This document shows positions 1 through 36,077 of a stretch of 36,077 nucleotides of DNA, piece by piece. The stretch comes from a virus, in IMG/VR virus record IMGVR_UViG_3300009158_000112, positions 1 to 36,077 of that record; one strand, written 5' to 3'. Below the pieces are notes generated by a model. The model did no database searches. It saw only the letters and a list, made by a program, of their open reading frames with translations, and was not told where the DNA came from. The translations under genes were made by a program, and so were the position numbers. Position 1 is the stretch's first letter, and each line of letters starts with the position of its first letter.

Positions 1-73
1 CGGGGTAGCCAAATTGTTTCAAGTTGCTTACTCCTGCTGTCAATAGTTTGTCTTTGATTTGTTCGTTTGTCAT
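1..73 (-). CDS. Small hypothetical protein (5' end only)
   Basis: The ATG at 73-71 on the minus strand opens a reading frame that runs out of the window; 24 residues are visible, starting MTNEQIKDKLLTAGVSN. The product is not recognised. It lies downstream of the small accessory genes on the same strand and follows half-site A by about 90 nt, so it is probably another member of the same array. The leader holds a purine-rich stretch (GGGGAGG on the minus strand near 110) that is too far from the start to be its ribosome binding site. Confidence 0.45.
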   Translation of the reverse strand, partial: MTNEQIKDKLLTAGVSNLKQFGYP

Positions 74-163
74 TTTATTTTAGTTTTAAAGTTTATCAAT
101 TCCTCCCCGCAAAAGGGTGTTTATATTATACTCTGTTTTTCAATTTAAGTTTAGTTTAATAAA

Positions 164-188
164 CGTTTCATATTTGCAACCGTTATAT
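164..188 (-). repeat. attC-like half-site A
   Basis: In gene sense the motif reads TAACGGTTGCAAATATGAAA and starts about 18 nt after the stop of the 204-425 gene. It is nearly identical to the 5' arms of sites E, F and G. No complementary 3' arm ending in GTTA was found before the next gene. Confidence 0.5.
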
Positions 189-203
189 TCAATAACTTAA
201 AAT

Positions 204-425
204 TCATGGTTTTAATGGACCTAAAAATGAAGCATTTTCATAATATGGATGATGTATTGGTTCGGAATCCCATAACGCATTTAATGATTTAATCTTTGCT
301 CTTTCTTCATCACCTGATACGACAGCAAATTCTATATCACCATCTTTAAGTTTTATCTTGTATAATCCATCACCATTAGGTTTATCAGACCAAGAATTTT
401 CAGTTTTAAATTCAATTTTTTCCAT
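204..425 (-). CDS. Small hypothetical array protein (73 aa)
   Basis: A 73-residue soluble protein beginning MEKIEFKTENSWSDKPN, with no signal peptide or membrane segment. It has a beta-strand-like pattern (GLYKIKLKDGDIEFAVV) and a hydrophobic C-terminal segment with ENASFLGP. The family is not recognised. It is the gene between attC-like site B (upstream) and half-site A (downstream). The 3' arm of site B, in gene sense, contains TATATTTG, which fits the Bacteroidota -7 element TAnnTTTG and lies about 35 nt before the start, so the gene may carry its own promoter. The ATG at 425 is the only reasonable start. Confidence 0.65.
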   Translation of the reverse strand: MEKIEFKTENSWSDKPNGDGLYKIKLKDGDIEFAVVSGDEERAKIKSLNALWDSEPIHHPYYENASFLGPLKP

Positions 426-449
426 ATGTATAAATTTTAAGTTACTAAA

Positions 450-532
450 TATAACAACAAATATAAGAAATAAATCTTACTTTGTCTATTTTTTAATGAA
501 AAGATTTACTTCTCATATTTGCTGATGTTACC
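450..532 (-). repeat. attC-like site B (long imperfect hairpin)
   Basis: On the plus strand the left arm is 450-476 and the right arm 503-532. In gene sense the right arm begins TAAC-ATCAG-CAAATATGAG and pairs with a left arm ending ATATTTG-TT-GTTA. The stem is about 20 bp (with CAAATAT, AGAA and TAAATC blocks) around a loop of about 26 nt. The gene-proximal arm has 3 more bases than the other between the outer TAAC/GTTA pair and the inner stem. It starts 9 nt after the stop of the 540-902 gene. Confidence 0.7.
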
Positions 533-539
533 TGCAAGG

Positions 540-902
540 CTACCTTGACACTTCGATAATAGCATCAGGATATTCTTTACAGGCTTCTAAATACTTTTCG
601 ACAAAAGGAACAAAATGCTCATACATTCCCCACCCATTAGGAGAATTGAAAGTTTCAAAATGTTCAGGTCTTGCTTTTAAATCAGCTAATCCTTTTTCAA
701 GTAATTCAACTATTTCACTTGCCTTTGTTTTTCCAATTTCCTCTGGTCGCCAAAGGGCTTCATAAATTCCTGCTTCACCTGCCATTTTACCTAAGTTATG
801 GGTAATGTTTGCATCGTAAACGGTTTCATCTTCTTCTGTTAATGTTTTGCCAGCATCGTAGCTAATCCATTTTTTTCGTGTTAAATAAACACCTAAACTC
901 AT
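540..902 (-). CDS. Conserved hypothetical array protein (120 aa)
   Basis: A 120-residue soluble protein. The pattern NLGKMAGEAGIYEALWRP (about residues 36-53) followed by a NGWGMYEHFVPFV segment and a C-terminal YLEACKEYPDA matches a hypothetical protein I have seen repeatedly in phages and Bacteroidota, with no established function. It is mostly helical with acidic patches. The gene is alone between full sites C (upstream) and B (downstream), so it is the clearest single-gene cassette in the array. The start at 902 follows a GGAACAAA leader. Confidence 0.75.
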   Translation of the reverse strand: MSLGVYLTRKKWISYDAGKTLTEEDETVYDANITHNLGKMAGEAGIYEALWRPEEIGKTKASEIVELLEKGLADLKARPEHFETFNSPNGWGMYEHFVPFVEKYLEACKEYPDAIIEVSR

Positions 903-942
903 TTTGTTCCTTTTTTAAATTCTGCTGAATAATCCGCCCAGC

Positions 943-1066
943 AGGTAACAGCGGTTTGGCAAAAAAGCCGTTAAGTATTTCAAATGAACATTTGTGCTAA
1001 ACATCAATATTCGTGTTCCAAATTAGCATCCGTTTCGGCTTCTTTGCCAACCCGCAAACGTTAGCA
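943..1066 (-). repeat. attC-like site C (long imperfect hairpin)
   Basis: The left arm (943-972) has a GCGGTTTGGCAAAAAAGCCG core and the right arm is 1035-1066. In gene sense the site opens TAAC-GTTT-GCGGGTTGGC and closes GCCAAACCGC-T-GTTA, giving a stem of about 24 bp with few mismatches. Shorter pairing in the interior (TGCTAA with TTAGCA) may extend it. The gene-proximal arm again has 3 extra bases (GTTT against T). The TAA stop codon of the 1061-1303 gene is part of the outer TAAC box. Confidence 0.75.
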
Positions 1067-1303
1067 ATCATTTTGTTCCCTACGCACGAAGAACTCGTCA
1101 TAAGTTTCTTTAGCGTGTTTTTCGGGGTAATAATCCAAGTGGTTGTCATTTCTGCCCTGAACATACATTTTACACATTTGTTCCTTTTCTTTTGGTAGCA
1201 ATTGCCAAATTTTTTCCTTCATATTAGTATGTGTGGGATGATAATTTTTGTCATCAAATTCCTTGCACCATTCTAACAATTGATTTAATACTGTTTTTTC
1301 CAT
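1061..1303 (-). CDS. Small hypothetical array protein (80 aa)
   Basis: An 80-residue protein starting MEKTVLNQLLEWCKEFDDKN. It is charged and mainly helical, with no recognised domain. An upstream in-frame ATG at 1372 would add 23 residues, but that extension runs through the intergenic region, and the ATG at 1303 after an A/T-rich leader is preferred. Its stop codon is embedded in attC-like site C. Half-site D lies upstream, so this gene and the 1415-1708 gene may share one cassette. Confidence 0.6.
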   Translation of the reverse strand: MEKTVLNQLLEWCKEFDDKNYHPTHTNMKEKIWQLLPKEKEQMCKMYVQGRNDNHLDYYPEKHAKETYDEFFVRREQNDC

Positions 1304-1382
1304 ATTTATAATTTTAGTTTCAAAATCCACGCAAACAAAACGAAGTGCTAATTTAAAAGTTTCTACAAGCAAACCTTCTCAT

Positions 1383-1399
1383 ACACCCGACCGTTATGC
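1383..1399 (-). repeat. attC-like half-site D
   Basis: In gene sense GCATAACGGTCGGGTG begins about 18 nt after the stop of the 1415-1708 gene. It has the TAACGG box but no convincing complementary arm in the roughly 90 nt before the next start. Confidence 0.4.
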
Positions 1400-1414
1400 A
1401 CAATTAATTGCTTT

Positions 1415-1708
1415 TTAAGTATTCATCAACGCAATCGTTACTTGAATGTCCTTCGCAGTTAAAATCATATCATACTCGATAAATATGACATCACCTTCTC
1501 GTTCATCAAAGGACTCTAGTCTATTATACATATATTTTAAATCTTTATCATATTCTAATAAAAATTCTTGATATTGATAAATCATAACAGACACATGATT
1601 TCCTTCGCCAGCAAGTATAGATTCAGCACCTTCAAATGAACATAATTTAGCAAAACCATCTGTTATGCTTTTCATATATTCTTCGTATTCCTTTTGATAT
1701 TCTCTCAT
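1415..1708 (-). CDS. Small hypothetical array protein (97 aa)
   Basis: A 97-residue acidic, helix-rich protein starting MREYQKEYEEYMKSITDGFA. No domain is recognised. It lies directly downstream of full site E, whose closing GTTA is about 36 nt before the ATG, and is followed by half-site D. Orientation and size match the rest of the array. Confidence 0.65.
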   Translation of the reverse strand: MREYQKEYEEYMKSITDGFAKLCSFEGAESILAGEGNHVSVMIYQYQEFLLEYDKDLKYMYNRLESFDEREGDVIFIEYDMILTAKDIQVTIALMNT

Positions 1709-1741
1709 TTTTTTATTTGTATAAAAATTTTAAAACTAAAA

Positions 1742-1794
1742 CATAACAACAAATAAAACACATTAAAACGATGTTTTATTTGCAACCGTTAGCG
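1742..1794 (-). repeat. attC-like site E (compact hairpin)
   Basis: In gene sense the site opens TAACGGTTGCAAATAAAAC and closes GTTTTATTTG-TT-GTTA around a 13-nt loop, with a perfect 10-bp inner stem (CAAATAAAAC). The gene-proximal arm has GGTTG where the distal arm has TT, the same polarity as the other sites. It starts 11 nt after the stop of the 1803-2069 gene. Confidence 0.75.
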
Positions 1795-1802
1795 GTAATT
1801 GG

Positions 1803-2069
1803 TCACACTAACTTCCATTGCCAGTCAAAAGCACTTTCACTCTTGCATTGGCAGCAAAATATATCATATGCAGGTCTCCAACTTGTTAAATGTATTGTTC
1901 CGTCAGGTGCTTTTGCTAATAGTTCCACATCATTCGGTGGTGGTTCTTCATTAACATACATCCAACTACCGCTAACACCAAATAAACCCAATAAAAGTGT
2001 CTGTGCGTAATCGGTAGTTATTTCGTCATATTTTAGCTGTTCTGCTATTTTTAAAATTTGGTCTTTCAT
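1803..2069 (-). CDS. Small hypothetical protein with PP-x-V-E / SWRPAYDIF pattern (88 aa)
   Basis: 88 residues starting MKDQILKIAEQLKYDEITTD. The second half (about residues 38-88) has the pattern EEPPPNDVELLAKAPDGTIH, then LTSWRPAYDIFCCQCKSES and DWQWK. This loosely resembles DUF551-type small domains and matches a hypothetical protein family of Bacteroidota and their phages that I recall but cannot name. Two adjacent cysteines and a CQC could bind metal; that is a guess. The start lies only about 11 nt from half-site F. Confidence 0.65.
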   Translation of the reverse strand: MKDQILKIAEQLKYDEITTDYAQTLLLGLFGVSGSWMYVNEEPPPNDVELLAKAPDGTIHLTSWRPAYDIFCCQCKSESAFDWQWKLV

Positions 2070-2079
2070 ATCTTTTACT

Positions 2080-2102
2080 GTGTTTATTTGTAACCGTTAT
2101 CG
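2080..2102 (-). repeat. attC-like half-site F
   Basis: In gene sense GATAACGGTTACAAATAAAC starts about 9 nt after the stop of the 2109-2513 gene. It is nearly identical to the 5' arm of site E, but the ATG of the next gene follows within about 11 nt, leaving no room for a 3' arm. Confidence 0.5.
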
Positions 2103-2108
2103 GCAACC

Positions 2109-2513
2109 CTAATACGACTTACCGTGTTTATGTGGGCGACTTGCATTATATCTCATTTTTGCCTTAATATGACTTTCAATATCAATGCCTTTAAATGCAC
2201 ATAAATCAAGCACACGAATAACTACATCGGCCAATTCATCTTCAAAAGTGTTTTTAACTGAATGTTCAAACTCGTTTTTAAAAGCTTCCTCGCCACAAAA
2301 TGAAGCTCCATAATTGGCATCTGCCAAGCCTTTGATAAACCACTTTTTAGATTCGTCAATGTTTTCGTAATACCATTTTTTTCTATCCGCTTCCAATGCT
2401 TCGGAAACTTCTGAATGTATAAGGCAAAGCATTTCGCCAATGTTTTTTTCACTATCAAAAAATCCTTTTGATTTGGCATTTTCGTGAATTTTTGTTGCTA
2501 ATTCGTTTAACAT
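2109..2513 (-). CDS. MazG-type nucleotide pyrophosphohydrolase
   Basis: A 134-residue single-domain member of the all-alpha NTP pyrophosphatase (MazG/dUTPase-2) superfamily, which hydrolyses nucleoside triphosphates or alarmone-like nucleotides to the monophosphate and pyrophosphate. The metal-binding pattern is visible: LIHSEVSEALEADR (ExxE type, about residues 31-44) and FEDELADVVIRVLDL (EDELAD, about residues 90-104), with KGIDIESHIKAKMRYNASRP at the C-terminus as usual for the family. As an array gene it is a plausible accessory factor that modifies the host nucleotide pool. It lies downstream of full site G and upstream of half-site F. Confidence 0.85.
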   Translation of the reverse strand: MLNELATKIHENAKSKGFFDSEKNIGEMLCLIHSEVSEALEADRKKWYYENIDESKKWFIKGLADANYGASFCGEEAFKNEFEHSVKNTFEDELADVVIRVLDLCAFKGIDIESHIKAKMRYNASRPHKHGKSY

Positions 2514-2565
2514 TTTTGTATTTGTTTTTAAGTTTATAATTCATCATTACGAAAGAAGGGCAGCC

Positions 2566-2656
2566 GATAACACGTAATATAAAAAATTGGCTATCAGCGT
2601 TTGTGGTAACGTGAAAGGTTCATACAAGCCAACTTTTCATATTACCAACCGTTATA
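2566..2656 (-). repeat. attC-like site G (long imperfect hairpin)
   Basis: The left arm is 2566-2593 and the right arm 2627-2656. In gene sense the site opens TAACGGTTGGTAATATGAAAA, continues to GTTGGCT, and closes AGCCAATTTTTTATATTAC-GT-GTTA. The inner stem is about 19 bp with one or two mismatches. The gene-proximal spacer GGTTG faces a shorter distal spacer. It starts about 16 nt after the stop of the 2671-2892 gene. Confidence 0.75.
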
Positions 2657-2670
2657 GAGAATAAAACAAA

Positions 2671-2892
2671 CTACTTACCTGCTTTACCTCTTTCATATGC
2701 TTCTGAGATATGCCACATTATTTTCTGCTTCAACCAATCTTTTGTTTCTTTATTTATAATTTTGAGTTTTTCATCAAGTTCTTTAAATGTATCATCTACA
2801 ACAGAACCGTTTGTTTTACTCTCTATAACAACAGATATATTCAAGTTTTCTGTTGCTTCGTTGAAACTTTTTATGTGTCTTTTATCTTTCAT
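2671..2892 (-). CDS. Small hypothetical array protein (73 aa)
   Basis: 73 residues starting MKDKRHIKSFNEATENLNIS. The KSFNEATENL segment resembles the FxxF/E motif found at the N-termini of several virion proteins in this window, but here it may be coincidental. The rest is lysine-rich and helical (KIINKETKDWLKQKIMWHIS). The family is unknown. It is the last gene before full site G and is preceded by a weak half-site H. Confidence 0.6.
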   Translation of the reverse strand: MKDKRHIKSFNEATENLNISVVIESKTNGSVVDDTFKELDEKLKIINKETKDWLKQKIMWHISEAYERGKAGK

Positions 2893-2948
2893 CTTCGTGT
2901 GTTTTTTAGTGTATATATTAAAAAAGAAAACCTGAAATATATCTGATT

Positions 2949-2960
2949 ATCATTAGCAGA
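2949..2960 (-). repeat. Degenerate half-site H
   Basis: In gene sense CTGCTAATGATA sits about 13 nt after the stop of the 2969-3322 gene, at the position where the other genes have GCTAACG. One base of the TAAC box differs and no 3' arm is present. It is supported mainly by position. Confidence 0.2.
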
Positions 2961-2968
2961 AATGGCTA

Positions 2969-3322
2969 CTATACCGCTTCGTAAGACAATAACTGCTCTT
3001 TTAATATTTCGGCTTCCTCTTGCACTTTCTCTTTTGACCATTTAGATAGGTTGTCTGAATAATGAGCCGTATCAAATCCAACGCACCATTTACCTTCATC
3101 TTCTTTATCTAATTCCCATTTTTCAACCATCTTAGCATCTACTAATTCTGAAAAAGTTAATCCACCGTGAACATCTACATCAATATCGTCATAGTGTTTA
3201 CCGTGTAATGGGTTGTTTTCAGGGATAAGAACATATCCATTTCCCCAACCAAAATCAATCATACCTCTTGTATATCTCCATATACTACATTTTGGTAATA
3301 TTATTTCTAATGTGGCTTCCAT
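2969..3322 (-). CDS. Conserved hypothetical array protein (117 aa)
   Basis: 117 residues. The central pattern FGWGNGYVLIPENNPLHGKH (about residues 24-43), then VDVHGGLTFSEL and WCVGFDTAHYSDN, is a recognisable conserved hypothetical protein of phages and Bacteroidota. No function is established; the conserved H, D and G residues suggest a compact fold, perhaps metal-binding. The gene is preceded by a 230-nt AT-rich stretch (3323-3552) containing half-site I and no other supported gene. Confidence 0.75.
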   Translation of the reverse strand: MEATLEIILPKCSIWRYTRGMIDFGWGNGYVLIPENNPLHGKHYDDIDVDVHGGLTFSELVDAKMVEKWELDKEDEGKWCVGFDTAHYSDNLSKWSKEKVQEEAEILKEQLLSYEAV

Positions 3323-3519
3323 TTTTTTATATTTTCAAATTTAAGTTTCATAGATTTAGTATTTTTCCATATTGTAAAATGCTTAAATCTAAAAATAAGT
3401 GTATACATTTCGTAATTTTCTAAAAAATTTTTCATTTATTATAATTTTTATTTTTAAATTTCCATCCTAATAATAAAAATGATTAAGTTTTTCGGTTAAT
3501 TTACTTTTGTGCTTCTAAT

Positions 3520-3541
3520 GCCACAAGCATCGAACGTTAGC
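3520..3541 (-). repeat. attC-like half-site I
   Basis: In gene sense GCTAACGTTCGATGCTTGTG begins 13 nt after the stop of the 3553-3774 gene. It has the TAACG box and a possible short inner stem. No closing GTTA arm is seen in the following AT-rich 200 nt. Confidence 0.45.
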
Positions 3542-3552
3542 TTCAATAAAAA

Positions 3553-3774
3553 TTACTCATTTGGCATTTTTGGTAATGGCATCCAATGAGTAACATCATC
3601 AACCCAATTGCCTATTGCTGGTTCATCAGTTTCCCACCACTCTTTTTCTCTGTTCCATCTCCCTACAAAGATTGCTAAGTCATTACAAAACAAAACATCT
3701 TCCGAAAGATGCTTTTGCCATTCGTGTTTTGTCCAAGTTCCTGTTGGTTTAATTTTTTGGTCTATCCATTCCAT
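3553..3774 (-). CDS. DUF551 family protein (73 aa)
   Basis: 73 residues with the DUF551 signature: N-terminal MEWIDQKIKPTGTW, a central VLFCNDLAIFVGRW strand pair and the terminal VTHWMPLPKMPNE, where THWMPLP is diagnostic. DUF551 proteins are small and common in phages and prophages; their function is unknown. It is the first gene of the array in the direction of reading, and the closing GTTA of full site J is about 25 nt before its ATG. Confidence 0.8.
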   Translation of the reverse strand: MEWIDQKIKPTGTWTKHEWQKHLSEDVLFCNDLAIFVGRWNREKEWWETDEPAIGNWVDDVTHWMPLPKMPNE

Positions 3775-3796
3775 CGCACTAATTTTATTTTACAGC

Positions 3797-3873
3797 TTAT
3801 AACAGCACCTAACAAAAATGTCTGCTAAGCATTGTTTGTCAAATGAAGTAATTTTTAGGCAACTGCTCTTATC
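3797..3873 (-). repeat. attC-like site J (upstream edge of the array)
   Basis: In gene sense the site opens GATAAGAGCAGTTGCCTAA and closes TTAGG-TGCT-GTTATAAG. The arms pair over ATAA/TTAT, AGCA/TGCT and CCTAA/TTAGG plus an A/T run, with GTTG unpaired on the opening arm only. The opening box is TAAG rather than TAAC, so this terminal site may be diverged or may be the recombination point at which cassettes were added. Confidence 0.55.
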
Positions 3874-3894
3874 AATAATACTAAGACTTCTGTA

Positions 3895-3930
3895 AAAATA
3901 AAAAAAGGATCCCTTAAAAAGAGATCCTTT
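3895..3930 (-). terminator. Rho-independent terminator after the zinc-ribbon gene
   Basis: On the minus strand AAAGGATC (3930-3923) pairs with GATCCTTT (3911-3904), followed by a T-rich tail. It lies about 20 nt past the stop of the 3953-4681 gene and separates the phage operon from the cassette-like array. Confidence 0.75.
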
Positions 3931-3952
3931 AGAGCCTGACGTTAAATTTATT

Positions 3953-4681
3953 TTAGATTTTAGTTCCGCATGTTGGGCAAAACTTCCATCCTTGTGATTT
4001 CATTCGTGAACCACAGCTGTGACAGTAGTTACGAATGGTTTGTGCTTCGACTGGTTTTTGAGATTCTGGTAAAATCTGCAAATCTATTGATTTGCTAATC
4101 CATGAATTGTACGTTGAATTGTCAGAAACAAAATGTTGATTTGAAGTTTCACCCTTTTCAGTACGACCAGTTTCAATATTCGTTTCAACATTTGCTGCAA
4201 TCGAACTTACACTACCGATGTCTGATGAAAAGTAGCAGAGTGAACGATTAAGATCGTTGCCGACTGATGGACTGCCAAACATCGTGTTAACGTTCCAATC
4301 ATACACGGTTGGTTGGTAATACTGAACTATGAGTTCATCGTAAAATTCGATTCGTATCTTACCGTTATTTTGAATTGCTTTTGCAGCATCAGTCGAATTC
4401 TCAACTGAGTAGGTTTCAAAAAGAAACTTTTTAGCTTCATCCAACCAACGCTCTAGAAAAACTCTTTGTCCTGGACGAAGAACTATACCTGAATTAGAGA
4501 TTGATACTCCATTCATGTAAATCTTGGTTAAAACCTTTGTTGTTTTTGGATTAAAAAGCTCTATCTCAAAATGAGTTTTATCTTTAAGATAGAAAGAGTC
4601 GCCGTATTGTTTTAGGCGATTGTGATTTACTGCAATGCTTGCAGAGGGGTCGCTTACCCCAATTTGGTGATAATATGTCAT
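3953..4681 (-). CDS. Phage protein with C-terminal zinc ribbon (242 aa)
   Basis: A 242-residue protein. Residues 1-120 form a beta-rich domain with the pattern LTKIYMNGVSISNSGIVLRP followed by GQRVFLERWLDEAKKFLFET, which I have seen in hypothetical proteins of large phages. A polar linker follows, and the C-terminus (about residues 217-242) is a four-cysteine zinc ribbon (CHSCGSRM...FCPTCGTKI). The function is not established; a role in binding virion protein or nucleic acid is possible. The gene has its own terminator (3895-3930) and a roughly 120-nt leader with a hairpin, so it looks monocistronic. Confidence 0.75.
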   Translation of the reverse strand: MTYYHQIGVSDPSASIAVNHNRLKQYGDSFYLKDKTHFEIELFNPKTTKVLTKIYMNGVSISNSGIVLRPGQRVFLERWLDEAKKFLFETYSVENSTDAAKAIQNNGKIRIEFYDELIVQYYQPTVYDWNVNTMFGSPSVGNDLNRSLCYFSSDIGSVSSIAANVETNIETGRTEKGETSNQHFVSDNSTYNSWISKSIDLQILPESQKPVEAQTIRNYCHSCGSRMKSQGWKFCPTCGTKI

Positions 4682-4730
4682 ATTTACCTTGATTATTTTT
4701 TAATTAAGCAGACGCCTTTGTGGCAAACAC

Positions 4731-4768
4731 CACTCTAAAGCCAATTAGACTCAACGCCGACTAGAGTG
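4731..4768 (-). other. Hairpin in the leader of the zinc-ribbon gene
   Basis: CACTCTA (4731-4737) pairs with TAGAGTG (4762-4768) across a 24-nt interior in the otherwise non-coding stretch 4682-4810. It is too weak to name as a riboswitch or tRNA, and no T-loop sequence is present. It might be a leader structure or a remnant. Confidence 0.3.
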
Positions 4769-4810
4769 TCAGGCTCTTGTAGTTATATACTCTACTCAAA
4801 TTAAATAGTT

Positions 4811-5062
4811 TTAACTTCGCGGCTTTCTAGTCCCGTCTTCAAATGCACGTTTCGTTGCATCCTTCATTCGAAGTACATCTGCAAGTGACAAGTTATGTGA
4901 TTCAACAAATGCTTCAATTGCACCAACAAGATCTGCTAATTCAACGAATAACATTATCGGATTTGCCTGAGCATAGGCATCTTCTGTTTCTAAGAATTCT
5001 TCTCTAATCTTTGAGAAGTCTCCATACGTTCCCTTAGGAATCTCCTTTATGTGGTAACCCAT
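4811..5062 (-). CDS. MazG-like phage protein (83 aa)
   Basis: 83 residues starting MGYHIKEIPKGTYGDFSKIR. The patterns EEFLETEDAYAQANPIMLFV and ELADLVGAIEAFVE, then MKDATKRAFEDGTR, match a short MazG-like family frequent in phages, with acidic ExxED and ELAD metal-site candidates. A longer frame opens at 5170, but its first 36 residues overlap the neighbouring gene in another frame; the ATG at 5062 gives the family-typical start and a 29-nt overlap. The role is probably nucleotide-pool processing, next to the synthetase-like gene. Confidence 0.7.
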   Translation of the reverse strand: MGYHIKEIPKGTYGDFSKIREEFLETEDAYAQANPIMLFVELADLVGAIEAFVESHNLSLADVLRMKDATKRAFEDGTRKPRS

Positions 5063-5606
5063 TTTTCTTAAGTATTTCTTTGACCATTGATAGTCGAGGC
5101 TCAGCACAGCCGGTGCCATAAATCCAAGTAAGATACTCACAGTTTCGAATACCGTAACTTCCAAGTTCAATACCGGCGGCTTCTAAATCATATCCAAGTG
5201 TCGTAGGTTTCATCATTATATGTAAACCTAATTCATTTTCAAAAAATTCTCGAGCATCTCTGACAACCGTTTTTAGATTAGTATCAGATACTTCATCAGT
5301 CACAATCAATTCATTCTTGATAAAATATTTTGTATGGGTCGCATCAAATGGCTCGTCTCTAAAGCATGGAGTCACAGTTTGATATCGCCCGTTTGGTAAG
5401 AAGCCCTTTAAATATAGGTAGAGAAAGCTTTGTTCACCAGATGCAACTAGAACTTTGCCTTTTCCAGCAATTTCCCAATCCTTTGTTCCAAGCGGCTTAG
5501 TGATATTTGATATTGCTTGAGTAACTGTCCATGGTGACTCAATTCGAGTATATCCAAGGTTAGTGTAATGCGCGATTGCTCTATCGAGCCTTCCATAATC
5601 TATCAT
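5034..5606 (-). CDS. Class II aminoacyl-tRNA synthetase-like catalytic domain (190 aa)
   Basis: A 190-residue protein resembling the catalytic core of class II synthetases without a tRNA-binding domain. A motif 2-like segment, VTPCFRDEPFDATHTKYFIK (about residues 78-97, FRDE), and a motif 3-like segment, ELGSYGIRNCEYLTWIYGTG with CAEPRLS (about residues 147-173, where GTGCAEPR replaces GxGxxxR), can be seen. Stand-alone synthetase paralogues usually adenylate something other than tRNA or act as regulators. The substrate cannot be told. The start overlaps the stop of the 5603-5905 gene (ATGA), implying translational coupling. Confidence 0.7.
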   Translation of the reverse strand: MIDYGRLDRAIAHYTNLGYTRIESPWTVTQAISNITKPLGTKDWEIAGKGKVLVASGEQSFLYLYLKGFLPNGRYQTVTPCFRDEPFDATHTKYFIKNELIVTDEVSDTNLKTVVRDAREFFENELGLHIMMKPTTLGYDLEAAGIELGSYGIRNCEYLTWIYGTGCAEPRLSMVKEILKKNGLPHKGDS

Positions 5607-5905
5607 AATTTAATTCTGTTTTCTTGAGAGTATGTGTATTCTGGCATAATGCAAGTATCGTACTTTGTTATAAAGTTCATGAGAATTCTCAAATTACCGA
5701 ATGTGTCATACTCAATATCTTTATCGAATTTATTAGAAAATTTTATTCCGTTTCCATGATCAGTGGCTGACATTATTTCTTGACCCGGATAAGTCCATGC
5801 CGGTAGATGTGAATACCTTAGTGTATAGACCGTTCTTTTATCTGTTTGATTAACGTCGATGTCATATTCATGACTATCGCCATCATATATTTTAAATGTT
5901 TTCAT
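5603..5905 (-). CDS. Hypothetical protein (100 aa)
   Basis: 100 residues starting MKTFKIYDGDSHEYDIDVNQ, rich in D, Y and T, with probable beta structure. No family is recognised. Its stop overlaps the start of the synthetase-like gene by 4 nt, so the two are probably co-translated. It follows the broken lipoprotein gene by 24 nt. Confidence 0.65.
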   Translation of the reverse strand: MKTFKIYDGDSHEYDIDVNQTDKRTVYTLRYSHLPAWTYPGQEIMSATDHGNGIKFSNKFDKDIEYDTFGNLRILMNFITKYDTCIMPEYTYSQENRIKL

Positions 5906-5929
5906 ATTTTCTTTTTTCTACTAATTCAA

Positions 5930-6194
5930 TTAGTACTGACCCCTATGTCTTTGATGAACATAATAGAGTAGGTTTTGAACTTTTTCTGCGTGATTCATAT
6001 TCAATAATTTAAAAGTCATTTCTTTGACATACTTACCGTTGTCTATTGAATATTCGATCGCACTTAACGTTGCAACAGTGTCCTTCTCATAAAAGATAGT
6101 ATTGTTCTCAGAATGAAATCCAGTAGTATCTATTTTTTTTAATTGATGTACAGCCGATTAATAAGGCTGAACTTAATATTAATAATTTATTCAT
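5930..6194 (-). pseudogene. Small lipoprotein gene with a +1 frameshift in an A8 run
   Basis: The ATG at 6194 encodes MNKLLILSSALLIGCTSIKK, a lipoprotein signal peptide with lipobox LIGC, then runs into TGA in the wrong frame. A shift at the A8 run (T8 on the plus strand, about 6133-6140) joins it to a clean second frame, IDTTGFHSENNTIFYEKDTV, continuing for about 67 residues to the stop at 5930-5932. The total of 265 nt is one base too many for an 88-residue protein. Either a real slippage mutation or a sequencing error in a homopolymer would explain it. Confidence 0.7.
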
Positions 6195-6996
6195 GGTTAT
6201 TTTGTTTTCTTTCGTTTATTATTTCTATTAACTCGCTATAGTTTTTGTCTATTATAAATACAAAATTATATCCTAATTTTTCACAACTTTCTTTTTTAAA
6301 AAAATTAATTTTTATATTATTTTTATAAGTGTACGTCGATTTTATTTCTACAATTAAATTTTTATCCCTTATGAAAAAATCAGAATGATAAATCTTAGTG
6401 TTATTATTGACATTATATGGTATAGCTGGACCCCTTTCTACAATAATATTATTTTTATTACAAAAAATAAGAAAATCTAATTCATATGATCCTTGATACA
6501 AAATACCATTGTATGTTGATGTTTTAAAGGAGTTTTTTTGAATTTTATTCCATATTTCTGGAAATTGATTAGTATGCCGCACTCCATACTTATTCAAACA
6601 AGTTTTTTCTTTCTTTTTTTGATTATTAAATGTCTCTGAACCATATTTTTCCAATTTGGTCTTTCTGCTTTTCATTAAAGAATTATGAGTATTTCGCAAT
6701 GATAGTTCTCTCTGTAGAGCTGGATTATCGAAGTTTGATCCATATTTTTTAATTCTTTCTTTACTGGAACATGATTTACAGTTATGCACAGGTCTATTTG
6801 ATATTCCTCTAAATTGAATATTAAACGTTGCATCGCATAAATCACATTTAATATTTACTCTTGCGTGACTTCCACTAGGTAAATGAGTAGGGCTAACATA
6901 AAGTATTTGACCGACACTTGCAGAATATCCAAAACGTCTATACTGTTTCAAGTGATTTGAATTAACTTTAACTGGAACACGTTCATCTAAAAACAT
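6187..6996 (-). CDS. Putative homing-type endonuclease: zinc finger, KYG repeats, PD-(D/E)XK domain
   Basis: 269 residues. A zinc-binding region comes first (CDLC about residue 51, CKSC about 74). It is followed by three helical repeats, each with a KYG core (KKYGSNFDNP, EKYGSETFNN, NKYGVRHTNQ; residues about 82-145), of the sort found in phage-borne homing endonucleases. The C-terminal half carries YELDFLIFCNKNNIIVERG and HSDFFIRDKNLIVEIKS, a PD-(D/E)XK nuclease pattern (SD...VEIK). The DNA target is unknown; it is free-standing, not in an obvious intron. It shares the KYG repeats with the endonuclease at 20930-22513. Its stop overlaps the lipoprotein start by 8 nt. Confidence 0.7.
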   Translation of the reverse strand: MFLDERVPVKVNSNHLKQYRRFGYSASVGQILYVSPTHLPSGSHARVNIKCDLCDATFNIQFRGISNRPVHNCKSCSSKERIKKYGSNFDNPALQRELSLRNTHNSLMKSRKTKLEKYGSETFNNQKKKEKTCLNKYGVRHTNQFPEIWNKIQKNSFKTSTYNGILYQGSYELDFLIFCNKNNIIVERGPAIPYNVNNNTKIYHSDFFIRDKNLIVEIKSTYTYKNNIKINFFKKESCEKLGYNFVFIIDKNYSELIEIINERKQNNHE

Positions 6997-7062
6997 AATA
7001 CATAATTCTTTTAATTATATATTAGTTTTAACCCTAAGAAATGTCATGAATATTCAAAAGGT

Positions 7063-7404
7063 TTATTTATTTTTAATGTATTCTGAATATTCATTGTTCT
7101 CAAGCAGTTCCATCAATACTTCTCCATGACAAATCATTTTCATTCCTTCAGTATAATATGAAGGAGTTTGGCAACACCAGCACCCGAGAGTCTTTCCTTC
7201 GAGTTCATGTAAGTGTTCCAATAACCATTTGCCTTCGCCTTCTAGAATATACTTTCTATAACTCTCGACAGCCTCTTCTCGAGAAGCAACTATTTGAGTT
7301 GCATTGGTCGGTTTATTATCGATATGTGTGAACGGATTTCCCCATTTTGAGCCGCGTCCAATATACACATCATATGGTTCCCGTTTAAAGTGAACTACTT
7401 TCAT
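7063..7404 (-). CDS. DUF4326 protein (113 aa)
   Basis: 113 residues starting MKVVHFKREPYDVYIGRGSK. The patterns YIGRGSKWGNPF (about residues 13-24), SREEAVESYRKYIL, and LEGKTLGCWCCQTP with CHGEVLMELL define DUF4326, a small domain common in phages and related in pattern to nucleoside/ADP-ribose-type folds; the function is unproven. The start at 7404 lies 2 nt downstream of the preceding stop; the alternative ATGs at 7419 and 7428 would overlap the upstream gene. Confidence 0.8.
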   Translation of the reverse strand: MKVVHFKREPYDVYIGRGSKWGNPFTHIDNKPTNATQIVASREEAVESYRKYILEGEGKWLLEHLHELEGKTLGCWCCQTPSYYTEGMKMICHGEVLMELLENNEYSEYIKNK

Positions 7405-7406
7405 TT

Positions 7407-7616
7407 TTATCGTTTCCATGTTATACATCCATCTACCCAGATTTCCAGTACTGAGCTGTCTTTTTGTGCATGTTTTGAATATGCTTCGACATTTTTTATT
7501 TTATCATATACTCGGTGTTTATTACCTTTGTATACAAGTTTAATCACAGATCCTCCTGGAATCAGGCTTAAATCATTTGTTCGGTAGCCGGCTCCGACGT
7601 TTATTTCGTGTCCCAT
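7407..7616 (-). CDS. Hypothetical phage protein (69 aa)
   Basis: 69 residues starting MGHEINVGAGYRTNDLSLIP. The pattern GGSVIKLVYKG (about residues 21-31), then VYDKIKNVEAYSK and EIWVDGCITWKR, suggests a small beta-rich fold seen in other phage hypotheticals. The function is unknown. It is tightly packed, 3 nt after the lipoprotein gene and 2 nt before the DUF4326 gene, so probably in one operon with them. Confidence 0.65.
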   Translation of the reverse strand: MGHEINVGAGYRTNDLSLIPGGSVIKLVYKGNKHRVYDKIKNVEAYSKHAQKDSSVLEIWVDGCITWKR

Positions 7617-7619
7617 ATT

Positions 7620-7850
7620 TTATTTAATTTGTATCATAGTAACACTCTCTACTCCTCGGTAGATAAGTATATTCACAGTATCGTCCACTGTTATTTTATA
7701 CAGACCATGAGTGATTTGTTCTGAAAGTTTTTCTATTTTTATGTTTCCTGCATGATAAGTCAGATCTTCGTCTAATTTTGAAACAGTACGATTCGTAGAT
7801 TGACTACAAGATAGTAACAATAGAGTAATAAAGATTAATAAGTATTTCAT
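7620..7850 (-). CDS. Small lipoprotein (76 aa)
   Basis: 76 residues with a lipoprotein signal peptide (MKYLLIFITLLLLSCSQSTN, lipobox LLSC, Cys15). The mature part of about 60 residues is predicted soluble. It would be exported and lipid-anchored in the host envelope. Phage-borne lipoproteins of this size often act in superinfection exclusion; that is inference only. The nearby broken gene at 5930-6194 encodes a second, unrelated small lipoprotein. Confidence 0.7.
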   Translation of the reverse strand: MKYLLIFITLLLLSCSQSTNRTVSKLDEDLTYHAGNIKIEKLSEQITHGLYKITVDDTVNILIYRGVESVTMIQIK

Positions 7851-7872
7851 GTTATTTTTTTGTAGAGTCCAA

Positions 7873-8236
7873 TTAATATTCGTGTTTCTCTAAATTAAAC
7901 GCTTTAAATATTTCTTCGGCATCTGCCGGTAATATTTTTATCCAGATAAAAACTTCTCCATATGGATTTGTTCCAATATTACATCCTCCAAATTCCCAAT
8001 AGTCAATCTGACCAAAATAGGTATTTTCTCAGAATGAAATAGCCCAATGTGGTGTATTTTCCTGTATTATAGGAAATGCTTCCATGTATGTTAGTTTACT
8101 AGGTTTCCTTTGAAAGACTCCTGGATTGTCTACTGTTCCCTTTTCATCTACCCAACTCTTATATGACTTTGATAAAGCAGCATCATAAAGTTCTCTTGGA
8201 TTTTTTTGGAATATTTTTTATTATCGCATGCTTCAT
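7873..8236 (-). pseudogene. Broken hypothetical gene (frameshift plus in-frame TGA)
   Basis: The ATG at 8236 gives MKHAIIKNIPKK, then a shift at an A7 run is needed to continue as NPRELYDAALSKSYKSWVDE and on to HWAISF. An in-frame TGA interrupts (8032-8034 region), after which ENTYFGQIDYWEFGGCNIGT continues to the stop at 7873-7875. The length of 364 nt is 3n+1, agreeing with a one-base insertion. The two lesions in one gene suggest true decay more than a single read error. The coding pattern is otherwise clear; the function is unknown. Confidence 0.65.
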
Positions 8237-8240
8237 TTCA

Positions 8241-8570
8241 CTATCCAGGTATTTTATTTTCAAATTCTTCTTTTAGCTTAAGATAGCTATCATACCGTCT
8301 ATTCTTGGCCCATTTTGCATCTCGCTCATTATCTTTAATTCTCAGGTTGAATTCTTCATCTGTTTCTTCAATCATTCGAGTAACAATTGCATAGTAATGA
8401 GGATCCCATGAGTTATTTTCAGAATAGTAACCTTCATCACGACCAATAGTAAGGTGATCAGAATCTTGGAATTCAATATGTTTAATATCTTTCCATTCAA
8501 TTGGGTTATCGGACTGTATGTGAAAAATATCAGTCGCAATCTTGATTTTGGTTGGTGATTTATCTTTCAT
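8241..8570 (-). CDS. Hypothetical protein (109 aa)
   Basis: 109 residues starting MKDKSPTKIKIATDIFHIQS. The first half (IKHIEFQDSDHLTIGRD) looks beta-rich; the second is charged and helical (EETDEEFNLRIKDNERDAKW). No family is recognised. A longer frame opens at 8681, but the ATG at 8570 gives an 11-nt overlap with the upstream HD-domain gene and avoids a 120-nt overlap. Probably co-transcribed with it. Confidence 0.65.
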   Translation of the reverse strand: MKDKSPTKIKIATDIFHIQSDNPIEWKDIKHIEFQDSDHLTIGRDEGYYSENNSWDPHYYAIVTRMIEETDEEFNLRIKDNERDAKWAKNRRYDSYLKLKEEFENKIPG

Positions 8571-9084
8571 CTTTAAATAGGTCAAGTAAATATGCATATA
8601 GTGGAAAGTATTCATGCTGAAACTTTCCTTCAACTCCAAGTTGTTCACCGAAGTTTTTATTTTCTTTTTTGTACATTTCAAACATTCGTGACTGCGTCAT
8701 TTTAGAATACTGCACGTTTGCAATACGATCACATAATTTTACGAATATTGCACCCGGCGTCATTCTGATTCCAGTATAATATGCATCATTTGCTCGCTCT
8801 TTACGATTCTTTCCTTTCTCATTTGAGACAGCGTAAATAATATCTGCTGCATGTTCTCCAAGAACTTCTTTAACATCATTATAAGAGGTGCGAGTATCTT
8901 CGATTAGGTCATGTCCAAATGCAGCTAACCTACATTCATACCTTAGTTTTTCGCTTAGCAGATGTTCATAACTATGTGCTACCTGTGCGACCATTCTTAG
9001 ATGGAATTCATATGGCAAATACTTGTCGTAATAATGATTTGTGTTATTGTGCTGATCGACGCACCACTGGATTTTCTTTTCCAT
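8560..9084 (-). CDS. HD-domain hydrolase of the SpoT/MESH1 type (174 aa)
   Basis: 174 residues with the HD-family signature for ppGpp hydrolases: an N-terminal helix with H (about residues 28-38), then RLAAFGHDLIEDTRTSY (HD followed by ED, about residues 52-68) and KLCDRIANVQ (D, about residues 116-125). Such stand-alone domains remove pyrophosphate from (p)ppGpp or related alarmones. In a phage this would counter the stringent response; the substrate is not proven by sequence. It is adjacent to the cREC gene (1 nt gap) and overlaps the following gene by 11 nt. Confidence 0.8.
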   Translation of the reverse strand: MEKKIQWCVDQHNNTNHYYDKYLPYEFHLRMVAQVAHSYEHLLSEKLRYECRLAAFGHDLIEDTRTSYNDVKEVLGEHAADIIYAVSNEKGKNRKERANDAYYTGIRMTPGAIFVKLCDRIANVQYSKMTQSRMFEMYKKENKNFGEQLGVEGKFQHEYFPLYAYLLDLFKDER

Positions 9085-9085
9085 A

Positions 9086-9544
9086 TTATACTGTGTGTTT
9101 TATTTCTACTCTTACACAGGTTTGAGGCTGTGCTTCGTTCATTAAAAAGTTGTTAATATAACCCATGATATTTGCAGAACCGATTGGATTTGCAGAATGT
9201 GTGTATATTGTTGGAAACGGCATGTTTTTTGCGCGCTTTACATCTCGTGGAGTAAGTTCCCATTTAGGATTCATATCATAAAAATGATTCATTATCCATT
9301 TTGCACAGTCTAATCCTGTTTTTTCAGCAATGTTTGAATAATCTAATTCAAAATTGGGAGAAACGTTCCGGTAATATTCCTGCATTGCAGATTCACCAAG
9401 ATCATGGTCTAATGATATTGTCGAGATGTTCTCTAACCCAAGTTCTTTAACTTTGGCTACAAACTCATCATAATTGCGAACCACAACCCAATCTCTATCA
9501 ACCGGAGTTCGAACGTCGTCTAAATAAATTCTTTGTTTTTCCAT
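9086..9544 (-). CDS. Cyclic-phosphate processing receiver-like (cREC) protein (152 aa)
   Basis: 152 residues with the cREC pattern: RIYLDDVRTPVDRDW (DD near the N-terminus), VRNYDEFVAKVKELG, ISLDHDLG (LDHDLG, about residues 43-50), TGLDCAKWIMNH and a C-terminal HSANPIGSANIMGYINNFL. The family is a receiver-fold domain proposed to process cyclic phosphate ends in RNA repair or nucleotide metabolism. It is the first gene of the minus-strand operon running to 3953 and is divergent from the virion genes. Confidence 0.75.
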   Translation of the reverse strand: MEKQRIYLDDVRTPVDRDWVVVRNYDEFVAKVKELGLENISTISLDHDLGESAMQEYYRNVSPNFELDYSNIAEKTGLDCAKWIMNHFYDMNPKWELTPRDVKRAKNMPFPTIYTHSANPIGSANIMGYINNFLMNEAQPQTCVRVEIKHTV

Positions 9545-9603
9545 TTATAAATCAATTATACTCAAATCGAATTACAATATTAAATTTTTGACATACTTTT
9601 CTT

Positions 9604-9620
9604 GATAAATAAATTAAAAT
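9604..9620 (+). promoter_or_regulatory. Candidate late promoter motif
   Basis: GATAAATAAATTAAAAT lies 12 nt before the ATG of the first virion-block gene. It belongs to a recurring (G/A)ATAAATAATAAAA motif found in front of many genes here and resembles the T4 late promoter TATAAATA. Confidence 0.5.
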
Positions 9621-9631
9621 AAATCACTGAT

Positions 9632-10285
9632 ATGCCAGGAAGAGTTTTAAATTTCTCAGAATTTGCAGGTAAGTACTCTAGCGATGATGAAAAGACCCTA
9701 GATTCATTTACTCAATCCTCAAATAACTTCGAAGAAGGATTTGACAAAGAATCATATAACCAAAAACCAATTGGCCCAAATAAACCAGTAGAAGGAGGCA
9801 TTGAAATGACACCGCCTCAGCCTGGAGAAGTAGGATCACCTAAATTTACATCAGCAGTTGATGCTGGCATGAATGCACCAGAAGAAGTTGAAGCGCCTGC
9901 TGAAACTCCAGCTGAACCTACAGAAGAGGAAGAACCAGTAGAACAAGAAGAAACTGAAGAAGTAACTGAACCTGCAGAAGAGGAAGAATCAGAAGAGAAG
10001 AAAGAAGGAGAAGAAGTTCCTGAACCAGAAGCTGGTGCAAATCCTAAAAACGTTGAAGAATCGTATAGAGTTAAAAATTTCCGTGGATTCCTTAATGAAT
10101 CGCATAACGAATACTTATTCGACGATGATTGGAAAGAAGAGGCAGAGGAAGATGATTACAAATGTCCTACTTGCGGAGAAGAAGATTATACTTCAGATTT
10201 CGGAGAAGAATCAGATGATGAACATTGCCCAGACTGTGGTGCAGAATTCGACAAATTTGGAGCAACCTGCGGGTGCAATATGTAA
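9632..10285 (+). CDS. Acidic protein with two capsid-targeting-like motifs and a zinc ribbon (217 aa)
   Basis: 217 residues. The N-terminus RVLNFSEFAGKYSS has the FxEF motif seen in T4 capsid-targeting sequences. Residues about 60-138 are an extremely acidic E/P/A-rich segment, like scaffold or internal head proteins. A second copy, YRVKNFRGFLNES, occurs near residue 145. The C-terminus is acidic with a zinc ribbon (CPTCG about residue 178, CPDCG about 200, plus CGC). The layout suggests a virion or scaffold protein possibly cut by the head protease to release the C-terminal module. It is the first gene of the plus-strand cluster, with a late-type motif just upstream. Confidence 0.65.
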   Translation: MPGRVLNFSEFAGKYSSDDEKTLDSFTQSSNNFEEGFDKESYNQKPIGPNKPVEGGIEMTPPQPGEVGSPKFTSAVDAGMNAPEEVEAPAETPAEPTEEEEPVEQEETEEVTEPAEEEESEEKKEGEEVPEPEAGANPKNVEESYRVKNFRGFLNESHNEYLFDDDWKEEAEEDDYKCPTCGEEDYTSDFGEESDDEHCPDCGAEFDKFGATCGCNM

Positions 10286-10302
10286 AAATATATTTAGAAA
10301 AG

Positions 10303-10899
10303 GTGACAGATATAATTATCGCATTTTTATCGGGAGTAATTGGACCAGTGATAGTTGTCATGGTTAGTCATTATTTGACAAAACGAAAGAAACCGGATGT
10401 TTTAGTAGAGACAGTTAATAATGCGAACATTATTAATGATGAGATCGAACATGTACTTGAAGAGTATAAAGCAGATCGTATTTGGATTTTACAATTCCAT
10501 AATGGTGGACACTTCTATCCTACTGGAAAATCGATTCAAAAATTTAGTATGATCTACGAATTTGTTAGATTATCGAAAGATACAATTAGAGAAAACTTTC
10601 AAAATATTCCAGTAAATCTTTTTAGTAAAGCATTATCAAAGGTATTGAAGGATGACTATCTTGCAATAACTGACTATAAAGACGAAACTGTTGCAACTTG
10701 TGGTTTAAAATATCTTTCAGATGAATGTAGAACAAAAAGTTCATACTTCTTTGGAATCAGAAACTTCGAAAATCGTTTAATTGCAGTACTGGGAGTAGAA
10801 TATACTGATCGTAAGCGAGTATTAAATGCTGAAGAAATTGTGAAATTACGAGTATCTGCTGCTCAAATTAGCGGAGAATTAGCATCACATCTTAAATGA
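10303..10899 (+). CDS. Membrane-anchored GAF-like domain protein (198 aa)
   Basis: A GTG start at 10303 gives 198 residues: a single N-terminal membrane segment (TDIIIAFLSGVIGPVIVVMV), then KRKK, then a GAF-like domain (about residues 55-195) with DRIWILQFHNGGHFYPTGKS and a terminal SAAQISGELASHL helix. The open frame reaches back to 10225 without an ATG, and that part overlaps the upstream gene, so GTG is chosen. The domain is found in phage hypotheticals, sometimes with a membrane anchor; the ligand is unknown. Its TGA overlaps the ATG of the 51-residue gene. Confidence 0.65.
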   Translation: MTDIIIAFLSGVIGPVIVVMVSHYLTKRKKPDVLVETVNNANIINDEIEHVLEEYKADRIWILQFHNGGHFYPTGKSIQKFSMIYEFVRLSKDTIRENFQNIPVNLFSKALSKVLKDDYLAITDYKDETVATCGLKYLSDECRTKSSYFFGIRNFENRLIAVLGVEYTDRKRVLNAEEIVKLRVSAAQISGELASHLK

Positions 10900-11051
10900 A
10901 GAAACTAGTTGAAAACTATTTTGAATTTATACAGTCGGCTCAGATCGCCCAGAATCCCAACGCGTATACAATGTACAGCGCAAACCCACAAGGATTTACA
11001 CATTCTAGAGCACAAGCAATTGCACGATATGCACAAAAGTGCAAGGACTAA
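10896..11051 (+). CDS. Small protein with FxFI N-terminal motif (51 aa)
   Basis: A short gene in ATGA overlap with the GAF-like gene. The product starts MKKLVENYFEFIQSAQIAQN and continues to a basic C-terminus rich in A and Q (AQAIARYAQKCKD). YFEFIQSA closely fits the capsid-targeting-like motif of neighbouring products (compare SYQEFINEA). It overlaps the convergent gene at 11048-11299 by 4 nt. Probably a small internal virion protein. Gene calling with a 60-residue minimum would miss it. Confidence 0.6.
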   Translation: MKKLVENYFEFIQSAQIAQNPNAYTMYSANPQGFTHSRAQAIARYAQKCKD

Positions 11052-11299
11052 TCGTCGTCTTCGTCCAGCTCATCTAATCGCGTGGGAAAGATACTTATAC
11101 TGCTAATCTCCCAATTTAATAGAACATCATCCAAATCATCGTGAACTATCGAAAGAGTTTGAATCTCTTCACCGATTGTTTTATAGCTATGTGTTAGAAT
11201 TTTTTCTTTGATTTGTTCCAACTTTGATAAAATTGTCGTTTCTAATTCTTTACGAATTGCCTGCGACTTAACTATCAGTTCATCATTTATTTTTGCCAT
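11048..11299 (-). CDS. Small coiled-coil protein (83 aa), opposite strand
   Basis: 83 residues starting MAKINDELIVKSQAIRKELE; the first half is a heptad-like helix, the C-terminus is acidic (RLDELDEDDD). It is the only minus-strand gene inside the plus-strand virion block, and overlaps the preceding gene tail to tail by 4 nt. No family is recognised. Confidence 0.55.
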   Translation of the reverse strand: MAKINDELIVKSQAIRKELETTILSKLEQIKEKILTHSYKTIGEEIQTLSIVHDDLDDVLLNWEISSISIFPTRLDELDEDDD

Positions 11300-11379
11300 A
11301 CATTACTTTTATATTACGAAATATCGTTTGGTTTCTAAATAAATAAACTAAAGATCAAATCTTATTAAAATAACATAAC

Positions 11380-11838
11380 ATGAGAATGAAAAATTTTAAA
11401 AGCATTAGACGCCTCCTTGAGCAAGCAGCATTACCTGCAGCAATTGAGCCAAATGCAACGGCATCACTAGGACTTCAACCAGAAGCTCCAGAAACTCCAG
11501 AAATGCCAATCGATTATCCAGCACAACAGCTTGCGCTTCCAGCAGAAGGTCAAGCATCTGCTCCAGTTGATCCAATGACGATGACTGTTGGTGATTTCAT
11601 CAATAAATGTAAAGAGAATGATCCATTGGTAGCAATGGGAATTGAATCATATGTTGAAAAGAATCGTCATATGTTTGGCGGTCACACTGCACAACCTGCA
11701 CAAATGATGACTCAACCAGATCAGGATTTGACATTTTCCGCTGCAGTTGCTCCACAAGATGCACAAATTGCACCTCCTGCACCAGTACAACCATTTTCAT
11801 TAGATCAATCACAAGATTCTCTAAATTTTCCAGGATAA
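11380..11838 (+). CDS. Virion-type protein, Ala/Pro/Gln-rich, with N-terminal targeting-like motif (152 aa)
   Basis: 152 residues starting MRMKNFKSIRRLLEQAALPA; MKNFKSIRRLLEQA resembles the T4 capsid-targeting sequence with a possible E/A cleavage region. A low-complexity A/P/Q/E segment follows, then a small folded part (MTVGDFINKCKENDPLVAMG), then another A/P/Q-rich tail. ATGs at 11380 and 11386 are both possible. The composition fits an internal head or structural protein. A late-type AT motif (AAATAAATAAACTAAA) lies about 30 nt upstream. Confidence 0.6.
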   Translation: MRMKNFKSIRRLLEQAALPAAIEPNATASLGLQPEAPETPEMPIDYPAQQLALPAEGQASAPVDPMTMTVGDFINKCKENDPLVAMGIESYVEKNRHMFGGHTAQPAQMMTQPDQDLTFSAAVAPQDAQIAPPAPVQPFSLDQSQDSLNFPG

Positions 11839-11839
11839 A

Positions 11840-12121
11840 ATGATTAAGGGCTTTGTAAACTATATAGTTGAAGTAATGGGAACTGACTCAATGGAACGAG
11901 ATCCAGCAGATATTATTATGAGCCCCGATACAGAACGTGCAAGCGCAATGATGTTTTATGCAGGATCATCTGGGTCTATTCCAGCACAATGGAATAATTC
12001 ACCTTTCTTAAGCGGTGGAAGATTAACCAGCGCCTTCGGATTAAACCCAAAGACGGCTAAGAAGAAGAACGTATTATCATACCATGATTTTAGAAAAGCA
12101 GCAAAGCATTTTTCAAAATAA
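11840..12121 (+). CDS. Small virion-type protein (93 aa)
   Basis: 93 residues starting MIKGFVNYIVEVMGTDSMER. No known domain. The C-terminus NVLSYHDFRKAAKHFSK contains a SYHDF element much like the N-terminal SYQEF of the 12517 gene, so the motif may occur at either end. The ATG is 1 nt after the preceding stop, indicating coupling. Its TAA is part of the late-type motif at 12117-12132. Confidence 0.6.
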   Translation: MIKGFVNYIVEVMGTDSMERDPADIIMSPDTERASAMMFYAGSSGSIPAQWNNSPFLSGGRLTSAFGLNPKTAKKKNVLSYHDFRKAAKHFSK

Positions 12122-12132
12122 ATAATAAAAAT
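12117..12132 (+). promoter_or_regulatory. Candidate late promoter motif
   Basis: AATAAATAATAAAAAT, 10 nt before the ATG at 12143 and overlapping the stop codon of the upstream gene. It is an almost exact match to the motif at 29621, 35772 and, on the minus strand, 14958 and 18262. Confidence 0.55.
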
Positions 12133-12142
12133 ATACACTACA

Positions 12143-12517
12143 ATGGCAGCATCATATGTTTCAAGTTTTAAGAAGTTCATGAAAACAGCAGAAAAAGAAA
12201 CTGCTCCTGAATTGGAAGTCGGTGCAAATCCAGCAGTTGAAGAACAAGTAACTCCAGCAGCACCAGTCGCACCGCCAAATACTGCTCCAAAAGCAGATAT
12301 TCCAGTGGCTCCGCCAAGTATTGAAGCAAATCCTGCAGTAATTGCAACTCGACAAGCAGCAGCAGCAGCTATTGCAAACAGAGATAAAGTTATCTCTGAT
12401 AAACAAGCAGAACTTGATAAACTTAAAGCTGCACAGGACGCTTTAGTAAATACGGCAAACACTAACTTAAATAAAGCATTGCAAGATGCTGGAAAAGCAG
12501 CAAACCCAACAACATAA
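12143..12517 (+). CDS. Ala/Pro-rich virion-type protein with FxxF motif (124 aa)
   Basis: 124 residues starting MAASYVSSFKKFMKTAEKET. YVSSFKKFMKTAE matches the targeting-like motif and is close to the C-terminal VSSFSDFMQRK of the 34022 gene. An A/P-rich disordered region follows, then a coiled-coil helix (DKVISDKQAELDKLKAAQDA). ELEVGANPAVEE near residue 22 echoes PEAGANPKNVEE of the 9632 product and might be a processing site. The stop overlaps the next start by 1 nt. Confidence 0.6.
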   Translation: MAASYVSSFKKFMKTAEKETAPELEVGANPAVEEQVTPAAPVAPPNTAPKADIPVAPPSIEANPAVIATRQAAAAAIANRDKVISDKQAELDKLKAAQDALVNTANTNLNKALQDAGKAANPTT

Positions 12518-12963
12518 TGGAAAAACGAGTAAAGTCATATCAGGAATTCATCAATGAGGCAACAAAAGAAGTTGTTTACCCGACTAACTTTACTGGCATG
12601 GTACAGAGCGCTCTAGCTGGAGTCTATACGTCAGTAATGGCAATCGCACAGGAACTTGCAAATGAAAAAGCTGCTCGAAATCCTGGTAGATATACTGGAA
12701 CAATTGAGGATATTGATATTACCAGAGCTATGAATCTTATTTTTCATAGCGACTGGAAAAAGAAATTAAAACAAAAAGCACTTGGCCAAATGATGCATAA
12801 ATCAATGGAACGTGCAGGCAAGCAAGATGCAGTTATTGCAAAAAAGAACCAGCGAGCAATGGGTAGAATGCTAGGAGACAAAGGCTTTACAGTCGATGTC
12901 GACAAATCTAGTGTTAGATTCAGTGACGATGGATCAGGTGGCGGACCGGGATCAAATCAATAA
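12517..12963 (+). CDS. Virion-type protein with T4-like capsid-targeting N-terminus (148 aa)
   Basis: 148 residues starting MEKRVKSYQEFINEATKEVV. KSYQEFINEA is almost the same as the N-terminal capsid-targeting sequence I recall for T4 internal proteins (MKTYQEFIAEA), which is cut by prohead protease gp21. The remaining protein is basic and helical (KKKLKQKALGQMMHKSMERA) with a G/S/D-rich tail, fitting a DNA-associated internal head protein. It is part of a tightly packed run (1-nt overlap upstream, 7 nt to the next start). Confidence 0.65.
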   Translation: MEKRVKSYQEFINEATKEVVYPTNFTGMVQSALAGVYTSVMAIAQELANEKAARNPGRYTGTIEDIDITRAMNLIFHSDWKKKLKQKALGQMMHKSMERAGKQDAVIAKKNQRAMGRMLGDKGFTVDVDKSSVRFSDDGSGGGPGSNQ

Positions 12964-12970
12964 ACTAACG

Positions 12971-13708
12971 ATGAGCGAAAAAGAACTTATAGAAGACATT
13001 AATAACGAAATCACCTTTTCTGGTGCATTACCATATTCTCTTCCAGAAAAAGAGATTAAACGTATCATCACAAACGATTGTCGATATTTTTGGGATAACT
13101 GGAGACATGCAGTAGAGAGCAGATATCTGTTATTACCGCTTGAACTGTTTAAAAATGCAACATTTAAAAAGTTTAGACAAATCCAATTACCAGACTGTGT
13201 ACAATTTGTCGTTGATTTTAAAGAAGCACGCGGTGGAGGTTCAATGTTTGGAACAATTGACCGAGATTTTGCTGAACAAAAATTCATCGGATCTGAAATT
13301 TACTTGACACCATTTGTTGGAGAAAGTTTAGTGTATCGTACCGTTATTTTCTCATTCTTAGATCTTACTAAAAGTTTTATGATTGACTCAATTGCGTATG
13401 ATTACAATAAGAACACTAAAATGCTTGGAGTTTTAGGTAGAACTCCACCAGCTAACGCAGTTCTTCGAGTTTATAAAAAACTTGAACCTGATAAATTATA
13501 TGAGGATGAGGTGTTTCAAAGATATGTTCGTGCTCACTCAAAAGTAAGACTTGCGCATATGTTACAAACATTCAATTATACTTTGCCTGGAGACGTTACT
13601 GTAAATTATCAGAATATCACAACTACTGCTGAAAAGGAGATGGAAGAAGTTAAAGCAATGATGAAGGGAGAAAACACTCCCGATTGGATGTTTTTAGTTC
13701 ATCAATAA
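12971..13708 (+). CDS. Structural protein next to the gp25 wedge (245 aa)
   Basis: 245 residues starting MSEKELIEDINNEITFSGAL. The frame extends upstream to 12896 inside the previous gene; the ATG at 12971 is preferred. The protein is mixed alpha/beta without membrane segments (WDNWRHAVESRYLLLPLELF, DRDFAEQKFIGSEIYLTPFV). I cannot assign it to a T4 gene. Position 5 nt upstream of the gp25 homologue, in the same operon, suggests a baseplate or tail component. Confidence 0.6.
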   Translation: MSEKELIEDINNEITFSGALPYSLPEKEIKRIITNDCRYFWDNWRHAVESRYLLLPLELFKNATFKKFRQIQLPDCVQFVVDFKEARGGGSMFGTIDRDFAEQKFIGSEIYLTPFVGESLVYRTVIFSFLDLTKSFMIDSIAYDYNKNTKMLGVLGRTPPANAVLRVYKKLEPDKLYEDEVFQRYVRAHSKVRLAHMLQTFNYTLPGDVTVNYQNITTTAEKEMEEVKAMMKGENTPDWMFLVHQ

Positions 13709-13713
13709 TTAAT

Positions 13714-14091
13714 ATGGCACAACTTAGAGATTTTTATCTTAGACCTGAAACTGACCCAGCATATCGACCAGAACAACTCGAAGTGCATGAGGACCTTGAG
13801 TCTGCTCTACAGCAGATTAAGATGACGCTATTCACTAAAAAAGGAGAAGTTCTTGGAGAACCTGATTTTGGACTCGATGTCGAAAAGTACCTATTTGAAT
13901 TTACAATTGATCCGTTTGCTCTTACTAAAGAAGCAGGCGGACAAATTAACAAGTATGTTGGCGAAGCTAGAAAAAGAAATATTGGAGTTCGTCCAGCATC
14001 ATATTCAGATGATCGAGCAGGTCGTGAAATATTTGTCTTACTGATAGATATACCGGAGCTTAAAAATCCACTCTCAATCTTTTACGATTAA
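13714..14091 (+). CDS. 25: gp25-like baseplate wedge protein
   Basis: 125 residues starting MAQLRDFYLRPETDPAYRPE. The central GEVLGEPDFGLDVEKYLFEF and the C-terminal helix-strand pattern ending LLIDIPELKNPLSIFYD match the gp25/W family (EPDFG is typical). T4 gp25 is a baseplate wedge subunit that helps initiate sheath assembly. The ATG at 13714 is chosen over an upstream in-frame codon at 13684 that lies inside the preceding gene. A bidirectional terminator follows. Confidence 0.85.
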   Translation: MAQLRDFYLRPETDPAYRPEQLEVHEDLESALQQIKMTLFTKKGEVLGEPDFGLDVEKYLFEFTIDPFALTKEAGGQINKYVGEARKRNIGVRPASYSDDRAGREIFVLLIDIPELKNPLSIFYD

Positions 14092-14092
14092 A

Positions 14093-14118
14093 CAAAAAAA
14101 TCCCCAATTGGGGATTTT
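14093..14118. terminator. Bidirectional terminator between convergent genes
   Basis: AAAATCCCC (14097-14105) pairs perfectly with GGGGATTTT (14110-14118) across AATT, with A and T runs on both sides. It sits between the plus-strand gp25 gene and the minus-strand peptidase gene. Confidence 0.85.
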
Positions 14119-14144
14119 GTAGTTTTATAAGAATAGTAAAAGGT

Positions 14145-14957
14145 TTATAAACCTTTTGCCGTTAACCATGCTCGCATAGCTGCTGCCAGTGTAATATCTG
14201 CACTACTTGCAAGATTCGGCGCTGGCACAGGTGCTGGTGCAGGAACTGTATTTGGAAGCAATACGATAACATCTCCTTGCTGACTAAGCAAAGTACCCAG
14301 GTCAGTAAATGTTAAATAAAATCTTCCACTTAATCCCCAAGAAGTACCCCATGAATTATCGAACCAGACTCTTGAATTAGGAACATCAATTTGTCTAGCA
14401 ACAATTTCATGACCGCCGGCTAGAGAACCTGTTATTTTTACTCGACCGTCTCTGTCTGGAAAAGTCATTCCATTGTACCAATTAATACCAACAAGTATTG
14501 GATATTGTGTTAATGCAAGTAGAGCATCATTTAAAGTAAATGTGTGTTGATATCCAGATATAATACCAGCTGATTGCAATGCTTTTGCGATTGATAAACC
14601 AGTAGAGCCAAAGTCATTTGGCGGATATGGACCACTTCCATCAATTATTTCAGCATCTGAATAAAGTGCAAGTGCGCCTATTTGATTTAATGGATATTTG
14701 CTAACTTTAGGAAGCGTGTTAAATAATGGATCAGTTGCAAGTGCCCCGACTCCAGCATTACCTGTACAACTTCCAACATTTCCTTGATTTAATATGGAAA
14801 TATGTCTAGGATGTGTTACTGATGCAAGAGAGCGGCCTCGAGTATCAAAGGCAAAATTTCGAGACCTTGAATCATGATAAACATTTCTTTTAAGTCTAGG
14901 ATCAGTACTTGGAATTCGTTCCTTTACTATTATTATTTTATCCATTGTATTACTCAT
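14145..14957 (-). CDS. Papain-like (family C1) cysteine peptidase
   Basis: 270 residues. The catalytic set is complete: oxyanion-hole Q58 and nucleophile C64 in LNQGNVGSCTGNAG, H183 in LAGGHEIVARQ, and N201 in WFDNSWGTSWGLSGRFYL. There is no signal peptide. A Pro/Ala linker (PAPAPVPAP) leads to a short amphipathic C-terminal helix (ITLAAAMRAWLTAKG). The gene directly follows the portal gene on the same strand, where T4 carries genes 67, 68 and 21 (prohead protease). A role in capsid maturation or as a virion-borne protease is therefore attractive but unproven; degradation of host proteins or of the cell wall is an alternative. Confidence 0.85.
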   Translation of the reverse strand: MSNTMDKIIIVKERIPSTDPRLKRNVYHDSRSRNFAFDTRGRSLASVTHPRHISILNQGNVGSCTGNAGVGALATDPLFNTLPKVSKYPLNQIGALALYSDAEIIDGSGPYPPNDFGSTGLSIAKALQSAGIISGYQHTFTLNDALLALTQYPILVGINWYNGMTFPDRDGRVKITGSLAGGHEIVARQIDVPNSRVWFDNSWGTSWGLSGRFYLTFTDLGTLLSQQGDVIVLLPNTVPAPAPVPAPNLASSADITLAAAMRAWLTAKGL

Positions 14958-14975
14958 TTTTTATTATTTATTTAG
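14958..14975 (-). promoter_or_regulatory. Candidate late promoter motif
   Basis: On the minus strand CTAAATAAATAATAAAAA directly precedes the ATG of the peptidase and overlaps the end of the portal gene. It matches the recurrent late-type motif, though being next to the start it could also serve as an A-rich leader. Confidence 0.45.
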
Positions 14976-16675
14976 AGTTGACCAGTACCTTTAGTTTCTC
15001 CACCTTCAATTGTTTCAGACCCGGCTTCTGCTGCTGGTGCTGATGGTGCAGCTCCGCCTCCGCCGGCACCAGCACCGGCTCCTCCAGCAGCTCCTGCGAC
15101 TGAATCAGGTTCGGCATCATCTTTTGAATCAAACCATTGTTGATTTGCTTCAATTTCAGATTCAGTCATTTTAAGTTCCTTACGAATCAAGTACTCAGTT
15201 GAGAAGAACGGTGTTCCATCATCTCTAGTGATTCCTTTCTTAGCAGTGAATGATGCAATACGTTTCGCTTCGATTTCGTTTTCCTTAATTTCTTCGAATA
15301 CATTATCATTATGGTAGGTAATACCGATTGCATTTACGAATTTATGGTCATCGGCTAACTCCGGAAAATCTAAACACATTTGTAAGTACCAAGGTTTAAT
15401 TATTAATTCTGAGAAGGCAGAACGTAGTCGTTTAATAAATTTCTGATAACGAATTTCCTCACGACTAATACCTTCGGCATTAAGTGTGAATGCTCCCATA
15501 CCACTTTGACCTTCCCAACGAGAATATGGAATTTTAGAGTCCATTTTTAATTTCTTATAAAAGTAATTTAGCAATTCGGAACCAGATAAATTTGGTCCAG
15601 GATAAGCTAGTGTATCGATCTTCACCTGTTGATTTTGATCGTTTACTGGAAGAACATAATTTTTATAGAATAAGATATTTGGTTTACCGTCTACTGCTAA
15701 TTCACCAGTGTCTCCATTAAATGAAATATCTTCTTTTAATAAGTTCATAAATTCACGAACGTCTTCTTGACTCTTTTGTAAACTTTTAGAACCTACTGGA
15801 ACAGTTGTGGTCAAACGAATTGGCGCATTCATTACGTGCCAAATAACTTTACTGTGCTCAATAACACGAAGTAGATTAAAAGAACGAATTAAACGTTCAA
15901 CAAATGAAACACGTTTTGTTCTAAAGTGATTTGCGTATGAAATATAGATAATTTGCGAGTCATTTAATACTCGAGTTCCTCCATTAGATAGGTCATATTG
16001 TAACCATTGTAGGAACAGCTTGCCCTTTGCATCTTTTTGTAACTGTGGTGAAATACTTGCGGGGTCAAGTTCTTTAAAACCAATAATTTCAGTTGGTTTT
16101 TGTAAATCGTTATATACTATTTCAAAACACAAGTGGCCTTCAACTAAGAATTGGAACGCATACTGCCATGCAGAAATACCGCCATTGAATCCCCAAGCAT
16201 TATACATCTTGTCGAAATTATCAATGTGACGCTTTACTACTTTTTCTTGGAAATTAAGTCTTTCCTCTTTTGTAGATCCGCGATACATGATTTTTCCGGT
16301 TAAATCTGTTGCATAACAAAAACGATTTTCATCATCGTTAACAATCATATCATCTACGATTGTTTCAAGGATAAATTCGATTTCGCCATTTGATGCAACG
16401 TCACGAAGGCGTTCACGTTTCACTACGTAATCCAACTGGAAGAAGGCAATTGCCTTTGATCGAAGCTGTGAGGTAGTATCGGCAATTGCCATTGAGAATT
16501 TAAGTAAATCATCACCAGGACCAAGTCGAGTTGATCGTGCTGCAATTTGGCTCTCAATGAAACCAATCGCTTGTGAGTTTTTAAGAAGTAAGTCTTCGTA
16601 CTTTGTACCGAATTTGCTTAGTCCAGCTAATTTGCCGCTAGAACGTCCTCTTGGTGTATCTAAAAATCCACTCAT
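14972..16675 (-). CDS. 20: Portal vertex protein (gp20-like)
   Basis: 567 residues, similar to T4 gp20 (about 520), the dodecameric portal through which DNA enters the head. Characteristic segments include EFILETIVDDMIVNDDENRF (about residues 97-116), FLVEGHLCFEIVYND, RTKRVSFVERLIRSFNLLRV, APIRLTTTVPVG, and KLKMDSKIPYSRWEGQSGMG followed by ISREEIRYQKFIKRLRSAFS. The last 50 residues are an unusual G/A-rich low-complexity tail. Downstream on the strand is the peptidase; upstream are a virion gene and gp4, so this is a head-assembly operon. Confidence 0.92.
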   Translation of the reverse strand: MSGFLDTPRGRSSGKLAGLSKFGTKYEDLLLKNSQAIGFIESQIAARSTRLGPGDDLLKFSMAIADTTSQLRSKAIAFFQLDYVVKRERLRDVASNGEIEFILETIVDDMIVNDDENRFCYATDLTGKIMYRGSTKEERLNFQEKVVKRHIDNFDKMYNAWGFNGGISAWQYAFQFLVEGHLCFEIVYNDLQKPTEIIGFKELDPASISPQLQKDAKGKLFLQWLQYDLSNGGTRVLNDSQIIYISYANHFRTKRVSFVERLIRSFNLLRVIEHSKVIWHVMNAPIRLTTTVPVGSKSLQKSQEDVREFMNLLKEDISFNGDTGELAVDGKPNILFYKNYVLPVNDQNQQVKIDTLAYPGPNLSGSELLNYFYKKLKMDSKIPYSRWEGQSGMGAFTLNAEGISREEIRYQKFIKRLRSAFSELIIKPWYLQMCLDFPELADDHKFVNAIGITYHNDNVFEEIKENEIEAKRIASFTAKKGITRDDGTPFFSTEYLIRKELKMTESEIEANQQWFDSKDDAEPDSVAGAAGGAGAGAGGGGAAPSAPAAEAGSETIEGGETKGTGQL

Positions 16676-16690
16676 ATATTATTATTATTA

Positions 16691-17308
16691 TTATATTGAA
16701 TTTGCCATAAACTCTTCAAAAACTCGTTCCATACTAAGGTTATCTGGGAAAAGTCCGATCTGGGAAAACCTAGGTCGGATCATCATTCCAAAATTATCCC
16801 AATCTATTAATCGAGCTTCTGCGATATCGTCTATATTATATTTATTTATTGAATAGTTTAGGTTAGAGAAACCTATGATTTGACTTAGAATAGTTGTATT
16901 CACTAAATAAAAGCGCTGATCTATTAATTGTCGCTCAGCCAATGGCATAAGTTTACCATCTCGATATAAGTGCGGAAATCCGTTCTTTGCAGAAAATTCA
17001 TAGTATGCCTCCAGTAGTTTTGTACTAACCGGAATCGGCATTGTTCTTAAATTAAGAATAATCGCAGTTTCTTTCCAATTATCATGGAATAGAACTAACC
17101 CACATGGACGTAAATCATAATATGGTTTACCACTGGCCAGCTGAGGAACTATTTCTTCTGTTAAGTTAGGAACATTACTAACAATTTTAAGAGAATAGAA
17201 TCTACCAGGTATGAATTGACCTCGACGTTGAATAACTCCAAGAGTCTCTGCAACTTGAGTTAGATCAAGTCTACCGTTATTTTTCTCTATTTCTTCAAAT
17301 TTCTTCAA
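16691..17308 (-). CDS. Phage structural-type protein upstream of portal (205 aa)
   Basis: 205 residues starting MKKFEEIEKNNGRLDLTQVA. GQFIPGRFYSLKIVSN, PYYDLRPCGLVLFHDN and LNLRTMPIPVSTKLLEAYY (about residues 31-105) give the order PG-Y-PYYD-P-NL-P-R/K-LL that I have seen in a protein family of T4-like cyanophages and their relatives, with no sure function (structural or DNA-end associated). The gene is between gp4 and the portal on the same strand, so a role in the head or head-tail joint is likely. It starts MKKFEEI; no targeting cleavage site is obvious. Confidence 0.65.
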   Translation of the reverse strand: MKKFEEIEKNNGRLDLTQVAETLGVIQRRGQFIPGRFYSLKIVSNVPNLTEEIVPQLASGKPYYDLRPCGLVLFHDNWKETAIILNLRTMPIPVSTKLLEAYYEFSAKNGFPHLYRDGKLMPLAERQLIDQRFYLVNTTILSQIIGFSNLNYSINKYNIDDIAEARLIDWDNFGMMIRPRFSQIGLFPDNLSMERVFEEFMANSI

Positions 17309-17328
17309 ACTGCTAAACTTTAGATATT

Positions 17329-17832
17329 TTACACCTTACTGAATAAAAAGTTTTCGGTTATTATCCCGAAACGCATTTCATGTTTACTTGCATAAAGTCT
17401 AGCTGCCGCAAACTTTGCATTATTAATAATATATGCTTTCGCATGACGTGCATAATTTAAGGTCTGCTTCTCAGTAAGTCTCTTTGGCGGTTCAGGTGGA
17501 GTCAAATACTTGTTCGGTTTGACTTCAATTAACCATTTATTTAGTGAATCATTTGTACCCTTAGTTGCCATATAACAATCAATCCAATAAGTACATTCTT
17601 TTTTTAGAATCGGATTGAAATAAGGAACACCTACTGGCTCAGATGCATATTCAACAACTGCATCATTCTGATCACAATAGGTTAGGAATTTAAGTTCCCA
17701 ACTTGAACGATATATGATTTTACTAAGATCACCTGTATATTTGTGTGGGTTGTGCGGAGTAAAATACCCTTGCTTGACTCGACCATTTTGAGGTTTCAAA
17801 AAGTCATGTATGTCTCTTTCCTTTTTTGCCAT
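17329..17832 (-). CDS. 4: Head completion protein (gp4-like, PD-(D/E)XK fold)
   Basis: 167 residues matching T4 gp4 (about 150). Shared features are the N-terminal G...PHKYTGDLSKIIYRSSWELKF, then EYASEPVGVPYFNP, YWIDCYMATK and WLIEVKPNKYLTPPEPP, with Q-rich helices and a closing FGIITENF. The IYRSSWE-x-D-x-IEVKP arrangement is the nuclease-like core (E48, D82 region, E104-K106 region by position). T4 gp4 acts late in head completion so that tails can join. It is the first gene of the head operon. Confidence 0.9.
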   Translation of the reverse strand: MAKKERDIHDFLKPQNGRVKQGYFTPHNPHKYTGDLSKIIYRSSWELKFLTYCDQNDAVVEYASEPVGVPYFNPILKKECTYWIDCYMATKGTNDSLNKWLIEVKPNKYLTPPEPPKRLTEKQTLNYARHAKAYIINNAKFAAARLYASKHEMRFGIITENFLFSKV

Positions 17833-17844
17833 ATATTATTATAT

Positions 17845-17874
17845 ATTAAAAAAGGAGCCGAGCTGGCTCCCTTT
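17845..17874 (-). terminator. Rho-independent terminator
   Basis: On the minus strand GGAGCC (17870-17865) and GGCTCC (17859-17854) form a stem around AGCTC, followed by TTTTTT. It lies downstream of the acidic 110-residue gene and upstream of gp4. No gene lies in 17833-17915. Confidence 0.85.
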
Positions 17875-17915
17875 AACTCTGTACCCATCGGCACGAGGAA
17901 ATAATTAAGTAACGC

Positions 17916-18248
17916 TTAATCTTCTAAGTGATCTGCAATAAATTGATCAGCTTCTTCTGGACCAATTTTACCAAGTTCAACCAATTTAACTATTAGCGCT
18001 GCGATTGCAAGTTTTTCAGGAACATCTTCTTCTGACATTTCAAGCTCGTTCTTTTCAAAAGCAGTAGTTAAGTCGTTAAATGCTGCTTCTGCTGCTTCTG
18101 CAACTTCTTCTTCAGAACCAACGAGTTCGACTAACGCATCTAACATAGTTTCATCAAGATTTAATTCATCAAGTACTGCAGCATCTGATGGATTATCTCC
18201 GCAGGTAGTGCAATTTGAGAATTCGTTAAGTGACATGATTCTTTTCAT
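17916..18248 (-). CDS. Acidic small protein with N-terminal targeting-like motif (110 aa)
   Basis: 110 residues starting MKRIMSLNEFSNCTTCGDNP. RIMSLNEF fits the FxEF-type motif, and a CTTC pair follows. The rest is highly acidic and helical (ELVGSEEEVAEAAEAAFNDL). It could be a head scaffold or internal protein; no family is recognised. A late-type motif lies 14 nt upstream and a strong terminator downstream, so it is probably transcribed alone. Confidence 0.65.
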   Translation of the reverse strand: MKRIMSLNEFSNCTTCGDNPSDAAVLDELNLDETMLDALVELVGSEEEVAEAAEAAFNDLTTAFEKNELEMSEEDVPEKLAIAALIVKLVELGKIGPEEADQFIADHLED

Positions 18249-18261
18249 GATTTATCTGATA

Positions 18262-18276
18262 TTTTTATTATTTATT
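18262..18276 (-). promoter_or_regulatory. Candidate late promoter motif
   Basis: On the minus strand AATAAATAATAAAAA, ending 14 nt before the ATG at 18248 and touching the primase stop codon. Confidence 0.55.
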
Positions 18277-19417
18277 AAACAAGCATCAGATCGAATGCAG
18301 AATTTGAAAAGTATTTATCCAGAAAGTCATTAAATGAGTCAAATGTTAATTCAGAATCGCGAATAAGTAAGAAGCGATATAGGTCATTAATATCTTTGAT
18401 TTCATCACGAATAATTTTAGCGGCAGTCGGGTAGGTTTTACGTAAATCATACATTATTTTACACCATAGAAATACAGTATACCCTTTCATTAACAATTCA
18501 AGGCTGTGTTGCTTTCCAGCTTTATCATTATCGAATAAGATTCGTGAGTTCTTCTTAGTTACTAGGCTTGCTAACAATTGTTTGCTTTTTGTTACGCCAG
18601 TTGTTGCTAAACAGTTTCGAACAAACATTGCATCAATTTGTCCCTCAGTGATTGTAATCATCTGAGTGAAATTGATGTTTAGGATATTGAAATAGTTATT
18701 GATTGAATTGACTTCAGTTATAAATTCGTCTTCTAAATCATTAAGTAGACCAGTCTTCTTAAAATCAGTGTAGTTTTTGATATTATATTTTGGTCCAGGA
18801 TAGTTATCATCAATGTATCGAATGGCAAAGCCAAGTACTCTACCTGATTTAAGGTCAAGATTAAAAAGATAGATTTTATCTTCTCTTGAATCATAATAAC
18901 AGCTTTGTTCAAATACTGGAAGTCGATTAATCTTTCGTTTATCAACAAATTTTCCAATTGGACTTTCAGGATCGGCTTCTGAACATGGACTAAGAGCAAA
19001 TCGACTAATTAGGTCACGAAAGACTAGAAGTTTCTGACCGACTTCTCGATTGATTAGAAATTCAATTAAAAATCCTCGTTTCTTTGTTGAGGTAGTCGGT
19101 TTGTATTCAAGTTTCTTGGCACTTACTCCAGGAACACCGAGCTGATATTTTTGTGCAAAATTAGATATAAACTTATCTAGCTTGATCCAAACAGAACAGC
19201 CATCATTGAAGCACTTATATGTTTGAGTAGATAGGTATAGATTTCCGCGTTTTTTATTTGGGTCACGTTCTGAGTCACCACAATAAGGACAAGCAAAATT
19301 AAGCTTATCATCATCGGTGTCATTTATCTGCTGGCGAATCTGATCTCCAGGAAAACGTTTTTTAAGAACGTCTTGACAAAATTCAGTTACAGAGTACGTC
19401 GTTTCCAATTTAAACAT
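18275..19417 (-). CDS. 61: DnaG-type DNA primase (gp61-like)
   Basis: 380 residues. The N-terminal zinc-binding domain has C43-x2-C46 in FACPYCGDSERDPNKKRG and a second pair in YKCFNDGCSVWI. The RNA polymerase/TOPRIM core follows: ITITEGQIDAMFVRN (E about residue 255) and SRILFDNDKAGKQHSL (DND about residue 295). It makes RNA primers at the replication fork together with the helicase. Its ATG overlaps the last codon of the polymerase fragment (19417), so polymerase and primase are probably translated together; T4 does not have this arrangement. Confidence 0.88.
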   Translation of the reverse strand: MFKLETTYSVTEFCQDVLKKRFPGDQIRQQINDTDDDKLNFACPYCGDSERDPNKKRGNLYLSTQTYKCFNDGCSVWIKLDKFISNFAQKYQLGVPGVSAKKLEYKPTTSTKKRGFLIEFLINREVGQKLLVFRDLISRFALSPCSEADPESPIGKFVDKRKINRLPVFEQSCYYDSREDKIYLFNLDLKSGRVLGFAIRYIDDNYPGPKYNIKNYTDFKKTGLLNDLEDEFITEVNSINNYFNILNINFTQMITITEGQIDAMFVRNCLATTGVTKSKQLLASLVTKKNSRILFDNDKAGKQHSLELLMKGYTVFLWCKIMYDLRKTYPTAAKIIRDEIKDINDLYRFLLIRDSELTFDSFNDFLDKYFSNSAFDLMLV

Positions 19418-20859
19418 TAGTCTTCAGTTGCGTCATCCTCTTCGAGTTTACTAAGAGCTACTGCTTTCTTTTTAGTTATGCGTTTGAGATATTTTTCAAG
19501 TTCAAACTTCGGAACAATTATCGAGTTTAAGCCATATTTTGTGATTATTGAAAGATATTCAGCAAAATCATTTTCTGGAATATCTGCATCCGGATTACCG
19601 ATAATTTTCCAGAATTTTTCTGGTACTTCAACATATTCTAATGTGTCCTGATCGACAACATATAGTGGATAAATTTGGTCATCGGTTAAAGGTTTCTTAC
19701 TCTTCACCGTAATTAGTTCAACGCTACGTTTAAGATTAGAATCAAGCGAACTCATCTTCATCGCTTCCAATAAACGATTTACTGGCTCGACAATTAGCGA
19801 AAAGAATTGAATATCACGATCAATCGGCGGTGCAAGCTCAGGTGGATAATTTTCAGGAGAATATGCGAACACATCAAAATTATGTTCATTTGACGCACAA
19901 TAATAAAATTTAATCTTATCGCCTTCGCGAATAGACGCATATTTCTTATTTAAACCTGTTTTAAGTAAGAGATAATTATAACAGGCAGCTGCTCTTGGAA
20001 AGATTGCGATACCTTTGCGCAACGATAACGTTTCAATGTTATCAACGTATTTATTATATACACGAATTCTAAAATTGAATGCGATATCATCGATTGGCAA
20101 CTCCATATATTCATCCTTGAGTGCTTGTAATTGAGGAACTAAGTCACGTTCGATATTTAGATTCTTACCAATTTCCATCACATACTCAGTAAGCACAGTC
20201 AATTTCTTTCTGGCCCAAATCGGATATGACCCTTTAACTGGTTCAAGACCCTTGATAATCAATTGTCGCTTTTCCTTTGGAATAAGTTCCATTGCTGGAT
20301 TTGGGTCGTACGCTACTTTAATTGCATAATTTTTCTTCTTCAACCAGATACCATATTCAGATAGATTTTCGAGCTTGAATTTAAGACGGTTCTTCGTATT
20401 AAATACTCTGCCATATTTTTCAAAGCAGGCATCAAAATAGTTAGAAAGTCGATGCTGATCAATTGCGACACATAATTTCAATGACTCATCTCGAGTTAAC
20501 GTGATGCCCTCTATTGAACTAAGTGCAGAATCAAATTGAACATATATCGAGTCAGTATCTGTATAGATCGCAGCCTCTTCTGTGACCTGATGAATAACAT
20601 ATTGATCGATACCTAACGTCTTGTGCAATTCAGTATCCAAGTGCCACTTTGCTTGAAAATAGTGATTTACTGCCTTAATACTAAACTTAATTAGGTCCTG
20701 ACCTTGTAAAGTAATCGATTGGGCAATATCCGGATTATAAAAGTAGAACCACTTATTTCCAAATGCACCATATATACTGTTGATCAAGATCTTTATTGCA
20801 TTTTGCTTAAGATCAAGTTTTTTAATTTGTCGTGTCGTATCTTCCATATGTAATATCAT
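19417..20859 (-). CDS. 43: Family B DNA polymerase, C-terminal half (split gp43)
   Basis: 480 residues corresponding to about the last 350-400 residues of T4 gp43 with extra length. Motif B is at the very start (KILINSIYGAFGN, residues 23-35) and motif C follows (IYTDTDSIYVQF, with D101 and D103). The 3'-5' exonuclease domain and motif A (D-x2-SLYP) are absent and are not encoded anywhere else in the window, so the protein needs a partner made from a distant gene. The break falls between motifs A and B in the fingers. An endonuclease gene lies 70 nt from its start on the other strand. Confidence 0.88.
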   Translation of the reverse strand: MILHMEDTTRQIKKLDLKQNAIKILINSIYGAFGNKWFYFYNPDIAQSITLQGQDLIKFSIKAVNHYFQAKWHLDTELHKTLGIDQYVIHQVTEEAAIYTDTDSIYVQFDSALSSIEGITLTRDESLKLCVAIDQHRLSNYFDACFEKYGRVFNTKNRLKFKLENLSEYGIWLKKKNYAIKVAYDPNPAMELIPKEKRQLIIKGLEPVKGSYPIWARKKLTVLTEYVMEIGKNLNIERDLVPQLQALKDEYMELPIDDIAFNFRIRVYNKYVDNIETLSLRKGIAIFPRAAACYNYLLLKTGLNKKYASIREGDKIKFYYCASNEHNFDVFAYSPENYPPELAPPIDRDIQFFSLIVEPVNRLLEAMKMSSLDSNLKRSVELITVKSKKPLTDDQIYPLYVVDQDTLEYVEVPEKFWKIIGNPDADIPENDFAEYLSIITKYGLNSIIVPKFELEKYLKRITKKKAVALSKLEEDDATED

Positions 20860-20929
20860 ACTAAATATTTGACATAAGTTTAAACTAAAAGTAAGGTGCG
20901 TAGTAATATATAAATAAAAGAAAAAGATT

Positions 20930-22513
20930 ATGATACTTAGTGATTTCTTAAATGAATACGGAAGAGTAAATTCAATGAAACTAAGAGACTCGTGGATGGA
21001 ATCTCATCTACCAGATAAGTATGCTGAGATAAACAAATTTATTGAAGATAATAATATTTCTACAAATAGATTTGTAGAAAAGGTCTGGTATTATCTAAAT
21101 AATGTAACTGGCACGGTAACATGTAAGAAAGAAAAATGTTACAATAAGAAGACTTTCTTAGGGCTACTCACTGGATTTAGCACATACTGTTCATCAAAAT
21201 GCTCAAATGGCGATTCTGTTGTAAAAAATAAAAAAATACAAGCATCATTAGATAAGTATGGAGTAGAAAATCCATATCAATCTACTGAAATAATTAAGAA
21301 GATAAGAGCGACGAATTTAGTAAGGCACGGAGTAGACAATCCTATGCACTCAAGTAAGATTAAAAATGAGATGATTGCACGATCATTAAAGAAAACTGGT
21401 AGGCGCTGGTCATTATCTAATGGAGGAAGTGCGGATGTAATAAAGAAGGCAAATAATAAAGCTGCATTTGAAGAAAAATATGTAGATCTACAGGTTATTG
21501 AATATTCATATGAAAAATTTGGAATATGCACATTTAAAAAAGATAAGTGTGGTCACACGTTTCAAATAACCAAGTGGCAGGCATATCTGCGTAATATGCA
21601 CAATATCGAATTATGCACAGTATGTAATCCAATAGGAAGTTTTAATTCTACTAAATGGCAAACTGAACTATCTGACTTCTTAATGACAAATAATATATCT
21701 TTTGTTGAACGAGACAGGACAGTTCTTTGCCCGTTTGAATTAGATTTTTATTTACCTGAACATAATATAGCAATAGAATTAGATGGACTTTATTGGCACT
21801 CTATCAATTTTAAAGAGCCTAAATATCATGTAGATAAGACAAATTCATGTGAATCTTTAGGAATTCAGTTGATTCACATATTTGAAGATGAATGGATTTA
21901 CCGAAGAGAAATAGTCTTATCTAGAATATTAAACTTGGTTAATAAAAATAAGCGTAGAATATTTGCTAGAAAGTGTGTGGTCCTAGAAATAAGTTCAGAG
22001 GTAGCCAAAAACTTCATAGATAATAATCATATACAAGGAAATATTCCATCAAGCAAAAGATATGGTTTATTTTTTGATACTGAATTAGTTTCAGTAATGA
22101 CATTTGGAGCGTTAAGGATATCCTTGGGGTCAAGAGCAAAGTCTGGCGAATATGAAATGTATCGATTCTGTAATAAAAAAGAAATAAGTGTTGTCGGTGG
22201 GGCAAGTAAACTATTAAAATTTTTTATTAATTCAGTAAAACCTAAATACATATTATCATATGCTGACCGCAGATGGTCCACTGGAAAGATATACAAGACT
22301 CTAGGATTTAAAGAAATAACTAAGACTGCTCCTAATTTTTGGTATGTAAATGGAGACACTAGAGAACATCGGTTTAATTACACTAGAAAGAAATTACTTA
22401 CTAAATATGCATCTGATCCTGCTAAGAGCACAGATGACCTGCTCATGGAGTTAGGACTAGTTAGAATATATGATTCTGGAAATCTTAAGTATGAGATGAA
22501 TCTAGTTTACTAA
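20930..22513 (+). CDS. EDxHD/Vsr-like homing endonuclease with KYG repeats
   Basis: 527 residues. Residues 1-110 include a cysteine-rich part (CKKEKCYNKK, CSSKCS). Two KYG/RHG repeats follow (DKYGVENPYQS, VRHGVDNPMHS). A Vsr-like nuclease domain is at about 235-330: FELDFYLPEHNIAIELDGLY, WHS, then CESLGIQLIHIFEDEW. The E/D/H/D residues match the EDxHD homing endonuclease group known from fractured phage genes. The C-terminal part (about 345-505) is an additional domain (ILSYADRRWSTGKIYKTLGF) of unknown function, acetyltransferase-like in pattern. It is on the opposite strand from the split polymerase and is the probable cause of the break. Confidence 0.8.
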   Translation: MILSDFLNEYGRVNSMKLRDSWMESHLPDKYAEINKFIEDNNISTNRFVEKVWYYLNNVTGTVTCKKEKCYNKKTFLGLLTGFSTYCSSKCSNGDSVVKNKKIQASLDKYGVENPYQSTEIIKKIRATNLVRHGVDNPMHSSKIKNEMIARSLKKTGRRWSLSNGGSADVIKKANNKAAFEEKYVDLQVIEYSYEKFGICTFKKDKCGHTFQITKWQAYLRNMHNIELCTVCNPIGSFNSTKWQTELSDFLMTNNISFVERDRTVLCPFELDFYLPEHNIAIELDGLYWHSINFKEPKYHVDKTNSCESLGIQLIHIFEDEWIYRREIVLSRILNLVNKNKRRIFARKCVVLEISSEVAKNFIDNNHIQGNIPSSKRYGLFFDTELVSVMTFGALRISLGSRAKSGEYEMYRFCNKKEISVVGGASKLLKFFINSVKPKYILSYADRRWSTGKIYKTLGFKEITKTAPNFWYVNGDTREHRFNYTRKKLLTKYASDPAKSTDDLLMELGLVRIYDSGNLKYEMNLVY

Positions 22514-22616
22514 TATTACCTGGATATTAGTATTTTTTGGAAAAATAAAAGTATTTCTTCTAAATCTATACGTGAATCTTTGGCCTTCGAAATATATAAT
22601 AAAAAAGAGGTTCTAT

Positions 22617-23225
22617 ATGGGTGAAAAGCATTCGCTGGATAAAACTTCAGAGTTATATGACATACTGCCATTTATGGAAGCATTTCCATTTACTGAGTAT
22701 AAAATAACACTGGAAACAGACGAGATTGACTCAGGAATAGCGCCTATGCTATTAAACGAGTTAGGCACCTTTGGTACGAGCACTCACCTAAACTTTTACT
22801 ATACTGAAAATGACTCAGCAGTTCAAATATCTTTTGATCAAGACGACGTCTTTGACATTGAAGATATTTCATATAAGATTAAGATACTAAATTCCATTAG
22901 AGAATATTTAGACACAAGTATACAAAGTGATGTAATAAAGGATAAATTTGCTGCTATTAAAAAGAGTAAAAAGTTTATCGACCTCTTAGAATCTGATAAT
23001 CTTAGCTATTCACCATTTATCGAAGTTTTACAAGACATGTGTGAAATCCACGATATTACTTTTTCTACACCACAATTATTGGGAATACAAAAATTGAGTT
23101 TTGCTCAAATTCACGAACATCAGCTTACGCCAAAACAGAGAGAAACATTAAAGTCTTTTTTAAATTTTAAATTACACTATGTTAAAATAATACTTGGTAT
23201 AGTGATCGCAGCTAAAATATACTGA
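22617..23225 (+). CDS. Hypothetical protein (202 aa)
   Basis: 202 residues starting MGEKHSLDKTSELYDILPFM. The ATG at 22617 is preceded by AAAAGAGG, one of the few Shine-Dalgarno-like sequences here, and is preferred to a GTG at 22572. The N-terminal half looks beta-rich and acidic (YKITLETDEIDSGIAPMLLN); the C-terminal half is helical and ends in a hydrophobic stretch (VKIILGIVIAAKIY) that might be a membrane anchor. It is 4 nt upstream of phoH and probably co-transcribed. The family is not recognised. Confidence 0.65.
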   Translation: MGEKHSLDKTSELYDILPFMEAFPFTEYKITLETDEIDSGIAPMLLNELGTFGTSTHLNFYYTENDSAVQISFDQDDVFDIEDISYKIKILNSIREYLDTSIQSDVIKDKFAAIKKSKKFIDLLESDNLSYSPFIEVLQDMCEIHDITFSTPQLLGIQKLSFAQIHEHQLTPKQRETLKSFLNFKLHYVKIILGIVIAAKIY

Positions 23226-23229
23226 TAGA

Positions 23230-24000
23230 ATGGCAAAAAACAGAACAAAATTATCTAAAGAGGAACATGAAGACGTTTCTAATTGGGACAAAGAGCGCAC
23301 GAATTTACTTTCGGCAAAAATTATGTCCAATCGAATTGACATCAAATGTCGATCTAATGCACAAAAGGAAGTTCTTCGAGCAATTGACGAAAAAGTAATT
23401 TCAGTAATAATTGGCCCACCAGGAACAGGTAAAACCTATCTCTCATGTGCAAAGGCATTAAAATTTATTAAAGAAGAATCGATGATCTATCACAAGATCG
23501 TCTTAATTAAGTCGGTGAATGTGCCAAAGGACGAGGAGATCGGTTACCTAAAAGGTACGCTAGAAGAAAAGATGGAAATGTACATGTACCCGTTCATCAG
23601 TAACTTTCATAAAGTTATTGGAAAAGCAACAACTGAACAACTGAAGAGCTCAGGAATAATTGAAATTTTACCAATTAAATTTGCACTAGGAGTAACTCTA
23701 GATGACTCAATAATAATCGTAGATGAAGCTCAGCAAATATCAAAAGACAACCTACGAACGCTAATCACTCGAATAGGAACTAACTCAAAAATGATTTTCC
23801 TAGGTGATATCAAACAGAAGTCAGTTAATAAAAGAGAGAAAAGTGCTCTTGAAATTCTAATAGAGCATTTTAACAATATTCCTGAAATAGGAATTGTCAA
23901 ATTGGGTCGAGAGGATATTGTTCGACACCCAATTATTAAAAAGCTTGAAGATATCTTTGATAGTATTGAAGAGTCTGAAAAACTAAATGGTAATAAATAA
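23230..24000 (+). CDS. phoH: PhoH-like P-loop ATPase
   Basis: 256 residues. Walker A is VIIGPPGTGKTYLSCAKAL (about residues 60-78), Walker B IIIVDEAQQIS (about 160-170), then SKMIFLGDIKQKSV, the sensor-like GD.KQ of PhoH. PhoH-like proteins are widespread in phages; they are ATPases with proposed RNA helicase or nuclease-linked roles. It is placed between an unknown gene and a run of small repeat-containing genes on the same strand. Confidence 0.9.
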   Translation: MAKNRTKLSKEEHEDVSNWDKERTNLLSAKIMSNRIDIKCRSNAQKEVLRAIDEKVISVIIGPPGTGKTYLSCAKALKFIKEESMIYHKIVLIKSVNVPKDEEIGYLKGTLEEKMEMYMYPFISNFHKVIGKATTEQLKSSGIIEILPIKFALGVTLDDSIIIVDEAQQISKDNLRTLITRIGTNSKMIFLGDIKQKSVNKREKSALEILIEHFNNIPEIGIVKLGREDIVRHPIIKKLEDIFDSIEESEKLNGNK

Positions 24001-24005
24001 CAATA

Positions 24006-24365
24006 ATGAAGCATATCCGAAAATTTATCCTAGAGTCAAAGTCAACTGTCGAGACTGAGTTTGAAGTAATTAAAAGTTTACACAAACTTGGACTAGTTGA
24101 CGATTCTGAACTTAAAGTATATACTTATATCGCTTCAGGAAGCACTGGAGATCTCAATTTACAAGGTACTCCAATCCAGAGTCTGCCAGCTGGGCTACGA
24201 GTTGACGGAAATCTCAATTTAAGTGATACTCCAATCCAGAGTCTGCCAGCTGGGCTACGAGTTGGTGGAAGTCTCGATTTACGAGGTACTCCTATTGCAA
24301 AGAAGAATAGTAGTGTACAATTAAAAAAGATGTGTCCTGGAGTAAAAGGAAATATTGTAATATGA
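24006..24365 (+). CDS. Leucine-rich-type repeat protein with targeting-like N-terminus (119 aa)
   Basis: 119 residues starting MKHIRKFILESKSTVETEFE; the N-terminus resembles the capsid-targeting-like motif. Residues about 48-98 contain two complete and one partial 20-residue repeat with core LNLQGTPIQSLPAGLRV. The copies are nearly identical at the DNA level, pointing to recent duplication. Such repeats are common in phage and giant-virus proteins and would form a small solenoid, perhaps for protein binding. The stop overlaps the next start (ATGA). Confidence 0.7.
   Translation: MKHIRKFILESKSTVETEFEVIKSLHKLGLVDDSELKVYTYIASGSTGDLNLQGTPIQSLPAGLRVDGNLNLSDTPIQSLPAGLRVGGSLDLRGTPIAKKNSSVQLKKMCPGVKGNIVI
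24147..24299 (+). repeat. 60-bp tandem repeat in the leucine-rich gene
   Basis: Units at 24147-24206 and 24207-24266 are identical except for a few bases, and 24267-24299 is a partial third unit. Each encodes 20 residues in frame. The longest unchanged block (ACTCCAATCCAGAGTCTGCC and onward) spans more than 30 bp, so copy number may vary among isolates. Confidence 0.85.
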
Positions 24366-24658
24366 AGCATATTTATAAATTTAAGCTCAATGAGTTTCAC
24401 CCTGGTGCAGATTCTATTTCGAATACTATTAATAGATTCATAGGATACGGAGAGGCTAATGGAACCTCTTTAGAAATAACAAGGGAGGCAATTAGTCTTT
24501 TACTAAATTATTATGGTAATCAGGAAATAGAGCCGGAAGTAATACGAGGATCTGAACTACACACTGCTCTACTAAATATTGAGAACTGTATTAATACTTT
24601 ACAGGATGATGGATATCCAGAAAACTGGATATATAAAGAGTTACGAAAGTTTGCATAA
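24362..24658 (+). CDS. Small hypothetical protein with MKHIYKF N-terminus (98 aa)
   Basis: 98 residues starting MKHIYKFKLNEFHPGADSIS. The first residues parallel the upstream MKHIRKFILES, suggesting a shared targeting motif or gene duplication of the 5' end. The remainder is helical (TREAISLLLNYYGNQEIEPE). The ATG at 24362 overlaps the preceding TGA; an earlier in-frame start at 24332 lies inside the previous gene. It overlaps the convergent uvsW C-part by 18 nt. Confidence 0.6.
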   Translation: MKHIYKFKLNEFHPGADSISNTINRFIGYGEANGTSLEITREAISLLLNYYGNQEIEPEVIRGSELHTALLNIENCINTLQDDGYPENWIYKELRKFA

Positions 24659-24977
24659 GTCTACTTCTTGTTTTGAAATTTTAAATTCTTGGTCCTTATA
24701 TACTTCTTCTCTCTTTTCTGCGTGTTTAACCATGTAACCATCGAGTTGATCTACTAGATCCCAAACAATTACTTCATTCTTTTCAGCAAGTTTACGCATG
24801 CCTCTGCCGATAGACTGACGAATCGTTATTTCAGCTTTAGTAGACTCTGCAAATATAATATGGTGAACATTTTTTAAATCAATTCCAGTAGAAAATGTTC
24901 CGTTCTCAATAGGAGGCAACTATAATAGTTGCCTCCGCTTTGCCCTCCATTATTTGTATTGACGTTGGTTTTGCCAT
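24641..24977 (-). pseudogene. uvsW: UvsW helicase, C-terminal part, frame-broken
   Basis: Two frames together encode the end of UvsW. The ATG at 24977 gives MAKPTSIQIMEGKAEATIIV then ASY and TGA (24906-24908). The continuation GTFSTGIDLKNVHHIIFAES, then IRQSIGRGMRK (motif VI) and VIVWDLVDQLDGY, lies in the other frame, with 7 extra bases between TAT (Y) and GGA (G) relative to the usual ASYGTFSTG. A TTG at about 24919 could start the second frame. The part follows the HNH gene by 2 nt. Possible explanations are a real lesion, programmed bypassing over the nearby hairpin, or a sequence error. Confidence 0.7.
24912..24936. repeat. Perfect 12-bp inverted repeat in uvsW just before the frame break
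   Basis: GGAGGCAACTAT and ATAGTTGCCTCC flank a single base. In RNA this would be a very stable hairpin covering the codons for EATIIVAS, ending directly before the TAT-TGA stop in the first frame. Confidence 0.8.
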
Positions 24978-24979
24978 AT

Positions 24980-25945
24980 TTAATTTATTTTTTTAAATGT
25001 CCACCCTAGTGTATTTTGTACTTGTTTATTTTTTAAATATTTTGAAATTACTGATTTTCCGGAATTAGTAAATTTTCGAACAAGAGAAGGAGAAAAATCA
25101 AACTCTTTTATCATTTCGATAACACCGGTTCGATAATAAATTTCACCATTTGGAGAAATAATTTCAAGTTTTTGCAAATACTTTTTTCGAGATTTCATTT
25201 TCTCTCTAAATTCAGAATTACTCCATTTATCTTTTAATTTTGAGCTTATTTTCTTTTTAACGTCAGGTGTATTTAAACAATTACGTATTTTTTCTTTAAA
25301 CTTTTCTCTTTCAATATTTGATAAATTTTCCCAATATTTTTTATTGCGCTCCGATATTTTTCCAGGATTATTTTTTATCCATTCTGAAATTTTTTTCGAG
25401 TGACACCGTCGTCTTTCTTCTGTCCATGAGTTTTTAGCGCTATTACAAAAATTCAAATATTTTGATTCATCTGATCTGATTGATTTCCATGCAGCAACTC
25501 CTCTCTTCTTATGCTCATCTGGAGTTGCATTATTCATATTATTACGTTTAGCTTCTTTAAATTTTTCAAATTTTTCGTAATTTGATTTTAATTTTTTCCA
25601 TCCATTTTTTGTAGCAAGCGACAATAATTCTTTGTTTTTAGTTAATGGACTTTTCATAAAATTTAAAGTTTTCTGATTTTGTCTAGTCGGATATGCTCTA
25701 AATAATCGTTCATGAGCAGTAATATGGTCAGTATATTTTAGATTTACGATATTCCATTCACAATTTATAAATTCAATAAATGTTGAACGCGGTAGAATGT
25801 GGTGTTTTTCACAATATACTTCAGAATCTGCTGGAGAGACTTTTTCTAAGACAAATGAAATATAATTAATTAGATCATCCTTTGAATACGGATCTCCACA
25901 TTTTTCTATAAATAACTCAAAAATTTTTTGTTTTTCAGAAGGCAT
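24980..25945 (-). CDS. HNH homing endonuclease inserted in uvsW
   Basis: 321 residues. The HNH core is near the N-terminus: CEKHHILPRSTF (H48, H49), then CEWNIVNLKYTDHITAHERL (N and H of the motif, about residues 60-80). A long lysine-rich middle (several KKxxEW/KxKW segments, typical of DNA-contacting repeats) follows. The C-terminus has a NUMOD/IENR-like DNA-binding unit (SPNGEIYYRTGVIEMIKEFD...GKSVI...GWTFKK). It lies exactly between the two uvsW parts on the same strand, with its own start and a late-type motif upstream. It probably cuts the uninterrupted uvsW gene. Confidence 0.85.
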   Translation of the reverse strand: MPSEKQKIFELFIEKCGDPYSKDDLINYISFVLEKVSPADSEVYCEKHHILPRSTFIEFINCEWNIVNLKYTDHITAHERLFRAYPTRQNQKTLNFMKSPLTKNKELLSLATKNGWKKLKSNYEKFEKFKEAKRNNMNNATPDEHKKRGVAAWKSIRSDESKYLNFCNSAKNSWTEERRRCHSKKISEWIKNNPGKISERNKKYWENLSNIEREKFKEKIRNCLNTPDVKKKISSKLKDKWSNSEFREKMKSRKKYLQKLEIISPNGEIYYRTGVIEMIKEFDFSPSLVRKFTNSGKSVISKYLKNKQVQNTLGWTFKKIN

Positions 25946-25961
25946 ATTAGACTGGTATAGA

Positions 25962-25976
25962 TTTTAATTATTTATC
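25962..25976 (-). promoter_or_regulatory. Candidate late promoter motif before the HNH gene
   Basis: On the minus strand GATAAATAATTAAAA overlaps the stop of the uvsW N-part and ends about 17 nt before the endonuclease ATG, so the endonuclease may have its own promoter. Confidence 0.45.
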
Positions 25977-27408
25977 TATTTGTATTCTTTAAAATCCAAG
26001 AATCTAGTATATCATCATCCTGAGCTATGTCTCTAGCTTTTTTTAATGTTCCATTAGTTAATGGAACATCAGTATTTGAATTGATTTGTATTTTTAAGTC
26101 ATTAAATGTAAATTCTATAAGATAATTTATTTCTTCCATTGTGGCTTTAAATACGTCTCTATCTGAAGACCCTACTTCCCCATCTATGTAAAAAGTGTTT
26201 GAGTTCCACTCTAATAGTTTATGTTGGATCTTTTTACCGTATTCGTTCTTAACGTCTGAAAAAAGAATAAGAGTATTTTTACCGAAACTTTTGACTAGAT
26301 CATTAATATAATTGAGTCTCTCTTTGCTTTCAAAAATAAAACCCTTTTCGATAGCTAGCATGTCTCGGCCATAGTCTTTTGCATCTTTATACATCGCTCG
26401 GCCATCCTTCTTTAATGCCCAATACTTTTGCAGATATTCATCAGCTCTATTATATTGGAGTTTGACAATTTGAATTTCAATATTTGGAGAATATCCATGG
26501 TCAATTAAGTGCTTTGCTGAAAGAATCATCACTAGTGGGCCAACATTTTCCTGAACCCTAAAGAAATCAGAAAACTGCTCTTCAATTTTCACAGTTCCTG
26601 AAAGACCGAGTCGATATTTCCATTCAGTACAATTAATTAATATCTCTCGAATAACGTTGCCACGGCTCTTATGTGTTTCATCGACACATACTGTAATAAA
26701 CTTTTTAAATATTGCAGGATCTAGGTTTTGTAAACTTTGATATGTTGAAATAACTATCTCGGCATTATCGAAATCTTTTTGATTAAATCGATCGTCTCCA
26801 CCAATTGTGCATATTTTCCATGGAGCTCGGCCAACTGCATATAATTCAAATTTTTCAGCAGTCTGACCGACTAATGAGATATTAGGAACAATAAGTAGTG
26901 ATTTATGTATTGCGTCTACTTTCTTAGCATCGCGTAAAAATGAATTAAAGATATAGAAAATAAGAGTTTTACCAGAAGAGGTTGCAAGTTCCTGTGTACA
27001 GAACTTATATTTAATAGCACGATATGCTCCTTCGATTTGGTAATCTCTAGGAACAATCGGAAGTCCTTTTTCATCGACTACTCCAGTCAATAGGCGAGTT
27101 ACGTACTTTAGATATTTATCGTGGTCGAGTCCGAGACTTAACATTTCGTCAATTCCTTCAATTTGACAATCATATCCATATCGATTTGCAAAATTATAGA
27201 TTTCTTTCCAAAGACCGACTGCGATAAGTCCATCCTTTGTGATAAATGGATCAAGCCCATCCCAAATACCACGTTCTACTAAAACATTGAATGCTGCTTT
27301 TTTGGATTTACGTTTGAAGAATTTGAATAAGTCACTGCGCTCTGAATTTAAACTAAAATCAACTAGCTTAATAAATTTTTTATCTGGAGTAAGAGAAAAG
27401 AGTAACAA
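25972..27408 (-). CDS. uvsW: UvsW-type superfamily 2 helicase, N-terminal part with foreign tail
   Basis: 478 residues. Residues about 1-424 match T4 UvsW: the N-terminal domain, PRDYQ, Walker A ATSSGKTLI (about 141-149), VDETHKSRG (motif II, about 238), GLSGTV (motif III), and NTLILFSDV of the second RecA domain, ending SSDRDVFKATMEE. The last 54 residues are not UvsW. LIEFTFNDLKIQINSN, VPLTNGTLKKARDIAQDDDI follow the pattern of intein block B without the N-terminal Cys or block-B His. The start is a TTG (27408); no in-frame ATG exists before the upstream stop. UvsW unwinds branched DNA and R-loops; whether the pieces work together is unknown. Confidence 0.85.
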   Translation of the reverse strand: MLLFSLTPDKKFIKLVDFSLNSERSDLFKFFKRKSKKAAFNVLVERGIWDGLDPFITKDGLIAVGLWKEIYNFANRYGYDCQIEGIDEMLSLGLDHDKYLKYVTRLLTGVVDEKGLPIVPRDYQIEGAYRAIKYKFCTQELATSSGKTLIFYIFNSFLRDAKKVDAIHKSLLIVPNISLVGQTAEKFELYAVGRAPWKICTIGGDDRFNQKDFDNAEIVISTYQSLQNLDPAIFKKFITVCVDETHKSRGNVIREILINCTEWKYRLGLSGTVKIEEQFSDFFRVQENVGPLVMILSAKHLIDHGYSPNIEIQIVKLQYNRADEYLQKYWALKKDGRAMYKDAKDYGRDMLAIEKGFIFESKERLNYINDLVKSFGKNTLILFSDVKNEYGKKIQHKLLEWNSNTFYIDGEVGSSDRDVFKATMEEINYLIEFTFNDLKIQINSNTDVPLTNGTLKKARDIAQDDDILDSWILKNTNR

Positions 27409-27424
27409 TCCATGGCAGATTTTT

Positions 27425-27871
27425 TTAGAGTCCTAGCGTTTTCTCGATGTCAAGACGAGTTTTTATACCAAAGATGACGTTATCGATTGTTTTAATCGAT
27501 TCGTTATAGAATGAGACTTGATTTTCGAAAATTTCAAGATATTCCTTAGTTGTTGAGGTTTTACCATCAATTACGATATTCTTTTCGTTTGCTTGATATC
27601 GCAATTGCATGTTTTTAGAAAGAGTTTCCATAGCATCTGCCTTCTCATCTCTAAACCGCTTGCGTAATAGAGTAATATGTTCAAGTAGACCATGGCTGTC
27701 CTCAAGTAAACGTTGTCTTAGTGACAGCATATTAACTTGTGCTTCTTTCAACGTTTTAAGATTTGAAAGATTACTAATATTTGCATAAATGTCCTTAGAA
27801 ACCTCAGTACGTCTCTTTTGAAATTTATCTGATATGTTTGCTTTAGTATCTTTAGCTGTAGTCTCGCTCAT
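27425..27871 (-). CDS. Coiled-coil protein, possible UvsY-type recombination mediator (148 aa)
   Basis: 148 residues, almost wholly helical, starting MSETTAKDTKANISDKFQKR. The C-terminal pattern YLEIFENQVSFYNESIKTID followed by NVIFGIKTRLDIEKTLGL resembles the end of T4 UvsY (IKSRGFAIK). UvsY length is similar (137), and T4 also keeps uvsY next to uvsW. The similarity is by pattern only, so I leave the symbol blank. It lies 16 nt upstream of the uvsW N-part in the same operon. Confidence 0.55.
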   Translation of the reverse strand: MSETTAKDTKANISDKFQKRRTEVSKDIYANISNLSNLKTLKEAQVNMLSLRQRLLEDSHGLLEHITLLRKRFRDEKADAMETLSKNMQLRYQANEKNIVIDGKTSTTKEYLEIFENQVSFYNESIKTIDNVIFGIKTRLDIEKTLGL

Positions 27872-27914
27872 GTTGTAAACTTTAAAGTATTATACTCGAA
27901 AAGGAGCTAAAAGT

Positions 27915-28388
27915 TTATCCTTCGAACTCGATAAAATGATAATAGGTTGATCCGATCTTAAATTGGTCCTCAGTACTAAATTCGTCTGAGCTTAAGGTTG
28001 AGACAATTTCGTTTCCAAAATCGCTTGAGGTTCCGTCTTGTGCATATAGTGTAGAATACTCAGCACCTGCTCTACCAACAATTATTTGTTTAATATCGAA
28101 TTTTTCATATAATGTTTTAACTTCAGATCTATAATCTTTATCTCGATCCAATGCTAAAAATATACTTGGGTAGTTAATTGGTTCTCCGTTATTATTGATA
28201 ATCGCGGTCTGTTTAATATACCCAGTTTCACTAAAATAAGACAAAGCTGCCTCTTTAAAACTAGCAACTGTTCTAAAAACAACGATAACGAAGGGGCGTT
28301 TCATTTGAATAGTATCGCGGATATCTGTCCATGTTGGAGCAACGTCTGCTGTGTGTTCTTCGAATAGTTTTATGAACTTTTGTTTCAC
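27915..28388 (-). CDS. Hypothetical protein with targeting-like N-terminus (157 aa)
   Basis: 157 residues with a GTG start at 28388, reading MKQKFIKLFEEHTADVAPTW. KFIKLFEEHT resembles the FxxF/E motif of the virion-type genes. The rest is alpha/beta: FVIVVFRTVASFKEAALSYF, SIFLALDRDKDY, KQIIVGRAGAEYSTLYAQDG. The family is unknown. A late-type motif sits 12 nt upstream. It is divergent from the HAD gene. Confidence 0.6.
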   Translation of the reverse strand: MKQKFIKLFEEHTADVAPTWTDIRDTIQMKRPFVIVVFRTVASFKEAALSYFSETGYIKQTAIINNNGEPINYPSIFLALDRDKDYRSEVKTLYEKFDIKQIIVGRAGAEYSTLYAQDGTSSDFGNEIVSTLSSDEFSTEDQFKIGSTYYHFIEFEG

Positions 28389-28400
28389 CTAGATTAAAAC

Positions 28401-28415
28401 TTTTTATTATTTATC
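28401..28415 (-). promoter_or_regulatory. Candidate late promoter motif
   Basis: On the minus strand GATAAATAATAAAAA, 12 nt before the GTG start at 28388, in the divergent region 28389-28442. Confidence 0.5.
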
Positions 28416-28442
28416 AATAAAAGATATCGTAAACATACAATC

Positions 28443-29021
28443 ATGAATAAAGTAAAGATACTTCAAGTATTCGATCTCGACGAAACTTTTTTTAGAATGC
28501 CAAGCTACACTGGTAAACTTTGTGTAGAAACAGATACTCTAAAATTTGATACCCCATATGAATTCTATGACCATGAACTATCACTTTCTGAAGAAGCGCA
28601 TTATATTCAGCTTATCGAGCCAGTCTATAATGCTTGGAAAGAAGGTAAAGACTCTGGCACAACTCGATCAATATTAATAACGCATCGCGTCGAAGAATTA
28701 AAAGACGTAATTGTCTCAATCTTTGATAAACGAGGAATAGTATTTGATGAAATGTTCTTCCTAGGTCGAATGTCAAACAAGACTGATACTTTACAGGATG
28801 TCTTTGAAAGAATGTGGCCAGACGTTGAAGAAATTCAAGTGTTTGAAGATTCAATCGAACAGATAATAAAATATCAAGATCATTTTGAAAAATTAAACAG
28901 AGCAATGGATATAAAAGATCTACCGGCGATCCGGACTAAGATTTATATCGTTGATAAGTCTAAAATGTATAGAATTCAAGGTGTAACCCTTTCAGAACCA
29001 ACCCGAATAAAATTAATATGA
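28443..29021 (+). CDS. HAD-superfamily phosphatase (192 aa)
   Basis: 192 residues. Motif I is VFDLDETFFRMP (nucleophile D11, acid D13), motif II SILITHR (about residue 80) and motif IV EIQVFEDSIEQI (about residue 135). The pattern is like HAD domains of RNA-repair contexts and of polynucleotide 3'-phosphatases rather than sugar phosphatases. It is followed, in ATGA overlap, by a P-loop kinase and then, after one gene, by a ligase-type protein. That layout suggests end healing of nucleic acids. Confidence 0.75.
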   Translation: MNKVKILQVFDLDETFFRMPSYTGKLCVETDTLKFDTPYEFYDHELSLSEEAHYIQLIEPVYNAWKEGKDSGTTRSILITHRVEELKDVIVSIFDKRGIVFDEMFFLGRMSNKTDTLQDVFERMWPDVEEIQVFEDSIEQIIKYQDHFEKLNRAMDIKDLPAIRTKIYIVDKSKMYRIQGVTLSEPTRIKLI

Positions 29022-29629
29022 TAATTTTTTGCGAAGGCCCGCGGTGTTCAGGCAAAACTTTTTTAATGGAGTCTTTCTTTGCTCAGAACACGAATCCTAA
29101 TATTATCTACTATAAATTTGCATTTGCAAAGTATATTGAAGACCTTGGAATGAGAGACCAGGAAACTGGTCCAGGCGTGCACTACTTTAGTATTGCAAAT
29201 GTCCTAACTATTCTTGAACTAAACAAAACCATCTTAAAAGATAAGATAATGATCTTTGATCGTTCAATCTTTTCAGCATACGTATGGTCGATTTATCGTG
29301 AACGAATGGATAAAACTAGATTGCTTGATGAATTCGAAAAAGTTCTAACTGGCGATCTTTATCAAAACTGTGTACTGTTCTATACGACTCGAAAGAACAT
29401 ACCTGCACCAAAAAGACAAGAAAAAGATTATTTTGGTAATTTTGAGAATTATTCAGCTGAAAAAAAGATATTTGAAGAAGTACTGGACAGATTCAGTAAA
29501 TATATTAGCCAGTCGTCAAAGAGCAATCATTTTATCAACTATACGAATAAATTTGATGAAGCCAGTGTCACAGAATTCTGTGAACTTATTAACGGCTTAT
29601 CTTCAGTGCCAACTCTTCTTAATAAATAA
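29018..29629 (+). CDS. P-loop kinase, thymidylate/deoxynucleoside-kinase-like (203 aa)
   Basis: 203 residues. Walker A is at the N-terminus (CEGPRCSGKTFLMESFF, GPRCSGKT residues 7-14); a DRSIFSAYVWSIYRERM segment (about residues 86-102) matches the DRS of thymidylate and deoxynucleoside kinases. A lid-like KRQEKDYFGN follows. The substrate may be a nucleoside or nucleotide, or a 5'-OH polynucleotide end given the neighbours. Its start overlaps the HAD stop by 4 nt, so the two are likely made together. Confidence 0.75.
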   Translation: MIIFCEGPRCSGKTFLMESFFAQNTNPNIIYYKFAFAKYIEDLGMRDQETGPGVHYFSIANVLTILELNKTILKDKIMIFDRSIFSAYVWSIYRERMDKTRLLDEFEKVLTGDLYQNCVLFYTTRKNIPAPKRQEKDYFGNFENYSAEKKIFEEVLDRFSKYISQSSKSNHFINYTNKFDEASVTEFCELINGLSSVPTLLNK

Positions 29630-29636
29630 TAAAAAA
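29621..29636 (+). promoter_or_regulatory. Candidate late promoter motif
   Basis: AATAAATAATAAAAAA, overlapping the stop of the kinase gene and ending 10 nt before the ATG at 29647. Confidence 0.55.
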
Positions 29637-29646
29637 CCATTTTAAA

Positions 29647-30216
29647 ATGGCAAAAGAAATTAAGCCCTTCCTACAGTACATTAAAGAAGAAGAGGAGCAA
29701 ACTGGCAATGTTGAGCGTCCGCTAAAAGGATATACCGCAGATCAAATAATCAATCGAATTTCTGAATTGATGGAAATATTAGCAGATGATGTTCGTTTTG
29801 GTGTTCCTTCCGATACATTAGGTAGAGCAACTACTTATCGTGATGCAAATGGAGCGATTCAAAAGATTAAAGATATGCAACACTATTACGAAAGTAAAGG
29901 TGAAGATGTTAGATTCTATTGTTGGTCAATTAGTTATAACGGTAGCTGGAAAGCAACGACTAACTTAAAGAAAAAGATCGAAGAAGCTGGTGGATTCGGT
30001 GAAGAAAAGTTAAATATGAATTTGAAAAAAATAATTGACTATTTTACGCAAAATGCAGAAGACTCAGATAATATTAGAAGCATTTCAATTAGTATGGATG
30101 CCGCAAGTATTAGAAAAGCATTAAATAAACAAGCGGACGCAGATGAAGATTCTGGAAAAGACCAGCCATCTGAAAAAGCAGAAGAAAAAACCGACGAAAC
30201 ATCAGCGAACCAATAA
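29647..30216 (+). CDS. Hypothetical protein, targeting-like N-terminus (189 aa)
   Basis: 189 residues starting MAKEIKPFLQYIKEEEEQTG, a variant of the N-terminal motif. A folded middle (about 25-150) has TADQIINRISELMEILADDV and YYESKGEDVRFYCWSISYNG; the last 35 residues are acidic and disordered. No family is recognised. It lies between the kinase and the ligase-type gene, 2 nt from the latter, with a late-type motif in front. Confidence 0.6.
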   Translation: MAKEIKPFLQYIKEEEEQTGNVERPLKGYTADQIINRISELMEILADDVRFGVPSDTLGRATTYRDANGAIQKIKDMQHYYESKGEDVRFYCWSISYNGSWKATTNLKKKIEEAGGFGEEKLNMNLKKIIDYFTQNAEDSDNIRSISISMDAASIRKALNKQADADEDSGKDQPSEKAEEKTDETSANQ

Positions 30217-30218
30217 TT

Positions 30219-32150
30219 ATGGCAGGAATCAATAATTTAAAGGAAGTATACGAAAAAAGAGGTGAAGAATTTTTAACAAGTCTTCTCAATAGCTACGTCA
30301 TAATTAATGAAAAAGTAGACGGCACTTTCTTTGGAGTAAAGAAGAACAAGGACGATAAGTTTAGATACTTTAAGAAGTCTGGAGAGATTAGCTATGTTGA
30401 CCGAGTACTGATGAAATATTACAATACTGCGATTTCGCATTTTGAAAATCTTTCAGAAGATAAGAGACAGCGAATCCCATCTAATTTCTATTTTGGATTT
30501 GAGTATTTTACAAATGGCGATAATTTAAGCCATAAATATGACCGTCTTCCAAAAAATAACCTAGTTTTGTCCTACATTCATAAATTAGACGATGCCGGCA
30601 AAGTAATTTCAACTGTTCAGAATAAAGAGCAACTTGACAAGTGGGCAGATTATTTAGGTGTAGAACGCGCACCGATTATTTTTGAAGGAAATTTAACAGA
30701 TGAGCAAAAAACTGCAATTTTAGAATTTGTTTATGCACCATCTGAAGAGCTCTTCACTAAATTTAAAACACGTTCATTTACGAAATATATTATTTCGATT
30801 CTTAACGACCAACAAGAATCATCTTTTTTAAAGACTGATTTAACTGGTAGTGTCGATACAATAGTCTTTAGATTCTACGATGAATCGAAGGACGATTCTG
30901 ACGCAAGCGTCTTTTTAGCGAAGATAGTCGACCCAATATTTAATCACACTAAAACAACGCAGCCTAAAGAAAATAAATCGCAAGATTATATTTGGTTGAT
31001 TGTAATCGACTTGATGAATTTCTTTGAAATGTATGATATTTCTGAATTAGAAACAATGTGTGAAAAGGGGACTACCTTTGATGAGAAATATGTTGCACTA
31101 ATTAATGCAATGTTCAAAGATTTTATTAAAGAATATTCTGGAAAATATGAGGGACTTAGGTTAGAAGTTCCAGACTATCTAAAACGTCCTGAATTTGAAT
31201 TAGATGCAGCATTAATAAATGATCCAGAAATAATCAAATTACTTAAAGATGAAACGTATACTGAGATCTATAAAATTCTGCTGAATTTCTTTAGACGTAA
31301 TAGAAAGAGTTCATCATCTGGTTTCTTTACAGCTGACCTGCTAACTCAGCTTAACCTGATCGTTACTAAGATTAGAAAAATTATCATGGGCGATCAAGTA
31401 TATGAAAGTCTATTCCCAAGTTTCAGTGAATTTATTGGAACGCAAACCGATGAATCTATCCTTAGTGAAAGAGAAGTAGCTGAAGGTAAGCATAAAAAAC
31501 CAGAAGCAGTCTCAGTTAACCTATTGATTGGAAATTTTCAACCAGTAACAATGGGTCATATTAAAGCTGCTCAGAAATTAAAAGCAAAAAATGGAAATAA
31601 AGTCGTTTTCGTTGCGCTTAAATCAGAAGAACAAAATCAGAAATCTCCATTCTCAATGAAGGAGACTAGAATAATGCTTGAAAAAGTTCAACAGGAATAT
31701 CCTGAGTTAATTGCAGATGTTAGACTAATTGCATCTGGACAGATCGAAGAAATCCTTGGATCAATTCAACCAATATACACACCAACTCTTTGGGGAACAT
31801 CAGAACGTCGACTTAAAGATTATGTCTTACAATTAGACTATATTAAGAAGAAGAGTATTCCATTGCGCTTAGAAAAAGAATTCAAATTAGTAGAATTACC
31901 AAGTTTTGTAAAATCAGATGAAGTTATTGATTCACTTATGAGATCAGATTTCACTGAGTTTAAAAAACTAGTACCAACCTCAATCGCGTCCGAATTTTTT
32001 AATTTACAGAAAGAACTTAAAACTGATGTACGAGAAGAAGAAATTAAACCTGTTTCTAAATTTAGTGCAATTTTTGAAGGTGAAGAAGTAACTGCCGAAG
32101 TAATCGACCCGAAACTAAAAGAGGAGGATGATGACAAGAACACCATTTAA
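30219..32150 (+). CDS. Fusion of a nucleic-acid-ligase-like domain and a cytidylyltransferase/NMNAT-like domain
   Basis: 643 residues. The N-terminal ligase-like adenylation domain has motif I IINEKVDGTFFGVKK (lysine K32), motif III FYFGFEYF (about residue 90), motif IV VDTIVFRF (about 213) and motif V AKIVDP (about 238). A helical middle of about 180 residues contains FPSFSEFIGTQ, like the targeting motif (about residue 400). The C-terminal nucleotidyltransferase has LLIGNFQPVTMGHIKAAQKL (TxGH, about 434-453) and TLWGTSERRLKD. The second domain may adenylylate NMN or transfer CMP; the first would join ends or act on NAD/ATP. The disordered tail is acidic. Confidence 0.75.
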   Translation: MAGINNLKEVYEKRGEEFLTSLLNSYVIINEKVDGTFFGVKKNKDDKFRYFKKSGEISYVDRVLMKYYNTAISHFENLSEDKRQRIPSNFYFGFEYFTNGDNLSHKYDRLPKNNLVLSYIHKLDDAGKVISTVQNKEQLDKWADYLGVERAPIIFEGNLTDEQKTAILEFVYAPSEELFTKFKTRSFTKYIISILNDQQESSFLKTDLTGSVDTIVFRFYDESKDDSDASVFLAKIVDPIFNHTKTTQPKENKSQDYIWLIVIDLMNFFEMYDISELETMCEKGTTFDEKYVALINAMFKDFIKEYSGKYEGLRLEVPDYLKRPEFELDAALINDPEIIKLLKDETYTEIYKILLNFFRRNRKSSSSGFFTADLLTQLNLIVTKIRKIIMGDQVYESLFPSFSEFIGTQTDESILSEREVAEGKHKKPEAVSVNLLIGNFQPVTMGHIKAAQKLKAKNGNKVVFVALKSEEQNQKSPFSMKETRIMLEKVQQEYPELIADVRLIASGQIEEILGSIQPIYTPTLWGTSERRLKDYVLQLDYIKKKSIPLRLEKEFKLVELPSFVKSDEVIDSLMRSDFTEFKKLVPTSIASEFFNLQKELKTDVREEEIKPVSKFSAIFEGEEVTAEVIDPKLKEEDDDKNTI

Positions 32151-32199
32151 AACCATATATTCGTAACTGAATATAATATACAAATTCATAATCTAAAAG

Positions 32200-33771
32200 A
32201 TGAAGTTTACCGAATTAGAAGAAGAAGATATTGAGTATATTGCTGAAGTTTACTTTAACAAATCAATATCCTGGGATGAGCGGTTAAATCTGCTTGCTCA
32301 AAAATTTAAAAGGTCTGAGAGAACAATCCAACACTGGATTGCAAAACTTGGATATAGTACAAAACAGGTAGAAGACTCACCGCAGCTTATTAAAGCTAAA
32401 ACAAAAGAGCTCAACCGGACTAAGATGAGATTTATCATCACTTGGGCACAAAACAATACTGATGTTCATGAACCTCTTATTGCAAATATTGAAAAATTAG
32501 CAGAAGAATATGATGCTGATATTCATGTAATTGCAGGTAGATATAAAAATCCAACCTCTGTAAATACAGATAAGGATTATGATTATTGGTCAGAACGTAT
32601 TGAACAATATTTAGATGCGAATCGTCACGATGTACATAAGTATCTTTCAATCCTATCAGATGTTAAAATTCAGCCAACTGCAGTCGATCCAATGACTGGT
32701 TTACAAGGAATGAGCGGTATTAATTCATGTGTATTCGGTTCACCGAAAGTACAGATGGAAACAGTACCTGTTCTTGAAGGTAATCTACCAAAGATAATGA
32801 TGACCACTGGAGCATGTACTATTCGAAATTACACTGATTCAAAAGCCGGTAAAAAAGGAGAGTTTCATCATACTTTAGGTTTCGTAATAATTGAAATAAA
32901 AGATGACGAAACCTTTTTCATGCGTCAAGTAACTGCGACAGATAATGGAAACTTTAGTGACTTATATACTCGAGTAGAATACAATGAAGAGACAAAGGAA
33001 TCTACAATCTCACGAGTGGATAACATATCTGCGATAGTTTGGGGAGACTTACACTATGGCAAACATGATCCGCGAGTTTTAGATGTAACCTTTGACTTGA
33101 TGGCAAAATTACATCCAGAACATGTCGTCTTACATGATGTGTTTGATGGAACTTCAATAAATCACCATGAAATAAAGGATCCATTTATTCAATATGAAAA
33201 GGAGATGTCTGGCACTAATTCATTAAAGAAAGAAATTGACGAGATGTTAGTTGGACTTGAAGAATTCCAAGACTATAATGTTGTAGTTGTCCGAAGTAAT
33301 CACGATGATTTCGTAGACAGGTGGTTAAAAGACACAGATTGGCGAAAAACAGTTACTCCTAAGAATTCATTAGAATACATGCAATATGCTGCTGCAATTC
33401 TAGGTGGAGACGCAAAGAATGGAGTGATTCCATTTGTAATAAACAGAAAGTTTCCGCAATTTAAGACACTAGGTCGAGACGATAGTTATATTGTAAACGG
33501 CTGGGAATTAGGACAGCACGGAGATATTGGAACAAGTGGAACTCGCGGATCTCTACTCCAATTTAGAAAATTAAATACTAAAATAGTAGTAGGACATTAT
33601 CACTCTCCTGGAAGAAAGGACGGAGCTATTGCTGTCGGTACTACAACTCACCTTCGAATAGGATATAATAGAGGAGCCAGTGGATGGTTGCAATCACATG
33701 TAATTATCCATGAAGACGGAAAGGCACAACATATTAATTTTATTCGAGGAGAATATACAACTTTAAAATAA
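32200..33771 (+). CDS. HTH plus calcineurin-like metallophosphoesterase (523 aa)
   Basis: 523 residues. A helix-turn-helix is near the N-terminus (LNLLAQKFKRSERTIQHWIAK, about residues 30-49). A middle domain of about 200 residues begins MRFIITWAQNNTDVHEPLIA. The C-terminal metallophosphoesterase shows AIVWGDLHYGKHDP (D-x-H, about 280), HDVFDG (about 311), RSNHDDF (NHD, about 364), GQHGD (about 437) and VVGHYHSPG (GHxH, about 464). All metal ligands are present. This architecture occurs in phages without a firm function; DNA binding with phosphodiester or nucleotide cleavage is likely. It lies 49 nt after the ligase fusion. Confidence 0.8.
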   Translation: MKFTELEEEDIEYIAEVYFNKSISWDERLNLLAQKFKRSERTIQHWIAKLGYSTKQVEDSPQLIKAKTKELNRTKMRFIITWAQNNTDVHEPLIANIEKLAEEYDADIHVIAGRYKNPTSVNTDKDYDYWSERIEQYLDANRHDVHKYLSILSDVKIQPTAVDPMTGLQGMSGINSCVFGSPKVQMETVPVLEGNLPKIMMTTGACTIRNYTDSKAGKKGEFHHTLGFVIIEIKDDETFFMRQVTATDNGNFSDLYTRVEYNEETKESTISRVDNISAIVWGDLHYGKHDPRVLDVTFDLMAKLHPEHVVLHDVFDGTSINHHEIKDPFIQYEKEMSGTNSLKKEIDEMLVGLEEFQDYNVVVVRSNHDDFVDRWLKDTDWRKTVTPKNSLEYMQYAAAILGGDAKNGVIPFVINRKFPQFKTLGRDDSYIVNGWELGQHGDIGTSGTRGSLLQFRKLNTKIVVGHYHSPGRKDGAIAVGTTTHLRIGYNRGASGWLQSHVIIHEDGKAQHINFIRGEYTTLK

Positions 33772-33781
33772 TCACAATGCA

Positions 33782-33976
33782 GTGAAAAAAGAAAAACCAG
33801 AAAGCTGGAAGAATCTTGAAAATTATCGCAAGGGTAAAGAACAGCTACAAAATGCAGTAATGCAGCATCCAGAGGACGATCCGAAGACCTCAATCTTTGA
33901 TTATGTGAAAAAGAACATAAATCGAAAGTTGTGGGTAATACCATATTCAAAATTCAAAAGAAAAGGCGGTAAATAA
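33782..33976 (+). CDS. Small basic hypothetical protein (64 aa)
   Basis: 64 residues from a GTG start, MKKEKPESWKNLENYRKGKE, ending KLWVIPYSKFKRKGGK. It is strongly basic and might bind nucleic acid. No ATG is available in frame, and the stop falls inside the following terminator. The family is not recognised. Confidence 0.5.
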   Translation: MKKEKPESWKNLENYRKGKEQLQNAVMQHPEDDPKTSIFDYVKKNINRKLWVIPYSKFKRKGGK

Positions 33977-33993
33977 TCGCCTTTCTTTTTTTT
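33962..33993 (+). terminator. Rho-independent terminator
   Basis: AAAGGCG (33962-33968) pairs with CGCCTTT (33978-33984), followed by a C and eight T. It overlaps the end of the 33782-33976 gene and closes the end-repair-type gene group. Confidence 0.9.
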
Positions 33994-34009
33994 GATAAAT
34001 AATCAAAAT
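33994..34009 (+). promoter_or_regulatory. Candidate late promoter motif
   Basis: GATAAATAATCAAAAT directly follows the terminator and ends 12 nt before the ATG at 34022. This position, between a terminator and a gene, is the best single case for the motif being a promoter. Confidence 0.6.
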
Positions 34010-34021
34010 ACTCCAGCAAAA

Positions 34022-35743
34022 ATGGGATTTTCTCAATATTTATATAAGGCTCTAATGAAGAACAGAGCAATCTACGAAGACTCAGTAGCAGCTTCGCCAG
34101 TAATCGACTTCAATTCAATTAAAAATCAGATTGAAGCAAATGTCGGTGGTGATATTGATAGCAAAGAAGCTATTGAAACATCATTTGAAGGACTTGAGAA
34201 AGCGTTTGATACTGTTCCTTTAGACTATTTAGAAAAGAATACAAACGCTCATCTGGAGGAATTCTTTATACTTGTAGTTGACGGTAAACGTATTGATTTC
34301 TTAAATAAATTCGCAGAACGAGAAAAAACGGCTGCTGAGAATATTGTTAAATCACTATCATCGATTGATCGCGATCGTGATCAGATGAAATTTATCTCTC
34401 TACTTAAATCATATACAACTGTGACTGAGAGACTCTTAAAAATATACAGATTACTTACTGGGCAAACTGAGACAACAAATGAATCTGTAACCATTGAACC
34501 TGAAATCAAGACAAAAATCGATAAGATTGTCGTAACTTGTAAATCTGGAGCAACTGCTGATTTTGACAAGTTAATATCAGCAGAAGGTAAAGTCATTGAT
34601 GATATTCCAGAAAATAGTGAAGGTGCTGATAAATTTTTTCGATATAAAGACCTAATGGATTTTCTTGGACTTGCAGCATTCTTAAAAGATAAGATGGGCG
34701 CAAAAGAAAAGAAGATTGATGCAGTTGAAAAAAAAGAAAGCGTAAGTACTAAGAGAAAGAAGCGTATTATAGATAGTCGACTAATTAAAGGTATTCAATA
34801 TGCCAAATTACCAGCAATATCAAGTGATATTATTGAAACGAATGGTGATCTGTTCAAAATGTTCAAAACTCTTGAAAAAAAGAATTTGCCATGGATGACT
34901 CTTGCACTTGAACGATATGTATTTAAGGGAGATGCTGCCAGAGCGAAAGAATTTGATTCAAATGGTCGAGTTGCAGAAAGTCCAAAGGAAGAAGATCAGC
35001 TTACATATCTAATGGCCAATAATTCATGGTCACTAAGCTATATCAAAGGAGTGGTAGACGGAGAATTAGCAGAAAAGGAAGAAACTAATTATATTGCGCG
35101 TCTGGCAACAGTTACTACAGAAAAAGAAAAGGAGATTAAGAACTATTATCTTTCTAGAGATTTTAATCTTGGTAATTTTAGCGGAATTCAATTAAAACCA
35201 GAAATACGCCTACCTTTACACGTTAAAGTACCTCTTCCAGTAACTGATGCTGATCGCAAGAAGGAAAGCCCGCTTAGAAATGTACTTAAAGGTCTAGGCC
35301 AAATTATTTCTGGCATGGTTAGTGCTATTCCAGATAAAGGAAATGAACAAACTGCCCAAATTGCACGTAAAAGAAATATTGCAGTGTTTAATGGAATTAA
35401 CTCAATTGTTCGAGGAACCGTAGGTGCAGTTGGCGGTAAGCAAGCAGGTAGAGATTATGCGGAAAAGACAGAAAATATCGTGCCTAGCAGTAATAAGAAA
35501 CATATTAAAGAAGATATGGTCGGATTAGGCGATGCTGGAGGAGCAATTGTAAATCCAGAATCGCCAGGACAAACAATGCAAACTCCAGGAAGTCTGGCTG
35601 GCGACATGGACACATTTTCACTTCTTGGTCCAGGCAGAAAGTTGACACCTAAGAAGGCAACTAAAAAGAAGAAAAAGAAGTCGACTAAGCCTGTGGTAAA
35701 TAGTAGAGTTTCGAGTTTTTCAGATTTTATGCAACGTAAGTAA
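34022..35743 (+). CDS. Large virion-type protein with C-terminal FxxF motif (573 aa)
   Basis: 573 residues starting MGFSQYLYKALMKNRAIYED; an upstream TTG (33992) overlaps the T-run of the terminator and is rejected. The first 380 residues are helical and charged. A glycine-rich, partly hydrophobic stretch follows (about 430-480: LGQIISGMVSAIPD, INSIVRGTVGAVGG), then a Lys-rich segment and the terminal SRVSSFSDFMQRK, which copies the FxxF motif otherwise at N-termini. No family is recognised; it could be a structural, internal or tail-associated protein. Confidence 0.65.
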   Translation: MGFSQYLYKALMKNRAIYEDSVAASPVIDFNSIKNQIEANVGGDIDSKEAIETSFEGLEKAFDTVPLDYLEKNTNAHLEEFFILVVDGKRIDFLNKFAEREKTAAENIVKSLSSIDRDRDQMKFISLLKSYTTVTERLLKIYRLLTGQTETTNESVTIEPEIKTKIDKIVVTCKSGATADFDKLISAEGKVIDDIPENSEGADKFFRYKDLMDFLGLAAFLKDKMGAKEKKIDAVEKKESVSTKRKKRIIDSRLIKGIQYAKLPAISSDIIETNGDLFKMFKTLEKKNLPWMTLALERYVFKGDAARAKEFDSNGRVAESPKEEDQLTYLMANNSWSLSYIKGVVDGELAEKEETNYIARLATVTTEKEKEIKNYYLSRDFNLGNFSGIQLKPEIRLPLHVKVPLPVTDADRKKESPLRNVLKGLGQIISGMVSAIPDKGNEQTAQIARKRNIAVFNGINSIVRGTVGAVGGKQAGRDYAEKTENIVPSSNKKHIKEDMVGLGDAGGAIVNPESPGQTMQTPGSLAGDMDTFSLLGPGRKLTPKKATKKKKKKSTKPVVNSRVSSFSDFMQRK

Positions 35744-35767
35744 GTAATACTTGCATACTTTTTTTAA
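35738..35767 (+). terminator. Possible weak terminator
   Basis: GTAAGTA and TACTTGC form a short near-perfect hairpin just after the stop codon, followed by CATAC and seven T. The stem is AT-rich and short, so the call is tentative. Confidence 0.35.
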
Positions 35768-35771
35768 TCAC

Positions 35772-35787
35772 AATAAATAATAAAAAG
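35772..35787 (+). promoter_or_regulatory. Candidate late promoter motif
   Basis: AATAAATAATAAAAAG, 11 nt before the ATG at 35799; identical over 15 bases to the motif at 29621. Confidence 0.6.
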
Positions 35788-35798
35788 AAATACAATAA

Positions 35799-36077
35799 AT
35801 GGGTCTAGGAAATTGGAACATGCTTGGAGGAAACTCAAACACTGGTGAAGCAGGGCAGTCAACTGATAATTTGCTCAGCATAACTGATTCGCTGCCTCAG
35901 CTGAAGGACACATATACTGATAAAGCACATGGTGCAGTTGATGGTCCTGGAGGAAACGCAATGACCGTTCAGGGCACAGATTCTGCATTTAATCCATTTT
36001 ATATATTTAGATACGCAAAATATGGATCAATTGCAGGCAAAGACTATTCTCCAGAATACCATCGTGATCTAAATGAC
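35799..36077 (+). CDS. Virion-type protein (5' end only)
   Basis: 93 residues are visible before the window ends, starting MGLGNWNMLGGNSNTGEAGQ and including FNPFYIFRYAKYGS. The N-terminus is glycine- and asparagine-rich. It has its own late-type motif. It is probably a structural protein; the family cannot be named from this part. Confidence 0.65.
   Translation, partial: MGLGNWNMLGGNSNTGEAGQSTDNLLSITDSLPQLKDTYTDKAHGAVDGPGGNAMTVQGTDSAFNPFYIFRYAKYGSIAGKDYSPEYHRDLND

Follow-up and report, generated by a model that had tools for sequence, protein, structure and literature searches.

The left end of this viral sequence raises the question of whether a run of small genes separated by hairpins is a fragment of a host integron or part of a gene-cassette system that belongs to the phage. 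The window, the whole stretch of 36,077 nt that was analyzed, belongs to a tailed phage and has, as the initial annotation had stated, a T4-like backbone; portal, primase, DNA polymerase and baseplate genes are present. About ten small genes occupy the minus strand of positions 1–3800, and the spacer elements between them begin with TAAC. Complete elements were detected with a strict scan (AAC, 3–7 nt, at least 14 of 16 pairs, 1–4 nt, GTT). Four were found, all on the minus strand and all within the array; the plus strand and the remaining 32 kb of the window gave none. This bore out the earlier claims that TAAC elements divide the genes and that no such elements lie to the right of position 3953. 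The number was far above chance, since Markov-shuffled arrays gave 0.05 elements per 3.9 kb and at most one in 300 shuffles. The features of the array, read in the direction of its genes, were as follows.

3953..4681, minus strand: gene for a zinc-ribbon protein, the first outside the array; no elements occur from here on.
1..3825, minus strand: cassette array, with its 5' end at the right and its left end running out of the window.
3801–3825, minus strand: incomplete hairpin, a 3' arm and GTTATAAGC box with no clear 5' arm.
3536..3803, minus strand: cassette body, start GTTATAAGCTG and end GAAGCTAAC, with only the 3' arm of an element ahead of it.
3553–3774, minus strand: gene in that body, with weak DUF551 similarity.
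2969..3322, minus strand: cassette gene of 117 aa, similar to phrog_2164 (unknown function).
2671..2892, minus strand: cassette gene of 73 aa with no family match.
2569..2653, minus strand: complete att element, TAAC-GGTTG-18-bp stem-GT-GTTA, with G.T pairs at stem positions 8 and 13.
2096..2571, minus strand: cassette body with self-complementary ends GTTATCGGCTGCCC ... AGGGTTGCCGATAAC.
2109–2513, minus strand: MazG-like pyrophosphatase gene in that body.
1974..2098, minus strand: complete att element whose loop holds the 5' part of ORF 1803–2069.
1788..1976, minus strand: cassette body of ORF 1803–2069, with self-complementary ends GTTAGCGGTAGTTGG ... CCAATTACCGCTAAC.
1745..1790, minus strand: short hairpin element, the fifth hairpin, TAACGGTTG-CAAATAAAAC...GTTTTATTTG-TTGTTA.
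1393..1747, minus strand: cassette body with gene 1415–1708 (97 aa), followed by a half-element with a 5' arm only.
1061..1303, minus strand: cassette gene of 80 aa with no family match.
947..1062, minus strand: complete att element, the most stable hairpin of the window.
527..949, minus strand: cassette body with self-complementary ends GTTACCTGCTGGGC ... GCCTTGCAGGTAAC and a phrog_4019-like gene at 540–902.
456..529, minus strand: complete att element, found by the strict scan.
182..455, minus strand: cassette body with ends self-complementary over 26 nt and gene 204–425 (73 aa).
1..73, minus strand: start of the next cassette gene, complete at 15534–15746 of sister contig L007.

Half-elements were located near 1393, 3536 and 182. 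The five hairpins that had been proposed, labeled B, C, E, G and J, therefore held up in part: four complete elements and one shorter hairpin are present, but J is incomplete, with no clear 5' arm, and the complete element at 1974–2098 had not been listed.

The array sits at a contig end and its G+C is slightly lower than that of the rest, as expected if a bacterial cassette array had been fused to a phage contig during assembly. However, the sister contig L007 (30,955 bp; L007 position = 15607 minus window position) matches window 1–15606 at 99.99% identity across the junction and carries the array about 4 kb past the window end, up to L007 19710, although this second record possibly comes from a related sample. 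Furthermore, arrays of this kind were also seen in cultured circular phages and in phage records that include portal or terminase genes, and an assembly chimera is thus extremely unlikely.

Sites of the form AAC-hairpin-GTT were found in at least 120 viral loci, and in related phages they again lie at gene boundaries, a check from the initial annotation that came out in its favor; all element counts are lower bounds, because the ungapped scan misses elements of the Freya phages that have bulges or a gene between their arms. Each element consists of AAC, a spacer of about 5 nt, an 18-bp stem, a loop, a spacer of about 2 nt and GTT. The L stem covaried over its 18 bp, and its position 13 was G.T in 73% and T.G in 0%. 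Position 11 of the R stem was G.T in 80% of units, which had been chosen for matching at positions 4–10. The fold of one strand was more stable in 227 of 250 cases. The R box was mostly GTTA[TG]NN, and GTTRRRY was present in only 35 of 511 sites, in line with the earlier remark that the outer boxes depart from this consensus. At gathering thresholds, no Rfam family matched. The loop motif TAnnTTTG was seen in 11 of 99 stems. A general loop promoter, TTG-N-TAnnTTTG, suggested by one hairpin class, was considered and rejected, as it occurred in only 3 of the 99 non-redundant stems.

The start of each unit was compared with its own end. Over 104 units, 6.86 of 9 nt were complementary, compared to 4.06 across the hairpin and 4.04 ± 0.12 in permuted pairs; an enlarged set of 242 units gave 6.49, 4.02 and 3.92, respectively. 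The unit start thus pairs with its own end and not with its neighbor, which is the pattern expected of circularizing cassettes. The two ends of a cassette belong together, and a circular form would restore matching R''/R'. The phage att hairpin lay 5' of its gene in 210 cases against 5. Whole cassettes were identical in unrelated phages (for example a 315-bp stretch at 100% identity that runs from one TAAC up to the AAC that follows), and such identical units span AAC, the hairpin, the gene and the sequence up to the following AAC. An assignment of the hairpin to the upstream gene, in the integron style, was ruled out by this whole-cassette sharing and by the Freya junctions described below. 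Of the attC-cassette architecture proposed initially, the attC-like hairpin bounds were retained, but each hairpin goes with the gene on its 3' side, whereas in integrons it goes with the gene on its 5' side.

Among seven cultured Freya phages of Polaribacter whose flanks match, the array was the only part that differed. In all 21 pairs the first difference fell exactly at AAC^. Gains at attI (+842, +902, +472, +2891 and +307) all occurred at a single point, 46 nt upstream of the recombinase gene, and a 902-bp block was lost precisely in one exact excision. The own-end match recurred in all five blocks, as did the G/A signature at position 11. The prediction that gains and losses would break at the boxes was thus confirmed at the AAC box, both in these isolates and in the shared cassettes.

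These junctions also bear on the idea that each hairpin is a mobile repeat, a terminator or a promoter, with gene turnover by ordinary homologous recombination at these repeats. The hairpin and loop at 456–529 have a 94% identical copy in the huge phage LR756500.1 with different genes adjoining, and a near-identical hairpin in two unrelated phages fits a repeat, as does the TAnnTTTG motif in some loops. However, repeats leave unexplained the match between own start and own end, the presence of a recombinase and attI where the array ends, and the base-exact AAC junctions in isolates, and these junction data already disfavor an explanation that we regard as highly improbable. One cassette body was common to L007 and L035 without its hairpin; together with the hairpin shared without genes, this indicates that some exchange is not of whole cassettes.

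In related phages, which are phages of Bacteroidota, the array terminates in an attI-like motif of the form AAC-TATTATATATA, directly followed by a tyrosine recombinase gene. Among 80 recombinase loci, 57 had elements upstream, about 206 in total, compared to 9 on the downstream side and 1 on the opposite strand. The attI motif was present in about 70 of the 80, a count made by eye in which a few motifs were weak or cut by contig ends. The catalytic residues R, K, H, R, H and Y were invariant. In the tree the recombinase branched beside IntI4 (99/96), and IntI4 was also its top fold match. However, the IntI profile TIGR02249 aligned in two pieces, with profile positions ~206–254 unmatched, and scored 150–160 bits against a cut-off of 265; in the comparison with IntI4 (2a3v), chain residues ~180–259 were unmatched. 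The recombinase is without the IntI-specific insert of about 47 residues between catalytic motifs. Its XerA profile score (NF040815) was 180–195 bits, and a XerA-like core is common to this system and Xer/dif or pdif. The dif and pdif sites are short duplex sites, unlike the hairpin sites, attI and tandem one-gene cassettes of the phage system. The Freya recombinase shares only 37.5% identity with the common phage type, from which the Freya attI also departs in sequence.

No recombinase was detected in the window, as the initial annotation had reported, and a profile search of the whole sister contig gave no PF00589 match. Searches with TIGR02249 and PF00589 were likewise negative in LR756500.1 (a 462-kb phage), LR745206.1 and LR756502.1, and the recombinases described above come from other records. 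The attI-like end of the window array looks decayed (AACTACTAGATTTG). The window and L007 contain at least two att sites with no integrase nearby, as a CALIN does, but the array is only CALIN-like because its sites are not canonical attC by the R box. A canonical integrase-less attC cluster derived from a host integron and moved by host IntI would have the same overall architecture. CALINs and integrons have been reported in phage genomes, including lytic or virulent phages and one Polaribacter phage (Qi et al. 2023, PMC9892861), where the sites were detected by canonical attC models and IntI1 was used to test them; the portions of that paper drawn on here describe no dedicated recombinase without the IntI insert and no reversed cassettes. 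The rarity of GTTRRRY, the hairpin position 5' of the gene and the array-adjacent recombinases without the insert all argue against such a cluster, which we consider improbable. Host IntI, which had been suggested as the means of collecting genes, need not be invoked, because related phages encode their own recombinase without the IntI-specific insert. The other suggestion, a related but different recombination system, is the better reading.

The phage arrays resemble integrons in having a recombinase beside an attI-like site, adjacent insertion, tandem one-gene cassettes, AAC/GTT boxes, hairpin sites conserved more in structure than in sequence, and a start complementary to its own end. Of the defining integron features, insertion next to attI was found, whereas the insert, the R boxes and the gene-then-attC order were not. 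In place of the extrahelical bases of integron attC, phage-type sites show fixed G.T wobbles; GTTRRRY/RYYYAAC boxes are rare; and the cassette has its site 5' of the gene, with genes that point toward the recombinase.

The window therefore very probably holds the cassette array of a phage-borne, integron-like platform with mobile hairpin-plus-gene units, which upholds the earlier description of a phage-borne array of one-gene cassettes with attC-like hairpins. We read it as the integrase-less form of that platform. The mobile unit would be an att hairpin followed by one small gene, and its end would be a copy (...NNNTAAC) that is complementary to its start, with crossover at AAC, on the 5' side of the hairpin. 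Once excised as a circle, the unit would bring its ends together to form an R stem of about 15 bp outside the AAC/GTT boxes and the 18-bp L stem inside, a geometry like that of integron attC × attI recombination. In complete versions, the tyrosine recombinase directly downstream of the attI-like site presumably adds cassettes next to it and excises them. It may act on folded single strands, and the strand could be chosen by the conserved G.T wobbles, which become A.C mismatches on the other strand. The window array would be either moved in trans or frozen, because the recombinase is absent from the window and the sister contig and the attI-like end looks decayed.

The recombinase beside arrays, together with the exact cassette gain and loss in isolates, suggests that viruses run their own gene-cassette platform, beyond mere fragments of host integrons. 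Such a platform could explain why small accessory genes turn over rapidly in phages of Bacteroidota. Phage Freya and its Polaribacter host provide a cultured system for watching cassette gain and loss. Furthermore, a recombinase that branches beside IntI but is without the insert makes it testable which step of integron recombination needs the insert, and strand choice can be tested where G.T wobbles replace extrahelical bases.

Plasmid DNA similarity searches gave no match. A search of chromosomes with one hairpin subtype gave 4 of about 85,000 genomes; the near-absence from chromosomes that this implied was dropped when a recombinase-based search found chromosomal arrays. We lean toward a distinct platform, sister to IntI integrons and centered on Bacteroidota and their phages, with a recombinase without the IntI insert, strand choice by fixed G.T/A.C in both stems, a phage version with the gene flipped relative to att, rearrangement by cultured flavobacterial phages at present, and entry of phage cassettes into host chromosomal arrays; it would offer a gene route between phage and chromosome. 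In Bacteroidota chromosomes with related recombinases, the arrays have the same hairpins and polarity as phage arrays, and the own-end match was 6.86 compared to 3.50. However, their genes are opposite in orientation relative to the site, and the order of gene and site was integron-like by 19 to 2. The chromosomal recombinase is also extended by about 100 residues at its N terminus, and its gene reads toward the array.

The leftmost 3.8 kb of the window contains about ten small minus-strand genes with intervening TAAC...GTTA elements, as the initial annotation had described. A strict structural scan of the window returned four complete elements, all within this array and on its strand, compared to a mean of 0.05 in shuffled arrays under the same scan. 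Element J, previously taken for a full inverted repeat, consists of the 3' half only. Outside the array, the portal, primase, DNA polymerase, helicase, PhoH and baseplate wedge genes confirmed the proposed T4-like backbone. The DNA polymerase ORF (480 aa) covers the C-terminal part only and faces a homing endonuclease-like gene (19417-20859 and 20930-22513), and the helicase (24641-27408) is apparently split around an endonuclease-like gene at 24980-25945.

The sister contig L007 (IMGVR_UViG_3300027733_000149) matches window 1-15606 at 99.99% identity and extends the array by about 4 kb, to about 22 units in total by reading of the sequence. In some units of both contigs, an ORF starts in the hairpin loop and crosses the GTT box, so that the att site holds part of the reading frame.

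Elements of the array and ORFs beginning in hairpin loops
Window 456-529, minus strand, complete element (strict structural scan)
Window 947-1062, minus strand, complete element (strict structural scan)
Window 1974-2098, minus strand, complete element (strict structural scan)
Window 2569-2653, minus strand, complete element (strict structural scan)
Window 1745-1790, minus strand, shorter hairpin
Window 1803-2069, minus strand, ORF beginning in the loop of element 1974-2098
L007 16053-16176 and 16784-16905, further cases of an ORF start in the loop

The L007 array ends in ...GGCTTATAAC-TACTAGATTTG, which was read as a putative decayed form of the attI-like motif found beside the recombinase in related phages. 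A tyrosine recombinase was absent from both the window contig, as initially noted, and L007. Because the enzyme is missing from the available sequence of this phage, the array may no longer move or may depend on a recombinase acting in trans. The 462-kb phage LR756500.1 carries a similar array, also with no tyrosine recombinase in the genome. At the end of that array (loci L006/L003), AAC is followed by the AT-rich sequence AACATAAATATATAA, and a ClpP-like gene occupies the expected place of the recombinase.

A DNA pattern from a single hairpin subtype, used as search seed, matched 60 viral-contig stretches, and element counts are lower bounds with near-duplicates among the IMG/VR loci. In the 99 non-redundant stems from these stretches, nearly all of the 18 bp vary with pairing kept, although pairing percentages are inflated by a scan that itself demands pairing. 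Unaffected by this is the asymmetry of the G.T wobble at stem position 13, a wobble present in 73% of stems with G invariably on the 5' arm. Most stems have spacers of 5 nt at the AAC side and 2 nt at the GTT side. On the opposite strand the G.T wobbles turn into A.C mismatches, and the gene-sense strand gave the more stable fold in 227/250 elements. In a minority of subtypes, such as GGGTGTATGAGAAGG (L007 16410-16495), the loop resembles a Bacteroidota promoter, TTTG-N20-TAnnTTTG, aimed at the downstream gene.

The unit start (GTTANNNNTAGT...) pairs with its own end at 6.86 of 9 positions, compared to 4.06 for the box across the hairpin and 4.04 +/- 0.12 after permutation (104 units); a set of 242 units agreed. 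Among units selected for a match at positions 4-10, position 11 was a G.T wobble in 80% and a Watson-Crick pair in 4%. Such complementarity would be expected of units that, like integron cassettes, form circles in which the two ends pair. Unrelated phages share stretches at 100% identity (315 bp and 419 bp) that begin at TAAC, include both hairpin and gene, and stop at the following AAC; the hairpin therefore moves together with the gene on its 3' side. A different pattern was seen at window 456-529, where hairpin and loop are 94% identical to LR756500.1 (L003 8001-8090), from an otherwise unrelated phage, while the genes on both sides and the AAC side differ. Hairpins may spread or convert separately from genes, which would bear on the origin of new cassettes.

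Few of 70 varied cassette proteins had a Pfam match: DNA methylase (three), and RNA ligase, exoribonuclease, acetyltransferase, MazG-like protein and phosphatase (one each). The content assigned in this way would suit accessory or counter-defence roles.

An IntI model search detected tyrosine recombinases of 265-295 residues in many records behind element loci, mostly directly downstream of the array and in its direction. An independent recombinase-led search gave 80 viral loci. Elements lay upstream of the recombinase in 57 of them, with totals of about 206 upstream, 9 downstream and 1 on the opposite strand. In about 70 loci, the start codon is preceded at 40-90 nt by the attI-like motif AAC-TA(T/G)NATATAT or a sequence closely resembling it. 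Of 50 recombinase-bearing records, many of them fragments, a T4-like portal was present in 13 and a terminase domain in 15.

The catalytic residues of the phage enzymes are invariant and the IntI insert is absent. Scores against NF040815 (180-195 bits) and TIGR02249 (150-160 bits) were both below cut-off, and by these models the recombinase appears to fall between XerA and IntI. An AlphaFold2 model (mean pLDDT 83, pTM 0.60) best matched IntI4 in the PDB, at modest TM-scores. The tree put the main phage enzymes together with one chromosomal sequence in one clade (100/99) inside a Bacteroidota group, from the base of which two divergent phage enzymes branch. As a single long-branch reference, IntI4 is placed provisionally beside the group; Xer/XerA lay outside (99/96).

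Cellulophaga phage Ingeline and the Polaribacter phages Freya and Leef also encode the recombinase, according to a protein search of phage records, and the Freya and Ingeline enzymes branched next to the phage clade (support 96). Ten Freya isolates from one host strain, deposited as circular complete genomes, vary in length beside the recombinase gene. In the seven compared, a conserved gene lies 780, 1622, 2524, 2996, 4820, 5415 or 5722 bp from the recombinase, and all first differences fall exactly at AAC^. This was the behaviour predicted initially, gene gain and loss breaking at the boundary boxes. Gains of 842, 902, 472, 2891 and 307 bp all occurred at AAC^ACCCCTATAAC, a short distance upstream of the recombinase; the 902-bp block of Freya_10 is exactly missing from Freya_8. 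We infer the direction in each pair, gain or loss, from the position beside attI. In all five blocks the ends match, with a G/A signature at position 11. An entire gene lies between the two hairpin arms in Freya. The paper describing Freya (PMC8776804) read the integrase as a mark of temperate potential; neither "integron" nor "cassette" occurs in its main text.

Judged from sequence, the phage system appears to work like an integron, but it differs from IntI integrons in three defining features: the IntI insert, GTTRRRY and gene-then-attC order. It is therefore a variant of the integron kind and not an IntI integron proper. Of the initial integron-like reading, the cassette array architecture held, as did its caution over a strict GTTRRRY fit. 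CALINs in phages are known (PMC9892861), and in cryoconite phages "integron gene cassette" matches have been noted within variable islands (PMC7468147). No system of the present kind was found in the literature covered, mainly open-access papers, so an earlier description is possible.

Among 395 sampled genomes from the phylum of a Crocinitomicaceae MAG, many encode related recombinases, whose N-terminus is often extended by about 100 residues. In about 15 of 20 chromosomal cases followed, the same elements lie beyond the far side of the recombinase gene, on the opposite strand. The chromosomal order is gene then site, as in integrons (19/21); in phages it is site then gene (210/215). In the MAG (JAGYIR010000012.1, L070 4117-4770), a recombinase-adjacent phage-type cassette with a degraded gene adjoins the attI-like end. 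It shares 88-89% identity with phage cassettes, suggesting that it passed from a phage into the chromosome. Another chromosomal contig (L188 1900-4600, minus strand) carries a phage-type recombinase with the attI motif, and upstream of these lie a DNA methyltransferase gene and the apparent 3' end of a group II intron.

Follow-up and report, generated by a model that had tools for sequence, protein, structure and literature searches.

The three named internal proteins of bacteriophage T4 (IPI, IPII and IPIII) carry an N-terminal capsid-targeting sequence (CTS), MKTYQEFIAE/A, where the slash, here and below, marks a cut or possible cut. According to PMC9026906, residues 4 and 7 of this tag are assigned to targeting and residues 8 and 10 to processing, a D10 substitution blocks cutting and not targeting, gp21 is described as cleaving after L/I-X-E, the internal proteins co-purify with gp22, and a further T4 protein, Alt, is processed by gp21 at both ends. 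In phage P1, according to PMC9024508, an N-terminal signal directs the DarB protein into the capsid, and P1 appears to be without a separate scaffold. Phages of the SPN3US/phiKZ type carry numerous cargo proteins, and a homologous prohead protease cleaves some of them behind a glutamate; their ejection proteins mostly have long propeptides (>100 residues for several), the SPN3US cut motif is AxE, and the parts of PMC5694885 consulted mention no short tag common to many proteins.

We analyzed a 36,077-nucleotide stretch of DNA (the window; IMG/VR record IMGVR_UViG_3300009158_000112) from a large uncultured T4-like phage, together with records of its relatives. These phages bear the same short tag on dozens of unrelated proteins, very probably for packing into the head, cutting free there and delivery into the bacterium. 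Our preferred reading, to which we give a probability of roughly 0.84, is that the T4-type capsid-targeting system has been expanded here, with tags at N-termini, at C-termini and probably within proteins, and that the tagged cargo would be cut, retained in the head and probably delivered.

Definition and distribution of the tag

A preliminary description of this DNA had taken a shared FxxF motif as the signal. The bare form does not qualify, its frequency being close to background: [FY]xxF occurs 63 times in the window against 50.5 +/- 6.7 in shuffles, at least once in 29 of the 53 proteins, and a longer motif is needed. The extended tag reads [R/M]-[IV]-x-[ST]-[FY]-x-[EQ]-F-[IV]-N-E-[AS], and its two aromatics, at T4 positions 4 and 7, are common to the N-termini of unrelated proteins. 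The first scan used one set of proteins both for training and for scoring; in later scans families were excluded from profile training before scoring, and for the window a 9-column profile was trained only on families without a window member (400 shuffles, giving a P floor of 0.002). Gene calls were made in this analysis, and start positions may be off.

In the held-out scan the tag reached at least 14 bits in 33 of 777 unrelated families, against 0.2 expected. At 12 bits or more, 30 of 38 matches were N-terminal, against 5.2 for random placement; C-terminal matches showed no excess (2 against 2.7 expected), and C-terminal tags rest on within-family conservation. With the 9-column profile, 44 of 783 families are N-tagged, and the seven records counted hold about 8-18 N-terminal tags each. 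The carriers, among them a Nudix protein, a peptidoglycan-binding protein, an RNA-ligase/cytidylyltransferase and a DUF3008 protein, are scattered genome-wide, beyond the vicinity of the tail genes, and the tag is kept among relatives while the protein bodies differ. Matches in topoisomerase gp39-like, S1-domain, primase-like (18275) and calcineurin-like proteins, all of conserved housekeeping types, are internal and unbracketed and were rejected as chance, as was another of this kind in a protein that we take to be PhoH-like. The preliminary description would have been contradicted by a motif equally common in replication proteins; this was not observed, and none of 25 T4-core families is tagged where about 1.8 are expected, a count that is not significant by itself. 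Judged by its sequence statistics, the motif is a true tag, longer than FxxF, and genome-wide rather than proper to one block.

Tagged genes of the window

The preliminary description had listed seven motif strings in consecutive genes between 9632 and 12963. All seven are present, in plus-strand reading frames beginning at 9632, 10896, 11380, 11840, 12143 and 12517, two of them in the 9632 protein. As instances of the tag, both copies in 9632 and those in 11840 and 12517 are strong, those in 12143 and 10896 are weaker, and MKNFKSIRRLLEQA of the 11380 protein is not a tag (1.8 bits). The carriers are not strictly consecutive, since untagged frames at 10225-10899 (+) and 11048-11299 (-) intervene. 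At 12 bits or more, 3 of 7 block proteins match against 2 of 46 other window proteins, and one of these two (1415, internal) was taken as chance. The block had no near DNA matches among named phages.

The gene at 9632-10285 (+) encodes a 217-aa protein with an N-terminal tag, an acidic linker, a second tag and a Cys-rich C-terminal part. The first tag, RVLNFSEF (9641-9667), is kept in relatives, and the second, RVKNFRGFLNES (10067-10102, +; 12.9 bits), which lies after VEE/S and before NE/S, in most of them; both are strong in the independent 9-column profile (shuffle P = 0.002 each). The 51-aa product of 10896-11051 (+) has an N-terminal variant, LVENYFEFIQSA (10905-10940; P = 0.012), and most of its relatives keep [LI]VE[NS][FY]xEF. 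At 11380-11838 (+), a 152-aa protein opens with a brief stretch that includes a possible cut site, RLLE/Q, but no FxxF tag; many relatives begin like MRIKRLYEADD, also without FxxF. The 93-aa protein of 11840-12121 (+) is tagged at both ends (MIKGFVNYIVEV, 11840-11875, and NVLSYHDFRKAA, 12068-12103; shuffle P = 0.002 each); among 36 relatives, 35 keep the C-terminal tag and none has the cut glutamate there. In the 124-aa protein of 12143-12517 (+), the N-terminal tag YVSSFKKFMKTA (12155-12190; P = 0.007) is kept while the bodies differ.

The most T4-like tag, RVKSYQEFINE/A (12526-12561; shuffle P = 0.002), belongs to the 148-aa protein of 12517-12963 (+), in whose family of 27 Y8 and F11 are kept in at least 90% and E14 is invariant. 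Compared with the PHROG internal head protein, this protein gave E = 0.049. Among the matches listed for its predicted structure nearly all are histone folds (Z up to 6.6), and Foldseek matches had E of at least 0.77. Sequence comparisons lend no support to a histone assignment: the profile comparison was not significant and the PDB sequence search gave no match. A PF00808 search in 3 records found no match either, which says little.

The motif was also found at 33992 and 30219 and, less strongly, at 2671 and 17916, against the earlier view of it as a feature of one block. The 583-aa protein of 33992-35743 (+) has a C-terminal tag, RVSSFSDFMQRK (35705-35740; P = 0.002), conserved in its cluster, where one member (in G007) does have E in the cut column. 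Between the RNA-ligase-like and cytidylyltransferase-like domains of the 643-aa protein at 30219-32150 (+) lies an internal tag, LFPSFSEFIGTQ (31410-31445, +), directly after VYE/S; its score in the independent profile is low (9.0 bits, P = 0.092), and YE[SG] precedes the tag in all five family members. A 189-aa protein at 29647-30216 (+) has a weak N-terminal tag (EIKPFLQYIKEE; P = 0.035), and N-terminal variants begin the 110-aa protein of 17916-18248 (-) (RIMSLNEFS; 8.2 bits, P = 0.005) and the 73-aa protein of 2671-2892 (-) (HIKSFNEA; 8.9 bits, P = 0.002). A group I intron was considered for the split uvsW-like gene and rejected, since Rfam gave no match within the window.

Probable targeting and cutting, and the scaffold

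The T4 sequence cited in the preliminary description, MKTYQEFIAEA, is the exact start of ipII and ipIII in AF158101. A clade profile built from uncultured phages only, with N-terminal padding whose columns score zero, ranks these two genes 1 and 2 of 1261 T4 ORFs; the unpadded profile missed IPII and IPIII, since the tag of T4 begins a column further on. Third in the ranking came gp61.1, with the sequence MKTFKEFIKED and a possible cut after E10. T4 residues 4 and 7 correspond to tag columns 5 and 8, and residues 8 and 10 to columns 9 and 11. Of the 44 N-tag families, 38 have a gp21-like site, [ILVMF]xE, at most 12 residues past the core; among 695 untagged N-termini, 176 have one (P = 4e-16). 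Cutting would occur at such hydrophobic-x-E sites. With the non-circular 9-column profile, 27 of 44 N-tag families have glutamate at column 11 (P = 5e-20), whereas all nine C-tag families are without it there (Fisher 7e-4) and retain the aromatic core RVxSFxxF. The site [ILVMF]xE follows the core in one of these nine and a cut site lies ahead of the tag in four (background 0.145), all nine-family counts including four families (204, 298, 326 and 517) that look like chance. That natural tags appear to keep targeting columns apart from cutting columns agrees with T4 mutagenesis.

The motif might be only an extended prohead-protease site, with no role in targeting, and the proteins would reach the head or its surface otherwise. 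The scaffold repeats of the relatives and T4 gp23 (FGSFLTEA) also show aromatic-x-x-aromatic-hydrophobic-x-E, and a cut site follows nearly all N-terminal tags. We consider this unlikely, since C-terminal tags keep RVxSFxxF without the cut glutamate, both across families and in the 11840 family, since in some N-terminal tags the cut site is several residues off, and since the T4 aromatics target while D10 stops cutting and not targeting (PMC9026906).

An S77 (gp21-family) prohead protease was found in the records of 10 of 13 relatives; it was not seen within the window, a fragment, and its gene lies outside it. In relatives the protease is fused to a scaffold with 11 repeats of 14 residues, which resemble the tag, unit and repeat being in register (P = 0.0018, or 0.015 when the cut columns are left out). 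The scaffold model has a mean pLDDT of 52.5, and the repeats may at most be one long helix.

The sequence TAAATAA lies upstream of 27 of 44 N-tag families, against 0 of 15 early-type (P = 1.5e-5) and 121 of 719 other families (P = 2.7e-10), mostly 20-30 nt from the gene start; families 204, 298, 326 and 517 were left out of this analysis. In the window, late-promoter-like elements precede 9632 (GATAAATAAATT, 9604-9615, +) and 12143 (AATAAATAATAAA, 12117-12129, +). The putative late-promoter element of the tagged genes can be written ATAAATAA. Tagged genes would be expressed late, with the head genes. Profile equivalence with T4, the cut site, the S77 protease and the late-promoter-like element together favor the core idea of the preliminary description, a T4-like capsid-targeting sequence with gp21-like cutting.

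Another structure as destination, through an assembly or tail-attachment signal or an address for the membrane or baseplate, would suit a block that lies next to genes of neck and baseplate type (head-tail adaptor and baseplate wedge PHROGs) and carriers of many kinds; it is highly improbable given the profile equivalence with T4 internal-protein tags, the prohead protease sites adjoining the tag and the spread of carriers over the genome, not just near tail genes. Resemblance by chance, or common descent of small paralogues with diverged bodies, can be practically dismissed: a few carriers, such as G006 88900 and 89348 (MIKSFKQWINET), start identically, and therefore recent copying of starts happens, but the held-out excess contradicts chance, and the Nudix, peptidoglycan-binding, ligase and DUF3008 carriers and the same core at N-termini, at C-termini and inside proteins speak against both.

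In the expanded capsid-targeting system that we prefer, the two aromatics of [R/M]-[IV]-x-[ST]-[FY]-x-[EQ]-F-[IV] would, late in infection, draw tagged proteins into the assembling scaffold core. The scaffold-fused gp21-family protease would then cleave behind the glutamate of hydrophobic-x-E: immediately after the N-terminal tags, before the C-terminal tags in some cases, and at both edges of certain internal tags. The freed proteins would remain in the head with the DNA, with delivery to the host probable. We infer packaging, cutting and injection of the tagged proteins alike. Docking of the tag through mimicry of the 14-residue scaffold repeat is a proposal with even odds. A wider and rather more tentative one is that cargo poses as a scaffold repeat unit, that each large T4-related lineage has its own tag code on several % of its proteome, and that bracketed interdomain tags let one polyprotein yield two cargoes.

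Relation to known systems and meaning

With the T4 CTS the system shares the spacing of the aromatics, the hydrophobic-x-E cut site, a protease of the gp21 family and a scaffold core. It differs in its many N-terminal, C-terminal and probably internal tags, where T4 has N-terminal tags only, and in a protease-scaffold fusion with tag-like repeats; with its C-terminal and internal tags it would therefore be a variant, not the classical T4 CTS. Processing at both ends, as in T4 Alt, is what we propose for doubly tagged proteins, although the Alt N-terminus (MMELITELFDED as called) is without the two aromatics of the clade tag. The N-terminal signal of P1 DarB, compared by description only, acts as we propose here, although P1 appears to differ from this clade in its scaffold. 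A 462-kb phage has 38 such tagged N-termini (F-x-x-F type), and the cultured phages PAU, grown on Sphingomonas paucimobilis, and pT24 have versions of their own, MKT[IL]xxL[YF]E and IxxYLxE, respectively; scanning these two with the clade profile gave no excess of matches. In the open-licence literature searched, we found no report of C-terminal or genome-wide CTS use in such phages.

According to PMC3012670 and PMC9391042, T4 IPI is a restriction enzyme inhibitor and IPIII is needed to infect a particular strain, and a recent review of the T4 head (PMC9958956) calls the recruitment of proteins into the core mysterious. The likeness between tag and scaffold repeat offers a testable answer to that recruitment. 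Few of the proteins that large and huge phages deliver besides DNA are known, and a readable tag gives a list of candidates, so that any large T4-related genome could be scanned for likely delivered, possibly anti-defence, proteins from sequence alone.

Tags in the window and its relatives

The preliminary description had listed seven motif strings in consecutive genes at 9632-12963; all are present, in six plus-strand ORFs, but two untagged ORFs are interspersed, so the carriers are not strictly consecutive. The bare [FY]xxF proposed as the signal stays near background (63 versus 50.5 ± 6.7 in window shuffles). Scored with an independent 9-column profile trained on 36 tags of families without a window member, the ORF starting at 9632 shows two clear copies, that at 11840 a clear tag at each end and that at 12517 a clear tag too; those at 12143 and 10896 carry weaker ones, and the 11380 string was negative. 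Nor is the motif confined to the block, since further tags occur at 33992 (C-terminus), 30219 (internal), 2671 and 17916, the last three weak in this profile.

Relatives were located with the window portal protein as scan query (76 loci), and stretches from eleven larger records, with our own ORF calls, gave 1816 clade proteins in 783 families. An initial profile was scored on its own training set of 841 proteins (four records plus the window); it gave 83 matches versus 2.0 expected, and tagged 41 of 505 families by one representative each (shuffle mean 0.25). Because this profile is circular, the scan was redone with families held out, and then found 33 of 777 families at 14 bits or more (0.2 expected) and 38 at 12 bits or more (1.4 expected). 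Thirty of these 38 matches fall within the N-terminal 21 positions, where uniform placement would give 5.2, and two are C-terminal (2.7 on the same assumption). As to whether the motif is equally common in replication proteins, none of 25 T4-core families is tagged, a count that alone is not significant.

A Pfam search with 30 representatives, drawn from 47 families, left most carriers nameless. The few named were Nudix (3e-14), peptidoglycan-binding (4.8e-7), DUF3008 (4e-7), a cytidylyltransferase-like plus RNA-ligase-like protein (3e-7 and 7e-6, the second match narrowly missing its cut-off) and an N-terminal domain resembling cyanophycin synthase (8e-44), which in the relative G002 is joined to an 11840-type protein. 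In the 30219 protein the tag sits between the cytidylyltransferase-like and RNA-ligase-like domains, with YE[SG] before it in 5/5 family members.

The T4 tag, other phages and the predicted cut site

The likeness to T4 internal proteins held up: with an N-terminal overhang, ipII tops the clade profile's ranking of 1261 T4 ORFs and ipIII comes next; without it both are missed. IPI (MKTFKEFTSTT) is absent from the top rows. On this evidence we take the clade tag to be the T4 capsid-targeting tag. Third in the blind scan with overhang is gp61.1 (MKTFKEFIKED). Gene 61.1 (T4, L122 18966-19130) encodes all four key CTS residues at the start of gp61.1, possibly a T4 head protein so far unrecognised.

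At 15 bits or more, the clade profile finds four proteins in T4 (0.1 expected), one in P-SSM2 (0.1), none in Sphingomonas phage PAU (0.2), one in the cultured phage pT24 (0.4) and 11 in the 462-kb phage LR756500 (0.4). Enriched N-terminal patterns were also sought without the clade profile (f stands for an aromatic residue, i for an aliphatic, e for an acidic and k for a basic one, and n for N/Q/H): i..f.ef in 38/686 LR756500 proteins (1.8 in shuffles), k.i...fe in 22/295 of PAU (0.5), i..fi.e in 15/296 of pT24 (2.5; not its top row), and, among relatives, i..f..fi in 16/217 of G002 (0.5) and 11/257 of G001 (1.2) and f..fi.e in 15/232 of G004 (0.8), ratios that are upper estimates because the patterns shown are the best of many tried. 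T4 and P-SSM2 have enriched patterns as well, some of other kinds. With a pattern tailored to PAU, 17 starts resemble MKTISKLYEA, many close to portal and protease genes. A run of small PAU genes around these genes (L155 and L126, about 100-121 kb of the record) starts MKT[IL]xxL[YF]E[AS], which we read as PAU's own version of the tag.

A profile restricted to columns 1-9, which leave out the cut site, gave 44 N-terminal, 9 C-terminal and 10 internal entries, with each family counted once per place. Glutamate occupies column 11 in 27/44, 0/9 and 4/10, respectively (N versus C, Fisher 7e-4), and hydrophobic-x-E follows within 12 residues in 38/44, 1/9 and 5/10, compared with 176/695 untagged N-termini. 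Hydrophobic-x-E plus a small or polar residue precedes the tag in 4/9 C-terminal and 3/10 internal families (background 0.145), which is only suggestive of cut sites ahead of these tags; chance probably accounts for some of the C-terminal and internal rows. In the 11840 family the C-terminal tag occurs in 35/36 members and the column-11 glutamate in 0/36; by our own reading, 12/13 rows of the 33992 cluster end in a tag-like core, one (G007) with E at column 11. Among 27 aligned 12517 relatives E14 is invariant, and conservation of Y8 and F11 reaches 90% or more. Two similar proteins of the relative G010 (50136-51331; L220 14136-15331) end LFE/GKILDYKSFK and MFE/SKILDFKSFK, C-terminal tag-like cores preceded by a possible cut site (slash). 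According to the passages on T4 mutagenesis in PMC9026906, residues 4 and 7 act mainly in targeting and 8 and 10 in processing, and D10 blocks processing and not targeting; these are the same columns as the clade's split between core and cut site.

The 12517 fold and other window genes

The AlphaFold model of the 12517 protein (12517-12963; mean pLDDT 71.9) has a helical body and a poorly predicted tag. Its neighbours in the Foldseek and VIA-align lists are nearly all histone folds (E at least 0.77, Z up to 6.6); sequence-profile comparisons for histone likeness yield nothing. A histone-like body is offered as a lead only, and a middling Z for helical proteins may reflect a common arrangement. 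Phage histones are described as a class in PMC11390915.

Elsewhere, a uvsW-like helicase gene (24641-27408) is apparently split into 25972-27408 and 24641-24919, around an ORF resembling, by eye, a homing endonuclease; it is a single ORF in the relative G006, and the window has no Rfam intron match. Judged by length, the ORF at 19417-20859 corresponds to roughly half of a gp43-like DNA polymerase, and relatives have two gp43-like families, far apart, which suggests a split polymerase. At 14145-14957, next to the portal gene, the motifs GSCTGNA, GGHE and NSWG suggest by eye a putative papain-like cysteine protease.

Protease, scaffold repeats and late-promoter-like element

An S77 protease was detected in 10/13 records, 655-659 aa long in three of them and, wherever its position was mapped, directly 5' of the major capsid gene. 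In 23/23 aligned sequences the protease part is followed by 11 tandem 14-residue repeats (consensus SINYSEYLAEKLNQ), as in the gp21-like protease fused to an 11-repeat scaffold at L116 17662-19629 and in relatives; when 1038 proteins of 250 aa or more were ranked by 14-residue periodicity, these came out on top. Tag and repeat fit in one register (permutation P = 0.0018 over 12 columns, 0.015 over columns 1-9; 0.006 in an earlier test on four sequences). LR756500 carries a similar array; by eye, pT24 and PAU have no such array.

The T4 late promoter is TATAAATA. Counting a family as positive when at least half of its members have TAAATAA within 80 nt upstream, 27/44 N-tag families are positive, as are 2/3 further C-tag families, 0/15 early-type T4-core families and 121/719 others (N-tag, P = 2.7e-10 versus others and 1.5e-5 versus early). 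For N-tag genes, the distance between the element and the called start is 20-30 nt in 84/100 copies. A gp55-like protein was found in two records. A ATAAATAA-type element lies upstream of window 9632, 12143 and 29647; it is common to many tagged and structural clade genes and nearly absent upstream of early-type genes.

Taken at the level of sequence, the clade appears to carry a much expanded form of T4's capsid-targeting system, in which tags sit at either end of proteins and probably inside them too. The T4 system is the known base; the expansion, the either-end tags and, probably, the internal tags are what the clade adds. We infer that tagged proteins would be packaged, cut and delivered.
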